DNA of 64,000 nucleotides from Micrococcales bacterium 31B. GTDB taxonomy: Bacteria > Actinomycetota > Actinomycetes > Actinomycetales > Dermabacteraceae. The translations under genes and the position numbers were made by a program. Where the stretch lies: contig JAFFTF010000005.1 of assembly GCA_022803075.1 (NCBI GenBank), positions 290,278 to 354,277 of the forward strand, read 5' to 3'. Shown in pieces: positions 1 through 64,000 of the stretch; positions within the stretch are counted from its first letter, which is position 1, and every line of letters starts with the position of its first letter. The notes beneath the pieces were generated by a model. That model ran no database searches and was not told the origin of the DNA. It worked only from the letters and a program-made list of their open reading frames with translations.

Positions 1-24
1 CCCGCCGTATTTGAACAGCAGGCT

Positions 25-747
25 TCAGCCAGTGACGGGCCAGCCGGTCACAGTTTTGGGGCGCGGCGCCGCATAGGTGCGCACCTTGGAGGTGGTCAGC
101 CCGAGCCGCACGAGCGACTCGGCAATCGTGACCGCGGCAGCCACGCCGTCGACCACGGGCACCCCGAGCTCACGCCGAATGCGCTCGTCCAGGCCCGACA
201 TGCCCCCGCAGCCGAGCACGATCACCTCGGCATGGTCGTCGCGCACGCAGCGCGTGGCCGCCGCGACGATGGCCTCGACGGCGCGATCCGGGTCCTCCTC
301 CAGTTCCAAGACGCCCAACCCACTGGCGCGCACGCTCGCGCAGCGCGCCGTATACCCGCCGAGCAGCAGGCGGTCCTCGATGAGGGGCACGGCCCGGTCG
401 AGGGTCGTGACCACCGAATATTTGTGGCCCAGAAACTGCGCCGTGCTCGCGGCCGCGTCGGTGATGTCGACCACGGGTACGTCGAGGAGTTCTTGAAGGC
501 CCTCCCGCCCGTGCTCGCCGTACCCCGCCTGCACCACGGCGTCGAACTCTCCGTCGAAGCGCGTCACGGCGTCCATCACCGCGATCGCGGCGAGGTAACT
601 TTCGAAATTGCCCTCGCACGAGTCGGCGCCGAAGTGGGGCGTGAGCGGGATGATCTCGGTGCCGGGGCCGGCTGCGGCCCGCGCGGCCGCCGCTATGGAC
701 TCGGTCATCGAGGTGGTGGTGTTGACGTTGGCGACGAGGATTCGCAT
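25..747 (-). CDS. Asp/Glu/hydantoin racemase family protein
   Basis: A 240-residue protein of the Asp/Glu/hydantoin racemase superfamily. These cofactor-independent enzymes invert a carbon next to a nitrogen using two cysteines. The N terminus (MRILVANVNTTTSMTES) is the usual first strand and phosphate/carboxylate-binding turn of hydantoin and allantoin racemases. The second catalytic region, VIVLGCGGMSGL, is intact near residue 180; a clear first Cys in the usual position near residue 80 is not obvious. The ATG follows AGGAG with six bases between. The gene lies 96 bp downstream of an NCS1 nucleobase/hydantoin permease on the same strand, so the pair probably imports and racemises a ureide or hydantoin. 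The exact substrate is inferred from this pairing only. Confidence 0.8.
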   Translation of the reverse strand: MRILVANVNTTTSMTESIAAAARAAAGPGTEIIPLTPHFGADSCEGNFESYLAAIAVMDAVTRFDGEFDAVVQAGYGEHGREGLQELLDVPVVDITDAAASTAQFLGHKYSVVTTLDRAVPLIEDRLLLGGYTARCASVRASGLGVLELEEDPDRAVEAIVAAATRCVRDDHAEVIVLGCGGMSGLDERIRRELGVPVVDGVAAAVTIAESLVRLGLTTSKVRTYAAPRPKTVTGWPVTG

Positions 748-843
748 GAGGGCTCCTGCTCGGGGGTCACAAAGGGGACGGCGAAACGGGGACGGCGAAA
801 GGATGGAGGCCGGGCCAGGGAGGGCCCGGGCGTCCGCAAAAAA

Positions 844-2355
844 TTAGTGGTGGGCTGCCGAGACTGCGATGCGCTCTCCGTCGACGAACTCGTGGCGGCC
901 GCCGCGTTCCGAAATCGCGTAGAACACGACCGCCGCGATGCCCGCGCCGATGAACCACGAGAAGTCGGCGAGGGGCTTGAAGGCCGGCACGAAGGTGGTG
1001 ATGAGCGCGAGCACCGAGGCCGCCGCGAACGCGATGATGGCCTTGTGGTTGACGCCGCCGCGGTAGAAATACGCGCCGGAGGTGGCGTTCGAGTAGAGGT
1101 GCGGCACGTTGATGCCGCCCTTGCGGATCATCCAGTAGTCGGCCATGACGACACCGAACAGGGGGCCGAGCAGGGCGCCGAGGCCGCCCAAGAAGTAGTT
1201 GATCACGACGGGCGAGTTGTAGAGGTTCCACGGCAGAATCACGAAGCCGAGCACCGAGGCCACGAGCGAGGCCTTCGCGAAGTCGAGGTGGCGCGGGAAG
1301 AAGCTGGTGAGCGCGTAGACGGGGGCCACGATGTTGGCCATGACGTTGACCGCGACGGTCAGCAGGAGCAGCGCGAAACTCGCGATGAGCAGCAGGAACG
1401 TATTGGGAATCGCGTGCACGATGTCGGCGGGGCTCGCGATCACCTGGCCGTCGATCTTGTACTGCGCGCCGGCCATCACCATGGCGACGGCCGCGAACAG
1501 GAACGTGTTGATGGGGATACCCCAGAAGTTGCCCATCACGATGGCGCGGCGGCTCTTCGCCCCGCGCGTGAAGTCGCAGAAATTCAGCACGAACGTCGCG
1601 TAAATGGAGACCCACAGGGCGCCGCCGCCGAGAATCGCCCGCCACATCTCGCCGCCCGAGAGCGGGTTAGACGTGGACCACGCGATCGAGAAATCGGCCC
1701 GCGCGAGCATCCAGATGGCGAGGCCCACGAGGGTGACGAGCACGACCGGGCCCGCGAACGCCTCGAACACGCGAATGGTGTTCATGCCGTACCGCACGAT
1801 GAACACCTGGGCGATCCACAGCACCGCGAAGCTGATCCAGCCGAGCGTGGAGAGGCCGAGAATCGAATTGGTGTCGAGGTCGGCGGCGCTCGGGGCCACG
1901 GCGATGATCATGACGCGCAGCACGAGGGTGGCGAGGTAGGTCTGAATGCCGAACCACACGATGGCCACGCCGCCGCGCAGGGCCGCGGGCAGACGGCAGC
2001 CGCGAATGCCGAACGCGATGCGGCTCATCACGGGGAACGGCACGCCCGTCTTGTGCCCCATGAACCCCGAGAGGTTGAGCAGCAAAAACAGCAGAATAGT
2101 GCCCACGACGAACGCCAGGAACACCTGCCACACGCCGAGGCCGAGGGCGAACAGTCCCAGGATGAAGCCGTAGTTGCCCAGACTGTGCACGTCGTTGGCC
2201 CACAGCGCGAAGATGTTATACGTGCTCCAGGGTCGGCCCTCGCGCTGGGTGGGGGCGAGGTCGCGGTTATAGAGGGTCGGGCAGACGCCGTCGGGTAGGG
2301 ACGCCTCGGTGGTGCCGCTGGCAGCCGCCGCGGGGTGGGTCGGTTGAGAAGTCAC
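844..2355 (-). CDS. NCS1 family nucleobase/hydantoin:cation symporter
   Basis: Polytopic inner-membrane transporter of the nucleobase-cation symporter-1 family, which imports uracil, allantoin, hydantoins, cytosine or thiamine precursors. I place the start at the GTG preceded by AAGGAG five bases upstream, giving 503 residues, rather than at an ATG eight codons earlier that lacks a ribosome site. About twelve hydrophobic segments follow a short cytoplasmic N terminus containing NRDLAPT and the family-typical WSTYNIFALWANDVHSLGNY (near residue 45-65). The central SRIAFGIRG motif and the AILGGGALWVSIYATFVLNF region are also typical. With the racemase downstream it forms a probable two-gene uptake operon. 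A pair of palindromes upstream (2426-2461) suggests dedicated regulation. The substrate is uncertain. Confidence 0.9.
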   Translation of the reverse strand: MTSQPTHPAAAASGTTEASLPDGVCPTLYNRDLAPTQREGRPWSTYNIFALWANDVHSLGNYGFILGLFALGLGVWQVFLAFVVGTILLFLLLNLSGFMGHKTGVPFPVMSRIAFGIRGCRLPAALRGGVAIVWFGIQTYLATLVLRVMIIAVAPSAADLDTNSILGLSTLGWISFAVLWIAQVFIVRYGMNTIRVFEAFAGPVVLVTLVGLAIWMLARADFSIAWSTSNPLSGGEMWRAILGGGALWVSIYATFVLNFCDFTRGAKSRRAIVMGNFWGIPINTFLFAAVAMVMAGAQYKIDGQVIASPADIVHAIPNTFLLLIASFALLLLTVAVNVMANIVAPVYALTSFFPRHLDFAKASLVASVLGFVILPWNLYNSPVVINYFLGGLGALLGPLFGVVMADYWMIRKGGINVPHLYSNATSGAYFYRGGVNHKAIIAFAAASVLALITTFVPAFKPLADFSWFIGAGIAAVVFYAISERGGRHEFVDGERIAVSAAHH

Positions 2356-2425
2356 GTGATCTCCTTGCAGATGGGCCACGGCACCTTAGCGCGTGACGCA
2401 CTCTACAGTAGTGACTTTTGCCAAC

Positions 2426-2461
2426 TTTCGCTATGCGGTAACGAAATTCCGCATAGCGGAA
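2426..2461. promoter_or_regulatory. Two tandem palindromic operator sites upstream of the NCS1 permease
   Basis: Two adjacent copies of a 15-16 bp palindrome lie 70-105 bp upstream of the permease start. The distal copy, TTCCGC-ATA-GCGGAA (2447-2461), is a perfect 6+6 inverted repeat. The proximal copy, TTTCGC-TAT-GCGGTAA (2426-2441), has the same core with one altered base in each arm. Centres are 21 bp apart, about two helical turns, so a dimer of dimers could bind one face. TTCCGC-like arms with a short spacer are typical of IclR-family operators; that assignment is inference, and no regulator gene is adjacent. Confidence 0.6.
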
Positions 2462-2476
2462 AATGAAACGGCTCGC

Positions 2477-3460
2477 CTAGAACCCAAGCTTACGCATCTG
2501 CTTGGGGTCGCGCTGCCAATCCTTCGCGACCTTAACGTGCAGGTCGAGGAATATTCGCCGCTGCATGAGCGCCTGAATGCCCATTCGAGACGTCGACCCC
2601 ACCTCCTTGAGGCGCGAACCGCCGCGCCCGATCACGATCGCCTTCTGGCTCGGGCGCTCCACGTAAATGTTCACCCGTACGATCAACCGGCCGGGACCGA
2701 ACACGCTCTTGGTCGGTTGATCGCGCTGCGATTCGTCCTCGACAATCTCTTCAACCACCACCGCGAGCGAGTGCGGCAGCTCGTCGCGCACACCCTCGAG
2801 GGCGGCCTCACGCACCAATTCAGCAATGAACTTCTCGTGGTCCTCGTCGGTGATCTCGTCGGCCGGGTATAGCTGCGGAGACGGTGGCAAGTGCGACGCG
2901 ATCACGTCGGTGATGACATCAAGCTGCAGGTCTTTCACGCTCGACACCGGCACAATGTCGTCGAAATCCATGAGTTCTTGCACCGCGAGCAACTGCTCAC
3001 CCACGGCGTCCTTGGAGACCGCATCGATCTTCGTGACCACGGCGATGATCTTGAGCCGCCGCTTCTCGCTCTTCAACTGGGCGAGATCGCCCGCAATGTG
3101 CCGGTCGCCGGGGCCGATCTTTTGATCAGCGGGAATGCACAGGCCGATCACGTCGACCTCTGCGAGCGTGTCATGCACGAGAGTGTTGAGCCGTTCGCCG
3201 AGCAGAGTGCGGGGTCGGTGCAGGCCCGGCGTATCCACGATCACGATCTGATAATAGTCACGCGTCACGATGCCGCGAATGGTGTGCCGCGTGGTCTGCG
3301 GCTTCGAGGAGGTGATCGCCACCTTCTGCCCCACCAGGGCGTTCGTGAGGGTCGACTTGCCCGCGTTGGGGCGACCGACCAGGGCAAAGAACCCCGCCCT
3401 GAAGCCCTCGGGCTGTGCGCCCAGGCCCTGAGCCGAATCGCTGTCATACGTACTGGTCAT
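2477..3460 (-). CDS. era: GTPase Era, 16S rRNA/30S assembly factor
   Basis: Essential GTPase that binds the 3' end of 16S rRNA and couples 30S maturation to cell growth. The GTPase domain shows G1 GRPNAGKST (near residue 29), G2 QTTRHTIRG, G3 DTPGLHRP and G4 VTKID, where Thr replaces the usual Asn. The C-terminal KH domain has IVIGRGGSRLKEVG and the family-typical IFLDLHVKVAKDW. At 327 residues it is slightly longer than the usual 300 because of an N-terminal extension of about 20 residues. Its ATG overlaps the stop of the upstream CBS-domain gene (ATGA), so translation is probably coupled. It is the last gene of the housekeeping run. Confidence 0.97.
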   Translation of the reverse strand: MTSTYDSDSAQGLGAQPEGFRAGFFALVGRPNAGKSTLTNALVGQKVAITSSKPQTTRHTIRGIVTRDYYQIVIVDTPGLHRPRTLLGERLNTLVHDTLAEVDVIGLCIPADQKIGPGDRHIAGDLAQLKSEKRRLKIIAVVTKIDAVSKDAVGEQLLAVQELMDFDDIVPVSSVKDLQLDVITDVIASHLPPSPQLYPADEITDEDHEKFIAELVREAALEGVRDELPHSLAVVVEEIVEDESQRDQPTKSVFGPGRLIVRVNIYVERPSQKAIVIGRGGSRLKEVGSTSRMGIQALMQRRIFLDLHVKVAKDWQRDPKQMRKLGF

Positions 3461-4863
3461 GCACTCTTTCCTTTGCGCGGGGCTGTGCCCGCCTCATCGT
3501 CGCCATCCGTGGGCGCGGGTTCAGACTCCCGCCCTCCCGGCAGCGCAACCTTTACATCGCTCGCCTCGTCCGGGTCATCGCCCTGGGGGCTCGCCTCGCG
3601 CCAGATCTGCACCTTGTGCAGCGTCTTGCGGCGTCCCGCCGACTCCAGAGCGAGGATGTGCATTCCCGCCGCGACCGTTTCGGCCCCGGGCACGGGCACG
3701 AGGCCAATGGTCTTGCCGAGCAGTCCGCCGACCGAATCGACGTCTTCGTCCTCGATCTCGAGGTCGAGCAGCTCGCCCGCATCCGAGACGTTCATGTGGG
3801 CGGGCACCACCCACACGCCAGGCTCCACTTCCTGGGGCTGATCCTGCTCGCCGTGGTCATGCTCATCGCTGATCTCGCCGATGATCTCCTCGATCAGATC
3901 TTCGATCGTCGCGAGGCCCGCCACGCCACCGTACTCGTCCACGACTATGACCACGTGCACGGCCGCCTGGCGCATGCGATCGAGCACCGAGTCAATTGCG
4001 CTCGAATCGGGCACAAACTGGGGCGCCCGCATGTGCGCCGTGACGGGCGAGGTCTCGGCCACGGGGCTACCGCTATAGAGCGCGCGCAGGATGTCTTTGA
4101 GGTACAACAATCCGCGCAGGTCGTCGACGTCCTCGCCGATGACGGGCAGGCGTGAGTGACCCGAGCGATTAAACAGCCGGATCGCCTGCCGCAGCGTGGC
4201 CTCCGCGCCGATGGTCACCATGCGCGTGCGATCCACCATCACCTGGCGCACGGGAGTATTGCCGAACTGCACGACCGACTGAATCATCTCGGCCTCGTCG
4301 TCTTCAATCGCCTCGTTCTCGCTCGCGATCTCGACAATCTGGCGCAAATGCACGTCGCTCGCAAACGGGCCGCCGCCGACCTTGCCGCCCGGGGTTACCG
4401 ACTGCCCGATGTGAACGAGCAGTCGCGACACTCCGCCAAACCACAGGTACACGACCCGCAGGGCGAAGGCAGCCCGCAGGGCGGTCTGCTCGGGGGCCTT
4501 GCGACCGCGCGTACGTGGCGAGACGCCCGTCAAGATAAACGAGGCCAGGGCGCTCGTGAGGAGGCCGAGCAGCCCGGCCGCCCACCACGCGTCCTGAAAT
4601 TGCGCGTAGACGAGCGTGAAAATGACCGCCGCCACCATTTCGAGCGTGACCCGCACGAACACCGCCGCGGCCATCACCACGGGCAGATCGTGTAGCAGGA
4701 GCACGAGGCGGCGAGTGGCGGGCCGGGGGTCCGACTCGGCGAGGCTCTCGGCGCGCGAGCGGGAGATAAGGTTGAGTGCGGTCTCGCCCGCGGCGAGCAG
4801 CCCCGCGAATGCCAGCGCCCCGATCGCGACCAGGATCAGGGCGAAGGATATAGAGCCACTCAT
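3457..4863 (-). CDS. CNNM transmembrane domain (DUF21), CBS-pair, CorC/HlyC-type membrane protein
   Basis: Membrane protein of the hemolysin C/CorC/CNNM family, implicated in Mg2+ or Co2+ efflux and homeostasis. I take the ATG giving [15 protein letters not shown], 468 residues, because it overlaps the ybeY stop as ATGA; a longer open frame exists upstream but runs into ybeY. The first ~150 residues hold three to four hydrophobic helices (the CNNM domain). Two CBS motifs follow (VMVDRTRMVTI..., HMRAPQFVPDSSAIDSVL, and VVDEYGGVAGLATIEDLIEEIIGEI near residue 320). The C-terminal CorC/HlyC domain contains GELLDLEIEDEDVDSVGGLL. A charged 45-residue tail ends the protein. It sits between ybeY and era, the standard actinobacterial order. 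Confidence 0.93.
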   Translation of the reverse strand: MSGSISFALILVAIGALAFAGLLAAGETALNLISRSRAESLAESDPRPATRRLVLLLHDLPVVMAAAVFVRVTLEMVAAVIFTLVYAQFQDAWWAAGLLGLLTSALASFILTGVSPRTRGRKAPEQTALRAAFALRVVYLWFGGVSRLLVHIGQSVTPGGKVGGGPFASDVHLRQIVEIASENEAIEDDEAEMIQSVVQFGNTPVRQVMVDRTRMVTIGAEATLRQAIRLFNRSGHSRLPVIGEDVDDLRGLLYLKDILRALYSGSPVAETSPVTAHMRAPQFVPDSSAIDSVLDRMRQAAVHVVIVVDEYGGVAGLATIEDLIEEIIGEISDEHDHGEQDQPQEVEPGVWVVPAHMNVSDAGELLDLEIEDEDVDSVGGLLGKTIGLVPVPGAETVAAGMHILALESAGRRKTLHKVQIWREASPQGDDPDEASDVKVALPGGRESEPAPTDGDDEAGTAPRKGKSA

Positions 4864-5321
4864 GGCGCGCCGCGCTGGGCCAGAAAGGCCGTCAGCAGCG
4901 CCCGCTGGAGGCCAAACATTTCTTTTTCTTCCTCCGGCTCGGCGTGATCGTAGCCCAACAAATGCAAGATGCCGTGGGTCGTGAGCAGCAGCATTTCTTC
5001 GAGCGTGGAATGACCCGCGCCCTCCGCCTGCCGCTGCGCCACGGTGGGGCACACGACGACATCTCCGAGCAGGCCCTGCGGGGCGCGTTCGGTCTCACTA
5101 CCGGGGCGCAGTTCGTCCATGGGGAAGCTCAGCACGTCGGTGGGGCCGGGTTCGTCCATCCACTCGATGTGCAGGCGTTCCATGGCAGCCTCATCCACAA
5201 AAAGGATGTTGAGATCGGTCTGCGGATGCAACTTCATCTGGCCCATCACGTGCCGCGCGAGCGCGCCAAACTCGTGCTCGGGCAGTTCGAAGCCGCTCTC
5301 GTTGTTGATCTCGATGCTCAC
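4860..5321 (-). CDS. ybeY: Endoribonuclease YbeY, rRNA maturation factor
   Basis: Zinc-dependent endoribonuclease needed for 16S rRNA 3'-end maturation and 70S quality control. The metal site [11 protein letters not shown] near residue 115 carries the three histidines of the family, and SFPMDEL is the conserved upstream strand. The protein is 153 residues, the normal size. It starts at a GTG that overlaps the phoH stop (GTGA), and its own TGA overlaps the ATG of the CBS-domain gene, so three consecutive genes are linked by 4-base overlaps and are probably translationally coupled. Confidence 0.96.
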
Positions 5322-6451
5322 GCTTTGTCTCCTGCGGGGCGTTCTGCGGGGCGCTCGGTGGGTAGGCCTCGATCGTCACGCGTATCGCGCGCGCTGCGGC
5401 TCGACCCGCCGCGACCCGCGAAGTGCCGCCGCTGCCCCTCGTAGGCGGAGTAGTCCTGGGTGGTGTCCCACTTATCGTAGGCCGCGACGATCTCGGAGAC
5501 GAGACGATGGCGCACCACGTCGGTGCTGTCGAGACGGCAGAACGCAATATCGTCGACTCCCTCCAGCACCTCGGAGACCACGCGCAGGCCCGAACGCGTG
5601 CCCGACGGCAGGTCAACCTGCGTGACATCGCCCGTAATCACCATGCTCGAATTGAAACCGAGGCGAGTGAGGAACATCTTCATCTGCTCGGGCGTCGTGT
5701 TCTGCGCCTCGTCCAAAATGATGAACGCATCGTTCAGGGTGCGGCCACGCATGTACGCGAGCGGGGCGACCTCGATGGTGCCGTTGGCGAGCAGCTTCGG
5801 CACCGAGTCGGGCTCCAGCATGTCGTGCAGCGCGTCGTGAAGGGGCCGCAGGTAGGGGTCGATCTTCTCGTTGAGGGTGCCCGGCAAGAAGCCCAGTCGC
5901 TCGCCCGCCTCGACCGCGGGGCGCGTCAGCACGATGCGGTTCACGCGGCGCGACTGGAGCGCCTGCACGGCCTTCGCCACCGCGAGATAGGTCTTGCCGG
6001 TACCGGCGGGACCAATGCCGAAGATCACCGTGTTCTGATCGATCGCGTCCACGTACTTCTTTTGATTGAGCGTCTTGGGGCGCACGGTGCGCCCGCGCGA
6101 CGACACGATCGACTGATTCATGACGTCCGCGGGCTGAGTGCGCTGGCCGTCGGCCCGCGCGGGGGCGCCCAGCACCACGGCCGCGCGGCGCACGATGTCG
6201 GCCGTCAGCACCTGGCCGGCCGCGGCCACGTCGATCAGCGCCTTGAAGAGGCGCTCGCCATGCAGGGCCGCCTCGGCCTCACCGCGCAGGGTCACCTCCT
6301 GCCCGCGCACGTGGATGTCGACGCCCTCGGTCTCGCGCTCGAGCGCGTCGAGCACGGCGTCCCCCGTGCCCAACACGTTCATCACGGGAACGGCGTCGGG
6401 AATCCAAAACTTACGTTCGATCGGAGGGGTTTCGCCGGAGCGAGAAGTCAT
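5318..6451 (-). CDS. phoH: PhoH-like ATPase (YbeZ type)
   Basis: PhoH/YbeZ-family P-loop NTPase, a predicted RNA helicase-like partner of YbeY in rRNA processing. The N-terminal ~110 residues form the small KH-like domain seen in this family. The ATPase core has Walker [11 protein letters not shown] near residue 155, Walker [11 protein letters not shown], and the MKMFLTRLG and VTQVDLPSG motifs. The C terminus has an additional ~40-residue Arg/Gly/Glu-rich tail ([10 protein letters not shown], then ERPAERPAG) not needed for the fold. At 377 residues it is a little longer than most orthologues because of this tail. It directly precedes ybeY with a GTGA overlap. Confidence 0.95.
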
Positions 6452-6496
6452 GCACGGACTTTCTGTGAAAGGAGTTCTGGCTGTTCGCGCCAGGCC

Positions 6497-6859
6497 CTAG
6501 GCAGGCACGGATTCGGTGGAGGAACTGCCGCGTAGCCGCTCGCCCGCAATGACGTGGGCGTGCGCGTGAAACACCGTCTGGCCGGCCCCGGGCCCGGTGT
6601 TGAACAGCAATTTAAAATCGTCGCGGCCGTCGAGCGTCGCGACCTCGCGAGCGGCCGCCGCAATCTCGGCGACCCGCTGCGGCTCGGCGGCCGCCAACTC
6701 GACCACGTCGCGATGATGCGAACGCGGGATGATCAGCACGTGAGTCTGGGCGAGCGGATTGATGTCGCGAAACGCGAGCAGGGTATCGCTCTGCCAGACG
6801 ACGTCGGCGGGAATCCCGCCCGCGACGATGGAGCAAAAAATACAGTCGGTCGAGGTCAT
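6497..6859 (-). CDS. HIT family nucleotide hydrolase/transferase
   Basis: A 120-residue histidine-triad protein of the HINT/Fhit superfamily, which hydrolyses AMP-linked or dinucleoside substrates. The N-terminal CIFCSIVAGGIP carries the CxxC typical of Zn-binding bacterial HIT proteins; the nucleotide-binding strand THVLIIPRSHH follows. The catalytic triad is QTVFHAHAHVIAGE near residue 100 (H-x-H-x-H). It lies between rsmE and phoH in the usual actinobacterial order, 45 bp upstream of phoH. The physiological substrate cannot be read from sequence. Confidence 0.93.
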   Translation of the reverse strand: MTSTDCIFCSIVAGGIPADVVWQSDTLLAFRDINPLAQTHVLIIPRSHHRDVVELAAAEPQRVAEIAAAAREVATLDGRDDFKLLFNTGPGAGQTVFHAHAHVIAGERLRGSSSTESVPA

Positions 6860-6974
6860 GCACTCAGCCTAAACCGTGGGCGATAAGACGGCACCCTACA
6901 TTTTCGCGAGAATCGCCACGTCTCCCACAGTTTGCCGCCCGTTGACCTCGCCGTGGCCCGCCGTTCGCGCGCAC

Positions 6975-7724
6975 TCACCAGCGCCCCAGCCGAACCTGCA
7001 GCGCCGCGAGAGCGGCCGGCCCCGCCGTCGACGCCCGCAGTACCTCGCTGCCGAGCCGCACGGCCACCGCACCTGCGGCAACCAGCGCGGCCACCTCGGC
7101 GTCCGAGATGCCGCCCTCGGGCCCCACGACCAGCGCGATACCCCCGGCCCCGGCCAGCTCGACCCCAGAAAGCGGCTCGGGTGCGGTCTCATGCAGCACC
7201 AGCACGCGAGTTTCGGACGCCACGGCGCCCTCCACCCAGCCCACCAGCTGCTTGGTGGTCGCGAGGGGCAACACCTCGGGCACGAACACCCGGCGCGACT
7301 GTTTGGCCGCCGCGAACACCAGCGCCCGCCACGCGGCGAGCCCCTTCTCGACCTTGGGGCCGCGCCACTGCGCTATCGACCGGTCGGCCTGCCACGGCAA
7401 CACGGCGTCGACCCCCAGCTCGGTGGCGGCCTCGACCGCCATCTCGTCGCGGCCGCCCTTGGCGAGGGCCTGGACGAGGGTGAGTCGGGGGCTCGCGGGC
7501 TCCACGTGCTCGCGCTCCGCGATGGTGAGCGTCAGAGCGCCCGGCAGCGCCGAGGCCACCGTAGCGGAGGCGGTGACGCCCGCGCCGTCAGAGAGCAGCA
7601 CGGTCTCGCCCGCACCGATGCGCATCACGGTGGCGGCGTGCTTGCCCTCGCTGCCGGAAAGGTCGAGGGAGCCGCCCGCGGCCGGGATCGCGCCGGCGGG
7701 AACGAAGAATCGCTTATCGGTCAC
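6975..7724 (-). CDS. rsmE: 16S rRNA m3U1498 methyltransferase RsmE
   Basis: SPOUT-class methyltransferase that methylates N3 of U1498 in 16S rRNA. The N-terminal PUA-like domain (KRFFVP... HAATVMRIGAGETV) is followed by the knotted SPOUT domain. That domain shows QALAKGGRDEMAVEAATELGV, ALVVGPEGGISDAEV near residue 200 and VRLGSEVLRASTAGPAAL at the C terminus, the SAM-binding knot. Length is normal at 249 residues. The start is GTG. It follows dnaJ by 43 bp on the same strand, a linkage common in actinobacteria. Confidence 0.96.
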   Translation of the reverse strand: MTDKRFFVPAGAIPAAGGSLDLSGSEGKHAATVMRIGAGETVLLSDGAGVTASATVASALPGALTLTIAEREHVEPASPRLTLVQALAKGGRDEMAVEAATELGVDAVLPWQADRSIAQWRGPKVEKGLAAWRALVFAAAKQSRRVFVPEVLPLATTKQLVGWVEGAVASETRVLVLHETAPEPLSGVELAGAGGIALVVGPEGGISDAEVAALVAAGAVAVRLGSEVLRASTAGPAALAALQVRLGRW

Positions 7725-7766
7725 AAAACTGCCTGTGCTGGAGACGGATGGAGGGAACGCGCCGCG

Positions 7767-8879
7767 TTAGTGGCCCTTGAAGGCGTCTTTGATGCGCGAG
7801 AAGAATCCGCCGTGGGCCGCGCTCATCTTGCCCTCGGGCCGCACCTCATCGCGCAGCTCGGCTAGTTGGCGCAGCAGCGCTTGCTGCTCGTCGGTGAGGT
7901 CGCGAGGCACGCGCACGTCGAGGCGCACGATGAGGTCGCCACGGCCCTGACCGCGCAAATGCGTGACGCCGAGGCCCCTGAGCGTGATGACATCTCCGCT
8001 CTGGGTGCCGGGGCGCACGTCGATCTCTTGGTCGCCATCGAACGTGCCGATGGTGAAGGTCGTGCCGAGCGCGGCGGCCGTCATGGGCAGTTCGAAATTG
8101 CAGTGGAGGTCGTACTCGCGGCGCACGAACGTGTCGTGGCGACGCTCGCGCACCTCGAGGTACAGGTCGCCGGGGGGGCCGCCCGCGGGGCCGACCTCAC
8201 TCTGAGCCGTGAGACGGATGCGCGTTCCCGTCTCGACGCCCGCGGGAATCTTCACGGTCGAGGCGCGCCGCTGCCTCACGCGGCCCTCGCCCGCACATTC
8301 GGGGCAGGGGTTCGGAATCACGGTGCCGTGACCGTTACAGCCGCTGCACGGCGAGGCGGTCATCACCTGCCCGAGAATGGAGCGGACGACGCGCTGAATC
8401 TGACCCGAGCCGCGACACATGTCGCAGGTTTTGGGCTCGCTACCCGGCGAGCAGCACGTGCCACGACACAGAGTGCACAACACGGCCGAATCGAAGGTAA
8501 TTTCTTTGTCGCCGCCAAAGACCACGGTTTCGAGGTCGATCTCGACACGCAGCAGGGCGTCCTGGCCGCGCTGCTGGCGCGGGATCGGACCGCGCTGCGA
8601 CTGACCGCCCGTGAACATCTGTTCGAAAATGTCGGCGAACCCAAAGCCCGCACCGAAGCCGCCGCCGGGGCCACCCGAGCCGCCCATATCGTAGTTCTGG
8701 CGCTTCTCGGGGCTCGAAAGCACGTCATACGCCTGGCTGACTGCCTTGAAACGGTCGGCCGCCTCGGGCGAGGGGTTGACGTCGGGGTGCAGTTCGCGCG
8801 CCAGCTTGCGATAGGCCTTCTTGATCTGCTCTGGCGTGGCATCGCGGTCGACGCCGAGCTCGGCGTAGTAGTCACTCAC
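7767..8879 (-). CDS. dnaJ: Molecular chaperone DnaJ (HrcA-linked paralogue)
   Basis: Hsp40 co-chaperone that stimulates DnaK. The J-domain has the HPD motif (ELHPDVNPSPEA, near residue 32). A Gly/Phe-rich segment follows (GGSGGPGGGFGAGFGF), then four zinc-finger repeats (CTLCRGTC, CDMCRGSG, CSGCNGHG, CPECAGEG) and two substrate-binding domains. The first repeat is unusual: the final Gly of CxxCxGxG is Cys, giving three adjacent-position cysteines (CRGTCC). Length is 370 residues, normal. It starts with GTG 51 bp after hrcA. This hrcA-linked copy is commonly called dnaJ2 in actinobacteria. Confidence 0.95.
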   Translation of the reverse strand: MSDYYAELGVDRDATPEQIKKAYRKLARELHPDVNPSPEAADRFKAVSQAYDVLSSPEKRQNYDMGGSGGPGGGFGAGFGFADIFEQMFTGGQSQRGPIPRQQRGQDALLRVEIDLETVVFGGDKEITFDSAVLCTLCRGTCCSPGSEPKTCDMCRGSGQIQRVVRSILGQVMTASPCSGCNGHGTVIPNPCPECAGEGRVRQRRASTVKIPAGVETGTRIRLTAQSEVGPAGGPPGDLYLEVRERRHDTFVRREYDLHCNFELPMTAAALGTTFTIGTFDGDQEIDVRPGTQSGDVITLRGLGVTHLRGQGRGDLIVRLDVRVPRDLTDEQQALLRQLAELRDEVRPEGKMSAAHGGFFSRIKDAFKGH

Positions 8880-8930
8880 GGTGGTGCACTCTTCTTTACT
8901 GTTGAATAACTCGGATGAGGTGATGGAGGG

Positions 8931-9953
8931 CTAGGCCCGGTCGATGTAGCGCGAGACGTAGGTGGCTACGGCCCGCACCGCAGAGATGTTCAGTGGATAG
9001 TTCATGCGGGTGGGGCCCAGCACCCCCATGCGCGTGAGCGGCTGTTCCCCGGCGGCGTAACCGGTCGCGACCAGCGAGGTACCGACGAGACCCTCGTGGG
9101 TCACCTCGTGGCCGATCAGCACGCTCGTTTCACCGGCCTCGTGCACCATGTTGTGCAGGAGGCGCAGCAAGACCACCTGCTCTTCGATCGCGTCGAGCAC
9201 CGAATCGAGGGTTTGCACGAAGTCGGCGCCCGAACGCGCGAGGTTCGCGCGGCCCGCGAGCACGATGCGGTCTTGGCGCTTGGCCTCGCACACCTGGTGC
9301 AGGGCCGCCAGTACGGGGCCCACCCGCTGGGCTACGGCCTGCGGCAACAGCTCGGGGACGCCCGGGAGGGCAGTGACCGCGTCGGTCACGCGCAGGCCGT
9401 GCAACGTTTCGTTCAGCCGCTGCTTGATGAGGGCGAGGTCGGCTTCGTTGAGTTCGGCGTCGACCGCTACCGTCTTCTGATCGACCTGGCCCGAATCGGT
9501 GATCAGCACGAGCATCACGAGGCCGGGTCGCATCGACACCACCTCAAGGTGGTGCACGCGGGCCTGCGCGAGGCTCGGGTACTGCACGACCGCGACCTGA
9601 TGGGTGAGGTTGGCGAGGATCCGCACGGCCCGCTCGAGCAGGTCGTCGAGGTCATCGGCCCCCTCCATGAGAGTGGTCATGGCGCGCCGCTCCGCCTCGC
9701 TGAGGCGCTTGACGTCGCCCAGGTGGTTGACGAATGACCGATAGCCCGCGTCGGTGGGGATGCGGCCGGCGCTCGTGTGAGGCTGGGTGATCAGCCCCTC
9801 CTCTTCGAGCTGCGCCATGTCATTGCGAATCGTCGCCGGGGAGACGCCCAGGTTGTGCCGCTCCCCCACGTGCTTCGAGGCGACGGGTTCGCGAGTCTGC
9901 ACGTAATCGGTGACGATGGCGCGCAGGATCTCGAGTCGGCGTTCGTCGCTCAC
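8931..9953 (-). CDS. hrcA: Heat-inducible transcriptional repressor HrcA
   Basis: Repressor of class I heat-shock genes that binds CIRCE elements and is kept active by GroEL. The N-terminal winged helix contains the DNA-recognition segment GVSPATIRNDMAQLEEEGLITQPHTSAGRIPTDAGYR in pieces near residues 35-70 (key residues S-P-A-T-I-R-N-D-M). The GAF-like central domain (VVQYPSLAQARVHHLEVVSM) and C terminus with VLIGHE near residue 285 and GVLGPTRMNYP follow. Length is 340 residues, normal. It starts with GTG, with a CIRCE-like element 28 bp upstream, so it is probably autoregulated together with dnaJ. Confidence 0.96.
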   Translation of the reverse strand: MSDERRLEILRAIVTDYVQTREPVASKHVGERHNLGVSPATIRNDMAQLEEEGLITQPHTSAGRIPTDAGYRSFVNHLGDVKRLSEAERRAMTTLMEGADDLDDLLERAVRILANLTHQVAVVQYPSLAQARVHHLEVVSMRPGLVMLVLITDSGQVDQKTVAVDAELNEADLALIKQRLNETLHGLRVTDAVTALPGVPELLPQAVAQRVGPVLAALHQVCEAKRQDRIVLAGRANLARSGADFVQTLDSVLDAIEEQVVLLRLLHNMVHEAGETSVLIGHEVTHEGLVGTSLVATGYAAGEQPLTRMGVLGPTRMNYPLNISAVRAVATYVSRYIDRA

Positions 9954-9980
9954 TGTGCCTCCCTCACGAGCCCGGTTGAT

Positions 9981-10007
9981 TTAGCACTCTCCATAATAGA
10001 CTGCTAA
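9981..10007. promoter_or_regulatory. CIRCE operator upstream of hrcA
   Basis: The sequence TTAGCACTC (9981-9989), a 9-base spacer and GACTGCTAA (9999-10007) matches the CIRCE consensus TTAGCACTC-N9-GAGTGCTAA with one mismatch in the right arm. It sits 28 bp upstream of the hrcA GTG and 95 bp upstream of the divergent DUF3097 start, so it could affect both, but HrcA autoregulation is the established role. Confidence 0.88.
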
Positions 10008-10101
10008 TGCGCCGGTGGCGGTCAGCGTTCGCTGGCGGCACGAAACTGGTCGCACAGCGCGCCCCCACCGCACGGGGCCGCCCCCGCGTTACCGTGGTGG
10101 C

Positions 10102-10995
10102 GTGACTCGAACCAACCCCCCAGAATACTTTGACCGCTACGGCCGGGACGTGCTCGGCGGTAGTTCCCCCGCCCCCCACCGGCCCCGCCTGCGCACCTCA
10201 CGCGAGGTGGCCGCCGAGCGCGACCTCGTGGTCGAGGACGCCGAGACGGGCTGGGTTGGCGCGATCGTGCGGTGCGAGAAAATCGGCGGCATGCACGTCG
10301 TGGGGCTCGAGGACCGCCGGGGGCGCGTCAAATCTTTTCAGCTTGGCCCGGGCTTCTTGCTCGACGGCGAGCCGGTGATCTTGACGGCGCCGCGCCCGCA
10401 GCCAGCGGCGGCGACGCAGGGGCCCGCCCGCACGGCGTCCGGATCGCGAGCCGTTCTCGGCGCGAAGGCGCGCGTGGCGATTGGCTCCCGCATCTGGGTC
10501 GAGGGCAAGCACGACGCCGAGTTAGTGGAGCGCGTGTGGGGCGATGATCTGCGGGTCGAGGGTGTGGTGGTCGAGCTGCTGGACGGAGCCGATCACCTCG
10601 CCGAGCGGCTCGACGAGTTTGGCCCCGAGCCCGGGCGCCGCGTGGGCGTGCTGCTCGACCACCTCGTGGCGGGCTCGAAGGAGACCCGCCTGGCTGAGGC
10701 GATCACGAGTGACCGGCGGTATCGAGGTCTCGTGCACATCGTCGGTCACCCGTACATTGACATCTGGCAGGCCGTGAAGCCCGAGCGGGTGGGGATAGCG
10801 GCGTGGCCCGAAGTGCCTCGCGGGGAGGACTTCAAGCAGGGCACCCTGAAGCGGCTCGGGCAGCCGCACGGGACGCACGCGCACGTCGCGGCTGCGTGGC
10901 AGGCCATTTTGGGCCGGGTGCGGTCTTATCAGGATCTCGAGCCGGCCCTGCTGGGCAGGGTCGAGGAGCTCATTGACTTTGTGACCGCTGCATAG
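10102..10995 (+). CDS. DUF3097 family protein
   Basis: A 297-residue protein of the actinobacterial DUF3097 family; function unknown. The start is taken at the GTG giving MTRTNPPEYFDRYGRDVL, because family members begin close to a YGRDVL motif; the frame stays open another 29 codons upstream but this part is low-complexity. The N-terminal half has a small beta domain (ERDLVVEDAETGWVGAIVRCEK). The C-terminal half, from SRIWVEGKHDAELVERVWGD near residue 135, looks TOPRIM-like: VEGKHDAEL, then VGVLLDHLVAGSKE and VGHPYIDIWQAVKP. TOPRIM similarity suggests nucleic-acid metabolism; this is inference. The gene is divergent from hrcA and its GTG may be near the transcription start. Confidence 0.85.
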   Translation: MTRTNPPEYFDRYGRDVLGGSSPAPHRPRLRTSREVAAERDLVVEDAETGWVGAIVRCEKIGGMHVVGLEDRRGRVKSFQLGPGFLLDGEPVILTAPRPQPAAATQGPARTASGSRAVLGAKARVAIGSRIWVEGKHDAELVERVWGDDLRVEGVVVELLDGADHLAERLDEFGPEPGRRVGVLLDHLVAGSKETRLAEAITSDRRYRGLVHIVGHPYIDIWQAVKPERVGIAAWPEVPRGEDFKQGTLKRLGQPHGTHAHVAAAWQAILGRVRSYQDLEPALLGRVEELIDFVTAA

Positions 10996-11144
10996 TTCAT
11001 CTTTCGACGCGCAATTTACGCTTAGTAGTTATGCATTACGAGTAGTAATTATTGGTCGAGGTTGAGTTGCCGCTGACTTGAAGCTGCGTTACTCATTTTC
11101 CTCCGACACGCGCAACGCCCCGGCGTTTCGTCGACAGGACCATC

Positions 11145-12579
11145 GTGGCACCTCGCAGACAACCCTCAACCCTTGCCGCGATCGCGGTGCTCACCGCCGC
11201 GGCGCTCGGCCTCGCGGGATGCAGCTCGTCAGAATCCGAAGATCACGCCCGCCGCCTCGGCCGCACGGACCGCCGACACCACCAGCGTGCCCGCCACCGG
11301 CGCCGCGACGGGCCCCAATGCCGGTGGCACCTTCTCGTATAGCTTCGACTACGGCGTCGTGAAGGCCAGCGACCACGGCGACCGCTTCGCCAACGACTTT
11401 CTGACCCGCATCGACGCGACCGTCGGGATCCCCGCGGGCGACCAGCCCCGGCCGGTCGTCTTCATCGTGCACGGCACCTACCCCGAGTGCATCGACAAGG
11501 AGTCGGCCCCGTACCTCACCTCGAGCGACGACACCTTTGACTGGGCCGCGGTGTGCGTTCCGCCCGAAGGGTCTGCTGCGTGCGAGGGCGACAGCGAGAG
11601 CGACAGCGAGAGCGACAGCGTCGACACCGGCCCCACGTGGGTGCGCTACAACAATGGCTTCAGCTGCCTCGTCAACTCCCTGCGACAGGTTGGCTTCGTC
11701 ACGGTCTCGATCGACTCCGGCGCCGTCAACGCCAACTTCATCGGCGAATCCGGCGGCAGCAGCGTCGAATACGAATACCTCATCGAGACACACCGCAAAC
11801 TGCTCAACGACTTCGCGACAGGCAAGACCCACGGCCTCACGCTGCCCGCCAACGCCGCCACGGTGCTCGGCAGCAAGCAGTACGCGATCGTCGGTCACTC
11901 CACGGGCGGCGGATTCGCGCTCCAACAGGGGGCAACCAACCTCGACCCCAACCTCTTCGCAGCCGTCGGCTTGCAGGCCTCCCTGCTCGGCGTCCCCGAG
12001 GAGGCCGCGAAGCGGACCGACCTGCGCCCGACGCCCACGCTCGCCCTCTTCGGCACGTGCGACGAACAGATCTCCGCGACCGACTACCCCGACGTCATGA
12101 AGGGCTGGGTCGACGCGTTCTCCACCTGGCCGGTCTCGGCGTTCTCACTTCAGGGTGCCACCCACTTCGGCGTGAACTCGTTCACGAACCAGGCCGATAT
12201 TCTCGCGCAGTCCCGCGGCTACGAGGGCTGCGGAGGCGACGGCGGCATCCTCGCCCCCGAGCAGATACAGGCCGGCTACGCCGCCGCGGTCACGACCTTT
12301 CTGCAGCAAGCCGAGCAGGCCACCGGCAGCGACTACACGCTGGCCACCAACTCCGCGCTCACCTACGTGGATGTCGCCCTGCAGAACGTCAAGGTGACAA
12401 AAACACCCGGCGACCTGCCCGCGCTCGACTACAGCGTCCCCGAACTCCAGGTCGTGAGTGAGCAGTTGCTCTCGCCCTGGGATCCCAAGGCCAAGCCCCT
12501 CACAGGGTCACCTCGGCTAACCGAGCCACCGCATAAACCGGACGCCCCGCTGGTACGTACCAGCGGGCGTCCGGTCTGA
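11145..12579 (+). CDS. Secreted alpha/beta-hydrolase (lipase-like) lipoprotein, frameshifted near the N terminus
   Basis: An exported hydrolase split across two reading frames. From the GTG at 11145 one frame encodes a lipoprotein signal peptide with lipobox LGLAGC (STLAAIAVLTAAALGLAGCS). The mature protein continues in the +1 frame from about 11240 (TPAASAARTADTTSVP onward). Exactly one surplus base near 11235-11255 would restore one ~477-residue protein. The hydrolase part has VVFIVHGTYPE (oxyanion strand), nucleophile elbow GHSTGGG, FGTCDEQIS (acid) and GATHFG (His). This is a complete alpha/beta-hydrolase triad like triacylglycerol lipases or PHB-depolymerase-type esterases. A loop holds DSESDSESDSVD. 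The last ~12 codons run into a strong hairpin. It is either a recent pseudogene, a sequencing error, or less likely programmed shifting. Confidence 0.75.
12538..12574. terminator. Bidirectional hairpin terminator between convergent genes
   Basis: Arms CCGGACGCCCCGCTGGTAC (12538-12556) and GTACCAGCGGGCGTCCGG (12557-12574) pair over 18 bp with a single bulged C and meet at the symmetric GGTACGTACC. There is no strong T run on either side. It overlaps the end of the hydrolase reading frame and faces the convergent membrane-protein gene ending at 12617. Confidence 0.7.
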
Positions 12580-12616
12580 GGGGGGTCTGAGGGGGCGGTC
12601 AGCGCGTGCGCGTCGA

Positions 12617-13954
12617 CTACTGCGCGCGCTGCAAGATGTCGCGCACGAAATCGGTGCGCTTGGCGCCGCGCAGCGCCGTCGTGGCCACCATGCACAGCCA
12701 CACCGGATACGTGATCACCGTGCTGAGCAACGAGAAGCCGAGCGCGACTGCCATGCCCGCACCCAGGCCACCGGCCATGGCGACGCCGCCGCCGATGAGC
12801 GCGCCGAGCACTCCGAAGCCCACGAGACCACCGATGACGAGTACGGCGAACCACATCAGGAGGCCCAGCACCGAGGCCATGTTGCCGACCGCCACCGAGA
12901 ACGGGCGCGTGAAGGCGCGGCGCAGGCCAAGACCTTCGGCGACGATCAGGTAGCCGGCAAAGATCATGAACAAACTGTAGATCGTCGACAGCGTCTGCAG
13001 GCTCGTGAAGAGTTGCAGCAACACATTGACGAGGCCGATCACCGTGATCGGGACGGCAAACTTGAACGTCAACATCTCACGCATCGTCACGCTGCCCACG
13101 CGGGCGAGGCTCACGAGACCGTTCGTGAACGGAATCGAACCGATCACGAGCAACAGCGACGAGAGCATCATTTGCATGGCCGAGGGTGCGACGGCGAGCA
13201 GGTCTTCTACGAGCGTTGTCTGCATCTCGATGGAGTCCGTTGCCGCCGCCAGGTTGGTCTGCGTCATCGTGTCGATCATGTTGGGGACCGACAGCGCAAT
13301 CGGCAGATTCGGTAGGGCCACGAAGAGCAGAAACGCAATAGTCAGGGGCCCAGCGGCACGCCGCCACAGGCCCCAGCCGCGACCCCACATGGCACCCAAC
13401 GTGTTCAGGCCGAGCCAGTTATTGGCGGCGGTGGGCCGCACCGGGGCGGGGCGCTGCGGGTCCGGCTGGTACCAGGGGGCGTCCATGAGGCCCGCCTCGA
13501 CATCGTCGACGGCACCCGTGCGAGGGCCGACCCGCAGGTACTCCGGCGGCAGGGCGTCCGAATACGGGTGCTGCAACGTGGGCTCGCGGTGCGGCCCGGG
13601 CCCGCCCGGCGCTCCGGGAAACTGACCCTGGGGCTGCTGGGGCTGTTGGGGCTGCTGGGGCTGTTGCCCTTGCTGGGGGGTTTGGCCTTGCTGAGGGGTT
13701 TGCCCTTGCTGAGGGGTTTGCCCTTGCTGAGGGGTTTGCCCTTGCTGGGGGGTCTGCCCATGATGAGGGGTTTGGCCGCCATCACGCGCCGCCGCCTCGC
13801 GCGAGGAGTCACCCGCGCCGTCACCCGCGTCTCCCCCCATGCCCTCGGGGGCTGGCAGGCCGTACATACCCGCGTACGGGTTCGGCCTACGCCTCGGCGT
13901 CGAGTCGGGCTGCGAAGGCTCCCCTGGCTGCCCGTACTCCGGATGATTCGACAT
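12617..13954 (-). CDS. Multi-pass membrane protein with Gln/Pro repeat N-terminal tail
   Basis: A 445-residue protein of unknown function. Residues 1-160 are hydrophilic and disordered: NPYAGMYGLPAPEG, then about six GQTPQQ hexapeptides and a (QQP)n tract near residues 60-105, ending at ALPPEYLRVGPR. From residue ~175 there are about six hydrophobic segments (PLTIAFLLFVALPNLPIAL, MQMMLSSLLLVIGSIPF, LTFKFAVPITVIGLVNVLL, TLSTIYSLFMIFAGYLIVAEG, VLGLLMWFAVLVIGGLVGFG and others). The pattern resembles actinobacterial YckC/DUF7847-like or glycerophosphodiesterase membrane-domain proteins, but no catalytic motif is visible. It is 80 bp downstream of hemW on the same strand and may be cotranscribed. 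Confidence 0.8.
   Translation of the reverse strand: MSNHPEYGQPGEPSQPDSTPRRRPNPYAGMYGLPAPEGMGGDAGDGAGDSSREAAARDGGQTPHHGQTPQQGQTPQQGQTPQQGQTPQQGQTPQQGQQPQQPQQPQQPQGQFPGAPGGPGPHREPTLQHPYSDALPPEYLRVGPRTGAVDDVEAGLMDAPWYQPDPQRPAPVRPTAANNWLGLNTLGAMWGRGWGLWRRAAGPLTIAFLLFVALPNLPIALSVPNMIDTMTQTNLAAATDSIEMQTTLVEDLLAVAPSAMQMMLSSLLLVIGSIPFTNGLVSLARVGSVTMREMLTFKFAVPITVIGLVNVLLQLFTSLQTLSTIYSLFMIFAGYLIVAEGLGLRRAFTRPFSVAVGNMASVLGLLMWFAVLVIGGLVGFGVLGALIGGGVAMAGGLGAGMAVALGFSLLSTVITYPVWLCMVATTALRGAKRTDFVRDILQRAQ
13665..13770. repeat. 18-bp tandem repeat encoding GQTPQQ
   Basis: About six copies of an 18-bp unit (core CCTTGCTGAGGGGTTTG on the plus strand) lie in frame inside the membrane-protein gene, next to a degenerate CTG-rich triplet tract (13625-13665) encoding Gln-Gln-Pro. 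Copies are nearly identical, which suggests recent expansion by slippage or unequal exchange. Confidence 0.9.
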
Positions 13955-14035
13955 GTCGACCCTTCTCTACTTAACACTTCACTGGGTACAACGCAGCACG
14001 GCCGCAAAAGTTCGCGAGCCGCCGCGGCGGCGCCC

Positions 14036-15250
14036 CTACACGATATCCCGGACGATCGCGTCGGCCAGTAGCCGGCCGCGCCCGGTCAGCACCACGCGCC
14101 CCGCGAGGAGGGCGCGACCGTCGACGCAGCCGTCGGCCACGTGCACCGCGAGACGCTGGCGACCAGCAGAACTCAGCACCAAGGCGTCCAGACCCTCGCG
14201 CAGGCGAATACCCAGCAGCACCCGCTCGAGGTGCTGCGCCTCGGCGTCCAGCACCTCGCCGTCCGCGATGGGCAGGGTGCCCTGGGCGAGGGCCTGCGCA
14301 TAGGTCGACGGATGCTTCACGTTCCAAAACCGCGAACCACCCACGTGCGAGTGCGCTCCCGGCCCCACGCCCCACCACTGCACATTGCGCCAGTACGCGA
14401 GGTTGTGCCGGCAGCGCGTCGACTCCCCACGCGACCAGTTTGAAATCTCATACCAGTCGTAACCCGCCTCGCCCAGCAGGGCATCGGCCAGTTCGTACTT
14501 GGCGGCCTGGTCGTCCAGGTCGGGCAGCGAGATGACGCCCTGCCGTACCTGCCGCGCCAGGCGCGTGCCGGGCTCCACCACGAGCGCGTACGCGCTCACG
14601 TGGTCGGGTTCGAGGTCGATAACCTCGCGCAGCGAGGCCCGCCAATCGTCGAGCGACTCCCCCGGCGTGCCGTAGATCAGGTCGAGGCTCACCTGCATTC
14701 CCAGGGCCTTCGCCTGCCGCACCGCCTCGGCAACGCGCCGCGGATCGTGCGTGCGCTCGAGCGTCGCCAGCACGTGCGGCACCGCGGACTGCATGCCCAG
14801 CGAGACGCGCGTGAACCCGCCTCGCGCGAGGGCCTCCAGGTACTCGGCGTCGACGCTATCGGGGTTCGCCTCGGTCGTCACCTCGGCGCCCGCAGCGAGC
14901 CCGAAGTGCGTGCGCACGCCCTCCAGCATGGTCACGAGGTCGGCGGCCGGCAGCAGCGTCGGCGTGCCGCCGCCGAAAAAAACCGTGGACGCCGGGGCCA
15001 CCGGGCCTCCGGAGCGTCCGGCACCCACGTGGCCCGCCGCGAGCCGCATCTCGGCCACGGCATGCGCCGCATATTCAAGCCGCGAACCGCCCCCGCCCAG
15101 CTCGGCCGCGGTGTACGTGTTGAAGTCGCAATACCCGCAGCGCACGGCGCAAAAGGGTACATGCAGGTACACGCTGAAGGGGTACGCGCTCGGCGCGGGC
15201 ACTTCAAACTCGGGGTTCACGCCGCGGGGCGTGGCGAGCAGCTGCGTCAC
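14036..15250 (-). CDS. hemW: Radical SAM heme chaperone HemW
   Basis: HemW (formerly called oxygen-independent coproporphyrinogen oxidase-like) is a radical SAM protein that delivers heme to target proteins. The [4Fe-4S] motif is [18 protein letters not shown] near residue 35, the CxxxCxxC signature followed by Phe and Asn as in Hem[12 protein letters not shown] and [21 protein letters not shown] are characteristic radical SAM strands, and [18 protein letters not shown] lies further on. Length is 404 residues, normal. It starts with a GTG that overlaps the lepA stop (GTGA). Confidence 0.96.
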
Positions 15251-17109
15251 TTGCGCTTGGATTCCTCGCCATCGGAGGACAGCGCCGCGATGAAGGCCTC
15301 CTGCGGCACCTCGACGCGGCCCACCATCTTCATGCGCTTCTTGCCCTCTTTTTGCTTTTCGAGCAGCTTGCGCTTACGGCTGATGTCGCCGCCATAGCAC
15401 TTGGCGAGTACGTCTTTGCGAATCGCGCGAATGTTCTCGCGCGCGATAATGCGCGAACCAATGGCCGCCTGAATCGGCACCTCAAACTGCTGGCGCGGGA
15501 TCAGCTTGCGCAGCTTCTCGGCCATCATGCAGCCATAGTTGTAGGCCTTGTCTTTGTGCACGATCGCGCTGAAGGCGTCCACTGCCTCGCCCTGCAACAG
15601 GATGTCGACCTTCACGAGATCACCCGCGGCCTCGCCCTGGGGTTCGTAGTCGAGCGAGGCGTAGCCACGGGTGCGCGACTTCAGCACATCAAAGAAGTCG
15701 AACACGATCTCGGCCATGGGAATCAGGTAGCGCAGTTCGACGCGGTCCTCGCCGATGTAGTCCATGCCCGTCTGCGTGCCGCGACGCTGCTGGCAGAGCT
15801 CCATGATCGCGCCGATGAACTCGCTCGGGCTGAGGATGGTGCAGCGCACCATGGGCTCGCGCACCTCTTTGATTTTCAGGCTCGGGAACTCGCTCGGGTT
15901 GGTCACCTCGACCTCTTTGCCGTCGTCGAGGGTCACGTTATAAACCACGCTCGGCGCGGTCGCAATGAGGTCTAGGTCGAATTCGCGTTCGAGCCGCTCG
16001 CGCACGATCTCGAGGTGGAGCAGGCCAAGGAACCCGCACCGAAAGCCGAAGCCGAGGGCTGCCGAGTTTTCGGGCTCGTAGATCAGCGCGGCGTCGTTCA
16101 GTTTCAACTTGTCGAGCGCGTCGCGCAGGTCGGGGTAGTCGCTGCCGTCGATGGGGAACAGGCCCGAGAACACCATGGGCTTCGGGTCGGAGTACCCCGA
16201 CAGGGCCTCGGTGGCGGGCTTCTGAAAGGTGGTGACCGTGTCGCCCACCTTCGATTGGCGCACGTCTTTAACGCCCGTGATGAGGTAACCCACCTCGCCG
16301 ACGCCGAGACCCTTGGTGACGATGGGCTCGGGGCTGATGACGCCGATTTCAAGCAGATCGTGCGCGGCCTTGGTCGACATCATTTGAATGCGTTCGCGCG
16401 GGTTTAACTTTCCGTCAATCACGCGCACATAGGTGACGACGCCGCGGTAGGTGTCATAGACCGAATCGAAGATCATGGCGCGGGCCGCGGCGTCCGAGTT
16501 GCCCACGGGGGGCTCGATCTGCGCAACGATCTGGTCGAGCAGTTCGTCGACGCCGACGCCCGTCTTGCCCGACACCCTGAGGCAGTCGGCGGGGTCGCCG
16601 CCAATCAGGTTCGCGAGCTCTTCGGCATACTTTTCGGGTTGCGCCGCGGGCAGGTCGATCTTGTTGAGCACGGGGATGATCTGCAGGTTGTTCTCCATCG
16701 CGAGATAGAGATTCGCGAGGGTCTGCGCCTCAATGCCCTGCGCGGCGTCCACCAGCAGCACGGCACCCTCGCACGCGGCGAGGGAACGCGACACCTCGTA
16801 GGTGAAGTCCACGTGCCCCGGAGTGTCGATCATGTTGAGGGCGTACACGGTGCCGTCGTGTTCCCACGGCATGCGCACGGCCTGCGACTTGATGGTGATG
16901 CCACGCTCGCGCTCAATATCCATGCGGTCGAGGTACTGGGCGCGCATCGCGCGCTCCTCCACCACACCGGTCTTTTGGAGCATGCGGTCGGCGAGCGTCG
17001 ACTTGCCGTGGTCGATGTGCGCGATGATGCAGAAGTTGCGGATCCGCTCGGCCGGAGTGGACGCGGGCTGGATCTGATTCAGCAGGGGGCCATGGGCCAT
17101 TGGTGACAC
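15247..17109 (-). CDS. lepA: Elongation factor 4 (LepA)
   Basis: Ribosome-associated GTPase that assists translation initiation and back-translocation. G1 is AHIDHGKST near residue 35, G2 RERGITI, G3 DTPGHVDF and G4 LNKIDLP. The EF-G-like domains and the LepA-specific C-terminal domain ([16 protein letters not shown]...) are complete. Length is 620 residues, normal. The start used is GTG, with GAGG eight bases upstream; an ATG three codons downstream is the alternative. rpsT, which often neighbours lepA in related genomes, is about 25 kb away here. Confidence 0.97.
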
Positions 17110-17323
17110 GAAGGAACCTCAAAAAGCGGCGGGGCGGGCTGCACGGCGTCACGTGGCGCGGCGTGATGGTGCAGCGAGACGCTGACTCACGGCCGCCACA
17201 CCGTTGCCTGAAACGGGGCGCCCAAAGAACTTGACGCTCCATCATCTCATGAGCGGGCACTCCCACCCCAGCGCAAACGCGGGCGGCGGCGTGATCTGTG
17301 TTTACTGCGGCGCAGCGGGCACG

Positions 17324-19768
17324 CTAGTGGCCCCGGTTCACCTCGGGCAGGTCACCACTGTGCTTGCCGTGAAACAGGGGGTGGCTGTAGTTCGCCGTGG
17401 CATCGGGGTCGGACGCCGCGTCGGCCCGGCGCGCCGGTTCGCCTCCCTGGCTGCCCGCCTCCGGGTTGCCCGGGTCAAACTGCGACACGAACCCGTTGTT
17501 GAGGTCGGCCCGCGTGGTGCCGACGACCTGCTCATGACCGTCGAGCGACTCCCACAGAATCTCGCGCTGCGCCTTCACGCCGGGCAGTCGCGGCTGGCCG
17601 CCACCTCGCGGATTCGCGTTGTAATGCTGCACGTACTCACCCCGCAGCTCGGGGGCGCTCGTGCGCAGCTGCTCGGGTAGCGGCTCGAAACTCGGGGTGG
17701 ACCGCGCCACGCGATCGACGTTGGAGACGTCGAGCGCAGCCAGCTGGTCACCGCTGAGGGCGTGGCTCGCGTGAGCGAACCGCGTGACCATCTGGCGGTT
17801 GCGGATGCGTTCGAGTTCGGCCACGCGCAGGGCCTCTTCGCGGGCGAGCGACGTGTACACCGTGTTGTCGTATTCGACGTCTTCGAGGTTGCGGTGCTGA
17901 CGCGAGCGGCGCACCGCCTCGGAGCCCGACACGCTGCGCAGCAGCAGGTTGGTCAGGTGCGTATTGTGCATGGGGGTCTTCAGCGTGTACTTCGCGACGA
18001 GGGGAAGCAGGTCGATCGCCATCAGCGCCAGTGCCATCGCTATCGCAATGGGGTAGACCTCGGCCTTGTTTTCGTTCGCCACGCGAATGAAGGCCTTCGA
18101 CTGGTCGATCAGCGATTCGCGCTTGCCGCCGGCCGCGTAGGTCGCCTGCGCGCGCTGCTGCGCCGCCGCGGTCGCGGTGGTGGTCCCCTGGGTTTGAGCG
18201 GTCTTTGCCGCTTCGAGGGTGGTCGACGCCGTCGCGAGGGCCGTGTTGGCCTCTGCCAACGCCTGCTCACGCTCTACCGCGGCGCCGGCGCGTCCGGCCA
18301 CCCCCGAAGTGGTGCCGATGGTGCAGCGCATCTCGGGCGCCACGTCGGAGTTCGACAGTCCCTGCCGCTCGTTGGTGAGGCAGATCTGCTGCGCGTCGCG
18401 CGTCGCGAGGGCCAGGTTGTAGGCGGTCTGGGCCGCAGCGACGTTGTCGCTGAGTTGCTTCAGGTCTTGCTGCAGCTGGGGGTCGGTGGAGGCCAGGTTG
18501 GCGATGTAGGACTCGCTGTTGGTCTGGTTGTACTCGGCGAGGTTGGCCTGAATGTCGGCGCGAAAAAAGAAGATCACGAGACTGTGCGAGACGATCACCG
18601 CGATACAGATGCTGATGAGCACGCGAAACAGGTTGCGGCCGAAGCCCGAGCCCTTGAAGTCGGTGCTCGCGAAGTCGCGCCGGAGCCCCTTGGGAATAGA
18701 GAAATCGCGAATGATCGAAAGGTCGATGACGAAGATGATCGCCGCGAAGACGAAAGCGATGGCAAGGGCCAAGACGCCCGCGTTCGACGTGGTCGAATTG
18801 TTGAACGCGAGGTACATCGTGTAGTACATGCCGAAGAACGAGCAGATCACCGTCACGAATACGAGCGAGAAGCGGCCCATGACCGCCGCCCGCTCTTGCG
18901 GGTAGCGCGCCAGAAATTCGGGTCGCATGCCCATGAACTCGTAGAAGCGGTGGCGTCGGTAGCCACCCGCGGGGTCACCGCCCTCGTACAGAAAGCGCCT
19001 GTCGGCGTCGGTGAGATCGCTGCCGAATTCGAGGCGCTGGTACTCGTCCTGCGCGGTCTCGCTGAGGCGGTGGCGGCGCGCCGAGTAGCCCGGGGCCTCG
19101 GGCAGGGGCGCGCGCGGCGGCGCGGGTTCGGGCGCGGTGTGGTTCGCGGCGTCGTGGATGTCGGGGGGCGCGGGCTGCCACTCCACGCGCTCGGTAGCGT
19201 CGGTGGGCAGCGACGGGAGCACCGTGGTGGGGTGGCCCGCCGAACTGCTCGTCGTGTCGAGGCGGGGGCTCGGGGGCTCCGCCGCGGCGAAGAACTCGGC
19301 GTCGGTGCGCGGGTCGCGGGCGGGTTCGTGCAGGACATCCGTGGCGTGTGTATCGCTGGGTTGCGGTTGCGGCTCCCACGACTGATCTCCGGGCCAGGAT
19401 TGTGGCGCAACGTACGGCCTCGGGCGTTCCTGGTAGCCGCCGAGGCTTGGCAGCACGTCGGTGGGGTGCTCGACGGGTGCGGCTGGGGGCAGCGGCGCGT
19501 GAGAGGCGGACGCCGTGCGGGCCGCGGGTAGGGTCTCCGTCGGGTCCAGCGTGGCCGCGGGCAGGGTCTCCGTCGGGTCCAGCGTGGCCGCGGGCAGGGT
19601 CTCCGTCGGGTCCAGCGGCAGCATCTCGATGCGCTCGGTGCGCGGCAGCGCTTCGGCGCCCGAAACCGGGGCCACGCCCAAGGGATCGGTGCGGTCGAGA
19701 TCCGGGAGCGTGGGGTCGGCACTCTCGCGGGGATCGCGGGGATCGTGCGGAGTAACGTCAGGCGACAT
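17324..19768 (-). CDS. DUF4407 domain membrane protein with disordered N-terminal tail
   Basis: An 814-residue membrane protein. Residues 1-240 are a charged, Pro/Thr/Glu-rich tail. It includes three copies of the 11-residue unit TETLPAATLDP near residues 52-82, and other TDVLP/TTVLP motifs that could be Thr phosphorylation sites. The DUF4407 core starts near residue 270 (RFLYEGGDPAGGYRRHRFYEF). It has transmembrane segments FSLVFVTVICSFFGMYYTMYL, VLALAIAFVFAAIIFVIDL and LFRVLISICIAVIVSHSLVIFF. A long alpha-helical, probably extracytoplasmic coiled segment with two Cys follows, then a last membrane helix (AIAMALALMAIDLLPLVAKY). Function is unknown. Its start overlaps the stop of the upstream FHA protein by 11 bp, so the two are probably co-produced. 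Confidence 0.85.
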   Translation of the reverse strand: MSPDVTPHDPRDPRESADPTLPDLDRTDPLGVAPVSGAEALPRTERIEMLPLDPTETLPAATLDPTETLPAATLDPTETLPAARTASASHAPLPPAAPVEHPTDVLPSLGGYQERPRPYVAPQSWPGDQSWEPQPQPSDTHATDVLHEPARDPRTDAEFFAAAEPPSPRLDTTSSSAGHPTTVLPSLPTDATERVEWQPAPPDIHDAANHTAPEPAPPRAPLPEAPGYSARRHRLSETAQDEYQRLEFGSDLTDADRRFLYEGGDPAGGYRRHRFYEFMGMRPEFLARYPQERAAVMGRFSLVFVTVICSFFGMYYTMYLAFNNSTTSNAGVLALAIAFVFAAIIFVIDLSIIRDFSIPKGLRRDFASTDFKGSGFGRNLFRVLISICIAVIVSHSLVIFFFRADIQANLAEYNQTNSESYIANLASTDPQLQQDLKQLSDNVAAAQTAYNLALATRDAQQICLTNERQGLSNSDVAPEMRCTIGTTSGVAGRAGAAVEREQALAEANTALATASTTLEAAKTAQTQGTTTATAAAQQRAQATYAAGGKRESLIDQSKAFIRVANENKAEVYPIAIAMALALMAIDLLPLVAKYTLKTPMHNTHLTNLLLRSVSGSEAVRRSRQHRNLEDVEYDNTVYTSLAREEALRVAELERIRNRQMVTRFAHASHALSGDQLAALDVSNVDRVARSTPSFEPLPEQLRTSAPELRGEYVQHYNANPRGGGQPRLPGVKAQREILWESLDGHEQVVGTTRADLNNGFVSQFDPGNPEAGSQGGEPARRADAASDPDATANYSHPLFHGKHSGDLPEVNRGH
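19520..19618. repeat. 33-bp tandem repeat (x3) encoding TETLPAATLDP
   Basis: Three near-identical 33-bp units in the tail of the DUF4407 gene. The repeated peptide carries a Thr in a T-E-T-L-P-A context, plausible as a kinase site for the neighbouring FHA protein; that link is inference. Confidence 0.88.
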
Positions 19769-22151
19769 GGTGAACCTTCCGATTCGACGTGGTCTGTGAG
19801 GTGCGAGCCACGGTGAACGTAGACACGGCCCCGCACGCGACCGAGAGGGCGACGAGGCAACCGAGGGCTATCCCCCACGGTCTCAACTCGAGTTGCCAGA
19901 GGTGAGTTCCCGCGAGGGTGGCCAACGCGACCACAATCACGCTGGCGCCGGCGGACCCGCGGGCCACCCGCGCGTCCGAACTGACGGTGCGGCACGCGAT
20001 GCCCACCGCGACCCCGAGCAGGGACGTGACCGCGAGGCTCGCGAAGAGCAGGGCGACGAACGGCACGTGGGCATTCGTCAGGGCGGGCGGTTGCCCGAAG
20101 GTCACCGTTACCGCCGCGACCACGACCGTCGCGATGAGCGCCCGCAACCAGCCCACCACACCGCGCGCGAGCACGGCCACGCCGGGCGAGACACCCCAGC
20201 GCAGGTCGCGCGCCAGCAGCAGCGGCTCGCAACGCGACCCGCCCTCGTAGACCCCCAACGCAAAAAGGCCGATGGTCAGCAGCGAGAGCGTGGGCACGGT
20301 GGGGGTCACCCCGGCGGCGGAGACCGCGTCGTGACCCGCCCACAGGGCGAGCGCGACAATCAATACGGGCGCGAGCACGAGCCCGAGGAGCGTCCTACCG
20401 ATGCCCCATGCCACCGCGGGCACGCCCGGCACGCCCCGTTCGAGGTCGCGGCGCAGCAGCCATCGCGGGGTGGGCGCATGCAAACTGAGGGCGGCCTCGC
20501 GGGCGACCACGAGCGAATACGAACCGTGGCGACCCTTCAGGGTGCGCGGCACGGCAATTGCGGGCAGGTGTTGGGCGTGCACCGGCACGGGCACCTCGGC
20601 GCCACCCCGGCGCAGGGTGCGCATGATCGCGGCGGGCGTGTTGCCCAGTTGAGGGTTCATCAGCCCCGCCGCGCTGCCCAGGTAGGCGAGCGCGTAATGG
20701 GGCAACGACTCTTGGGGCGATTGAAACGCGGCCACCTGGTCGGCGAGGTGCGCCACCTCCACCGAATCGGTGGAATAGAGGACGCACGCCGCCCACTGTT
20801 CCGCGTAGCGCTTGAGCACCGCGGCCACGCTCGCGGACTCGTCGGCGTCGAGCCCCGCAAAGGGTTGCTCCAGCACGAGGGCCCGCGGCCGCGCGATGAG
20901 ATCGAGACCGATGGCGAGGAGGCGCCGTTCGCGGCGGTCGAGACGAGACACTCGGTGCGAGCGCAGGGGCAGCAGCCCGACCTGTCGCAGGGTGTCGATC
21001 TCGAGCCGGTGGGCGGCATCCTCGCCAAGGTGCGGGGCGATGAGAGCCTGCGCGATCTGAAAGTTTTGAGTAACCGTGAGGTCGTCAGCGAGGGCCGGGC
21101 TGGCCGCCACGTACGCGAGCTGTTCGGGCAGCACCCGGTGTGGCTCGGTGGTGTGCGCGCCGTACACCTGATATTCGCCGACGTGGATCACGCCCTCGAC
21201 GTGATCGTAATCGGGCACGTGCCCGGGGCCCGCGCAGAGCGCAGCGAGGGGCAGGGGCGCACCTGCGACGTCGCTCGCACCGGTGGCCGCCACGCCCTCG
21301 GGGGCGAGCAGTGCGAGAGTGTGACCCGGCGCGAGCCGCAGGTCGGGCAGATAGGCGGCGAGTTGGCCCGTGCGCGCGCACGCCAGCCCCACCTGATGCA
21401 GCGAGACACCCGCGGTGAAGGCATTCGTGGTGGCGCCAGCGAGGGGATCATCGAGAAACTCGGGCACGTCGTGCAGGAGGTTTCCGTCGGGGTCGATGAT
21501 GAGGGTGTTGCGACCCACCGTGATACGGTCCTTCGGCAGCACCATGACGCGCCCGCGGCGGGCGATGCCGTTGACGGCGAACTCGCAGCCGCGCGCGGAC
21601 GGGGCGACGCTCACGCGACCCGACGTGTCCTTCGTGATGTCGAGGTGGAGCGGAGCGATGGTTGGCCCCGCAAGCGTGAGGCCGCCCGGCCCCGGCTCGC
21701 TGCCCAGCACCAGCGCGTCGCCGGGCAGCAGTTCGCGGAACCGAGCGGGCGGGTGCAGCGTGGTGAACTGGCTGATCTGCGGGGCCGCCGGGGCGGCCGG
21801 ACGGTTGGCGGGATGCGCGCTCGTGTCGAGCACCCGCAGCGTGAAACGACATTCCACGCCCTCGCGGGTGCGCACGTCGACCTGGGTGGAATACCGGTGT
21901 ATCTCGTAGCGGGTGACCGTGTGGGGGCTCGGGCAGTGCACGTGATCGTCGTCGATGCTCAGAAAACTGAGCCCGCGGAGCAGCACGCACGGCACGCGGC
22001 CGTTGATCGTGGTGAGGCAGAGCGTGTAGTCGTCGCTGTCGGCGTAGTGCAGGGCACCGAGGGCGTCGATACGAAAATATTGGGGACGCGCGCCGGGCTG
22101 GTACTCGCTGTAGCGAGCGTCGACGCCATCGAGCGCGATCAGCAATGACAT
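19758..22151 (-). CDS. FHA-domain ABC transporter-like fusion with degenerate ATPase motifs
   Basis: A 797-residue protein with the order unknown N-terminal domain (1-110), FHA-like domain (about 145-230, ending VNGIARRGRVMVLPKDRITVGRNTLII), ABC ATPase-like domain (about 245-470) and a six-helix ABC-2-type membrane domain (about 560-790). The order is like mycobacterial Rv1747. The ATPase looks dead: the Walker A position reads LALLAPEGVAATGASD with no GK[ST], the signature LSGGQ is VSRLDRRERR, Walker B is ALVLEQPFAGLD with Gln for the catalytic Glu, and the switch His region is VLYSTDSVEVAHLADQV. FHA domains bind phosphothreonine, so this may be a phosphorylation-controlled membrane scaffold. 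The ATG follows GGGAG. It is paired with the DUF4407 gene downstream. Confidence 0.8.
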   Translation of the reverse strand: MSLLIALDGVDARYSEYQPGARPQYFRIDALGALHYADSDDYTLCLTTINGRVPCVLLRGLSFLSIDDDHVHCPSPHTVTRYEIHRYSTQVDVRTREGVECRFTLRVLDTSAHPANRPAAPAAPQISQFTTLHPPARFRELLPGDALVLGSEPGPGGLTLAGPTIAPLHLDITKDTSGRVSVAPSARGCEFAVNGIARRGRVMVLPKDRITVGRNTLIIDPDGNLLHDVPEFLDDPLAGATTNAFTAGVSLHQVGLACARTGQLAAYLPDLRLAPGHTLALLAPEGVAATGASDVAGAPLPLAALCAGPGHVPDYDHVEGVIHVGEYQVYGAHTTEPHRVLPEQLAYVAASPALADDLTVTQNFQIAQALIAPHLGEDAAHRLEIDTLRQVGLLPLRSHRVSRLDRRERRLLAIGLDLIARPRALVLEQPFAGLDADESASVAAVLKRYAEQWAACVLYSTDSVEVAHLADQVAAFQSPQESLPHYALAYLGSAAGLMNPQLGNTPAAIMRTLRRGGAEVPVPVHAQHLPAIAVPRTLKGRHGSYSLVVAREAALSLHAPTPRWLLRRDLERGVPGVPAVAWGIGRTLLGLVLAPVLIVALALWAGHDAVSAAGVTPTVPTLSLLTIGLFALGVYEGGSRCEPLLLARDLRWGVSPGVAVLARGVVGWLRALIATVVVAAVTVTFGQPPALTNAHVPFVALLFASLAVTSLLGVAVGIACRTVSSDARVARGSAGASVIVVALATLAGTHLWQLELRPWGIALGCLVALSVACGAVSTFTVARTSQTTSNRKVHHVA

Positions 22152-22300
22152 CGAATCTCCCGTCTTTTCCGTTGCGTGTCCTTTCTAGCCTAGGCGAGCT
22201 GGCCGAGTACGCGACACCGGGAAATCCCCCGGATGCTAAAGAATTCGGGGAGATTGCGTGAAAATCGGCGTCTTGGCACGCATTCTGTGACCTACGACAA

Positions 22301-22328
22301 GGGCGGCGGTTCGTGTGAACCGCCGCCC
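22301..22328 (-). terminator. GC-rich hairpin downstream of the DUF805 cluster
   Basis: A perfect 12-bp stem (GGGCGGCGGTTC / GAACCGCCGCCC) with a 4-base loop, about 80 bp after the stop of the last DUF805 gene. On the minus strand it is followed by TTGTCGT, a weak T-rich tract. It lies in the 255-bp gap upstream of the FHA gene, in which I see nothing else. Confidence 0.65.
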
Positions 22329-22406
22329 GAGTGGAGCGTTCGTGCGCCGAGCCGCGTCACGGTATGCCTTTATGTAGCTCCGTGCACCGGTCGGCCGATC
22401 GCGTTG

Positions 22407-23087
22407 CTAGGAGCCGTAGGGCGACTGCGGGGGCTGATTGCCGTAGGGCGCCTGCGGCGCTAGTGCCGCCTGGCCGTAGGGTGCCTGGGGTGCCTGGCCG
22501 TCCGATGCCTGAGGTGCCTGGCCATACGGGGCCTGGGTGGGCTGCTGGCCGTAGATCTCCTGCGGCTGTCCGGCATAGGGGCTCTGGCCGTAGTGGGGGT
22601 TTCCGGGCTGCGTGGGGTCTCCATACTGGCCATAGGCTTGCAACATGGGATTACCCGCCGCGGGAATACCGTTGATCGGGTACGCCGCCGAGGGCTGGCA
22701 CAGCAGGTAGAGCACGTAGAAGCCACCAAAGGGCACGAGCACCAGCAGGTAGAGCAGGGGCGAACTGCCCGTGTCGCGAATACGGCGAATTGCGATGGCG
22801 ATCATCGGCACGACGATCGCGAGCAGCAGGAGCGGCATGGTGAAAACGACCAGCATCGCGGGCAGCGACAGCGCGCCCGGGTTGTCACTCGAGGCGGCTG
22901 CTGTCGTTCCCACCGTGGTGACCAGGGTGACAACGAGCCCCCAGGCCATGGTGAACACCACATAGGCTAGCATTGCGTACCAGTATTCCGAGAGCGACGA
23001 GCGCCCCGAGAAGTCGGTGTATCGCTTGAAAAAGAGGCGAACGGCGTCGCCGAAACCGATGCCCGGTCGGGCCATCTGAGTGTTCAT
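22407..23087 (-). CDS. DUF805 membrane protein, third of three tandem copies
   Basis: A 226-residue inner-membrane protein. The DUF805 signature at the N terminus, FFKRYTDFSGRSSLSEYWYA, leads into about four hydrophobic helices and the internal RRIRDTG motif. The C-terminal ~85 residues are a low-complexity tail of YGQ/APYGQAPQ repeats after a PSAAYPINGIPA segment. Function of DUF805 is unknown. It is the distal member of a three-gene tandem array on the minus strand; GAGG precedes its ATG. Confidence 0.88.
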   Translation of the reverse strand: MNTQMARPGIGFGDAVRLFFKRYTDFSGRSSLSEYWYAMLAYVVFTMAWGLVVTLVTTVGTTAAASSDNPGALSLPAMLVVFTMPLLLLAIVVPMIAIAIRRIRDTGSSPLLYLLVLVPFGGFYVLYLLCQPSAAYPINGIPAAGNPMLQAYGQYGDPTQPGNPHYGQSPYAGQPQEIYGQQPTQAPYGQAPQASDGQAPQAPYGQAALAPQAPYGNQPPQSPYGS

Positions 23088-23143
23088 GAGAGTCCTCGTG
23101 TGGAGTGTTATCGAGAGATTAGGAGTGGAGCGGTCTAGGTGGC

Positions 23144-23686
23144 CTAATACTTCGGCGGCGCTGGCGGGTACGACGGTCCCGTAGTCGGTGGTTGATACCC
23201 CACCGCCAGGTTTGGGTCGGTCTGGTTCTGAATGCCTGAAATGGTGAGGTGCTGATCGCCAGCCGACAGGGCGGCTACCGCGGGAACCCCATCGATGACG
23301 AGTTGCTTCGACGGCTGACTGCCCATGACGAGGAGTGCGATCGCACCGGCTCCCGGTATGCAGATGAGGAACGTGAGGTAGGGGCTAAACCCGGCATCAC
23401 GCAATCGCCGCACCGTGAGGGAGACCATGCCCACCAGCATGACGAGCGAGTAGAGGTTGTAGATCGGGGAGTTGTCGCCGGGAGTCGAGCCCGTTAGGCC
23501 AAGCCCCTCGGCCAACACGCGAGCGATCGAGAGCACCGTCACCGTCAGGGTGATCGCGACGTGGGTAGCCGCCACCCAAACAAACTCGCTGCGCGAAGAG
23601 CGACCGCGATAGTCAAAAAACCTGCGGAAGAACAACCCGAATGCCTGCACTAGGTTCACTTCGGGGCGAGCGGTAAGTGGCTGCAT
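23144..23686 (-). CDS. DUF805 membrane protein, second of three tandem copies
   Basis: A 180-residue paralogue with LFFRRFFDYRGRSSRSEFVW near residue 15, about four transmembrane helices, TVRRLRDAGFSPYLTFL, and a short Pro-rich C terminus (PPTTGPSYPPAPPKY). It lacks the long repeat tail of its neighbours. It is 47 bp from the upstream copy and 56 bp from the downstream copy, consistent with one transcript. Confidence 0.87.
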   Translation of the reverse strand: MQPLTARPEVNLVQAFGLFFRRFFDYRGRSSRSEFVWVAATHVAITLTVTVLSIARVLAEGLGLTGSTPGDNSPIYNLYSLVMLVGMVSLTVRRLRDAGFSPYLTFLICIPGAGAIALLVMGSQPSKQLVIDGVPAVAALSAGDQHLTISGIQNQTDPNLAVGYQPPTTGPSYPPAPPKY

Positions 23687-23733
23687 AATTCAATCCTAAC
23701 GGAGCGATTCTCAGATTTCTCGGGGGAAACCGG

Positions 23734-24462
23734 TCACTTCTGCCCATTGACGCCGGGGTTCCACGGGGCCGACTGGGGGCTCGGCTGACCGGGGGCGGGG
23801 TACTCGGTGACGGGTCCGGCCGCCGAGTGAGGTGCGGGATGGGGCGCCGGAGGATGCGGGGTCGGCTGTTGATACGGCTGCCCCGTGGGCTGAGCCTGCG
23901 CAGGCCCATAGTGCGGCTGCGGCTGCGCGGGCCCATAGGGCAGCGGTGCAGGTGGCCCGATTTGCGAACTCGACGTGGCGGGCACGCCAGCCGCGACACC
24001 GACGACTTTGGACGCGAGGGGCCTCCTGTTCAGCACAGCGGGAATTTCGTTCACCGGGTGTGGTGCGGTCGCCTGGCACAGGAGAACGATCATCACGATG
24101 GGGCCTATGGCGGGGAGGAGCACGAGGAACAGCAGCCACGGCGAGCGGCCCGAGTCGCGCAAGCGGCGTGCAGCCGCCGCCACGAGTGGGAACGTGAGCC
24201 CTATCGAAACCGCGAGACCCACTGCGCTGAGGGCAGGGTTGGATTCGTTAACCTGAAACCAATCCCCCAGATTGCCGGAAGAAAATGGCCGGATCAGCAC
24301 AAACTGCCCGCGATCAAAGATGCGCGTAACAATCGTCACGGCAAGAAACGCAAACCAGAACTCCGAGCGCGACGAACGGCCCGCAAAATCTGTGTAGCGC
24401 GAGAATAAGAGGCGAATGGCCTCGAAAATGTTGACGCCGGGATACGCGGCAAGGTCCTTCAT
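23734..24462 (-). CDS. DUF805 membrane protein, first of three tandem copies
   Basis: A 242-residue paralogue with LLFSRYTDFAGRSSRSEFWF near residue 15, about four transmembrane helices, AARRLRDSGRSPWLLFLVLLP and QATAPHPVNEIPAV, the same segment that precedes the tail in the third copy. The C terminus is a Pro/Gln/Tyr tail (YGPAQPQPHYGPAQAQPTGQ). ATG follows GAGGGGG. As the promoter-proximal member it probably heads the three-gene unit; the 181-bp gap upstream has no gene. Confidence 0.87.
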   Translation of the reverse strand: MKDLAAYPGVNIFEAIRLLFSRYTDFAGRSSRSEFWFAFLAVTIVTRIFDRGQFVLIRPFSSGNLGDWFQVNESNPALSAVGLAVSIGLTFPLVAAAARRLRDSGRSPWLLFLVLLPAIGPIVMIVLLCQATAPHPVNEIPAVLNRRPLASKVVGVAAGVPATSSSQIGPPAPLPYGPAQPQPHYGPAQAQPTGQPYQQPTPHPPAPHPAPHSAAGPVTEYPAPGQPSPQSAPWNPGVNGQK

Positions 24463-24643
24463 AATTGATCCCCCTCGTGAAGTGTCGGCTCTCTGTCAGG
24501 CAGTGCCCGCGCGATGCGACCGTGCGCTCGCGGGAGCCGTACCCCCACCCTACCTAACCGACTGCGATTGCACCCCAGCGAAAGTGCATACGCGCACACT
24601 ACTAAAGGATGCCGCCGCGAGCCGCACGGTCGCGGATGCCGCC

Positions 24644-26245
24644 TCACGAGGCGTCCGCTGGCCCCGCCCCCGGAGCGTTCGCTGGCTTTTGGGGGGCGGC
24701 CCGCAGGGCAACCTGCTTGATAAAGAGCGAGGCGACGAAACCCGCGATCGACATCAGCGCCGCAACCAGAAATACCTCCGTGACCGCGTCGGTCATGCCC
24801 TGCTTGACGAGGATCTGCACGGCGGTGGGCAGGGCTTGCAGCGCTTCGGGGGTCAGAGAGCCGGACGCCGCCTCTCCCCCTCCCGCCGCCCCGCCCAGTT
24901 GGCCGAGCGACCCGGTCAGCTGGTGCGTGAACACCGAACCCAGTACCGCGATGCCGAGTGAGCCACCAATGTTGCGCACGAACGTCGACGTGCCCGTCGC
25001 CGCGCCGAGGTCACGCATCTGCACCGAGTTCTGGGCGATCAGCGACGTGGTCTGCATGAGGAAACCCATGCCCGCGCCGAGCAGCACGAGCAGCAGGGAG
25101 GTGTGCAGAATGGAGGCGTGCGCATCGAGCCGTGACAGTTCGAAGAGGGCCGCGATCATGATGACGGTGCCGACGACGGGGAAAACGCGGTAGTGGCCCG
25201 TGCGCGAAATGATCTGGCCGACCGTGAGCGAAACGGCCATCATGCCGAGCATCATCGGCATTAAGAGCAGGCCCGAATTGGTGGCGTTCTGGCCCTGCAC
25301 AAACTGCTGGTATTGCGGAATGAAGGTCATGCCGCCGAACATTCCGAAACCCACGACGAATCCGACGATGGCGGCAAGTGTGTAGTTGCGGATCGCGAAG
25401 AAACGCAGCGGGATCAGCGGCTCTTCGGCGCGGTGCTCTACAAACAGGAACGCCACGAAGCCCACCACTGCGACGACTCCCAGCGCGATGATCTGCCACG
25501 AACCCCACTCGAACTCGGTGCCACCCCAACTGGCGAAGAGCACGAGGGCCGCGATCCAGAGCACCGCGAGGACGATGCCGGCCGTGTCGAGCCTGGCCTT
25601 GATGAGCGTCTCGGGCACTCCGCGCATCGTGATGTTGACGACGAAGAGGGCGGCGATGCCGAGCGGCAGGTTGACGTAGAAGATCCAGTTCCAGGAGATG
25701 TGCTCCGTGATGAGCCCCCCAAGGGAGGGACCCGCGATCATGGCCGCGGGCATGACCGCCATGAAGTAGCCCATGTACTTACCGCGGTTGCGGGGCGGAA
25801 TGATCACTCCCATCACCGAGAACACGCTGACCAGCAGGCCGCCGCCGCCGATGCCCTGGAACCCGCGAAACAAAATCAGTTCGGTCATGTTTCGGCTGAG
25901 GCCGCAGAGTGCAGAACCAATCAGGAACAGCACGATCGCCGCGAGGAACATGCGGCGGCGACCGTACATGTCACCGAATTTGCCCCAGATCGGGGTAGCA
26001 ATGGTGCTGGTCAGAATGTAGGCGGTGGTCACCCAGGCCACGTGCGTCATGCCGCCCAATTCGCCCACGATGGTGGGTAGGGCGGGCGCGACGATCATGT
26101 TGTCGAGTTGGGCGAGCAGCATCGTGAGCATGAGGCCGCTGATAATGACGAGAATCTGGCGGTGTTGCAGGATGGGAAACCCGTGGTCGTCCAGGGGAAC
26201 GTCGTGATGATGCCCGCGGGCGGGCGGGCGAGGTTGACTGGCCAT
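24644..26245 (-). CDS. MFS drug-efflux transporter, EmrB/QacA (DHA2, 14-helix) type
   Basis: Proton-driven multidrug exporter of the major facilitator superfamily, DHA2 branch. The start is placed at the ATG encoding MASQPRPPARGHHHDVP (533 residues); longer open frame upstream would run through the palindrome and lacks a ribosome site. Family motifs are LDNMIVAPALPTIVGEL (motif D1 region), WVTTAYILTSTIATPIWGKFGDMYGRRR (motif A, key residues G-K-F-G-D-x-x-G-R-R) and PSLGGLITEHISWNWIFYVNLPLG (motif C region). Fourteen hydrophobic helices follow. The substrate is unknown. The promoter-proximal palindrome suggests control by a TetR-type repressor encoded elsewhere. Confidence 0.92.
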   Translation of the reverse strand: MASQPRPPARGHHHDVPLDDHGFPILQHRQILVIISGLMLTMLLAQLDNMIVAPALPTIVGELGGMTHVAWVTTAYILTSTIATPIWGKFGDMYGRRRMFLAAIVLFLIGSALCGLSRNMTELILFRGFQGIGGGGLLVSVFSVMGVIIPPRNRGKYMGYFMAVMPAAMIAGPSLGGLITEHISWNWIFYVNLPLGIAALFVVNITMRGVPETLIKARLDTAGIVLAVLWIAALVLFASWGGTEFEWGSWQIIALGVVAVVGFVAFLFVEHRAEEPLIPLRFFAIRNYTLAAIVGFVVGFGMFGGMTFIPQYQQFVQGQNATNSGLLLMPMMLGMMAVSLTVGQIISRTGHYRVFPVVGTVIMIAALFELSRLDAHASILHTSLLLVLLGAGMGFLMQTTSLIAQNSVQMRDLGAATGTSTFVRNIGGSLGIAVLGSVFTHQLTGSLGQLGGAAGGGEAASGSLTPEALQALPTAVQILVKQGMTDAVTEVFLVAALMSIAGFVASLFIKQVALRAAPQKPANAPGAGPADAS

Positions 26246-26262
26246 ACAAACCCCCAAGTGAC

Positions 26263-26276
26263 TTACCGGTAGGTAA
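26263..26276. promoter_or_regulatory. Palindromic operator upstream of the MFS exporter
   Basis: TTACC-GGTA-GGTAA is a perfect 5+5 inverted repeat 18 bp upstream of the exporter ATG, also within the divergent gap before the aldo/keto reductase. The composition (TTACC arms) is that of several TetR-family operators for efflux pumps. No TetR gene lies nearby, so the regulator is inferred. Confidence 0.55.
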
Positions 26277-26425
26277 CACAGCCTAGACCTCGACCGGGCC
26301 ACCCGCACCTTATCTGCCAAAAGTGCCACCGAGGCGTCCGTCAGAATCGCAGCCGCGAAACTGGCCGATGGAAAACGATTTCGAAGCGTACCCTGGAGGC
26401 GACCGCACCCTTCGAAAGGAACCCC

Positions 26426-27472
26426 GTGAACTACGTGGCCGCACCCGACCGCTACCAATCCATGACCTATCGCCGCACCGGCAACAGCGGGCTCGACCTA
26501 CCCCTGCTCAGCCTCGGACTCTGGCACAACTTCGGAGACGACATTCCGCTGCAAAACCAGCGTGACCTCGTGCGCTGTGCCTTCGACCGTGGCATCACCC
26601 ACTTCGACCTCGCCAACAATTACGGCCCACCGCCCGGCAGCGCCGAGACCAACTTCGCCCGCTTGCTGGGCACCGACCTCGCTCCGTACCGCGACGAGAT
26701 CATCATCTCGACCAAGGCCGGCTGGGATATGTGGCCCGGCCCCTACGGCCAGGGCGGCGGCGGGCGCAAGTACGTGCTCGCGAGCCTCGACCAATCGCTG
26801 CGCCGTCTGAACACCGACTACGTTGACATTTTCTACAGCCACCGGTTTGACCCGACCACCCCGCTCGAAGAGACCTTGGGCGCCCTCGACACGGCCGTCC
26901 GCCAGGGCAAGGCCCTCTACGTGGGCATCTCCAGCTACGACACCGCACACTCGCGACGCGCGGTCGAGATTCTGCGCGAACTCGGCACCCCGCTGCTCAT
27001 CCACCAGCCCTCGTATTCCATGCTGAATCGCTGGATCGAAACCGAGGGGCTCGTGGACGCCGCCGGTGAGCAGGGATTCGGCATCATCGGCTTCACGGCC
27101 CTCGCGCAGGGCCTGCTGACCGGCAAGTACCTGGGTGAGGTACCCGAGGGCTCGCGACTCACCCAGGGCAAGTCACTCGGCGAAGGCCAACTCGAACCCG
27201 AGGTGTTGGAGCGGATTCGCGCACTCGGAGCCATCGCGGAGCGCCGCGGTCAGAGCCTCGCCCAGATGGCCCTCGCGTGGGCACTGCGCGACGAGCGCGT
27301 CACCTCGCTCGTCATCGGCGCCTCGCGCGTCAGCCAACTAGAAGAAAACCTGGGGGCGCTCGACAACCTCGAATTCACCGCGGCCGAACTGGCGGAGATC
27401 GATCAGTATGCCGTCGACGGCAGCCAGGTCGACCTGTGGCGAGCGGCTCGTCAGGGCACCCTCGGCGCCTAA
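26426..27472 (+). CDS. Aldo/keto reductase, YghZ/glyceraldehyde-3-phosphate reductase-like
   Basis: NADPH-dependent aldo/keto reductase of the AKR14-like branch (E. coli YghZ), which reduces L-glyceraldehyde 3-phosphate, methylglyoxal and other aldehydes. The TIM barrel begins MTYRRTGNSGLDLPLLSLGLWHNFGD, with catalytic Asp/Tyr in THFDLANNYGPPPGSAE near residue 65, Lys in IISTKAGWDMWPGPYG and His in IFYSHRFDP. The NADP-phosphate site is VIGASRVSQLEENL near the C terminus. Length 348 residues. The GTG start has AAAGGA six bases upstream; an ATG 12 codons downstream is an alternative. Monocistronic, divergent from the MFS exporter. Confidence 0.93.
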   Translation: MNYVAAPDRYQSMTYRRTGNSGLDLPLLSLGLWHNFGDDIPLQNQRDLVRCAFDRGITHFDLANNYGPPPGSAETNFARLLGTDLAPYRDEIIISTKAGWDMWPGPYGQGGGGRKYVLASLDQSLRRLNTDYVDIFYSHRFDPTTPLEETLGALDTAVRQGKALYVGISSYDTAHSRRAVEILRELGTPLLIHQPSYSMLNRWIETEGLVDAAGEQGFGIIGFTALAQGLLTGKYLGEVPEGSRLTQGKSLGEGQLEPEVLERIRALGAIAERRGQSLAQMALAWALRDERVTSLVIGASRVSQLEENLGALDNLEFTAAELAEIDQYAVDGSQVDLWRAARQGTLGA

Positions 27473-27497
27473 TTCACCGCCGCCGGCGCGAGAACGA

Positions 27498-27532
27498 ACT
27501 GGGCCACACGGAAGCATTCCGTGTGGCCCAGT
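27498..27532. terminator. Bidirectional terminator hairpin
   Basis: A perfect 16-bp stem (ACTGGGCCACACGGAA / TTCCGTGTGGCCCAGT) with a 3-base loop lies between the convergent reductase and lipoprotein genes, 25 bp and 17 bp from their stops. No long T run follows, but position and symmetry support a shared terminator. Confidence 0.8.
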
Positions 27533-27549
27533 GCTGTGTCTGCCGAGAA

Positions 27550-29580
27550 CTAGTTGCCGTTGCCGTTGTTGCCTCGTGACTGCCCGGTCTCGGCAGCGGG
27601 CGTGGCCTCGACGGATTCGACGCGCGTGGTCGGAGCCGGAGCGGCGGCCTCGTTCCTCAATCGGGTGGAGTCCGGAGCATCTGAGGATGCGCCCTGGTCG
27701 GGGTTGGCCTGACGGGCCGCCGGAGCGTTCGAGTCGGACTCGGTGTTGGAATCCGAGTTTGAATCCGAGTTTGAATCCGAGTTTGAATCCGAGTTTGAAT
27801 CGGTGTTGGAATCGGAGTTCGAGTTCGAGTCGGACTCGGTGTTGGAGTCCGAATTTGAGTTTGAGTTCGAGTTTGAGTCCGAGTTCGAGTTCGAGTTGGA
27901 ATTCGAGTTCGAGTTCGAGTTCGAGTTGGAATTCGAGTTCGAGTTGGAATTGGAGTTCGAGCGCGAGTTCGAATTGGAGTTCCTGTTGGAGCCTGAACTC
28001 GACGAACTGGCCGGCGGCGCCTCGGTGATGGCATCCGGAGGCGTCACCTCGAGGCCTGCCTCGTCGCTAATGGGATTGCCGTCCTCGTCCAGAGCCACGT
28101 TGAGGTACTTCACGTTGTCGGCATCCGTGTCGGTGGAGTCGTCCGCGATCCATTTGCGGGCATCAAAATTCACGTAGCACGTGCCCGTGTTGAGGCACGT
28201 CACGTCGCCCACCTGCGCGACCGGGAACTCCGCCGTGCGACCACCGGGGCCGCGAGCGGCAACGAAGCCGCCGCTCTTCAGGTCTGCAATGGGGGTGCCG
28301 CGGCTCGTCTGCATGAACCACAGGCCGTCAAAAAGCGTGAGTGATTCGACCGAGTATGCCCTCGCGTTGGCGTAAGGCACACCGTAGATGTCTTGTTGAT
28401 TACCCACCGAGAAAACAGCCTGCGACAGGGGCTGCGGAGTGCTCTGCCCATCGTGCACCGCCATGGCCGTGTAGGGGTCATAGTTCGACCAGGGCACCAC
28501 GGTGGTGCCCTTGACCACGGCACCGTCCGCAACGCGATAATAATGCGACTCGGGCACGAGCCCGTTGGTCTTGACCTCCACAATGGGCCCACCGGCGTAT
28601 CGCGAGGGTGCCCATGTGCCGGTCGTATGCATGAACGCACCCGAGACCGACTCACACGCGTCTGCCAAGCCCCAGCGCACGCCCACATGAGCGAAAATCT
28701 GCTTGCCGTCGCCCGCGTTCACGCCCACCACGCTCTCGCAGGTTTGATCGTTGCCCGGCTGAATGAACACCATGGTTTGACCGTCGCGGCCCAACACCGC
28801 TCCCGTCTTCTGCCACACCGTGGCGCCCGTGTCGACGTTGATCGCGAATGTCGTGGCGGAGAACTGATTCTCGACAATCACCTGGCCATTGGCGACCCCG
28901 TAAAAATCGGAGACATCGAGGCTTGAATCGGGCTCAGTGTCTTCGTCGAACTCACCGGGCTCGGGGTCGGGCAACTGTATGGCGATGGGCTTGCGCGAAA
29001 TGATCGACGGGTCGCGCTGCTCTTCGTCGGTATCAATGCCCGGGTCGAAGACCACCACCTCGGCGTTGTTCTTGACCACTGGCGCCGCGCTCGCGCTATC
29101 GCCATTTCCGGTAGACGGCGAATCGCTCGCTCCTGGCGCCGCGGTTTCGAGGTAGGCCACGCCGAGCACACGGTTGTCGCGCACGAGGGGCCACACGCGC
29201 AGCGATTCCACCTCGTCGTCGGGGAACAAGCCGCTCGCATTGAACGAGATATACCCGTAACCGGGCACAAAGAACTCGCCTCGGCCCCGCGAACCATTGG
29301 TGGTGTTGTAGAAGATGTTTCCGTCGGTCGCCCAGCCCTCGGTGAATCGCCAATTTTCGATCTGCTGGTTGGCCTCACCTTGAAACGTGGGCAGCGTGGC
29401 GGCCGGGACGCCCGCGTCGGGCGCCGCTGGAGCCGAGCTCGTGGGCGCCGTCGTTGTCGGCGCTGCCGACGTGGACGTGGACGCCGCAGGGGTGCCTCCG
29501 CCAAAGGAGCACGCGCTGACGCCAGCCATCACCGTGAGAGCAGCCACCGCGAGACCCGTGGCTTGGACACATCTCTTCAT
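27550..29580 (-). CDS. Large lipoprotein of unknown function with Asn/Ser/Asp repeat tail
   Basis: A secreted lipoprotein of about 676 residues; the start is taken at the ATG giving MKRCVQATGLAVAALTVMAGVSAC, whose signal ends in lipobox VSAC; a GTG eight codons upstream is possible. After a Thr/Ser/Ala/Pro stalk, residues ~60-500 form a folded region: ENWRFTEGWATDGNIFYNTT, VWQKTGAVLGRDGQTMVFI, LTLFDGLWFMQTSRGTPIADL. This looks like a beta-propeller or PQQ-like sensor fold, but I cannot name a family. The C terminus has SSSSSGSNRN followed by ~85 residues of alternating Ser-Asn/Ser-Asp, then RQANPDQGASSDAP. The Asn-Ser tract is probably an extended surface stalk. No function is assigned. Confidence 0.8.
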   Translation of the reverse strand: MKRCVQATGLAVAALTVMAGVSACSFGGGTPAASTSTSAAPTTTAPTSSAPAAPDAGVPAATLPTFQGEANQQIENWRFTEGWATDGNIFYNTTNGSRGRGEFFVPGYGYISFNASGLFPDDEVESLRVWPLVRDNRVLGVAYLETAAPGASDSPSTGNGDSASAAPVVKNNAEVVVFDPGIDTDEEQRDPSIISRKPIAIQLPDPEPGEFDEDTEPDSSLDVSDFYGVANGQVIVENQFSATTFAINVDTGATVWQKTGAVLGRDGQTMVFIQPGNDQTCESVVGVNAGDGKQIFAHVGVRWGLADACESVSGAFMHTTGTWAPSRYAGGPIVEVKTNGLVPESHYYRVADGAVVKGTTVVPWSNYDPYTAMAVHDGQSTPQPLSQAVFSVGNQQDIYGVPYANARAYSVESLTLFDGLWFMQTSRGTPIADLKSGGFVAARGPGGRTAEFPVAQVGDVTCLNTGTCYVNFDARKWIADDSTDTDADNVKYLNVALDEDGNPISDEAGLEVTPPDAITEAPPASSSSSGSNRNSNSNSRSNSNSNSNSNSNSNSNSNSNSNSNSNSDSNSNSNSNSDSNTESDSNSNSDSNTDSNSDSNSDSNSDSNSDSNTESDSNAPAARQANPDQGASSDAPDSTRLRNEAAAPAPTTRVESVEATPAAETGQSRGNNGNGN
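27731..27990. repeat. Hexanucleotide-like tract encoding (SN/SD)n
   Basis: About 260 bp built from GAGTTC/GAATTC/GAGTTT/GAATCC-type hexamers in the lipoprotein gene. The tract is low in GC relative to its surroundings and is open in several frames on both strands, so predictions in the opposite strand here are artefacts. Confidence 0.9.
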
Positions 29581-29693
29581 GTTCCACAGAGTAAGCGAGG
29601 TCACGGCTCACTGTTGGGTCATCACGCGGAATTCGAACATGTTTGCCATCACGTTACCCCAGTGAACTAGGGCCGAAGCGGCGGGCCTCGCGA

Positions 29694-30536
29694 CTACTGC
29701 AGACGTTGAATTTTCACCGAAACGTCGAGAGTCGAGCGGCCCGAGGTGGCCACCACTCCCCTCATGGGCGCCACGTCCGCATAGTCGCGACCCTGCCCGA
29801 TCTGCACGTGAAACTCACCCACCGGCGCCGCGTTGGTGGGGTCGTAACCGCGCCACGCTCCGTCCCACCACTCCAACCACGCGTGCGACTGCCCCGCGAT
29901 GGTCGCGCCCATCTCGGCGTCGGTGTCGGGGTGCACATAGCCGGAGACATAGCGCGCGGGGATCCCGATGCCACGCAGCATCGCGATGCCGATGTGCGCC
30001 ATGTCCTGACAGACGCCCTTCTTCTCGGCCCACGCCTCCGCCGCGGAGGTGTGCACCCCCGTGGCGCCCGGAACGTATTCAATCTTCTCGCGCAGCGCCG
30101 TCAGGATCGCCTCGGCGGCCTCGTGCGGGGTCTTGTCGCCCGCGTGCTCGCGCGTGAACTCGCTGAACTCGGGCACGCACGCGGTGTACTCGGTGGGCAT
30201 CAGATACTCGCCGTAACGGTCGCGCACGGCGGGCTCGCGCAATTGCTCCCAGGTCAGGGGGGCGGTGCCCGCCTCGGGGTCTTCGAACGTCTCAATGCGC
30301 GATGACGCCACCAACTCGAGGGATGAATGCGGCTGGCGCACCTCGAACATCGTGACGGTGGTGCCCCAGTAGTCCACAAACTGATGGGTGTGCGTCGCGG
30401 GCGCTATGGTCAGCCGAGCATGGTGCATCTTCTGCCGTGCCGTGTCGCCCGGCTGCATGCGCGCCTCATTGAGCGACACCTTCACGGGCTCGCTGTAGGT
30501 GATCGTGGTGCGGTGCACGATGTCATAGAGGCTCAT
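29694..30536 (-). CDS. Transglutaminase-like cysteine peptidase family protein
   Basis: A 280-residue protein with an N-terminal bacterial transglutaminase-associated beta domain (MSLYDIVHRTTITYSEPVKVSLNEARMQP) and a transglutaminase-like core. The catalytic triad is visible: Cys in KKGVCQDMAHIGIAMLRGIG, His in GQSHAWLEWWDG and Asp in RGYDPTN. The start was chosen at the ATG that overlaps the alpha-E gene's stop (ATGA). Its family is found with alpha-E and circularly permuted ATP-grasp proteins, a conserved trio thought to make or cleave a peptide or amide tag. The chemistry here is unproven. Confidence 0.92.
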   Translation of the reverse strand: MSLYDIVHRTTITYSEPVKVSLNEARMQPGDTARQKMHHARLTIAPATHTHQFVDYWGTTVTMFEVRQPHSSLELVASSRIETFEDPEAGTAPLTWEQLREPAVRDRYGEYLMPTEYTACVPEFSEFTREHAGDKTPHEAAEAILTALREKIEYVPGATGVHTSAAEAWAEKKGVCQDMAHIGIAMLRGIGIPARYVSGYVHPDTDAEMGATIAGQSHAWLEWWDGAWRGYDPTNAAPVGEFHVQIGQGRDYADVAPMRGVVATSGRSTLDVSVKIQRLQ

Positions 30537-31468
30537 GCTGCCCCTCCCTTCACCCAGCTGGGCGTCTCTTCGCGGGGAAAGTACTTTTGCTGCACGGCCA
30601 CCGACGCATCGTTGCACGATCGTTGAATCTCTCGCATAGACCTGGGTAGATCCTCCAGCACCGCGCGCAGGGGCCGATATTCGATGCTGGCGCGGGCCAG
30701 GCCCAGGGCCCTGCGGGCCGGGTCCGACAGCCCCACCCGGTCCACGACCCCGTCCAGCGCCTGCAGCACGCTCTCCGCCTGCAACAGGGCGAACATGATG
30801 GAGCGCGGGAACAACCGGTCGAGGAGCAGGAACTCAGCCGCCGAGGCGTCCGAAATAACCCCCCGGTACGCTCGCGTAAACGCCTCGTGGGCACCGCAGG
30901 ACCGCAGGAAGGTGGTCCACGAGACGCGGTGGCGCCCCTCCAACCGCGACGATGCGAGCAGGCGTGCCGTCATGTCCACCCGTTCGAGCGCGCGGCCCAG
31001 CACGTAGAAGTTCCACGTGTCGTCGCGGCTCGTCTGCGATTCAATGAGGCCCGACACGATGGCGGAGCGCTCGCGCACCCACATGAAGAAGCCGTGCGTC
31101 TCGGCCTCGGCCACCGCCTCGCGGGGCAGCGTGTTGTAGGTCGTGTTCAGGCACTCCCACAGTTCGGTCGAGATGACCTCGCGGGTGCCGCGAGCGTTCT
31201 CTCGTGCCGCCCGCAGCGACCCTACAATGGAGCCCATCGAATAGCGATCAAACGCGAGGCTATGCAGCAGCAGGCCGCGATTGACCTCAGCGCCCGGCTC
31301 GACCGGCACGCCCATGACGTCCATGAGGTTGCGGCAGACCTGCTCCTCTTCGGAGCCGTGGTCCTCCAGCAGATTCTCCATGTGCACGTCGAGAATGCGT
31401 GCGGTATCGTCGGCGCGCTCGACATAGCGACCCATCCACAACAACGCCTCGGCAATACGGCTCAGCAT
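30533..31468 (-). CDS. Alpha-E domain protein (DUF403)
   Basis: A 311-residue, largely alpha-helical protein of the alpha-E family. The signature MLSRIAEALLWMGRYVERADDTARILDVHM is at the N terminus. Other family segments are FGPR-region equivalents NARGTREVISTELWECLNTTYN, VLGRALERVDMTARLL and FPRSIMFALLQAESVLQAL. The catalytic role is unknown. It overlaps the ATP-grasp gene stop by 7 bp and its own stop overlaps the transglutaminase start, so the three proteins are probably made in fixed proportion. Confidence 0.93.
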   Translation of the reverse strand: MLSRIAEALLWMGRYVERADDTARILDVHMENLLEDHGSEEEQVCRNLMDVMGVPVEPGAEVNRGLLLHSLAFDRYSMGSIVGSLRAARENARGTREVISTELWECLNTTYNTLPREAVAEAETHGFFMWVRERSAIVSGLIESQTSRDDTWNFYVLGRALERVDMTARLLASSRLEGRHRVSWTTFLRSCGAHEAFTRAYRGVISDASAAEFLLLDRLFPRSIMFALLQAESVLQALDGVVDRVGLSDPARRALGLARASIEYRPLRAVLEDLPRSMREIQRSCNDASVAVQQKYFPREETPSWVKGGAA

Positions 31469-33177
31469 GATGCTCCCTTCGTGCCGATACGGCCCTGTTG
31501 CTGTTGTTGCTGCTGTTGTTCGCTCAGTTCGGGGGCAGCGGGAGGTTGTTCCGCGCGGAGCACGGGACCCTCGGACGCGCCGTCGGCCCGTTCCAGCGGC
31601 TGGTTCGCGGGCGCCGCCGGGGTGCCGACAGCCTCTGGCCGCTCCTCCCCCTGGTCAGTGAGCGCGTCGCTCGAGAGGTTGCTCGCCTCCACCACCTTGA
31701 TGAGGCCCGTCGAACTCGACACCTGCACCGCCGTCGGGCGGGCCGCGCCGATCACCCAGGTGTCTTTCGAACCACCGCCCTGCGACGAGTTCACCACCAG
31801 CTGCCCCTCGGGCAGCGCCACGCGAGTGAGCCCACCCGGCAGCACCCACACGTTGTCTCCGTCGTTCACGGCGAAGGGGCGAAGGTCGACGTGGCGGGGC
31901 CGCAGGCGATCTTCAATCAGCGTGGGGATGGTCGAGAGCTGCACGACCGGCTGGGCGATCCAGCCACGGGGGTCGTTCTGCAGCGTCACGCGCAGGGCGT
32001 CGAGTTCCTCGCGGCTCGCGTGCGGACCGATCACGATGCCCTTGCCACCCGAGCCGTCCACGGGCTTAACGACCAGCTCGTCGAGGCGATCGAGCACCTC
32101 GGCGAGCGCCTCGGGCTCTTCGAGGCGCCACGTATCGACGTTGCGCAAAATCGGCTGCTCGTCGAGGTAGTAGCGAATCAGGTCTGGAACGTACGTGTAC
32201 GTGAGCTTATCGTCGGCGACACCGTTGCCGACCGCATTGGCGAGCGTCACGTGGCCCTCGCGCACGGCATTCATGAGGCCCGCGCAGCCCAGCATCGAAT
32301 CGGCCCGGAACGAGACCGGGTCGATGAACTCGTCGTCGACGCGGCGGTAAATCACGTCTACCCGCTGCGGGCCCTTCGTGGTGCGCATGTAGACGCGCCC
32401 GCTGCTGCAAAACAGGTCGCTACCCTGCACGAGTTCGACGCCCATCATGCGCGCGAGCAGCGAATGCTCGAAATACGCCGAGTTGTACATGCCGGGAGTG
32501 AGCACGACGATGGTCGGTTCGTCGACGCCCGACGGCGCGGCCTTGGCGAGTGCCTGGCGCAACCGCAGCGGGTACTCCACGACGGGGCGAATTCGGGTCG
32601 CCGCGAACACCTCGGGGAAGGTCTGCGCCATCGCGCGGCGGTTGGAGAGCACGTAACTCACGCCCGAGGGAACGCGCACGTTGTCTTCGAGCACCCGCCA
32701 ATCGCCGAAGTCGTCACGCACCAGGTCGATACCAGAGACGTGAATGCGCACCCCGTTCTCGGGTTCGATGCCCACGGCCGCGCGATGGAAGTGCGCCGAG
32801 GTGGTGACCAGGGACCGCGGAATGACGCCGTCCGCGATGCAGCGCTGCGGCCCATAGATATCGGAGAGGAACGCCTCGAGGGCCCGCACCCGCTGCGAAA
32901 CGCCGACCTCGATGCTCGCCCATTCTCGAGCGTCCACCACGCGCGGCACGACATCGATGGGGAACGGTCGCTCCTCACCGGCAAAGTCGAACGTCACACC
33001 CTGGGCGAGGTACGTGCGCGCCAGGGCATCGGCGCGCTGACGTAAATCGGCGTTATCGAGGCGCGAGAGGGTTGAGTGCAAGTGGCGGTAACTGGTGCGG
33101 ACCGACTGGTCGTGCGCAATCATTTCGTCGAATGCGACACCTGGGCGGTACTCGCCGAAGATCTCCGTGGCTGACAT
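31462..33177 (-). CDS. Circularly permuted ATP-grasp (type 2) protein
   Basis: A 571-residue predicted carboxylate-amine ligase of the circularly permuted ATP-grasp family (DUF404/DUF407). Motifs include YRPGVAFDEMI at the N terminus, RVPSGVSYVLSNRR near residue 175, VDVIYRRVDDEFIDPVSF, GVADDKLTYTYVPDLIRYYL and the ATP-binding LVVKPVDGSGGKGIVIGPHAS near residue 375. WVLPGGLTRVALPEGQLVVNSSQGGGSKDTWV is the family C-terminal motif. A ~65-residue low-complexity extension ends with a run of eight Gln encoded by CAG/CAA codons. It is the first gene of the trio with alpha-E and transglutaminase proteins. Confidence 0.93.
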   Translation of the reverse strand: MSATEIFGEYRPGVAFDEMIAHDQSVRTSYRHLHSTLSRLDNADLRQRADALARTYLAQGVTFDFAGEERPFPIDVVPRVVDAREWASIEVGVSQRVRALEAFLSDIYGPQRCIADGVIPRSLVTTSAHFHRAAVGIEPENGVRIHVSGIDLVRDDFGDWRVLEDNVRVPSGVSYVLSNRRAMAQTFPEVFAATRIRPVVEYPLRLRQALAKAAPSGVDEPTIVVLTPGMYNSAYFEHSLLARMMGVELVQGSDLFCSSGRVYMRTTKGPQRVDVIYRRVDDEFIDPVSFRADSMLGCAGLMNAVREGHVTLANAVGNGVADDKLTYTYVPDLIRYYLDEQPILRNVDTWRLEEPEALAEVLDRLDELVVKPVDGSGGKGIVIGPHASREELDALRVTLQNDPRGWIAQPVVQLSTIPTLIEDRLRPRHVDLRPFAVNDGDNVWVLPGGLTRVALPEGQLVVNSSQGGGSKDTWVIGAARPTAVQVSSSTGLIKVVEASNLSSDALTDQGEERPEAVGTPAAPANQPLERADGASEGPVLRAEQPPAAPELSEQQQQQQQQGRIGTKGASC

Positions 33178-33273
33178 GCACCCATTAAAGCCGGTGCGGG
33201 CCAGCCCCAGCAGGAATACTTCAAATTACCTGCGTATTTGCGCCGACCAGAGGCAACCCGCGCCGAGGGAACG

Positions 33274-34236
33274 CTAGCGTTCTCCGCGCCTGCGCGCGAT
33301 CTCGCCGAGCTTCACTTCTGCGCGCGCGGCCTCTTCGGGCATGTCGATATCGAAGTAGATGTCTCGCGCCCGCGCGAACTGCACCTCGGTGAGCCCTAGG
33401 TCGGCATTGATCTGTAGCAGCAGTTCACCGCACGCCATGTGGCTCTTGGCGCGGCCCTCGTGGTCTTCGCCGCGCACGTAATAATCTTGAGCGTCGTTGT
33501 AGGACGACACGGCGTCTTCGTACTTTTTCGACTGACGCTGCATCTCGGCGAGATGCACGAGGTGGCGCGCGAGCAGGTGCCACTGCTTGTGCTCCTCGAA
33601 CTGCGCCGCCGCCTCATACATGTGGCCGATCGCAATGTTGTACTTGCCCTGCTTCGCGAGCAACTGCCCGCGCAGGCTCTCGATCTGAATCACGGCAATG
33701 TTGAAATCGCACTCGGCCAGCAGCGCCTCGGCGCGATTCAACAGGGTTTCGGCCTCCTCGAGTTGACCGAGTTGCACGAGCACCTGGCCCAGGAACATCG
33801 TGCTGACCGCGATCTCCTTCTTCTCACCGTGGTCTTGCAGGTAACCGATCGCGTCTCGAAACAGGCCCTCGGCTTCGAGCGGCCGACCGCGTTCGAGCAG
33901 CACGCGGCCCAGCGCCGCCTCGCTCTCCGCGAGGCCGCGCTCGTAGCGCGTGGTCTCGCACTTTTGCAATTCGTTCAGCAGCAGCTGCTCGGCGAGGTCG
34001 AGGCGACCCCATGCCACGAGTAGGTCGCACGTGCGGTGCACGAAGAAACCGCGGAACACCTGATCTTCGAGCAGGTTTTCGCACGCCTCGCCCGCGACGC
34101 CGAGCAGCGCCATTTCTTCTTCGAACTCCTGCTGCTCGTGCAGCGCATTAATACGGTCGACGAACTCGCTCAACTTGCCGTGGCGGGCACGCGCCTCTTC
34201 AGAAAGTTCGGCTGCGGCGGTGGTTGATTCAGACAC
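33274..34236 (-). CDS. Tetratricopeptide-repeat protein
   Basis: A 320-residue helical-repeat protein. The start is set at a GTG giving VSESTTAAAELSEEARAR, which has GAGGA six bases upstream; in-frame codons further upstream lack such a site. From residue ~20 to the end, paired helices repeat about every 36-40 residues (LAEQLLLNELQKCETTRYERGLAESEAAL, PLEAEGLFRDAIGYLQDHGEKKEIAV, QLEEAETLLNRAEALLAE, KYNIAIGHMYEAAAQFEEHKQWHLLARHLVHLAEM, KYEDAVSSYNDAQDYYVRGEDHEGRAK). The pattern suggests seven to eight TPR units, a protein-protein interaction scaffold. No enzymatic or DNA-binding motif is seen. It lies 96 bp upstream of the ATP-grasp operon; partnership is possible but unproven. Confidence 0.85.
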   Translation of the reverse strand: MSESTTAAAELSEEARARHGKLSEFVDRINALHEQQEFEEEMALLGVAGEACENLLEDQVFRGFFVHRTCDLLVAWGRLDLAEQLLLNELQKCETTRYERGLAESEAALGRVLLERGRPLEAEGLFRDAIGYLQDHGEKKEIAVSTMFLGQVLVQLGQLEEAETLLNRAEALLAECDFNIAVIQIESLRGQLLAKQGKYNIAIGHMYEAAAQFEEHKQWHLLARHLVHLAEMQRQSKKYEDAVSSYNDAQDYYVRGEDHEGRAKSHMACGELLLQINADLGLTEVQFARARDIYFDIDMPEEAARAEVKLGEIARRRGER

Positions 34237-34495
34237 CTGGTTCCTCACGTAGCGGGGCAGACACGTTCGAGCGGCTGTGGTGCTGCCACCGCGCTCCAGC
34301 GCGGGACGACCCGTGTCGTGCATCAGCTAAAAATATACCTGCCACGCAGTGTGACGTGCGCGTCGAAATTTGTGAAGCTACGCGATGCTGCTCACGCTGC
34401 GGAACAACGCGGCGGCGCCAGGCGTTGTACCCGTACCCGCAACGATTCGATTTCTATTCGTGGGCGCCGCCCCCGCCGCCCGCACCCAGCACAAC

Positions 34496-35257
34496 ATGAC
34501 ACACGAGCACAGCACCCCATCCGACTCCCCCCACCGCAAGTCGCCCCGCGGCGACTCCCCCACCCCTGCCCGGGAGGCGAAGGCTGCCCGCGGGCCACGC
34601 CGGCGTCCGCGATTGCTGCTGGGCGCGGGCCTACTCGTGGCCCTCGGCTTCGCGGGCTGCGTGGTCGCCACGGGCTCGTGGCGCGCCGCGCCGACGGGCG
34701 AAGGCCTCGTGACCGTGCCCAGCGACTACGTGTACGCGCCCAACCAGGCCCGCTCGTCGCGGCAGGATTACTGCACGGCCTCCCCCGACGCCATGCCTGT
34801 GGTGAGCCTGAACGGCATTGGCACGGTCGATTTTCGCGGTCCCTGCGCCCGCCACGACCAGTGCTACTCCGGCCTGCGCGGCACCCTGCCAGCGGGGCTC
34901 ACCAACTCGGACGCTCCGGGGGCCGGGTCGGGCAGGGCCACCACCGCGGTCAACCGACGCGGAATCGACACGCCTGAGTACATCGCGGGCAAATACGAGT
35001 GCGACACTCAGCTCGCCAACGACACCGTACAGCAGTGCGAGGCCACCTTTACGGGTGACGTGCTCGGCCTCGCCGCCTGCCGCGGCATCGCACTCACGTA
35101 CGGCACGGGCCTGCTGACCAACACGTACATGCAGACCACGGGCGAGCCGCAGATCGAGGCCGTCGTGGCTACCCTCGGCACCCATGCCACCAACGCATGG
35201 AGCACCGTGAGCGCCCCCTTCAACGGGGCACTCACGGCGCTCGGCGAGGTACGGTAG
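34496..35257 (+). CDS. Membrane-anchored or secreted phospholipase A2-like protein
   Basis: A 253-residue protein. The chosen ATG (MTHEHSTPSDSPHRK) leaves a 40-residue basic, Pro-rich cytoplasmic N terminus. A hydrophobic segment follows (RLLLGAGLLVALGFAGCVVA) with a lipobox-like FAGC, so it is either an uncleaved anchor or a lipoprotein. The mature domain carries the prokaryotic phospholipase A2 motif: YCTASPD, then FRGPCARHDQCYSGL (catalytic His-Asp pair with flanking Cys), and further cysteines in YECDTQLANDTVQQCEATF and LAACRGIALTYG that could form disulfides. It would hydrolyse phospholipids at the cell surface. Its stop is 7 bp from the end of the convergent sugar permease gene. An upstream in-frame ATG at 34385 lacks a ribosome site. 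Confidence 0.8.
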   Translation: MTHEHSTPSDSPHRKSPRGDSPTPAREAKAARGPRRRPRLLLGAGLLVALGFAGCVVATGSWRAAPTGEGLVTVPSDYVYAPNQARSSRQDYCTASPDAMPVVSLNGIGTVDFRGPCARHDQCYSGLRGTLPAGLTNSDAPGAGSGRATTAVNRRGIDTPEYIAGKYECDTQLANDTVQQCEATFTGDVLGLAACRGIALTYGTGLLTNTYMQTTGEPQIEAVVATLGTHATNAWSTVSAPFNGALTALGEVR

Positions 35258-35264
35258 TCCGCAC

Positions 35265-36092
35265 CTACTCTTTGACGGAGCCTCCCTGGGTGTTCATGAT
35301 CTTGCGCTGGAAGATGAAGAAGATCACCGCCACGGGGATCGTCATGATGAGCGCCGCCGCGAGCTTCAGCGGGTACTGACTGCCCTGGCTGAGCTGACCC
35401 GACGCGAGCTGGGCGACGCCCTTCGCGAGGGTCGTGAGCTCGGGCGACTGTGTTGACACGATGAAGTGAGACAGCTCGTTCCACGAACCCTGAAACGACA
35501 GGATGATCACGGTGATGAGCGCGGGGCGAGACATCGGCAGCACGACCGACCAGAACACGCGGAACGTGCCCGCACCGTCGATGCGTGCCTGTTCCTCGAT
35601 GCTCACGGGCACCGACTCGAAGAAGTTCTTCATGATGAACACGCCCGCCGCGTCGGCCAGCAGCGGAACGATCATGCCCGAGTAGCTGTCATACATCGTG
35701 AACGTATTGAGCACGAGAAACTTCGGAATCAGCAGCACCACGCCGGGCACCGCCATGACCGCCACGAGGCCCGAGAAGATCGCCACGCGACCGGGAAACC
35801 GCAGCCGCGCGAGAGCGTAACCCGCGAGGGAGACGAAGAAGGCCCGCCCCAGCGTCACCGCCACCGTCACGATCACGGAGTTCTTAAGCCACGTGGGGAA
35901 GTCCGACACCGTGAACAGTTCGGTGTAGGCCGCGATGGTGGGGTTCGCGACGAGGAGGCCGAGGGGATTACTCGCGGCGTCGGCGTCCGATTTGAAACTC
36001 GTCGCAATGTTGACGAGGAACGGGACGATGTACAGGAGGGCCAGCAGGCCCAGCACAACGTAGAGCAGGGCGGAAGAGGCTTTGCGAGGCAT
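35265..36092 (-). CDS. Sugar ABC transporter permease (MalG type)
   Basis: Inner-membrane subunit of a carbohydrate uptake ABC importer (CUT1 family). The 275-residue protein has six helices and the EAA coupling loop near residue 175 (EEQARIDGAGTFRVFWSVVLPMSRPAL), with the conserved Ala-x-x-Asp-Gly-Ala-Gly. It follows the MalF-type permease with a 6-bp gap. No ATPase gene is in the cluster, so the importer probably uses a shared MsiK-type ATPase encoded elsewhere; that is inference from absence in this window. Confidence 0.94.
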   Translation of the reverse strand: MPRKASSALLYVVLGLLALLYIVPFLVNIATSFKSDADAASNPLGLLVANPTIAAYTELFTVSDFPTWLKNSVIVTVAVTLGRAFFVSLAGYALARLRFPGRVAIFSGLVAVMAVPGVVLLIPKFLVLNTFTMYDSYSGMIVPLLADAAGVFIMKNFFESVPVSIEEQARIDGAGTFRVFWSVVLPMSRPALITVIILSFQGSWNELSHFIVSTQSPELTTLAKGVAQLASGQLSQGSQYPLKLAAALIMTIPVAVIFFIFQRKIMNTQGGSVKE

Positions 36093-36098
36093 GACGAC

Positions 36099-37154
36099 CT
36101 ACTTTCCGTGTGCCCACTGCTTGCGGCGCGGCACGGTGTCGCGCTCGCGCAACACCCACCGCTGCAGCAGCGTGAACAGAATAATGATGATGAACAGGAC
36201 GAACGCGATGGCCGCTCCGCGACCCCAGGCATTGTTCTGAAACGATGACGTGTACGAGAGGTACGCGGGGGTGAGGGTGGTCTTGGAGGGGCCACCCTGG
36301 GTGCCCGTGTAGATCTGGTCGAACACCTGCCACGTGCCGATCGTGCCGAGCGTGACCACCGTGAAGATCGGCGTCTTCAGCTGCGGCAGGGTTACCGACC
36401 AGAACGTGCGCCACGGGCCCGCCCCGTCGAGACTGGCGGCCTCGAACGTGTCTTCCGAGAGGTTCTGCAGGGCCGCGAGAAACAGCAGCATGAACGTGCC
36501 CGAGGTGGTGAAAACGGCCATCAGGATGAAGGCGAACATCGCCACCGAGGGCCCTGCCAACCAGTCCCACAGCGAAACCTGCAGCACCTTGGCGTCCACG
36601 AGGGACGCCGGGCCACTGTCGACACCGAGCCCCCCGAGTATCACGTGCAGCACGCCGCGCGGGTCTTGAAACCACGCGGGGCCGTTGATGCCGAGCCAGC
36701 CGAGCGCCTGATTGACGGCGCCCGACTGGGCGAACAGGAACAGCCACAGCACGGTGATGGCCACCGAGCTCGTGACCGACGGGAAGTAGAACGCCGTGCG
36801 AAAGAAGCCCTTGCCCCGCAGCATGCGCTGGTTGACGAGCACCGCGAGGATCAGCGAGAGCATGGTTTGCAGGGGCACCACGAGCACGACGTACCACAGG
36901 TTGTTGCGCAGGGCCGTGCCGAAGTCGCGCTCGCCGAGGCCACCGCCCGCGAAGAGTTCGGTGTAGTTCTCGAGGCCGATGAAGTTCACACCGCTCGCGA
37001 AGGGTGAGCCGCGCCCGTTCCAGTCAGAGAAGCTCACCCAGAGCGCCATGAGGATGGGGATCACGAGGAACAGGCCGAGGATGATCAGCACCGGCAGGGT
37101 GAATAGCCACCCCGACAGTGCCTGACCCCGGTGGATGGAGGCACCGCGACGCAT
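36099..37154 (-). CDS. Sugar ABC transporter permease (MalF type)
   Basis: A 351-residue CUT1 permease with LSGWLFTLPVLIILGLFLVIPILMALWVSFSDW at the N terminus, six to eight helices and the EAA loop FEAASLDGAGPWRTFWSVTLPQLKTPIF near residue 240. It carries a large extracytoplasmic insertion after the third helix (GWLGINGPAWFQDPRGVLHVILGGLGVDSGPASLV), somewhat longer than in minimal MalF-like proteins. It follows the binding-protein gene by 2 bp and heads directly into the MalG-type permease. Confidence 0.94.
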   Translation of the reverse strand: MRRGASIHRGQALSGWLFTLPVLIILGLFLVIPILMALWVSFSDWNGRGSPFASGVNFIGLENYTELFAGGGLGERDFGTALRNNLWYVVLVVPLQTMLSLILAVLVNQRMLRGKGFFRTAFYFPSVTSSVAITVLWLFLFAQSGAVNQALGWLGINGPAWFQDPRGVLHVILGGLGVDSGPASLVDAKVLQVSLWDWLAGPSVAMFAFILMAVFTTSGTFMLLFLAALQNLSEDTFEAASLDGAGPWRTFWSVTLPQLKTPIFTVVTLGTIGTWQVFDQIYTGTQGGPSKTTLTPAYLSYTSSFQNNAWGRGAAIAFVLFIIIILFTLLQRWVLRERDTVPRRKQWAHGK

Positions 37155-37156
37155 GG

Positions 37157-38404
37157 TTACTTGGCGTCCGCGACGGCGGCCGCCATGTTGGTCTGCGCCG
37201 ACTTCAAGATCGCCGCCGGGTCACCCGTCGCGAGCTGTTCGATCTGCGCGTTGAAGTCTTTGATGACGTCGGCGCTGCCCGCAATGTTCGGCACGGTCTG
37301 GGCGTACTCGGCGCCCTTCGCGAAGGCGGCCTGCTCGGGGTACTTGGCGGTGTAGTCCGCGAGGCCCTGGGTGGTGGACGGCATGACGCCGAAGTCATCG
37401 GCGAATGTCATCTGCTGGGCGGGCTCCGTGAGCTTCTCGACCAGCTTCATGGCGTTTGCCTTATTGGGTGAGTCCGCCGCGATGCCCCAGCAGTTGGAGA
37501 ACTGCAGCGTGCCCTTGCCCTTGGGGCCGGCAGGCAACTCAACCACCTTGTACTTGATGTTCGGGAAGTCGGCCTTGAGCGCGCCCTCGATCCAGTTGCC
37601 CTCGATCGTCATCGCCGAGAGGCCCTTGCCGAACGCCTCGCCGCCCCAGCCCGCGCCGACCTGGCTCGAGAACTTGGCGTCGCCGCTCGTGAGTAAGCCC
37701 TTCACGTAGTTGAGGCCCGCCAGGTTCTCGGGCGAGTCGACCGTGGCGGTCGCTCCGTCTTCGCTCAGCAGCGAGCCGCCGGCCTGGGCCATGAAGGCGC
37801 CGACCCGCGCGTATTCGGGGCTGAAGGCGAGGCCCACGACCTTGTCGTTCGTGAGCTTCTGCGACACGGTTTGCAGCTGCTCCCACGTGGTCGGAATGTC
37901 GGCGTCGGTGAGGCCCGCGGCGGCCCACATGTCGGTGTTGATGACGAGCGCGAGGGTCGAGAAATCCTTGGGCGCGCAGTAGACCTGGCCCTTCACCGTG
38001 AACGAGCTGGTGAGGGTTGCCACGAACGAATCCTTCGTGGGTAGCTGGTCAAAGTAGGGGTCGAGCGAGCCGTTCGCCGCGTAGCCCGCGATCGCGTCGG
38101 GCGACAGGTAGAACACGTCGGCGGGCTTGCCCGAGGCGAAGCCCTGGCTGAGCTGCTGCGTGAGGTCGCTCGCGGGCTCGACCGTGGCCTCGACACCGCT
38201 CGCGGCGACGGCGGCCTTGACCGAATCGAGTTCGCTCGTGCCGCTCGAACCGATGAGCACGGCGAGGGGGCCCGCGGCCGCGGCGGTGCCGCCGCTTGAG
38301 GAGCCGCCCGACGCGAAGCCGCTGCCTCCGCCGCACGCGGTGAGCGTGGCGGATCCGAGCAGGGCGACGAAGGCGACGGCGCTGAGTTTGCGGATGATGG
38401 TCAT
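37157..38404 (-). CDS. Sugar ABC transporter substrate-binding lipoprotein
   Basis: Extracellular solute-binding protein of family 1, 415 residues. The lipoprotein signal MTIIRKLSAVAFVALLGSATLTAC ends in lipobox LTAC followed by a Gly/Ser linker. Typical features are DVFYLSPDAIAGYAANGSLDPYFDQL, ALVINTDMWAAAGLTDADIPTTWEQL (the common kinked helix of this family), VGAFMAQAGGSLLSEDG and FSNCWGIAADSPNKANAMKLVEKLT. The substrate is probably a malto- or other oligosaccharide, judged from the divergent debranching-type enzyme. Its ATG overlaps the LacI gene stop (ATGA). Confidence 0.94.
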   Translation of the reverse strand: MTIIRKLSAVAFVALLGSATLTACGGGSGFASGGSSSGGTAAAAGPLAVLIGSSGTSELDSVKAAVAASGVEATVEPASDLTQQLSQGFASGKPADVFYLSPDAIAGYAANGSLDPYFDQLPTKDSFVATLTSSFTVKGQVYCAPKDFSTLALVINTDMWAAAGLTDADIPTTWEQLQTVSQKLTNDKVVGLAFSPEYARVGAFMAQAGGSLLSEDGATATVDSPENLAGLNYVKGLLTSGDAKFSSQVGAGWGGEAFGKGLSAMTIEGNWIEGALKADFPNIKYKVVELPAGPKGKGTLQFSNCWGIAADSPNKANAMKLVEKLTEPAQQMTFADDFGVMPSTTQGLADYTAKYPEQAAFAKGAEYAQTVPNIAGSADVIKDFNAQIEQLATGDPAAILKSAQTNMAAAVADAK

Positions 38405-39498
38405 GGTGTTTCTCCTTGGATGACTTCAGGGGTTTCGGGGGCTTCGGGGGTTTCGGGGGTGGGGCGCTCGATGAAGCGACTGGGTAGCAGCGAGGGGGCG
38501 GTTGCGGGGGTGGTTTTGGGGGCGGTTGCGGCGGCGGTTTTGGTGCCCGGACGCAGCGTGGCCAGCAGTGTGGTCAGGCAGCGTCGGGCCACGTCCCCCA
38601 GGGGCTGCGCGATGCTGGAGAATCCGAGGCTGCGCGCGACGACCGAGTCGTCGAAGCCCACTATCGCGGGGGGTCGTGTGCCGCCATGGCTCAGGGTTCG
38701 CGCCGCGGTGAACGCCCCGAGGGCGAGCGTGTCGGAGACGCACACCACCGCCGTGGCGCCCCGGGCCGCGAGGGCGTGCAGGGCGTCGGCGCCCTCGGCG
38801 ATGATGTCCTCGCGCCGTTCGATGAGTGACTGGTCCCCCGTGGCGGCCGCCCAGGCAGCCTGCCGCTCGTCGCCGACCCCGCTCCCAGCGGGCCACCCGA
38901 CAAAACCGATGCGCTCGTGCCCGGCGCGGGCCAGCGCGTCCATGGCCTCGCGGATGCCCGTCGAGCCATCGACGTCGACCCAGTGCTCGTGACCGTCTGG
39001 CTCCCACGGGCGGCCGAAGGTCACGAAGGGAATCTCGTGGTCGAGCAGGTAGCGAGTGCGCGGGTCGTTCGGATGCGTCGCGGTGAGCACGAATCCGTCG
39101 ACCTGGCCCTGGTCGTGCAGTTCGCGGTAGCGGGCGATTTCGGCGCTGTCGTCGGCGGCGGTGAACAGCATGACGCGGTACCCGGCCTCCTGCGCGGACT
39201 CGGTCAGGGCATGCAGAAACTCGTCGAGCACGGCGCCCGAGATGCCCTCATGGACGGGCACGAGACGAACACCGATGTTGAAACTCTGCCCGCTGCGCAA
39301 CTGGCGCGCCGTGGCGTGCGGGGTGAAGCCGAGTTCGTCGATCGCGCGGCGCACCTTGGCGGCCGTTTCGGGCCGCACGCGCTCGGGGGCGTTGATGACG
39401 TTGGAGACTGTCTGGTAGGAGACGCGGGCCGCGTGGGCGACATCGGTGAGGGTCGTGCGGCGCCTGCGGGTGGGCGTGGCGGGTGATTGGTGATTCAT
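38401..39498 (-). CDS. LacI family transcriptional repressor
   Basis: A 365-residue LacI/GalR regulator. Start at the ATG with GGGAGG six bases upstream. The N-terminal helix-turn-helix and hinge are TLTDVAHAARVSYQTVSNVINAPERVRPETAAKVRRAIDELGF in pieces (key recognition residues SYQTVSNV). A periplasmic-binding-protein-like effector domain follows with HPNDPRTRYLLDHEIPFVTFG, WVDVDGSTGIREAMDAL and PPAIVGFDDSVVARSLGFSSIAQP. The C terminus has an atypical Thr/Ala/Pro-rich extension of about 45 residues (KTAAATAPKTTPATAP then PTPETPEAPETPEV). It is the first gene of the sugar-transport operon and probably represses it and the divergent enzyme through the palindromes at 39555-39595. Confidence 0.94.
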   Translation of the reverse strand: MNHQSPATPTRRRRTTLTDVAHAARVSYQTVSNVINAPERVRPETAAKVRRAIDELGFTPHATARQLRSGQSFNIGVRLVPVHEGISGAVLDEFLHALTESAQEAGYRVMLFTAADDSAEIARYRELHDQGQVDGFVLTATHPNDPRTRYLLDHEIPFVTFGRPWEPDGHEHWVDVDGSTGIREAMDALARAGHERIGFVGWPAGSGVGDERQAAWAAATGDQSLIERREDIIAEGADALHALAARGATAVVCVSDTLALGAFTAARTLSHGGTRPPAIVGFDDSVVARSLGFSSIAQPLGDVARRCLTTLLATLRPGTKTAAATAPKTTPATAPSLLPSRFIERPTPETPEAPETPEVIQGETP

Positions 39499-39554
39499 GC
39501 TGAGCCTCCCTTCATTGCGAAAGCTGTGGCGTCGTGTCGTCGGTGACACATTTT

Positions 39555-39595
39555 TGAACGTTCATAGGATCCGTGCTCCAAAGTTTGAACGTTCA
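39555..39595. promoter_or_regulatory. Two LacI-type operators in the divergent promoter region
   Basis: TGAACGTTCA occurs twice as a perfect palindrome, at 39555-39564 and 39586-39595. Centres are 31 bp apart, three helical turns, in the 140-bp gap between the LacI gene and the debranching-type enzyme. A central CG in an A/T-flanked palindrome is the usual LacI-family operator form, so the adjacent regulator is the likely ligand. The second site lies 44 bp before the enzyme start. Confidence 0.8.
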
Positions 39596-39638
39596 TATTA
39601 GGATTGTCAAGCATCGCAGCTACGAATTCGAGGACGTC

Positions 39639-41624
39639 ATGGTCGAACACATCCAGCCCCTCCTGCACGATCTGGCCGTCACGATCCAGGCCCCCGTGCA
39701 GGCCTGGTCCAGCCGAGGCGGCGACATCAGCCCCCGCGCCACCTACGGCGGCAGCGCCCAGGGCGTGTATCTTGCGGACGCCCGGGTCATCAGTCGCCTC
39801 GAAGCCACAGTGGGCGGCCACTCCCTCGAAGGCCTCAGCCACCACCAAAACCGCGATGCCACGGGGCCCGGCGGCACCCCCGCGCAATCCACGACGTTCA
39901 CCTCGCTCGCCCGCGCCCTCGACGGCCCCGGCGCCGACCCCACCCTCACGCTCACCCGCACTCGCACCGTCACGTCGACCGGCGTGCGCGAGAGCTTCAC
40001 CCTCGCGAGCGCCTGTGATTTTTCGCTGGATACCACGCTCGACGTCGACCTCGACTGCGACTTCACGCGCATGGATGTCATTAAGGGCGGGGCGAGCGAC
40101 GCGCCCCTCGCGGGCAGCGTCTCGGCCACCCCGGAGGGCGCGGCCCTGACCGTCACCGGGCCGAGCGGGTCGGTACGGGTGCTGGCCCAAGGAGGGACGC
40201 TCGCGTCCGGCACCCCCGGTGCCTACCGCGTGACCTGGCCAGTCACTGTGGAACCCGGCGCCGCCGTTACCGTGACGCTCGACATCGAGCCGACCGAGAC
40301 GGGCGCCGTCGTGTGCTCGCCCACGGCCCCCGCGCTCACCTACGACGCGACGCAACTGCCCGACGACCGGCTGCGCCGCTTCGTCGAGCAGTCCACGGCG
40401 GACCTTTCGGGGCTGCGCCTCGACACGCCAAGCACCCCCGGCCACCCGTTCTTCGCGGCGGGCGCCCCGTGGTTCTTCACCCTGTTCGGCCGCGACTCGC
40501 TGATCGCCGCCCGCTTTGCCCTCCGGGCTTTCCCCGAGATCGCGCGCGGCACCCTCGCGACCCTCGCGGCGCGCCAGGGCACGCGGCTCGACCCCGAAAC
40601 GGCCGAGGCGCCGGGCAAGATTCTGCACGAGATCCGCGCGCAGTCCATCGCCGTGCTGGAGGAGGGCTTCTCGCTGCCGCCCGTGTACTACGGCACCATC
40701 GACGCGACCCCCCTGTGGGTACTGCTGCTCGCCGACGCGCACGCCGCGGGTCAAGACGAGGCCACCACTCGCTCGCTGCTCCCCCACCTGCAGCGCGCCC
40801 TCGACTGGATGGTCGAGTACGGCGACAGCGACGGCGACGGGCTGCTGGAGTACATCGACGAGACCGGCAGCGGCCTCGCCAACCAGGGCTGGAAGGATTC
40901 GGGCGATTCGGTGCGCCACCGCGACGGCAGCCTCGCCGAGGGGCCCATCGCCCTCGTCGAGGTGCAGGCCTACGCGTATGAGGCGGCGCTGCGCGGCGCC
41001 GACCTGCTCGACGAGTTCGGCATCGCGTCGGCGCACGACTATCGCGCGTGGGCGGCGACGCTCAAGGCCCGGTTCAACGCATCGTTCTGGGTGGAGAACG
41101 AACTCGGGCGCTACCCCGCGATCGCCCTCGACGCCCACAAGGTGCGCGTCGAGTCGCTGACCAGCAACATCGGTCACATCGTGGCGAGCGGCATCGTGGA
41201 CGCCGCGGGGGTGTCCGACATCTGCGCCGCCCTCGCGCACCCCTCCATGGATTCGGGGTTCGGGCTGCGCACCCTGTCGAGCGAGAACGGCGGGTACTGG
41301 CCCCTGCGCTACCACGCGGGCGCCGTGTGGACCCACGACACCGCGTTCGTGATTGTGCAACTGGCCCGGGCGGCTGAGCAGTGGCGCGAGTCGGACGCCG
41401 CGGTGGCCCGCACCTGCGCCACCACCGCCCGCGGGTTCATCGAAGGGCTACTCGCGGCGGCCCCGCACTTCGGCTACCGGCTGCCCGAGCTCTTCGGCGG
41501 GCAGGCGGCGAGCGAGGTGGCGGCGCCGGTACCGTATCCCGCCTCGTGCTGGCCGCAGGCGTGGGCCGCCGCGTCGGCGTTCGCTCTCGTGGAGGCCCTG
41601 GGCCGGTTGGGCGACGCGCCGTAG
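39639..41624 (+). CDS. Glycogen-debranching-type amylo-alpha-1,6-glucosidase family protein
   Basis: A 661-residue glycoside hydrolase. Start at the ATG giving MVEHIQPLLHDLAVTIQAPVQAW, preceded by GAGG. The first ~200 residues are the glycogen debranching N-terminal beta domain (WSSRGGDISPRATYGGSAQGVYLADARVIS). The (alpha/alpha)6-barrel follows: PWFFTLFGRDSLIAARFALRAFP near residue 285, LHEIRAQS, PPVYYGTIDATPLWVLLLADAH, NQGWKDSGDSVRHRDGS, ALDAHKVRVESLTSNIGHI and YWPLRYHAGAVWTHDTAFVI. It has no signal peptide and so acts in the cytoplasm on imported oligosaccharides. It is divergent from the LacI-ABC operon and shares its operators. Confidence 0.9.
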   Translation: MVEHIQPLLHDLAVTIQAPVQAWSSRGGDISPRATYGGSAQGVYLADARVISRLEATVGGHSLEGLSHHQNRDATGPGGTPAQSTTFTSLARALDGPGADPTLTLTRTRTVTSTGVRESFTLASACDFSLDTTLDVDLDCDFTRMDVIKGGASDAPLAGSVSATPEGAALTVTGPSGSVRVLAQGGTLASGTPGAYRVTWPVTVEPGAAVTVTLDIEPTETGAVVCSPTAPALTYDATQLPDDRLRRFVEQSTADLSGLRLDTPSTPGHPFFAAGAPWFFTLFGRDSLIAARFALRAFPEIARGTLATLAARQGTRLDPETAEAPGKILHEIRAQSIAVLEEGFSLPPVYYGTIDATPLWVLLLADAHAAGQDEATTRSLLPHLQRALDWMVEYGDSDGDGLLEYIDETGSGLANQGWKDSGDSVRHRDGSLAEGPIALVEVQAYAYEAALRGADLLDEFGIASAHDYRAWAATLKARFNASFWVENELGRYPAIALDAHKVRVESLTSNIGHIVASGIVDAAGVSDICAALAHPSMDSGFGLRTLSSENGGYWPLRYHAGAVWTHDTAFVIVQLARAAEQWRESDAAVARTCATTARGFIEGLLAAAPHFGYRLPELFGGQAASEVAAPVPYPASCWPQAWAAASAFALVEALGRLGDAP

Positions 41625-41989
41625 GCGTGACGCGGGTGGCGCGTGTGCGCAAGGTAACGCGAGCGCGGGCCACCCGCGCGTCCGTACGCCCTGCCCCCAA
41701 CGGGTCTGGCCTGGTAATCTGGGTGAGTATGCCTGTGACCGCGACCGGAAAAGCCGCGCGAGCGACATGCAGGTCCTCGCGTTAAGCCTGGACAACTGGT
41801 TGCGCGTGCCCGGCCTCGAGCAGTGCGAACTACCCGCCGACGAGCTGGTGTCTCGGCATCGGACGCGGGCTTCGAGGCACAACCTGCAACCAGGATCGCT
41901 TTGACGGTCCGCGATGTTTTCCACGGCCATCCCCACGGCAAGTCCCCATCGCGCCACGCCCTAAACGATCCATTTGAAAAGAGAGAATC
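41625..41989 (+). other. Gene-free stretch upstream of rpsT (leader/promoter region)
   Basis: 365 bp without a convincing gene. A possible -10 hexamer TAATCT (41715-41720) on the plus strand would leave a ~265-nt leader before rpsT. Short open frames here have no ribosome site or family resemblance. The A-rich AAAAGAGAGAATC just before 41990 is the rpsT ribosome-binding region. Confidence 0.4.
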
Positions 41990-42250
41990 ATGGCAAACAT
42001 CAAGTCGCAGAAGAAGCGCATCCTCACCAACGAGAAGGCGCGTATTCGCAACAAGGCGTACAAGTCTGAACTGAAGACGCTGATCCGCAAGGTGCGCGAG
42101 GCCATCGCCGCCGGCAACAAGGAGACCGCCGAGACCGAACTGCGCGTGGCTGCGCGCAAGCTCGACAAGGCTGCTTCGAAGGGTGTCATTCACAAGAACC
42201 AGGCCGCAAACCGTAAGTCGTCGTTGGCGCAGCAGGTTGCAGCCCTCTAA
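41990..42250 (+). CDS. rpsT: 30S ribosomal protein S20
   Basis: Primary 16S rRNA-binding protein of the small subunit, 86 residues, very basic and helical: [20 protein letters not shown], then [35 protein letters not shown]. Length and sequence are typical for actinobacteria. It is monocistronic: a gene-free 365-bp region lies upstream and an intrinsic terminator 31 bp downstream. Confidence 0.97.
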
Positions 42251-42281
42251 CGAGGCACCGGCGTCTTCACGCTGATCTCTT

Positions 42282-42311
42282 CGGGCCGTCCACCGCATGG
42301 TGGGCGGCCCG
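42282..42311 (+). terminator. Intrinsic terminator of rpsT
   Basis: A 13-bp stem (CGGGCCGTCCACC / GGTGGGCGGCCCG, one G-U pair) with loop GCAT, followed by ATTTCTGTG, 31 bp after the rpsT stop. Confidence 0.85.
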
Positions 42312-42467
42312 ATTTCTGTGTGCCCCCACTCGACTGCCCCCACTCGACAGTGTTGGCCCGTCGTGGGGACCTCTGCCCAGCCACCACTTGGCGCCGAACG
42401 CGACGGCGGGTCGTGCCATGAGGCACCATGGGGATGGCAATGCAGCTCAGGCAGTCAGGGGAATGCC

Positions 42468-43571
42468 ATGATCAAGCCCACGCGTGTCCCAGGATCCGCC
42501 CGCATCGTAGCGGCGCTGAGTGCAGTCGCGCTCGCCCTCTCGGCGTGCAGCCCGCTCGACGACCGGGCGGACGAACCGCGGCGGGGCGTCTCCGCGGCGG
42601 CAGCACCCACCGTACCCAACGAGACCACAGACGGCAGCGACGAGCCCAGCGAGAGCGACGAGCCCAGCGAGAGCGACGAGCCCAGCGAGAGCGACGAGCA
42701 CACCGAAACCGACGAGAGCGAGTTCGACGAGATTGTGCCCGAGGTGCTCGACGGCGCGCGTGAACTCGACTTGCGCGACGGCACGAGCCAGCCCACAGCA
42801 CCCTCGGGCAGGCCGACCCAAAGCGCGTCCGAGATCGCCGACGCAGTGATGGATCAGTTCGCGCCCCAATACCAGGCGCTGCGCGCAAGCCTTCCCGACA
42901 GCAACCGACACATGCAGGGACTCACTCAACGTGGTGACTACCTGGCGGGCCAACCCGTCGCCACCCAGAATGAGATCGTCGGCTACATCATCGGCATCAA
43001 CCGCCTCAACGACGTGGCTGCCACCGAGTTCTGTCGACGTACCACGAACGACTCGACCTGCGACCCCAGGTCGTACTATGAAAACGCCTACGGCATCACG
43101 AACTTTGTCGACAGCCCCGTGGGCTCGGCCACCCTCGACGGGTCGGACGAAGACGATGCCGCGCTCTTGACTCGAACCGTGCTCGCGAGCGTCTCTATGA
43201 GCGAGAACTTCGATTGGAGATTGCCGAACCGGCACGAATTCTCGGCCGCCAATCGCGAGAATTTCACCGAGAATCTGCTGCGCTACTTTGTGCGCGACGA
43301 CGCCCTGTACGACGAATTTCGCGGACTGCAATGGGGCACGCGTTCAGCGCTGGGCATCACCGAGAAGTCGATGGACTCGTTCGAATACGATGCCGCCGCC
43401 AGCCGCGACGATACGTACGTCGTGACCATCGAGGCCGCGTTCGTGCCCGACTACAAGTCGATGACCGACGCACATTACACGAGCCTGCACGACGTCACCA
43501 TTGCGTATGTGGTGGTGAAGAATCCGCAGATGCCCGAAGGCGTGGCGATTCCCTACCTCGACAAGGCGTGA
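42468..43571 (+). CDS. Lipoprotein of unknown function with (DEPSES) repeats
   Basis: A 367-residue lipoprotein. ATG follows AGGGGA; the signal MIKPTRVPGSARIVAALSAVALALSAC ends in lipobox LSAC. A highly acidic stalk follows (residues ~50-95) with three copies of DEPSES and TETDESEFDEIV. The folded C-terminal region (residues 110-367) includes SEIADAVMDQFAPQYQALRASLPDSN, HMQGLTQRGDYLAGQPVATQNEIVGYIIGINRL, SMSENFDWRLPNRHEFSAANRENF and YVVTIEAAFVPDYKSMTDAHY. I do not recognise the family. It lies between rpsT and the NAD operon, convergent with nadS (15 bp between stops). Confidence 0.82.
   Translation: MIKPTRVPGSARIVAALSAVALALSACSPLDDRADEPRRGVSAAAAPTVPNETTDGSDEPSESDEPSESDEPSESDEHTETDESEFDEIVPEVLDGARELDLRDGTSQPTAPSGRPTQSASEIADAVMDQFAPQYQALRASLPDSNRHMQGLTQRGDYLAGQPVATQNEIVGYIIGINRLNDVAATEFCRRTTNDSTCDPRSYYENAYGITNFVDSPVGSATLDGSDEDDAALLTRTVLASVSMSENFDWRLPNRHEFSAANRENFTENLLRYFVRDDALYDEFRGLQWGTRSALGITEKSMDSFEYDAAASRDDTYVVTIEAAFVPDYKSMTDAHYTSLHDVTIAYVVVKNPQMPEGVAIPYLDKA
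42636..42700. repeat. 18-bp tandem repeat encoding DEPSES
   Basis: Three identical or near-identical 18-bp units (AGCGACGAGCCCAGCGAG) and a decayed fourth, in frame within the acidic stalk of the lipoprotein. Confidence 0.9.
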
Positions 43572-43586
43572 CGCCGAATCGCTGCC

Positions 43587-44999
43587 TCACGCGCCGACGG
43601 CAGCGAGGGCCTCGCCCAGGGCTGCCGCGGCCCGCGCCAGGTCGGCGCGGGTCGTGTCACTCCCCCACGAGAATCGTACGGCGCTACGCGCCTCGTCGGT
43701 GCTCACACCACAGGCCAGCAGCACGTGCGAGGGTTCGTCGCGGCCGGCCGCGCACGCCGAGCCGCTCGACGCGATCACGCCGCGGCGCTCCAACTCGAGC
43801 AGAATCGCCTCGCCCGAGAGGCCCGGGAATATAAAGGACGCGTGGGTGGGCAGTCGGCCCCCCGGCCCACTCTCCCCCGGCCCACTCTCCCCCGGCCCAC
43901 TCTCCCCCGGCGCACTCTCCCCCGGCGCACTCTCAGCAGCACCGCCCCCGGCACCGGTCAATCGCGCGCCCGCAGCCAGGCAGGCCGCCAGGGCGTCCGC
44001 AATAAAATGGTCGCGCAGACTCGGGTCGGGGCGGTGCGCGGCGGCGAGGTCGAGGGCCGCCACGAGCCCAACCGCCCCGGCGACGTTGACGGTGCCCGAA
44101 CGGCGGCCGCGCTCCTGACCCCCGCCGTGCAGCACGGGCGACACCCGGGCGCGTGCCCGCACGGCGAGCGCCCCGATGCCCTTCGGCGTGCCGAGTTTAT
44201 GGCCCGAGATCGCAACGGCATCGGCCCCGAGCCCGTCCAGGTCCAGGGCGGGCGCCGACTGCACCGCATCGGTGTGCAGCAGCGCGCCGTGCTCGTGCGC
44301 GATCTCGGCAAGCGCGGCGATGTCGTTCACGCTGCCGATCTCGTTGTTGGCGTGCATCACCGAGACGAGCCTCGTGCGGGCGCCCAGGGCCGCCGCGAGC
44401 GCGGCGGGGTCGAGCGTGCCGTCGCGGCGCACGGGGAGTAACTCGACCGAGGCGCCGCGCGCGGCCAGGGCACGCGCCGTGTCGAGCACCGCCTCGTGCT
44501 CGGCGAGGGTCGTGACGAGCCGAGCGCGCGCAGGGTCGGCGGGGTCGATGAGGCCCTGCAGCGCAAGATTGTCGGACTCCGTGCCGCCGCCCGTGAAGAT
44601 GACCTCGCTCGCTCGAAAACCCAGGTGGGCGGCCACGCGCTCGCGTGCGTCGGCGAGGGCCACGGCGGCGCGTCGGCCCACCTCGTGCACACTCGACGGG
44701 TTGCCAAACTCGGCCGTCAGGTACGGCCACATGGCCTCCAGCACGGCCCGACTCGGCGGCGCGGTCGCGGCGTGATCGAGGTACAGCGGCCCCGCAGGCG
44801 CACCCGCGCCCCCGCCCGTCCGCCCTGTCACGCCCCCGCCCGTCCGCCCTGTCTCGCCCCCGCCCGTCCGCCCTGTCATGCCCGCGCCCGTCCGCCCTGT
44901 CTCGCCCCCGCCCGTCCGCCCTGTCTCGCCCCCGCCCGTCCGCCCTGTCATGCCCGCGCCCGTCCGCCCTGTCTCGCCCCCGCCCGTCCGCCCTGTCAT
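43587..44999 (-). CDS. nadS: Cysteine desulfurase (NifS-like) of the NAD operon, with repeat-extended N terminus
   Basis: PLP-dependent cysteine desulfurase, 470 residues, presumably supplying sulfur for the [4Fe-4S] cluster of NadA, as nadS does in corynebacteria. The enzyme proper starts near residue 71 (LYLDHAATAPPSRAVL). It has TGGGTESDNLAL, HTDAVQSAPALDLDGLGADAVAISGHKLGTPKG (PLP Lys in SGHK) and active Cys in ASSGSACAAG. Residues 2-65 are eight 8-residue units TGRTG(G/A)G(E/M/V/A). A second repeat, five ESxPG units, fills a loop near residue 385. The ATG overlaps the nadC stop (ATGA), and no other good start precedes the enzyme domain, so the repeats are probably translated. Confidence 0.9.
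   Translation of the reverse strand: MTGRTGGGETGRTGAGMTGRTGGGETGRTGGGETGRTGAGMTGRTGGGETGRTGGGVTGRTGGGAGAPAGPLYLDHAATAPPSRAVLEAMWPYLTAEFGNPSSVHEVGRRAAVALADARERVAAHLGFRASEVIFTGGGTESDNLALQGLIDPADPARARLVTTLAEHEAVLDTARALAARGASVELLPVRRDGTLDPAALAAALGARTRLVSVMHANNEIGSVNDIAALAEIAHEHGALLHTDAVQSAPALDLDGLGADAVAISGHKLGTPKGIGALAVRARARVSPVLHGGGQERGRRSGTVNVAGAVGLVAALDLAAAHRPDPSLRDHFIADALAACLAAGARLTGAGGGAAESAPGESAPGESGPGESGPGESGPGGRLPTHASFIFPGLSGEAILLELERRGVIASSGSACAAGRDEPSHVLLACGVSTDEARSAVRFSWGSDTTRADLARAAAALGEALAAVGA
43861..43935. repeat. 15-bp tandem repeat encoding ESxPG in nadS
   Basis: Five near-identical 15-bp units (CCCGGCCCACTCTCC or CCCGGCGCACTCTCC on the plus strand) lie in frame in a loop shortly before the active-site Cys segment. 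Confidence 0.92.
44805..44996. repeat. 24-bp tandem repeat (x8) at the nadS start
   Basis: Eight 24-bp units (core CCCGTCCGCCCTGTC on the plus strand) directly follow the nadS start codon. Some units end in ATG on the coding strand (residues 17 and 41), creating additional in-frame potential starts. Copy-number change would keep the frame. Confidence 0.93.
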
Positions 45000-45898
45000 G
45001 CCCGCGCGAGGTCTTCCGCGCTGCGGCGATGCGGCTGCACCATCTCGCCGACATCGAGACCGAGGTCGAGACTGCGCACGGCATGCGTGAGCGCCCCCAC
45101 CGAGATCAGGTCCACGCCCGTCTCCGCGATCGCGCGCACCGAGTCGAGCGAAACCCCGCCGCTGGCCTCAACCTGGGCGCGCCCGGCGATCAGCTCGACC
45201 CCGCGGCGCAGGTCGGCCAGCGAGAAATTGTCGAGCATGATCGTGTCGGCTCCGCCCGCGAGCACGGGCTCAATCTGCGCGAGCGTATCCACCTCGACCT
45301 CCAGGTGGGTCGTGTGGCCGAGCCGCTGCCGGGCCGTGCGAATCGCCTCTTCGAGGGTCAGCCCCGTCGCGAGCAGCACCGCGAGGTGGTTATCCTTCGC
45401 GAGCACAGCATCAGAGAGTGAGTAGCGATGGTTCGAGCCGCCGCCGCAGCGCACGGCGTGACGCTCGAACGCGCGCAGCCCCGGCGTGGTCTTGCGGGTA
45501 TCGGCAATCCGAGCCCCCGTGCCCTCCACCGCCGCGACGAACCGGGCCGTCTGCGTCGCGATGCCCGAGAGTCGCTGCACGAAATTCAGCGCGATGCGCT
45601 CCCCGCGCAGGATGGCCCGGGCGTCCCCCGCCACCGTGGCGAGCACGGCGTCCGGCTCGAAGGTCTGCCCCTCGGCGCACAGCACCCGCACGTCGAGGCC
45701 CGCGCCGCACTGTGTGAACGCGGAGGCGAGCACGGCCCCGCCGGCGAACACGCCCGGTTCGCGCGCCACGAGCCGCGCCGTGGTTTGAGTGCCCTCGGGG
45801 ATGAAAACGGCGCTCGTGAGGTCACCCCACGGGGCGTCCTCGGCGAGGGCCGCCGCGACGGCCCGATCAATGACCTCAGAGGTGAGCAGAGTATGCAC
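44996..45898 (-). CDS. nadC: Nicotinate-nucleotide pyrophosphorylase (carboxylating), quinolinate phosphoribosyltransferase
   Basis: Converts quinolinate and PRPP to nicotinate mononucleotide, the third step of de novo NAD synthesis. 300 residues. Family motifs: GDLTSAVFIPEG near residue 25, ERIALNFVQRLSGIATQTARFV, ADTRKTTPGLRAFERHAVRCGGGSNHRYSLSDAVLAKDNH in pieces near residue 145-180, EVEVDTLAQIEPVLAGGADTIMLDNF and EASGGVSLDSVRAIAETGVDLISVGALTHAV. Its start lies inside the end of nadB (23-bp overlap) and its stop overlaps the nadS ATG, so nadB-nadC-nadS are tightly coupled. Confidence 0.96.
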   Translation of the reverse strand: MHTLLTSEVIDRAVAAALAEDAPWGDLTSAVFIPEGTQTTARLVAREPGVFAGGAVLASAFTQCGAGLDVRVLCAEGQTFEPDAVLATVAGDARAILRGERIALNFVQRLSGIATQTARFVAAVEGTGARIADTRKTTPGLRAFERHAVRCGGGSNHRYSLSDAVLAKDNHLAVLLATGLTLEEAIRTARQRLGHTTHLEVEVDTLAQIEPVLAGGADTIMLDNFSLADLRRGVELIAGRAQVEASGGVSLDSVRAIAETGVDLISVGALTHAVRSLDLGLDVGEMVQPHRRSAEDLARA

Positions 45899-47525
45899 GG
45901 AACGGCCTTTCGGTAGTACACACGAAGCGGTGCGAGAAATACTTCGACACGTGGGGGTATTCCACGCGGTAGTGGGCGCCCCGCGATTCGGCCCGCGCGA
46001 GGGCGGCGTGCACGCTCGCGAACGCGAGCTCGAGCAGGTTCAGGTCTTCGAGCTCGCCCACGGTGCTCGGCGCGGGCACCACCTGGCGCCAGAATTCGAG
46101 CGTGTTCGAAGCGCTCTGCAGGTCGGCGCCCGTGCGAAACACGCCCATGTTCTGCCACATGAGCTTTTGCAGCTTGGCCCGAGTGAACGAGAAATTCTCG
46201 GGGTCAGAGAGGCCCTGAAAATTGGTGCCGCCCGAGAAGTCGTCGGCCTCCACGCGAGCGGGGACGCTCAGGTAGTGCAGTGGCACGGTCGCCTCGTTGG
46301 CGGCCGGCGCGTTCCACAGGCCGCGGCTGATGGCGAAGGCCGCGCGCTCACCGTACACGACGCCCTCTAGCAGCGAATTGGAGGCGATGCGATTGGCTCC
46401 GTGCACGCCCGTGCAGGCCGCCTCGCCGACCGCGAGCAGGCCGGGCAGGCTGCTGCGCGAATGCGAATCGGTGGCGATGCCGCCCATCCAAAAGTGCGCG
46501 GCGGGGGACACGGGAATCGGATTGCGCGACCAGTCATACCCCAGGGTGCGCGTCGCCGCGTCGATGGTGGGAAACCGCGCCGCGAGCGTCTTGGCGTCGC
46601 CCACGGGCCGGGCATCCAGCATGACCGGAGTGCCGGGCTGCAGCAGCATCTCGGCCACGATGGAACGTGCCACGACGTCGCGCGCCGCGAGCTCGGCGAG
46701 GGTATTGGCCTCCTGCATGAAGCGAGCGCCGTCGGTGTTCAGCAGGGTGCCTCCCGCCCCCCGCACGGCCTCCGAGATCAGGACGCCCGGGCCACCCTCT
46801 GGCGCCGCCAGATACGTGGGGTGGAACTGATAAAACTCCAGGTCAACCAGCTCGGCGCCCGCGCGGTAGGCCGCCGCGATGCCGTCGCCCGTCGCGCCCA
46901 GCGGGTTCGTGGTGTGGCTGTACATCTGACCGGCGCCGCCCGTCGCCAACACCGTCACGTCGGCGCGGAGTTCTCGCGACTGCTCCAAACTGGACGACCC
47001 ACCCTGCTCGTGCGGGGCAATCACGGCACCCGCGACGCGTCCGAAATCGACAATCAAATCGACCAGCGCATGGTTCTCGATCAGCTCGACCGAACCGGCC
47101 TCGGCGGCGGCGCGCAGCGCGCGGTTCAGGGCGGCCTGAATGGCCGCGCCCGTCGCGTCACCCCCCGCATGCAGCACGCGCGGGTTCGAGTGCGCGCCCT
47201 CCAGGCCGCGCGCGAGCTCTTCACCCTCGCGGTCGAACTGCACGCCGAGTGCTTGCAGGCGTCGCACATGCGCGGCCGCCTCGAAGCACATGGCGCGCAC
47301 GGCGTTGGCGTCGCCGATGCCGCCGCTTACCGTGAGGGTGTCTTGGGCGTGACGAATCACGCCGTCGGGGCCGCTCATCTCGGCGGCGATGCCGCCCTGG
47401 GCCCACTCGGTGGAGCCCTGGCCGAGCTCGCCCTTGGTCACCACCGTGACCTCGTTGTGCTTGAGCGAGGCGAGCGCCGCGGTGATGCCCGCGATGCCCG
47501 TGCCGATCACAAGTACTTTTGCCAT
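45876..47525 (-). CDS. nadB: L-aspartate oxidase
   Basis: FAD-dependent oxidase making iminoaspartate, the first step of de novo NAD synthesis. The ATG giving MAKVLVIGTGIAG is used, for 549 residues; a longer frame upstream would enter nadA. The FAD-binding site is GTGIAGITAALASL; other motifs are GSTEWAQGGIAAEM, HAGGDATGAAIQ, HTTNPLGATGDGIAAAYRAGAELVDLEFYQFHPT near residue 215, HFWMGGIATDSHSRSSLPGLLAVGEAACTGVHGANRIASNSLLE in pieces near residue 355-395, and the C-terminal helical domain LQKLMWQNMGVFRTG. It lies 19 bp after nadA. Confidence 0.96.
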   Translation of the reverse strand: MAKVLVIGTGIAGITAALASLKHNEVTVVTKGELGQGSTEWAQGGIAAEMSGPDGVIRHAQDTLTVSGGIGDANAVRAMCFEAAAHVRRLQALGVQFDREGEELARGLEGAHSNPRVLHAGGDATGAAIQAALNRALRAAAEAGSVELIENHALVDLIVDFGRVAGAVIAPHEQGGSSSLEQSRELRADVTVLATGGAGQMYSHTTNPLGATGDGIAAAYRAGAELVDLEFYQFHPTYLAAPEGGPGVLISEAVRGAGGTLLNTDGARFMQEANTLAELAARDVVARSIVAEMLLQPGTPVMLDARPVGDAKTLAARFPTIDAATRTLGYDWSRNPIPVSPAAHFWMGGIATDSHSRSSLPGLLAVGEAACTGVHGANRIASNSLLEGVVYGERAAFAISRGLWNAPAANEATVPLHYLSVPARVEADDFSGGTNFQGLSDPENFSFTRAKLQKLMWQNMGVFRTGADLQSASNTLEFWRQVVPAPSTVGELEDLNLLELAFASVHAALARAESRGAHYRVEYPHVSKYFSHRFVCTTERPFRAYSAHL

Positions 47526-47544
47526 GGAGGGTTTCCTGACTGAA

Positions 47545-48867
47545 TCAGGCGGTGCGCACGGGGGGCACCGCGGCGAGCATGCGCTCAAGGGCTATGGCGG
47601 CGGGTTGGGCCACGTCAGCGGGGACGCTGATCTGGTTCACAACCCTACCCGCGACCAGTTCTTCGAGCACCCACGCGAGGAACCCCGGGTGAATGCGGTA
47701 CATCGTCGAGCAGGGGCAGATCACGGGATCGAGGCAGAAAATGGTGTGCTGCGGATTCTCGGCCGCGAGCCGCTGCACGAGGTTGATCTCGGTGCCGATC
47801 GCGAACGTGGTGCCCGCGGGCGCCGCCGCGATGGCCTTCACGATGAAGTCGGTCGAGCCGGACGAGTCGGCGGCGTCGACCACGGGCATGGGGCACTCGG
47901 GGTGCACGACGACGTGCACCCCGGGGTGTTCGGCCCGGGCCTTGTCAATCTGCTGCACCGTGAACCGCTTGTGTACCGAGCAGAAACCGTGCCACAGCAG
48001 CACCTTCGCGTCGCGCAGGGTCTCCTCGGTGTTGCCGCCGAGTGGCTTGTGGGGGTTCCACAGGGGCATCTGCTCAAGGGGCACGCCCATCGCCTTGGCG
48101 GTATTGCGGCCGAGGTGCTGGTCGGGGAAGAACAGCACGCGCTGCCCGCGCTCGAACGCCCACTCGAGCACGGTGCTGGCGTTGGATGACGTGCAGACGA
48201 TGCCCCCGTGGCGTCCACAAAAGGCCTTAAGCGCGGCCGAGGAGTTCATGTAGGTCACGGGAATCACCGGCTGGCGGCCCTCGGCGTCGGGTTCGCTGCC
48301 GAAGAGGTCGGTGAGCTGTTCCCAGCAATCCTCGACGCTGTCGGCGTCGGCCATGTCGGCCATGGAGCAGCCGGCGGCGAGGTTGGGCAGCACCACGCTC
48401 TGGTGCGGGCCCGTCAGGATGTCGGCCGTCTCGGCCATGAAGTGCACGCCACAGAACACGATCGCCTCGGCGTCGGGGTTGGCCTTGGCGGCGTTCGCGA
48501 GCTGAAAGCTGTCGCCCACGAAGTCGGCGTGCTGCACCACCTCGTCGCGCTGGTAGAAGTGGCCCATGACCTTGACGCGGTCGCCGAGCGCCTGCTTCGC
48601 GGCGATGATGCGTTCGTGCAGTTCGGCCTCGCTGGCCTGCTGGTATTCGGCCGGCAGGGCGCCCTGGCGGGGTGCGGCGGCGGGCAACTCGTCGTTTTCG
48701 GACGCGCCCGGTCCATACGTTGGCATGGAATCGAAGGTCCAGGGTGCCTGGGCGAGGCCGCTGCCGCAGGTCTTGGTTTCGGTCTCGTTGGCGCGCGAAA
48801 TGTCGCGGATGCTGAGCGCGACCGAGGCGAGCGCGCGGGTGTCTGTGGGGTCACTGGTGAGGGTCAT
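47545..48867 (-). CDS. nadA: Quinolinate synthase A
   Basis: [4Fe-4S] enzyme condensing iminoaspartate with dihydroxyacetone phosphate to quinolinate. 440 residues, including a ~70-residue N-terminal extension typical of actinobacteria. Conserved segments: VMGHFYQRDEVVQHADFVGDSFQLA near residue 100, VVLPNLAAGCSMADMADADSVEDCW (cluster Cys), PVTYMNSSAALKAFCGRHGGIVCTSSNA (Cys), LFFPDQHLGRNTA, HPGVHVVVHPECPMPVVDAADSSGSTDFI, and DPVICPCSTMYR (cluster Cys). It is 45 bp downstream of nrtR. Cluster maturation probably needs the nadS product. Confidence 0.96.
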   Translation of the reverse strand: MTLTSDPTDTRALASVALSIRDISRANETETKTCGSGLAQAPWTFDSMPTYGPGASENDELPAAAPRQGALPAEYQQASEAELHERIIAAKQALGDRVKVMGHFYQRDEVVQHADFVGDSFQLANAAKANPDAEAIVFCGVHFMAETADILTGPHQSVVLPNLAAGCSMADMADADSVEDCWEQLTDLFGSEPDAEGRQPVIPVTYMNSSAALKAFCGRHGGIVCTSSNASTVLEWAFERGQRVLFFPDQHLGRNTAKAMGVPLEQMPLWNPHKPLGGNTEETLRDAKVLLWHGFCSVHKRFTVQQIDKARAEHPGVHVVVHPECPMPVVDAADSSGSTDFIVKAIAAAPAGTTFAIGTEINLVQRLAAENPQHTIFCLDPVICPCSTMYRIHPGFLAWVLEELVAGRVVNQISVPADVAQPAAIALERMLAAVPPVRTA

Positions 48868-48912
48868 GGTCAGACTTTCTCGTGGGGCCGCGTGGCTGCG
48901 GCTAGTGGTGGT

Positions 48913-49635
48913 TTAGGACTGGCGCGTGGAGAGCGGGCCGTTGTCGGCGAGGTCGATGTCGCCGTTGTAGCGGAACAGTCGGGGCGGTCGGTGGCGGGTG
49001 CCCTGCAGCCGCTCGCCCGTGTCGACGAGCGCGTCGGAGGCCTCCATGGAGCGCCGGAAGTTGGCCGGGTCTAGCTTGCGGCCCAGCACGGCCTCGTGCA
49101 CTTCGCGAAGTTGCGCGATGGTGAAGGTTTCGCCGAGCACGGCGTGCGCGATGCGGCTGTATTCGACTTTGTTGCGCAGTCGCCAGAGCGCGTATTCAAC
49201 GATGAGACCGTGGTCGAAGGCGAGCGCCGGGAGGTACTCGGCGGGAAACCAGCGCACGTTCTCGCTTTCGGCGAGGCGGTTGGCCTCGTCGCTGTTGATG
49301 AGTGCCCAGTACACGACGCTCACGAGTCGCGCGATGTGGAACGGGGCCGTCATGCGCACGCCGTGCCGCGGGTTGGAGCGCTTCGGGTCGCCGAAGGCAT
49401 AGAGCTGTTCGAGGTAGCGGGGTTCGACGCCGGTGGTCTCGTAGAGGTAGCGCCGCGCGGCGTCTTCGAGGCCGTCGGTGGTGTTGAGGGGGCCGCCGGG
49501 CAGGGCCCACTGGCCCTTGTAGGGCTCGCGGACGCGGCGCACCACGGGGATCCACAGCCGGGGGCCGTGGGGCGTGTCGCGCAGCGAGAAGATTACCGTG
49601 GAGACGGCGATCCCGAGACGGGCGGGTTCTGGCAT
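48913..49635 (-). CDS. nrtR: NrtR-type NAD biosynthesis regulator (Nudix domain plus winged helix)
   Basis: A 240-residue repressor of NAD synthesis genes, the NrtR (NdnR) family: a Nudix-like domain senses ADP-ribose or related NAD metabolites and a C-terminal winged helix binds DNA. The Nudix part begins VIFSLRDTPHGPRLWIPVVRR. The Nudix box reads GPLNTTDGLEDAARRYLYETTGV, where the catalytic REUxEE positions are R-Y-L-Y-E-T, so hydrolysis is probably lost. The winged helix is KVEYSRIAHAVLGETFTIAQLREVHEAVLGRKLDPANFRRSMEASDAL in pieces near residue 150-200. It is the first gene of the NAD operon and probably autoregulates through the palindrome at 49664-49684. Confidence 0.92.
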   Translation of the reverse strand: MPEPARLGIAVSTVIFSLRDTPHGPRLWIPVVRRVREPYKGQWALPGGPLNTTDGLEDAARRYLYETTGVEPRYLEQLYAFGDPKRSNPRHGVRMTAPFHIARLVSVVYWALINSDEANRLAESENVRWFPAEYLPALAFDHGLIVEYALWRLRNKVEYSRIAHAVLGETFTIAQLREVHEAVLGRKLDPANFRRSMEASDALVDTGERLQGTRHRPPRLFRYNGDIDLADNGPLSTRQS

Positions 49636-49663
49636 CGTTTTCCTTCGTAGCGTTCAGAGCATC

Positions 49664-49684
49664 TTATAGTCATCCTGACCAAAA
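49664..49684. promoter_or_regulatory. Probable NrtR operator
   Basis: TTATAGTCA-TCC-TGACCAAAA is a 21-bp imperfect palindrome (7 of 9 arm positions symmetric) 29 bp upstream of nrtR, in the 107-bp gap shared with the divergent GNAT gene. The AGTCA/TGAC arms resemble known actinobacterial NrtR boxes; assignment rests on this and on position. Confidence 0.7.
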
Positions 49685-49742
49685 GCAGCACCCGCGGCGA
49701 GGGTGGGGTGCGTCACACCAGGGCGCAGACTAGGCTGATGGC

Positions 49743-50234
49743 GTGAACCACACGCTGCGCCCCGCCACCCATGCCGACGCCGAAACCCTCGCTGACCTGC
49801 GCGCCCGCGCCCTCCACTCCGACCTCGTGCGGCTCGACCTCTACGACCCGCCCCGCAACCGCGCCCGCTTCATGCGGGGCTACCAACCCGAGCACACGGG
49901 CGTCCTCGAAGACAGCCAGGGCCGCGTGATCGGGTGTATCGCCCTGCGCCCCGCCACCGAATGCTGGTGGCTCGAACACTTCTACCTCGACCCCGACGTG
50001 CAGGGCCGCGGGCTCGGCACCTCCCTGCTGCGCTTCACCCTGTTTGACTATGCGCCGGACGCCCTGGTGGCCCGCTGGCGCGCAAGCCCCGCCGGCGGCG
50101 CCGCCGTGCGGCCCGTTTGCTTGAATGTGCTGGCGGGAAGCGCCGCGCGGCGCCTGTACGAACGGTTCGGTTTCACGGTGTACGCGACCGAGGCACCCGA
50201 CGGCGTGGACGAATGGATGCTGCTCGAACGCTGA
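49743..50234 (+). CDS. GNAT family N-acetyltransferase
   Basis: A 163-residue acetyltransferase using acetyl-CoA; acceptor unknown. The N-terminal LRPATHADAETLADLRARAL is the usual first strand and helix. Motif A is WWLEHFYLDPDVQGRGLGTSLLRF near residue 80 (Q-G-R-G-L-G). Motif B is VCLNVLAGSAARRLYERFGFTVYA. It starts at GTG with TAGGCT seven bases upstream, a spacing that suggests a leaderless transcript. It is divergent from nrtR but has no obvious link to NAD synthesis. Confidence 0.9.
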   Translation: MNHTLRPATHADAETLADLRARALHSDLVRLDLYDPPRNRARFMRGYQPEHTGVLEDSQGRVIGCIALRPATECWWLEHFYLDPDVQGRGLGTSLLRFTLFDYAPDALVARWRASPAGGAAVRPVCLNVLAGSAARRLYERFGFTVYATEAPDGVDEWMLLER

Positions 50235-50336
50235 CACCTCGAAGTTTTTTAAGTGACCCTGTACCACTTCGTGCGCGGCGGGAGTAAGCTGCGAGGGCAC
50301 GGCTAGGTCAGTCGCGCAATGATTTCAGGGGGAATC

Positions 50337-50552
50337 ATGAAGAAAGTTGTCAATCGATGGGGGGTCGTCGCGTCCGCGGCGATCCTGGCGTCAACAGTTT
50401 TCGGCGGAGCGGCGAGCGCCTCGGCGTCGTTCGTCCCCATACCTCCGGATCCGGGCGGGGGCGGACCCGTAGACCCACCACCGTGCTTCCGCCTCCATTC
50501 GGTGCACGACGCGGGATTTGCGGTGGGTTCGCCCGACCGCGTGTGCTCCTAG
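50337..50552 (+). CDS. Small secreted Pro/Gly-rich peptide, possibly truncated
   Basis: A 71-residue exported peptide. MKKVVNRWGVVASAAILASTVFGGAASASA is a clear Sec signal peptide, with AGGGGGAATC just upstream; a further ATG six codons earlier is possible. The mature ~40 residues are Pro/Gly-rich (PIPPDPGGGGPVDPPP) with two Cys (PPCFRLHSVHDAGF... RVCS). Translation ends at TAG, but the same frame continues with a Tyr-rich stretch (LAEYNAYYVYKAV) until a terminator, so the TAG may have shortened an older protein. No family recognised. Confidence 0.65.
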   Translation: MKKVVNRWGVVASAAILASTVFGGAASASASFVPIPPDPGGGGPVDPPPCFRLHSVHDAGFAVGSPDRVCS

Positions 50553-50596
50553 ACGCTCGCCGAGTACAACGCGTACTACGTGTACAAGGCAGTGTT

Positions 50597-50632
50597 GACG
50601 CCCCGCAACCCTCCCAAGGGTTGCGGGGCGTC
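50597..50632. terminator. Bidirectional terminator hairpin
   Basis: A perfect 16-bp stem (GACGCCCCGCAACCCT / AGGGTTGCGGGGCGTC) with loop CCCA, between the convergent secreted-peptide and helicase genes. No long T run follows. Confidence 0.82.
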
Positions 50633-50680
50633 GCTCTGCCCGCGCGCGCGTGCGGGAACAGATTAGGTGCCTTCGCTGCC

Positions 50681-53600
50681 TTATCTGGCTTCCCTGGCCC
50701 CGTGCAGCCGGTCGAAGAACTGCTGGCCAGCGCGGGTCGGCAGCACCGTCTCGTCGCGGCGCTCCACCAAGCCCAGGTCGAGGGCGCGGACGATGGCTTC
50801 ATCGACCGCGGCCGCGGCGCCCGCGCTGCGCGGCGTGATCTTGAAGACCTTGAGGGCCGCTGCGGGGAGGTCGCTCTCGGCGAGGCCCCACGCGCCAAGC
50901 ACCGTGGAGACCACCGACGCGACGAGCTCGCTGGGGTGAATCTGCTCTATGCCGCGCTTGAACTCCGCGCTCGCGGCCCGCGGCGGCACGGGCGCGTCGT
51001 GCGCGGCACCGGCCGCCCACACGAACCCGTGCGCGTCGAGTTGCTCGGGCGAAACCTGACCGATGATCTCCCGCCTGCGCGACTCCACCAGGCGCTGCAC
51101 GCCGAAGCACGCGCCCACCAGTTTCGCGAAGCGCACCTCATGTACGGGGGATTCGACGTCCAGAATCTCCGCGATCACGGCGCGCACGGACTGCGCATTG
51201 CGGGGATGCCGCGCGATGTCCTTGACGCGCGTCGGCCCGCCCCGCACCGTGACCTCGAAGGGAGTGAACTCGGCGCGCGTGGCGTCGCCGCTGCGGTGCA
51301 CCACGGGGCCGGGCTGAACTGCGGGCTCCGAGTCCGGCTGTGAGTCGGGCTCCGAGTCCGGCTGTGAGTCGGGCTCCGAGTCCGGCTGTGAGTCGGTCTC
51401 CGAGTCCGGCTGTGGGTCCGGCTGCGGGTCCGGCTCCGAGCAGGCCTGTGGGTCGAGCTGCGAGTCGGCCTGTGCCCCGGGCTCCGAGTCGGGCCGAGCA
51501 TCCGGCTGGGCACCCTCGACCGCCGCACCCTCGACCGCCGCACCCCCCGCCAGTGCAGCCGCGTGGGCCTCGCGTAAACGGGCCACCACGGCGTCCGGGT
51601 CATTCAACCACTCGGGCAGCCACACGCGCTCGATGCCCGGCCACCCCATGATGCGGCGGAGCACCGCCTCGGGCAGGGCGTCGCGGTCGCCCGTGGTGCG
51701 CCGCGCCGCCCACTCGGGGCCGTCCAGCAACACGCCCACGAGCGGCGCACCGTCGTCGCCGAGCAGGGCGAGGTCCACCCGAAACGACGAGAGACCCACG
51801 TCGGTGGCGACGTCGAGGCCCGCCTCGCGGACGCGTGCCGCGACCTCGTCGCGATGCCGGTCGCGCACGACGTTCACGTGGCCGGAGTCGCGCAGCACGT
51901 CGGCGCCGCCACGCGCCATCTCCAGGTAGGCGCGCAGGTGTTGAACGCCCACCGAACTGGTCTCGGCGGTGCGCAGGTCTTCGGGCTCAAACGAGCAGAA
52001 CAGACGCACGAGCCGCCGAGCGCGCGTGATGGCCACGTTGAGGCGGCGCTCACCGCCCAGATAGTTGAGCGGCCCGAACTGCAACGGCAGGGTGCCGTTC
52101 GCGCGCTTCGAGAACGCCACCGAAAACAAGATCACGTCGCGCTCATCGCCCTGCACGTTCTCGAGGTTCTTCACGAACAGCCCCTCGCCGCCGCGTTGCG
52201 CGAGCGCGTCAAGAATGCGCTCATCCCCCGCGTCGAGCAGCAGCGATTCGATCAGCGAGCGCTGCTGCGCGTTGAACGTCACGATGCCGATCGAGGGCAG
52301 CGCACTCGGCGAGGCCGCGAACAGTCGCTGCACCTCGGCGACGATGGCCCGCGCCTCCTCGGGATTCGTGCGATGACCGGTGCCCGTCTCGCGAATAAAC
52401 GTGCCGTCCACGCGCACAAGATGCACGCCCAGGTCAGCGGCGTGCGGAGGCAGCGCGGCGGGAAAAGAGGCCAGCCGATGGTCGTAATACATGGAATTGC
52501 TGAACGCGATGAGGTCTTCGCTGCGGCTGCGGTAATGCCACGTCAACCAGCGTCGCCGCACGCGCGCCTGCACGGCCTCGGTGAGGATGCTCTCCTCGTC
52601 CGGCACCACCACTCCCTCATCAAACTCCATCGACTCGGCGTCGAACACGGTCTCGCCGAAGCTCGCGGGCGGCATCTGCCGGCTGTCGCCGACGATCACG
52701 GCCGAGCGCGCCCGCCCCAGCGCGCTGATCGAGTCGGCCACGCGAATCTGCGAGGCTTCGTCGAACACCACAATGTCGAAGGTCTGCGACCCGACGGGGA
52801 AGAACCGCGCCACCGAATCGGGGCTCACGAGCACGCACGGCATGATCTGCGTGATGAGGTCGCCGAACTGCTCCATCAGGGCGCGCACCTTGACGCCGCT
52901 GCGCTGCTTGTTGACCTCGCGCTGCAACAGACCGAGGCGACCGCGCGCCGTCTCTGCGGTGAAGGGCCGCGCGCGCAGGATCTCACCCGGCACCGCAGCC
53001 CGCAGGTGACTGCGCAGGGCCTCGAGCGAACCCGTGAACTGACCGACCAACTCGGTGTGCGCTCGCGCATCGAAGCGGGCCGCGCCGAATGCCTGCACCC
53101 GCTCGCGGCCCGAGGCGAGCGCCAGCCCCTGATCGAACGCCGTGACCGCCGCCGCGGGTGGCAGCGCCCCCGTGAGCAGCCGCTCGGCACCCTCGGGCCC
53201 GGTCGCGGCGGCGAGGGCGGACGCGAGGTCCACCAGTTCCAGCCACGCCCCCAGCGATTGCTCCCCGCCCGCGCTGCGCGCCATCTCGGTGCCCTGCCAC
53301 AGCTCGAAGAGCGAGCCCTCACCCACCCAACGCGCGAAGGCCTGCGCACCGTGGGGGCTGAAGCTTTCGAGGTCGAGCAGGGCGCTGTGCACCTCGGCGA
53401 GCGCGCTCACCTCGACGGCATTGAGGGGTTCGAGCGCGGCCCGCAAGCGCCGCACCGCCTCGGGCCCGGTGCCGAGCAGCGCCGTAAAGGGGTGATCGTC
53501 GCCGCGCACGGCGGCGAGGGCGCGCAGGGCCTCCGTTTCGTCGAGCACGTGGCGCTGACTCGCCGAATCGAAGGGGTTCCACCCCGGAATAGCACTGAGG

Positions 53601-56600
53601 TGCAGGCCGGCGGCAAGTTCGGGGGCGAGCGCCAGCATGGTGTCGCGGTCGGCGACCAGGGCCTCCACCAGCGCCGGCAGATCACCCGGCCGCACGTCAA
53701 CGCCCGGCAGCAGGTACTTCGCGACGGGCGCGAACGCCTCCACGAGGCGACGCTTGCGACCAAACCAACTGGACACCTTGGCGGCCGCGACATTGGCATG
53801 CACGAGGTCGAGGGGCAGGTCGAGAACCTGCGTTTGCAGGAGGTCGCGCCACGCTCGTGGCCGCGCGGCAAACTCGCCCACGGTGCTCAGGTACTGGCTG
53901 CAGGCCTCCTCCCAGCGGGGCGTGCCCGCCGCGGCGACGGCCTCGCAGGCGGGTTCCGTGCCCCGGGCCACCGCCAGTAGGGCGGCCAGGTGCCGGGCGG
54001 TGCCAAAGGTGCCCGCGGGCGTCCGAAAAATACTGGGCGAAACCTGTGCGAGGGCCACCGTGACGCGCTGCGCGGCACCCACGATGGCGGCCGGCAGGGC
54101 ACCCGGATACCGCACGAAACCCCATGGGTGCCCCGGTTCGGGGCGGGCCCGGTAGGCCACCTCGTGCAGGCTCGCGAGGCGCGAACGCAGGCCGCGCACC
54201 TGCTCGGAGTCGGCCGCGGCGACCCAGGCCGGGTCCACCGGCAGCGGCTCCGCGGACCCCGCCTGGCCCTCGTAGGCGAGGGCGCGCGTGCGCGAGGAAT
54301 ACAGCGAGAGTCCCGCACCGTTGGTGGCGTGCAGTCCCTGCGCGTAGGCTGCGAGCTGCCCGCGCGCACCGCGCAGGAGTTCCGCCTGCACGTGCAGGTC
54401 GTCGGCATCAAGCTGCACGGTGTGTTCGAGCGCCGCCTTCACCTGGCGGCGCACCGCGGCGGGGTTGGCGTTCTTATCGTGCAGGTCGAGCGCGAAGACG
54501 CCGAGCCCCACCGCCTCGAGGCGCGAGCTCACCACCTCGAGGGCGGCGCGCTTCTCGGCCACGAACAGCACGGTCTTTCCGGTGGCGAGGGCGCGCGTGA
54601 GCAGGTTGGTGATGGTCTGCGACTTGCCGGTGCCGGGAGGGCCCTCCAGCACAAACGAATTGCCCTGCACGGCGGCGGCAATGGCGTCGAGTTGGGACGC
54701 GTCGGCGGGTATCGGGCAGGCGGCATCGAGTTCGTCGAGGTCGGCGGGAGTCGGCTGCGCGGGCGGGGCGGGGTCCTCGAACGGTTCGGTGGGAGTCTCG
54801 ATCAGGTGCCGCACGAGCGGCGCCGCGGCGAGTTGCTCCCAGTGGTCCTCCAGGTCGCGCCACAGTCGATACTTGTCGAACTGCAAGATGGCGAGGTGCG
54901 CTGACTCCTCCACGAAACCGGCGAGGCCGCCCTGCACGAGGGCTACGCGCAGGGCCGCAAACGCCTCCTCCAGGTGCGGGGTCTCCCCCACGAGCGCCGC
55001 CTCAAACTCGGGCACGCGCAGCTTGAACTCGTGCTGCAGCTTCTCGAGCAGGCAGTAGTTGGGCGTGAGGGCATCGGCGGCATCGAGGGTGATGGTGAAG
55101 CGGTCGCGCTCGCCCGACAGGTGGATCGGCACGAGCGCCAGCGGAGACACCAGGTCGCGGCCTTCGAATCTCCAGTGCAACGTGCCGAGCGCGAGATAGA
55201 GATTGTTCGCCCCCGTCTCTTCGTGCACGGTGCGGGCGCGATACGCGAGTTGGCGCAGCGCCCTGATCATCTGGGGGCGCGTGAGGCTCGTGTAGACGCT
55301 CGCGTTCTGGTCGAAGGCTTGGCGGCGAAACTCGGGCGGCAGGTCGAGCACGCTCTCTATGCCGCGCTCGCGTTCGATGCTGCCAAGGTCGTCGGCCGCC
55401 CTGAGGCTCACGCCCCGCTCGGCGGCGAGCCGCTGTTCGAGCGCTACCAGCAGGCCGGGCGCCGTGCCGAGCGTGATTGCTGCCCGCTCCGAGAAATGAA
55501 TGAGGCGATTGCGCAGGCTGAGGTCGAGCAGGGTGTTCTTCCACAGGTGGACGCGCGGGGGCACGTTGGCACGCTCGCCCAGACCCGCGCGGGTGCTGCG
55601 GGTCGCGCCGCCGGGGTCATGGTCGGCGGCGAGGTAGGCTTGCGGCACGTAGTCGCTCACGCTGACGCCACCGGCGGCGTCGCGGGTGACGGCGGGCAGG
55701 GGTAGCACCCCGGAGAGACGCAGTTGGTAAAGGTCGAGCACCGTGTCGGCGGGGGTGGCGCTGAGACCCGGCCCCGCGGCGTCCGGCCCGAGCGTGGTGC
55801 CGCTGAGGTGCGCGGACACGGCGCGGGCATGAAAGTCGCGGTTCGCGAACGCGGCGGCCTTGTCGCGGCGGGTGAGCGCCGTGGTTTCGATGCCGCGCAG
55901 CAGGCCGATGTCGAGCGCATTGCGGAGCATTCCAAGGTCGTCGCCGACCGTGACGCCAAGGCTGGATTCGCGGCGGAAGTAGCACAGTTGCGCGTGACGG
56001 TTCGACAGCACGATGACGGTGTTCAGCGACACCTGTTCGAGCGCGGCGGCGAGCAGCAGCGTCGTGTCGAGACAGGTGCCTACGCGCTGGCCGAGCACCT
56101 CGCTGGGCGTGCGCACTTTCTGCCCGTAGGTGTCCCAGCCGGCGGGCGGGTTCGAGTAGTCGAGGTCGCGGGCACGCAGCGTCTCGTAGATCGCCGCGAC
56201 CACCTGGTCGACGCGCTCGGGATCGGACTGATATCCGCTGGTGGCGCCGCTGCCCGTGTCGCGCGCGAGCCGCTCGCGCGCCTCGGCCAGGACCCCGGCG
56301 AGCGCGGGGTCGTTCGGCATCACGTGCGCCGCGAGCAGTTCGTAGGCTAGGTGGGAGTGCTCGGGGTCGAACAACCACTGGCCGCCCGCGAGCACGTCGA
56401 GGTCGAGAGAGCCGGACGCGAGGGGGGTCGGGTCGGCTGCCTCCCCCGCGGCTGCCGGGGTGGTCGCGTCGAACAGGTGCACATCGAGTCGGCCGGGGCG
56501 GCGCTCTTCGATGGCGGCGAGGCGCGAGGCGTCGAGCCGTACGCGCGGGTCGCGCACGACGCAGTCTCCCGCGGCGCCCGTCGCGAGGTGGGTTTCGAAG

Positions 56601-57949
56601 GGGAGGGTCAGCGCGGTGTCGCGGTCCCTCAGGGTGATGCGCACGCGCACGTCGGTCACGCCCGCGGGGAGGCCGGTCGCGCGCACCTCGTGGACGAGCG
56701 GCACGCGATTGTGAGCCATGGCGTGGTTGACGACCGTCTTGGCGGTGACGGTGAGCGTGACGCCCGACTGGGTGAGGGTGAGGGTCTGGGGCTGCAGGAG
56801 GCCGCCGATGCGGCGGCCCGCGCGGTCGGCGGTCTCGGTGGGGTCGGCGGGCTGCGCGGGGTCGGCGGGCTGCGCGGGGTCGGCGGGCTCGGCAGGCTCG
56901 GTGGGTGTGGCCCGCTCGCCCGGGTCGGCCCCCTCGACGACCTGTCCACCGTGACCGCCGGCCTCAGCACTCGGAACGAGGTCCACGTGCTCAACACCGA
57001 GGTCGCCCCACTCCACGCCGAGTACCTCGGGCCAGGTGTGCGCACCGTCGTGTTCGTCAAAGCGCACGGTCGCCAGCAGCGCCGCCACCGCGGGTATCGC
57101 GTTGTCTGGCGGGGTGCCGCACCGCTCAATCGCGGCGTACACCCCGTCGAGTAGCGCCTCATGGGCCGCGTGTACGGCCGTCACGGAAAGGCCAAGGTAC
57201 CGCGCGAGCGTCCGCGCGTCGTCCGCACTGCCCCGCCCCAGGGTGTCGTCGCACAGGGCACGCGCAATGCACGCGAGATAGTCCACGCTGCGCGCGGGCA
57301 GGTTCGGGTCGACGAGCAGCGTCGCGAACTCGTCGAGCCAGCCGCGCTGCGCGAGCGCCACGTGGCGTCGGGTCACGCCCGGGTCGTGATCAGGGTGCGT
57401 GAACGCGTGCGGCCACTCGACCCGTGCGCTGCGCGAGCATTCCAGGCTCCAGGCCGCGCTCGAATGCAGCGCACGCACGAGCATTTGGCCGATCACGGCG
57501 ACGCCGCGCGCCTCGTCGAGAGCGGTCACGTGCTCCGGCGGCATGACGCCGAGGCGACGCAGCGAGGCGTCGAGCCCCGCCACCGCGAGCTTGTTGATGG
57601 CGTGGGTGCGCACATCGAGCGGCGCGGGCACCTCGACGTCGTAACCGGCCCGCGCGAACTCGGCGTGGAGCGTGCGCTTCACCAGTTCAGCGTCGAAGGC
57701 GAGAATCGCGCGCCCGCGCATCTGGTCCATGAGGGTCGCCGCGGCGTCCGCGAAGGTGGGCGCCGCAGCCTGATCGGCCGCCGTGATGCCGCGCGGCAGG
57801 GGTCGCGACGTGTCGCCGCGCAGCACGCTCGACCATTCCCCTTCGATGCTGCCATCCTGCGCGAGGCCGACGACGGCCACCTCAACGGCGCGATCCTCGG
57901 TCTCGGGCACCAGCCCGGTAGTACGTAGCGTGACGATCGCGTAGTGCAT
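50681..57949 (-). CDS. Giant DUF4011/SF1-helicase/Vsr-like nuclease/DUF3320 fusion protein, probable anti-phage factor
   Basis: A 2422-residue cytoplasmic protein. Domain order: (1) residues 1-160 DnaQ-like exonuclease fold with catalytic DxE replaced (IVTLRTTGL in place of DxETTGL) but FDAELVKRTL and LDEARG retained; (2) helical region and Pro/Ala/Asp repeat linker near 350-370; (3) transglutaminase-like segment near 570-660 with GTCLD (Cys626) and a His in NRHAQL; (4) DUF4011 from ~800 (LWKNTLLDLSLRNRLIHF); (5) SF1 helicase with Walker A EGPPGTGKS (Lys1109), Walker B FDEAS (Asp1730), GDSRQMPP, QGDERDVILFSVAFSK and LNVAITRARR; (6) Vsr/MTES_1575-like nuclease near 2020-2115 with FRVDLAL (Asp2059) and VLLDGPEW (Asp2076), lacking the usual Glu; (7) Asp/Ser/Gln/Pro repeat; (8) DUF3320 near 2250-2310; (9) C-terminal winged-helix-like part. 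Helicase-nuclease proteins of this kind occur in defence islands. Confidence 0.9.
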   Translation of the reverse strand: MHYAIVTLRTTGLVPETEDRAVEVAVVGLAQDGSIEGEWSSVLRGDTSRPLPRGITAADQAAAPTFADAAATLMDQMRGRAILAFDAELVKRTLHAEFARAGYDVEVPAPLDVRTHAINKLAVAGLDASLRRLGVMPPEHVTALDEARGVAVIGQMLVRALHSSAAWSLECSRSARVEWPHAFTHPDHDPGVTRRHVALAQRGWLDEFATLLVDPNLPARSVDYLACIARALCDDTLGRGSADDARTLARYLGLSVTAVHAAHEALLDGVYAAIERCGTPPDNAIPAVAALLATVRFDEHDGAHTWPEVLGVEWGDLGVEHVDLVPSAEAGGHGGQVVEGADPGERATPTEPAEPADPAQPADPAQPADPTETADRAGRRIGGLLQPQTLTLTQSGVTLTVTAKTVVNHAMAHNRVPLVHEVRATGLPAGVTDVRVRITLRDRDTALTLPFETHLATGAAGDCVVRDPRVRLDASRLAAIEERRPGRLDVHLFDATTPAAAGEAADPTPLASGSLDLDVLAGGQWLFDPEHSHLAYELLAAHVMPNDPALAGVLAEARERLARDTGSGATSGYQSDPERVDQVVAAIYETLRARDLDYSNPPAGWDTYGQKVRTPSEVLGQRVGTCLDTTLLLAAALEQVSLNTVIVLSNRHAQLCYFRRESSLGVTVGDDLGMLRNALDIGLLRGIETTALTRRDKAAAFANRDFHARAVSAHLSGTTLGPDAAGPGLSATPADTVLDLYQLRLSGVLPLPAVTRDAAGGVSVSDYVPQAYLAADHDPGGATRSTRAGLGERANVPPRVHLWKNTLLDLSLRNRLIHFSERAAITLGTAPGLLVALEQRLAAERGVSLRAADDLGSIERERGIESVLDLPPEFRRQAFDQNASVYTSLTRPQMIRALRQLAYRARTVHEETGANNLYLALGTLHWRFEGRDLVSPLALVPIHLSGERDRFTITLDAADALTPNYCLLEKLQHEFKLRVPEFEAALVGETPHLEEAFAALRVALVQGGLAGFVEESAHLAILQFDKYRLWRDLEDHWEQLAAAPLVRHLIETPTEPFEDPAPPAQPTPADLDELDAACPIPADASQLDAIAAAVQGNSFVLEGPPGTGKSQTITNLLTRALATGKTVLFVAEKRAALEVVSSRLEAVGLGVFALDLHDKNANPAAVRRQVKAALEHTVQLDADDLHVQAELLRGARGQLAAYAQGLHATNGAGLSLYSSRTRALAYEGQAGSAEPLPVDPAWVAAADSEQVRGLRSRLASLHEVAYRARPEPGHPWGFVRYPGALPAAIVGAAQRVTVALAQVSPSIFRTPAGTFGTARHLAALLAVARGTEPACEAVAAAGTPRWEEACSQYLSTVGEFAARPRAWRDLLQTQVLDLPLDLVHANVAAAKVSSWFGRKRRLVEAFAPVAKYLLPGVDVRPGDLPALVEALVADRDTMLALAPELAAGLHLSAIPGWNPFDSASQRHVLDETEALRALAAVRGDDHPFTALLGTGPEAVRRLRAALEPLNAVEVSALAEVHSALLDLESFSPHGAQAFARWVGEGSLFELWQGTEMARSAGGEQSLGAWLELVDLASALAAATGPEGAERLLTGALPPAAAVTAFDQGLALASGRERVQAFGAARFDARAHTELVGQFTGSLEALRSHLRAAVPGEILRARPFTAETARGRLGLLQREVNKQRSGVKVRALMEQFGDLITQIMPCVLVSPDSVARFFPVGSQTFDIVVFDEASQIRVADSISALGRARSAVIVGDSRQMPPASFGETVFDAESMEFDEGVVVPDEESILTEAVQARVRRRWLTWHYRSRSEDLIAFSNSMYYDHRLASFPAALPPHAADLGVHLVRVDGTFIRETGTGHRTNPEEARAIVAEVQRLFAASPSALPSIGIVTFNAQQRSLIESLLLDAGDERILDALAQRGGEGLFVKNLENVQGDERDVILFSVAFSKRANGTLPLQFGPLNYLGGERRLNVAITRARRLVRLFCSFEPEDLRTAETSSVGVQHLRAYLEMARGGADVLRDSGHVNVVRDRHRDEVAARVREAGLDVATDVGLSSFRVDLALLGDDGAPLVGVLLDGPEWAARRTTGDRDALPEAVLRRIMGWPGIERVWLPEWLNDPDAVVARLREAHAAALAGGAAVEGAAVEGAQPDARPDSEPGAQADSQLDPQACSEPDPQPDPQPDSETDSQPDSEPDSQPDSEPDSQPDSEPAVQPGPVVHRSGDATRAEFTPFEVTVRGGPTRVKDIARHPRNAQSVRAVIAEILDVESPVHEVRFAKLVGACFGVQRLVESRRREIIGQVSPEQLDAHGFVWAAGAAHDAPVPPRAASAEFKRGIEQIHPSELVASVVSTVLGAWGLAESDLPAAALKVFKITPRSAGAAAAVDEAIVRALDLGLVERRDETVLPTRAGQQFFDRLHGAREAR
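51322..51440. repeat. 24-bp tandem repeat encoding DSEPDSQP
   Basis: About four near-identical 24-bp units plus degenerate copies separate the nuclease-like domain from DUF3320 in the giant helicase. They form an acidic flexible linker of some 50 residues. Confidence 0.9.
56840..56900. repeat. 18-bp repeat encoding ADPAQP/AEPADP
   Basis: Two exact and two degenerate 18-bp copies (core GGCGGGCTGCGCGGGGTC) in the linker after the N-terminal exonuclease-like region of the giant helicase. Confidence 0.85.
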
Positions 57950-58022
57950 GTGCTCCCCTGTGAACCCTGCGCGCGGCCCGTTCCGGTACCCCCGGCCGCA
58001 CAGACTACGAGTTTAGCGTCAG

Positions 58023-59078
58023 TTAGAACTGTGCCAGCTGCCAGCGCAGGTGTCCCTCGGTGGGTGACTGCACGGGCAGGAACGACGCCTCGCGGAACCG
58101 CCGCGACGCCGCCGTGGCCGACATGAACCCCGCGCCGCCGGCGAGAGAGACCTCGAGTCGGGCCGCCTCGCCCGCGACCAGTGCCGCGTCGAGACGCAGC
58201 TGAATGAGGTCCCGCAGGCCGACCTGATCAGCGAGCGCGAGGGCCCGGCGCAGTCGCTGCACGACGAGCATGACCTTGGCCGCCACCTGCGAATAGGTCT
58301 GCCGCAGGCCCGCGTTGTCACGCTTTTCGACGTTGACTCCGCTGCACTTGACCGACACCTCGGCGAGGCCCGCGCAAAACGCGGTTTGTAGCAGCAGGTA
58401 GGTGGGGCGAAACTCCTCGGCGAACGCCGCGAAGTGCTGATTCAAGATGTTCTCGGCGGGCACCACGGCGTTGCTGAACGTGACGCTCCCCGAGCGGGTG
58501 CCGTTTAGCGCAATGAGGCCGCTCACGTGCCGCACCGCGATGCCGGGCTGCGTGACACGCGCCCACATCGCGACCGTGTCTCCCGTCGTGAGCAACACGG
58601 GGAACACGATCACGGCGTCGCTAAACAGGTTCGAGGCCCAGTCGATGGTGCCCAGCAGGTGCACCTCGCCGCCGCGCACCTCGCCCCGCACGGGCAGGTC
58701 TTCGAGCCCGTCGAGGCCCTTGAGCCCCATCGCCATGGCGTTGGAGCCGATCACCTCGCCCGTGCGCAGCTGTGCGAACACCGCGCGGCCCTCGGCCGAG
58801 AGCCGACTGCGCGCGAACAGGTCGAGCACCACGCGATGCCCCCAGAACGAGAATGCGCTGGAAAGGCACTCACCCGAGACATCCGCGAGCAGCGAGGCGA
58901 TCTCTTCGAGGCCGCTGTTGCCGTGCGGGTCGTGGAGCCGCTGCTCCACGCCCACGTCGAGCAAGCCGTTGCCGCCGAGAAAGGTGAGCCCGGGGCGCAC
59001 GTCGACGCTCTCCTGGTCCAACTGTGGCGCCCGCCGCGCGAAGTATTCGGCGACGGAGGCCATCGAGGGGGTGCTCAC
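58023..59078 (-). CDS. Acyl-CoA dehydrogenase-like flavoprotein
   Basis: A 351-residue protein of the acyl-CoA dehydrogenase superfamily. The N-terminal helical domain includes DPHGNSGLEEIASLLADVSGECLSSAFSFWGHR. The middle beta domain begins GSNAMAMGLKGLDGL and contains VHLLGTIDWASNLFSDAVIVFPVL and GSVTFSNAVVPAENIL, the standard flavin/substrate-binding strands. The C-terminal helical domain ends SPTEGHLRWQLAQF. It is slightly shorter than usual. It starts with GTG 3 bp after metF and is the last gene of the metE-metF unit; a role in sulfur or methionine metabolism is inferred only from that. A desulfurisation-type monooxygenase of the same fold is an alternative. Confidence 0.85.
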   Translation of the reverse strand: MSTPSMASVAEYFARRAPQLDQESVDVRPGLTFLGGNGLLDVGVEQRLHDPHGNSGLEEIASLLADVSGECLSSAFSFWGHRVVLDLFARSRLSAEGRAVFAQLRTGEVIGSNAMAMGLKGLDGLEDLPVRGEVRGGEVHLLGTIDWASNLFSDAVIVFPVLLTTGDTVAMWARVTQPGIAVRHVSGLIALNGTRSGSVTFSNAVVPAENILNQHFAAFAEEFRPTYLLLQTAFCAGLAEVSVKCSGVNVEKRDNAGLRQTYSQVAAKVMLVVQRLRRALALADQVGLRDLIQLRLDAALVAGEAARLEVSLAGGAGFMSATAASRRFREASFLPVQSPTEGHLRWQLAQF

Positions 59079-59081
59079 ACG

Positions 59082-59996
59082 CTATCCAATCCGGTACTGG
59101 GCCTGCCGCGTAAACGGGTAGTAGCCGAGTTCGTCCAACAGAATGAACAGCGTACTGGCGCGGTTGTTGGGGAAGAAATGTAGCCATTCAACCCCGTTCA
59201 CAATGAGATCGCGCGCGATCTTCAGCGCGAGCTCGACGCCCAGTTCGCCGGTCGCTTTGCAGTCGTCGCGATACTTCTCGAAGCGCGCCATGACGTCCGC
59301 CGGGGCGGGCTGCCCCGAGAGCTGCAACATGCGCTGCAGGCCCGCCCACGAGGTGATCGGCATGATGCCCGGCAGCACGGGAATGTCGAGCCCCTGCTGC
59401 GCGTACCGGTCGCGCATGCGCACGAACGAGTCGGCGCTGAACAGCATCTGCGACACTCCGAAGTCGGCCCCGGCCCGCACCTTGGTGGCGAAGTGCGCGT
59501 CGTCCTCGGCGTGGGTTTCGAAGCGCGGGTGCTTGTCGGGAAAAGCGGCCACGCCCACGCAGAAGCGATGCTTCTCTTTCGCCAGGGCGAGCAGCTCATT
59601 GGCGGAGTTGATGCCGCCGGGGGTGGGCTCCCACGTGCCCTCCTGGCCCGCCGCGACGCCCTTCGGGTCGCCGCGCACCACCAGCACGTTGTGAACGTAC
59701 GCGGCGGCGTAGCGCGCCATGATGTCTTCGAGTTCCTCACGGGTCTGACCGACGGCCGTCAGGTGCGCCACGGGGGTCAGGGAGGTCTCCTTGGCGATGC
59801 GCTCGGTGACGCGTACGGTGCGGTCGCGGTTGGTACCGCCCGCACCGTACGTCACCGAGACGAAGCCCGGGCGACGCGACTCGAGGTAGCGAATGGTGCT
59901 CCACAAGTTTTGTTCGCCCAGGTCATCGCGTGGTGGAAAGAATTCCACCGAGAAGTTCTTCCCGCCCCGACGCATCAGTTGGGGTAGGTACTCCAT
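59082..59996 (-). CDS. metF: 5,10-methylenetetrahydrofolate reductase
   Basis: FAD enzyme reducing methylene-THF to methyl-THF, the methyl donor for MetE. 304 residues. Motifs: FSVEFFPPRDD near residue 18 (catalytic Glu), FVSVTYGAGGTNRDRT, LTAVGQTREEL, NVLVVRGDPKGVAAGQE, FCVGVAAFPDKHPRF, KVRAGADFGVSQMLFSADSF, PGIMPITSWAGLQRML and GVEWLHFFPNNRA. It lies 3 bp after metE, so both enzymes of the final methionine step are co-expressed. Confidence 0.96.
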   Translation of the reverse strand: MEYLPQLMRRGGKNFSVEFFPPRDDLGEQNLWSTIRYLESRRPGFVSVTYGAGGTNRDRTVRVTERIAKETSLTPVAHLTAVGQTREELEDIMARYAAAYVHNVLVVRGDPKGVAAGQEGTWEPTPGGINSANELLALAKEKHRFCVGVAAFPDKHPRFETHAEDDAHFATKVRAGADFGVSQMLFSADSFVRMRDRYAQQGLDIPVLPGIMPITSWAGLQRMLQLSGQPAPADVMARFEKYRDDCKATGELGVELALKIARDLIVNGVEWLHFFPNNRASTLFILLDELGYYPFTRQAQYRIG

Positions 59997-59999
59997 GAG

Positions 60000-62378
60000 T
60001 TATGCGCCAGCCTTCACGGTGCCGCCGACGCGCGCACTACCCGTGACCGTGCCAGCGATGCTGGCATTATTACCGGACGCCCCGGCGTCCAGGCTGGCAG
60101 CCTTGGCACGCGCGGTTGCGGCCGCGGCCACGAGGTTGACGATGGAGGCCTCGGTTTCGGGCCACGCGCGGGTCTTCAGGCCGCAGTCGGGGTTGACCCA
60201 CAGCCGCTCGGCGGGCAGACGTTCGAGCGAGAGGGCGAGCAGGCCCTCGATTTCGTCCTGAGTGGGCACGCGCGGCGAGTGGATGTCCCACACGCCGGGG
60301 CCGATCGAGTTGGTGTAGTTGAACGACTCGAACGCTTCGAGCAGTTCGCCGCGCGAGCGGCTGGATTCGACGCTGATGGCGTCGGCGTCGAGGCGCAGAA
60401 TCGCGTCGATGATGTCGTTGAACTCCGAGTAGCACATGTGCGTGTGAATCTGGGTGCGGTCGGCGACGCCGCCCGAGGCGAGGCGGAACGCGTCGACGGC
60501 CCAGCGCAGGTATTCGGCGTGCTCGGAGCGGCGCAGGGGCAGTCCCTCCGAGAGCGCGGCCTCGTCGATCTGAATGATGCCGATTCCGGCGGTTTCGAGG
60601 TCGAGTACCTCGTCGCGGATCGCTGCGGCGATCTGCTGCGTCACCTCGGCGCGGGTGAGGTCGTCGCGGATGAACGACCAGCACAAAATGGTGACGGGGC
60701 CCGTGAGCATTCCCTTGACGGGCTTCTCGGTGAGCGATTGTGCGTACGTCGACCACTCGACCGTGATGGGCGCGGGGCGGCTCACGTCGCCGTACACGAC
60801 GGGCGGCTTGACGCAGCGCGAACCGTACGACTGCACCCAGCCGTTGGTGGTGAACAAGAACCCGTCGAGGTTTTGGCCGAAGTATTCGACCATGTCGTTG
60901 CGCTCCGATTCGCCGTGTACGAGCACGTCGAGGCCGAGGGTCTCCTGCTTCTCGATCACGAACTTGATCTCGGCCTTGATGAACTCGATGTACTCGGCCT
61001 CGGTGATCTCGCCCGTGCGGTAGCGCTTACGGGCCTCGCGGATCTCCCGCGTCTGCGGGTACGAACCGATGGTGGTAGTTGGCAGCAGCGGCAGGTTCAG
61101 CCAGGCCTGGGCCTCGCGGCGGGCGGCGTAGGCGCTGTCGCGCGTGCCGTCGGCCTCGGTGTAGGCGGCGACCTTCTCGCGCACCTCGGGTCGCACGACG
61201 TTGCGGTGGTTCGCGCGGCTGGCAACCACCTCGGCGTTCGCGGAGAGTTCGGCGCTCAGGTCTGTGCCGTCGAGCGCGCGGGCTAGGGTCGCCACCTCGG
61301 TACACTTCTGCACCGCGAAGCTGAGCCACGTGGCGAACAGCGGGTCGATGGTGGTGTTCTCGGTGCGTTCGATCTCGGCGTCGACGGGTGCGTGCTGCAG
61401 CGACGAGCTCGAGGCCACCCAGCGGCGCTCGCCGAGCGCGTCGAAGGCGCGCAGCGTTTCGAGCGACGTCGCGTAGTCGTTCACCCAGACGTTGCGGCCG
61501 TCCACGATGCCGAGCGAGAGCACCTTGGAGTCGCCCGCCGCGGCGAGCAGCGCGTCGGTCGTGTCGTCGCCGCGGGTCAGGTCGACATGGAACCCGGCCA
61601 CCGGAGCGTCCTCGAGTAACGCGAGGTTTTCTTTGAGCGAGCCAAAGTAGGTCGCGACCAGCACCTTCGCCGAGCCCGCGGCGGCGACCAGCCGCTCGAT
61701 GGTGGGCGCGAAGGCCGCGCGGGCCTCGTCGCTCAGTTCGGTGGCGAGAATGGGCTCGTCGATCTGGATCCACTCGGCGGTCTGCGCGAGCTCGGCGATG
61801 ATGGCCTCGTAGCGCGCCGTTACGGCCTCGAGGTACTGCCACGGGGTGGCACCGTCGAGACCCTTCGCGAGGGCGAGGTACGTGATGGGGCCGAGCACGA
61901 CCGGCTTGGGGGTGAAGCCCGCGGCGGCGGCCTCGCGCGTTTCGGCGACGACCTTCACCTCGGCGGGCGCCGTCGTCGCGATGATCGCGTCGCCGTCGAA
62001 CTCGGGTACCAAGAAGTGGTAGTTGGTGTCGAACCACTTGGTGAGTTCGGCGGCGGGAATGTTGCGCTCGACGTCGCCGCGGGCGATCGCAAAGTAGAGG
62101 TCTTCGGCCGACGCGTAGTCGATGCCGCGGAACCGCTGCGGCACTACGCCGAGCGCGAGGCTCGTGTCGAGTACCTGGTCGTAGAAGCTGAAGTCGCCCG
62201 TGGCGACGAAGCTAAGGCCCGCGTTCTTTTGCGTGGCCCAGTGGGCGGCGCGCAGGTCGGCGGCGGTCGCGAGCAGGGCGTCGCGGTCGGCCTTACCGCC
62301 CCAGTAGGCCTCGACGGCCTTCTTGAGCTCGCGGCGGGCGCCGATGCGGGGGAATCCGAGTACGTGGGTGGTAGTCAT
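60000..62378 (-). CDS. metE: Cobalamin-independent methionine synthase
   Basis: Transfers the methyl group of 5-methyl-THF-triglutamate to homocysteine. Start at MTTTHVLGFPRIGARRELK, the family N terminus, giving 792 residues; an upstream extension of the frame is low-complexity. The Zn ligands are visible in THMCYSEFNDI (His, Cys) and VNPDCGLKTR (Cys), with the catalytic ESSRSRGELLEAF between. Methionine synthases of this class are usually ~755-770 residues; here a ~35-residue Ala/Gly/Ser/Val tail (NNASIAGTVTGSARVGG) is added after the conserved end. A structured leader lies 118 nt upstream. Confidence 0.96.
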   Translation of the reverse strand: MTTTHVLGFPRIGARRELKKAVEAYWGGKADRDALLATAADLRAAHWATQKNAGLSFVATGDFSFYDQVLDTSLALGVVPQRFRGIDYASAEDLYFAIARGDVERNIPAAELTKWFDTNYHFLVPEFDGDAIIATTAPAEVKVVAETREAAAAGFTPKPVVLGPITYLALAKGLDGATPWQYLEAVTARYEAIIAELAQTAEWIQIDEPILATELSDEARAAFAPTIERLVAAAGSAKVLVATYFGSLKENLALLEDAPVAGFHVDLTRGDDTTDALLAAAGDSKVLSLGIVDGRNVWVNDYATSLETLRAFDALGERRWVASSSSLQHAPVDAEIERTENTTIDPLFATWLSFAVQKCTEVATLARALDGTDLSAELSANAEVVASRANHRNVVRPEVREKVAAYTEADGTRDSAYAARREAQAWLNLPLLPTTTIGSYPQTREIREARKRYRTGEITEAEYIEFIKAEIKFVIEKQETLGLDVLVHGESERNDMVEYFGQNLDGFLFTTNGWVQSYGSRCVKPPVVYGDVSRPAPITVEWSTYAQSLTEKPVKGMLTGPVTILCWSFIRDDLTRAEVTQQIAAAIRDEVLDLETAGIGIIQIDEAALSEGLPLRRSEHAEYLRWAVDAFRLASGGVADRTQIHTHMCYSEFNDIIDAILRLDADAISVESSRSRGELLEAFESFNYTNSIGPGVWDIHSPRVPTQDEIEGLLALSLERLPAERLWVNPDCGLKTRAWPETEASIVNLVAAAATARAKAASLDAGASGNNASIAGTVTGSARVGGTVKAGA

Positions 62379-62496
62379 GAGGGTGTTTTCCTTCAAAAAT
62401 GGGTGCGCCAAGGGTCGGTCTGTGCCGGGGGGTGGTGGCGCGGTGGAAAGTGACGGCGGGCCGCGCGGATGCGGGCGGCGCGCAGGGATGGAGGCT

Positions 62497-62571
62497 GACA
62501 TCGGTACCGCCTTGGTGGCGGCCGGTCTTCAGCACGTGCTGATGCGTGATGCGACCGGATTAACCGATGTC
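62497..62571 (-). ncRNA. Putative structured leader RNA (three-way junction) upstream of metE
   Basis: In the metE-sense direction, GACATCGGT (62571-62563) pairs perfectly with ACCGATGTC (62505-62497), a 9-bp closing stem P1. Inside are two further helices: CCGGTC (62558-62553) with GACCGG (62527-62522), enclosing the palindrome CAGCACGTGCTG (62541-62530), and CCGCC (62521-62517) with GGCGG (62511-62507) around loop ACCAA. All stems are Watson-Crick, with linkers of 0-4 nt, giving a compact three-way junction. I do not recognise SAM-I, SAM-IV, SAH, cobalamin or TPP riboswitch motifs. A short open frame (MLKTGRHQGGTD...) starts in its 3' half. The stems would also form on the plus strand, so transcription direction is inferred from metE. 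Confidence 0.55.
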
Positions 62572-63204
62572 GCTAAGCATTCGACGCATGGTCCCTAACT
62601 TTCTGAGTCTCGCGGGCAGCTGTGGTTGCACGTTCGGTGTGCGCTGCGATGAGTTCAAGCCTACGCAATCTGGTGGGGGCCACCAATGCGGCCGTTCACG
62701 ATGCCGTCACACTGTTAAATGCGCAGTTCAGAGCGATATGAACGAGCTTTTATGACGCCGTGACACGCGTTCACGCAGCCGTCACATGGAGGGTGCTCGG
62801 GCCGCCCTTTGGGCGTGAATATCCGCGCCCTCGGGTCTTTGTGAACGGGGCCGTGTAGGGGTGGACGCCCCCGTGGCCCGTCCGCCCCTCCCCCTGGCCT
62901 GGGCGTATGCCTCGGACTCGGCCCGGGCGGCGCAGAGACTGACTCTTTTTCATGATTTTTGAAGTGGTTTCACATTTCTTGCCCAAACTCAGCGCGCAGA
63001 GGAGTAGTCTCGGGCACGTCGAGGCGCTGCCATCCGTCATAACGGCGGTGCCTCGACCCTAAGGCAAATACATCAGGGTGTTCTAGTTCTCAGTCCCCAG
63101 AGCGTGTGGTCCTCACGCAGTGCATTTTTCATGCAATTTTCAAGAATCAGGCGCGCCGGTGCGCCGGACGGGCGCCCGGTGTGCGCCACGAACAGGGGAA
63201 GAGC
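62572..63204. other. Gene-free intergenic region between metE leader and secreted-protein genes
   Basis: About 630 bp without a supported gene. It contains three copies of GCCGT(C/G)ACA (62703-62711, 62757-62765, 62778-62786) and AT-richer segments near 62940-63000 that may hold promoters. GTCGAGGC/GCCTCGAC (63018-63025 and 63050-63057) form an 8-bp stem over a 24-nt loop. Small open frames on both strands lack ribosome sites and family resemblance. Confidence 0.5.
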
Positions 63205-63586
63205 GTGAAACTCTTATCAAAGGTGAGCCTCGGAGTGGTCGCGGCTGTCGCCGATGAGGTCCACCTGCGCTATGGCGGCGCCTACACCCTGAAGACGTAA
63301 CTACTCCACCGCGAACAACGGCACGCTCTGTTCGAAGCTGTACAACCTCACGCCGAGAGCGCACGACATGGCTCTGCAGATCCAGTCGGTCGATGCTCCG
63401 CGCAAGAGTAGGGCGATGGACACGGGCCTCTACGAGCAATACGCCGGGGCCGTCAGCATTTCAAACGTGAACAATCGAGGCTGCAATTTCTTGGACGCAA
63501 ACGTGAAGTACAACGGGAAACCCATGAAATTCCTTGGCTATCGCACCTACACCGTGAAAAACGGAAAGGTCGGGTTCGGTTGCTAA
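63205..63586 (+). pseudogene. Frameshifted secreted protein, paralogue of the next gene
   Basis: GTG at 63205 (AGGGGAAGAGC upstream) starts a signal-like VKLLSKVSLGVVAAVA, then YGGAYTLKT and a TAA at 63298. The +1 frame continues NYSTANNGTLCSKLYNLTPRAHDMALQIQ through GLYEQYAGAV and NVNNRGCNFLDANVK to a stop at 63586. Removing the T at 63298 restores YTLKTNYSTANNGTLC, which matches YTYDTYYSSAAGGRLC in the next gene. The region between signal and YGGAYT is about 45 residues shorter than in that neighbour. The shape recalls streptomycete spore-associated protein A-like secreted proteins. It is a decayed tandem duplicate unless the shift is a sequencing error. Confidence 0.75.
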
Positions 63587-63649
63587 AGAACGCGAGACAA
63601 GCGTTCAGCACGTCGCTTTAATGCACACCGCGTAGAGAAAGGTCGGATC

Positions 63650-64000
63650 ATGAAAAAGTTCACCGTCATTGCCGCCCTCGGCACCCTCGTGCTGTCGCTC
63701 GGCACGTCCGCGCTGTCTGCCACCACCGCGGACGCCCTCGCGAGCGAGAAACCTAGCAATTACTTTCCGAAGGACGGCAGGGACGGTAACGCTCAACGTC
63801 CCACGGGCTGCCCGGGTTCCATCGTCGAGCGCGGTTCGTTGAACGGGGGCAACTACACCTACGACACGTACTACTCGTCGGCGGCGGGCGGACGGCTCTG
63901 CATGGTATTGCACAACAACACGGGGAAGGATCGCGACATGGCAGCCGACATGACCACTTTCGCGCGCGGTAACTCGGCGTACGACACCGGCATTGTCTAC
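63650..64000 (+). CDS. Secreted Cys-containing protein (partial, runs off the window)
   Basis: ATG at 63650 with GAAAGG upstream begins a Sec signal peptide (MKKFTVIAALGTLVLSLGTSA, then LSATTADALA). 117 codons are present with no stop before the window end. The mature part has PTGCPGSIVERGSLNGGNYTYDTYY, GGRLCMVLHNNTGKDRDMAADM and AYDTGIVY. It aligns with the upstream frameshifted copy, including Cys and the DMA and DTG motifs. It recalls small exported actinobacterial proteins of the spore-associated protein A type; function unknown. The missing C terminus probably resembles YAGAV...NRGCNFLDANVK of the paralogue. Confidence 0.85.
   Translation, partial: MKKFTVIAALGTLVLSLGTSALSATTADALASEKPSNYFPKDGRDGNAQRPTGCPGSIVERGSLNGGNYTYDTYYSSAAGGRLCMVLHNNTGKDRDMAADMTTFARGNSAYDTGIVY

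Follow-up and report, generated by a model that had tools for sequence, protein, structure and literature searches.

A ProA-type helicase-nuclease of Micrococcales bacterium 31B with a DnaQ–TerB-like N-terminal module that lacks its catalytic residues

At positions 50681–57949 (minus strand) of the window, by which we mean the whole 64,000-nucleotide stretch of Micrococcales bacterium 31B DNA analysed here, lies a gene for a 2422-amino-acid protein that the first-pass annotation described as a helicase-nuclease resembling single-gene defence proteins of this kind, with exonuclease and transglutaminase-like segments fused at its N terminus. We asked which parts of this protein set it apart from its relatives, and what these parts could be doing. 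The gene is a single open frame with an ATG start and a likely ribosome-binding stretch just before it, and third-position GC is 0.86–0.91 in all its segments, which indicates that it is coding throughout, with normal codon-position bias. It is present as one full-length copy in the host assembly (100% match). A 351-amino-acid ORF (58023–59078, minus strand) ends 73 bp upstream, followed further upstream on the same strand by metF and metE, giving the order metE–metF–351-aa ORF–2422-aa gene. The gene that we take to be metE was named from its sequence, and the 351-aa ORF, which matches no Pfam family at E 0.001, is presumably a relative of acyl-CoA dehydrogenases. The stop codon is followed by a perfect hairpin of 15 bp that has no T tract (50597–50632, minus strand; position read off the sequence). 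This hairpin was not listed by our promoter and terminator pattern scan, in which the number of terminators was not above that of shuffled sequences. The 64 kb showed no other defence-type gene, based on Pfam searches of four other window proteins and on the ORF starts for the rest. Elsewhere in the window, 24/72-bp tandem repeats at 44807–45007 (72-bp unit, 98% match) give a presumably cysteine-desulfurase-like protein an N-terminal Thr-Gly-Arg-Thr-Gly-Gly-Gly repeat, and three adjoining ORFs at 29694–33177 (minus strand) have starts that we take to resemble a transglutaminase-like, alpha-E and circularly permuted ATP-grasp operon.

Over most of its length the protein is unremarkable, a divergent representative of a known group that we refer to as ProA-type. 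The NCBIfam model for 'anti-phage protein ProA' (NF058533) aligns over positions 1–1901 of its 1903 with residues 408–2371 and scores 1445.4 bits, 55 bits short of the curated equivalog cut-off of 1500, while the relatives L069, L067, L035 and L043 score 1732–1774 bits. The PADLOC model PDC-S37 matches with 829 bits, and Hhe (NF042953) gives 549.8 bits, below its curated cut-off of 2000. The anti-phage name of ProA comes solely from the NCBIfam entry, and a literature search turned up no publication that treats 'ProA' as anti-phage or that deals with PDC-S37 or the second PADLOC candidate discussed below, PDC-S48. As judged from the profile alignment, only residues 1–407 are extra relative to the ProA model.

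The DUF4011, SF1 helicase and Vsr-like motifs initially noted in the chain were all found by Pfam above the cut-offs. These correspond to DUF4011 at residues 807–971 (55037–55531; this and all following coordinates of the gene are on the minus strand), an AAA_11/AAA_12 helicase at residues 1083–1985 (51995–54703), aligned with its kin at Walker A K1109 and at D1730/E1731 of the DEAS motif, and an MTES_1575 (Vsr-like) nuclease at residues 2034–2128 (51566–51850), aligned at D2059 and D2076. The fourth motif, DUF3320, was detected only below threshold (21.5 bits; cut-off 25), in a C-terminal DUF3320/wHTH region (residues 2225–2422; 50684–51277) that BLAST (E 1e-3) matches to 22 of 28 relatives. 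A Pro/Asp/Ser/Gln repeat linker (residues 2141–2224; 51278–51529), with 12/24-bp tandem repeats at 51322–51492, separates this region from the nuclease. The core motifs (Walker, DEAS, D2059/D2076 and C626/H652) are intact, in support of membership in a defence-type family of single-gene helicase-nucleases. The Leu that stands in place of a Glu before the second nuclease Asp had been regarded as unusual, and an altered or lost nuclease chemistry had been proposed from it. Of the 101 aligned relatives that have a residue at the position of Leu2075, 99 have Leu; the motif is therefore normal for the family and gives no sign of altered chemistry. For this motif alignment, L154 and L162–L164 were left out and identical rows were merged, from 122 to 114.

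The conserved ProA core starts with an Ig-like beta sandwich (residues 394–522; 56384–56770), followed by a transglutaminase-like domain (residues 528–743; 55721–56368) with C626, H652 and D671. The Cys/His segment recognised in the first pass is thus real. The AlphaFold model of residues 394–797 (pLDDT 85) shows the sandwich and then a transglutaminase fold, with best VIA-align Z scores of 10.0 to yeast PNGase and 8.8 to human TG3, values of 8–10 being moderate; Foldseek alone gave no match under E 0.001 for this model, and Pfam DUF553 was sub-threshold. C626 is present in 96 and H652 in 108 of the 113 aligned rows with a residue there. We also observed that the Cys626 position is Pro in 13 of the 113 ProA-type rows, in which the domain is probably non-catalytic. 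A recent fusion of this domain, which the first pass had taken as an addition to the chain, is ruled out, since it belongs to the standard architecture: it lies within the ProA model, and HEPN–transglutaminase–SF1–Vsr–wHTH giant proteins, MTES_1575 included, are described in the available part of Anantharaman et al (2013; PMC3710099).

The part that is extra, in front of this core, is a DnaQ–TerB-like module. Residues 1–173 (57431–57949) have a DnaQ/DEDDh 3′–5′ exonuclease fold, supported by profiles, an AlphaFold model and alignment. PDC-S48 matches residues 2–274 (149 bits; model positions 5–281 of 411), and the DEDDh exonuclease model PRK06063 matches residues 2–188. The model, with pLDDT mostly above 85 over residues 1–110, superimposes best on the exonuclease of Staphylococcus aureus DinG (8zef; Z 19.5, 171 residues, rmsd 2.7) and also on Pol III epsilon (Z 18.9), and structure prediction therefore recovers both folds suspected in the N-terminal regions, exonuclease and transglutaminase. 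The replacement of the first DxE was confirmed (VTLRTTG, compared with VDxETTG in kin), and the loss goes further: at positions 7, 9, 90, 141 and 146, where kin have D, E, D, H and D, the protein has T, R, V, V and E, so that all five catalytic residues are replaced. The pattern D, E, D/E, H, D is kept in 17 of 19 aligned rows, the exceptions being this protein and a stand-alone DEDDh–TerB paralogue of its own genome, in which two of the five are lost (D to G and D to T). The paralogue (L063, 10992–11954, plus strand) lies about 75 kb away, behind what we take to be a fatty-acid synthesis cluster.

A TerB-like helical segment follows at residues 195–296 (57062–57367), as indicated by collinearity with PDC-S48, helices in the model and a DEDDh–TerB alignment; Pfam TerB gave no match. 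Where PDC-S48 proteins have a BRCT domain, there is instead a disordered, low-complexity linker (residues 297–393; 56771–57061) with pLDDT below 50 at 297–387 and 9/18-bp tandem repeats; no BRCT was found there by Pfam, and the PDC-S48 match ends at model position 281. A HEPN profile of our own, which matches 31 relatives, gave no match to the protein. An initial 790-residue alignment that put TerB and BRCT in transglutaminase columns was kept out of the folding.

To place this module, we compared the N termini of ProA-type proteins, using 108 relatives, of which 28 came from 396 genomes of the order (19 of the 47 match places there were not fetched whole) and 80 from a named-species collection (80 of its 208 loci). 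Among the 109 sequences including that of the window (rows not deduplicated), 70 start at the sandwich, 31 carry a HEPN domain, six are unclear and two carry DnaQ. In the one sequence tested, relative L067, the HEPN domain corresponds to Pfam HEPN_Swt1. As relatives have HEPN, DnaQ or nothing at this end, the sequences suggest that the front end of ProA-type proteins is an exchangeable module. The second DnaQ fusion is a protein of Phytoactinopolyspora halophila (L069; NZ_QMIG01000006), in which a full DnaQ–TerB–BRCT module (PDC-S48, 521 bits, positions 11–409 of 411) with intact catalytic DEDDh residues precedes a ProA core scoring above the cut-off (1774 bits). No third fusion was found among the places fetched from a further 394 genomes of the class, where the sole long DnaQ-bearing frame was this same Phytoactinopolyspora gene. 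A DUF4011-type protein, L164, has an N terminus that by eye reads like BRCT.

The two DnaQ fusions are independent. To build the core tree, we removed identical rows and those in which coverage of the core was not nearly complete, which left 96, and from this set 49 rows were hand-picked for the tree and 20 for an approximately unbiased (AU) test. Starred branches of the 49-row tree require two changes for the two DnaQ rows and at least eight for HEPN. A topology holding the DnaQ rows together was rejected on the 20 rows (p-AU 0.000276, without a mixture model), and with it a single origin of the two fusions.

We also found DEDDh–TerB genes beside unfused helicases. Of 119 locus records with an unfused ProA, 7 have such a gene in their flanks. 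This is a raw count without a matched control: some genes were fetched twice, a few records are of other DUF4011 proteins, and 3 of the 7 positives come from Blastococcus-like contigs. In Frigoribacterium faeni (L133), a DEDDh–TerB–BRCT gene lies about 0.1 kb after a HEPN–ProA gene on the same strand, and in Microbacterium sp. CBA3102 (L132) such a gene stands tail to tail with ProA, about 0.15 kb away. Both loci have restriction-type genes near ProA, GmrSD_N in L132 and HSDR_N, about 2 kb away, in L133. In 2 of the 17 fetched DEDDh–TerB loci (L220 and L226; again without a matched control), the DEDDh gene follows 12–31 bp after a non-ProA helicase with an MTES_1575 nuclease. The L226 DnaQ also lacks the first motif and, as read by eye, its TerB–BRCT-like part is a separate gene, the three genes forming a likely operon (8620–15021, minus strand). 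The independent fusions and the operon neighbours link ProA/PDC-S37 and PDC-S48, which are listed separately, as one probable working pair. The stand-alone paralogue of the host genome, having lost two of its five catalytic residues, weakens the case for a pairing with an active partner.

Matches to the protein are patchily distributed: 3 of 47 genomes from the host's bacterial family have one, as do 39 of 396 from the order and 24 of 394 from the class. In none of 121 ProA locus records did metE, metF, the 351-aa ORF, GNAT, nadA or nadB lie beside the gene. A fixed core-genome location is ruled out by the few matches within the bacterial family and this absence of conserved neighbours, and the gene is accessory rather than core. 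Carriage by a prophage or virus was also ruled out: a scan of viral contigs gave five pattern matches with no relative among them, 50,697 phage records gave a single match covering residues 406–693 only, and of 74 plasmid records not one reaches 80% coverage of residues 1–700, the 30 listed of these records matching from residue 397 onward only.

Taken together, we consider it somewhat more probable than not that the gene encodes an accessory, single-gene ProA-type anti-phage helicase-nuclease whose N-terminal slot holds a catalytically dead DnaQ–TerB module used for binding or regulation. By analogy with the family, the putative C-terminal wHTH and the helicase would engage foreign DNA, ATP would drive translocation and the MTES_1575 nuclease would cut DNA, and the transglutaminase-like Cys domain could act as a further effector or scaffold. 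The dead module would descend from a DEDDh–TerB–BRCT partner exonuclease (PDC-S48) working with such helicases, and may bind DNA or RNA ends or a protein instead of acting as a nuclease. The ProA score just under its cut-off, the finding of only two DnaQ fusions and the lack of other defence-type genes among the window proteins looked at count against this. The main rival, a possible reading to which we give a minority weight, is that the module is the decaying remnant of a past fusion, functionless and tolerated because it folds, while an ordinary ProA-type core does the work. The loss of all five catalytic positions and of BRCT fits decay, as does the absence of any N-terminal domain from 70 of the 109 sequences. 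At 2.35 changes per column, the branch of this N-terminal part is very long, which fits both readings, because decay would also lengthen it. Against decay, the N-terminal part is in frame with the rest of the ORF, has normal codon bias (GC3 0.87) and gives a confident DnaQ model, and L226 offers a second, operonic DnaQ without the first motif beside a related helicase.

A function in DNA repair or maintenance rather than defence is unlikely. The housekeeping setting, in tandem behind metE–metF and the 351-aa ORF, would suit it, and DnaQ–helicase fusions such as DinG, the top fold match, occur outside defence, but the patchy distribution, the NCBI family name, the matches of PADLOC candidate families to both halves and the restriction-type genes adjoining ProA in L132 and L133 argue otherwise. 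That the N-terminal domain is still an exonuclease with a rearranged active site is very improbable: the fold is kept and the alignment shows a His one position before the usual catalytic one, but neither the two acidic residues of motif I (D and E) nor the Asp of motif II is retained, with T, R and V in their places. Returning to the binding or regulatory reading, a more specific and rather doubtful version would be that the slot is filled independently by a HEPN RNase or a DEDDh–TerB exonuclease, and that in some lineages the exonuclease has become non-catalytic and serves as an integrated sensor or decoy, binding the nucleic-acid ends of phages or their exonuclease inhibitors and triggering the helicase-nuclease, by analogy with the integrated decoys of plant NLRs.

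In comparison with known systems, the protein shares with ProA/PDC-S37 full-length collinearity over residues 408–2371, including the transglutaminase-like domain, DUF4011, SF1 helicase and MTES_1575 nuclease, and differs in its score (1445 versus 1500 bits) and in 407 extra N-terminal residues outside the model. It resembles PDC-S48 over residues 2–274 and in its DnaQ fold, but lacks the catalytic residues and BRCT and is fused to a helicase-nuclease. The P. halophila protein likewise has a DnaQ–TerB module joined to the front of a ProA core, but with an intact active site, BRCT kept and a separate origin on the core tree. To our knowledge, S. aureus DinG has neither an MTES_1575 nuclease nor a transglutaminase-like domain. 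DinG likewise bears an N-terminal DnaQ-type exonuclease on a helicase, but, according to the available part of its description (8zef; PMC12345164), it is an SF2 helicase and its exonuclease is active. The closest described architecture is that of the MTES_1575-type giants, for which the accessible text of Anantharaman et al (2013; PMC3710099) gives, as here, a transglutaminase domain, then an SF-I helicase and a Vsr-type REase in a single gene without a modification subunit, ending in a wHTH for which the present protein has the sub-threshold DUF3320 candidate, and proposes that the wHTH domains recognise invader DNA and that HEPN is a suicide effector. The present protein has no HEPN and carries a dead DnaQ–TerB-like module in that place. 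What is surprising is that a dead version of the partner exonuclease occupies the place of HEPN, that a second, active-looking fusion arose independently, and that the two defence candidates are paired recurrently; a dead partner copy inside the helicase offers a natural mutant for probing the function of the N-terminal slot.
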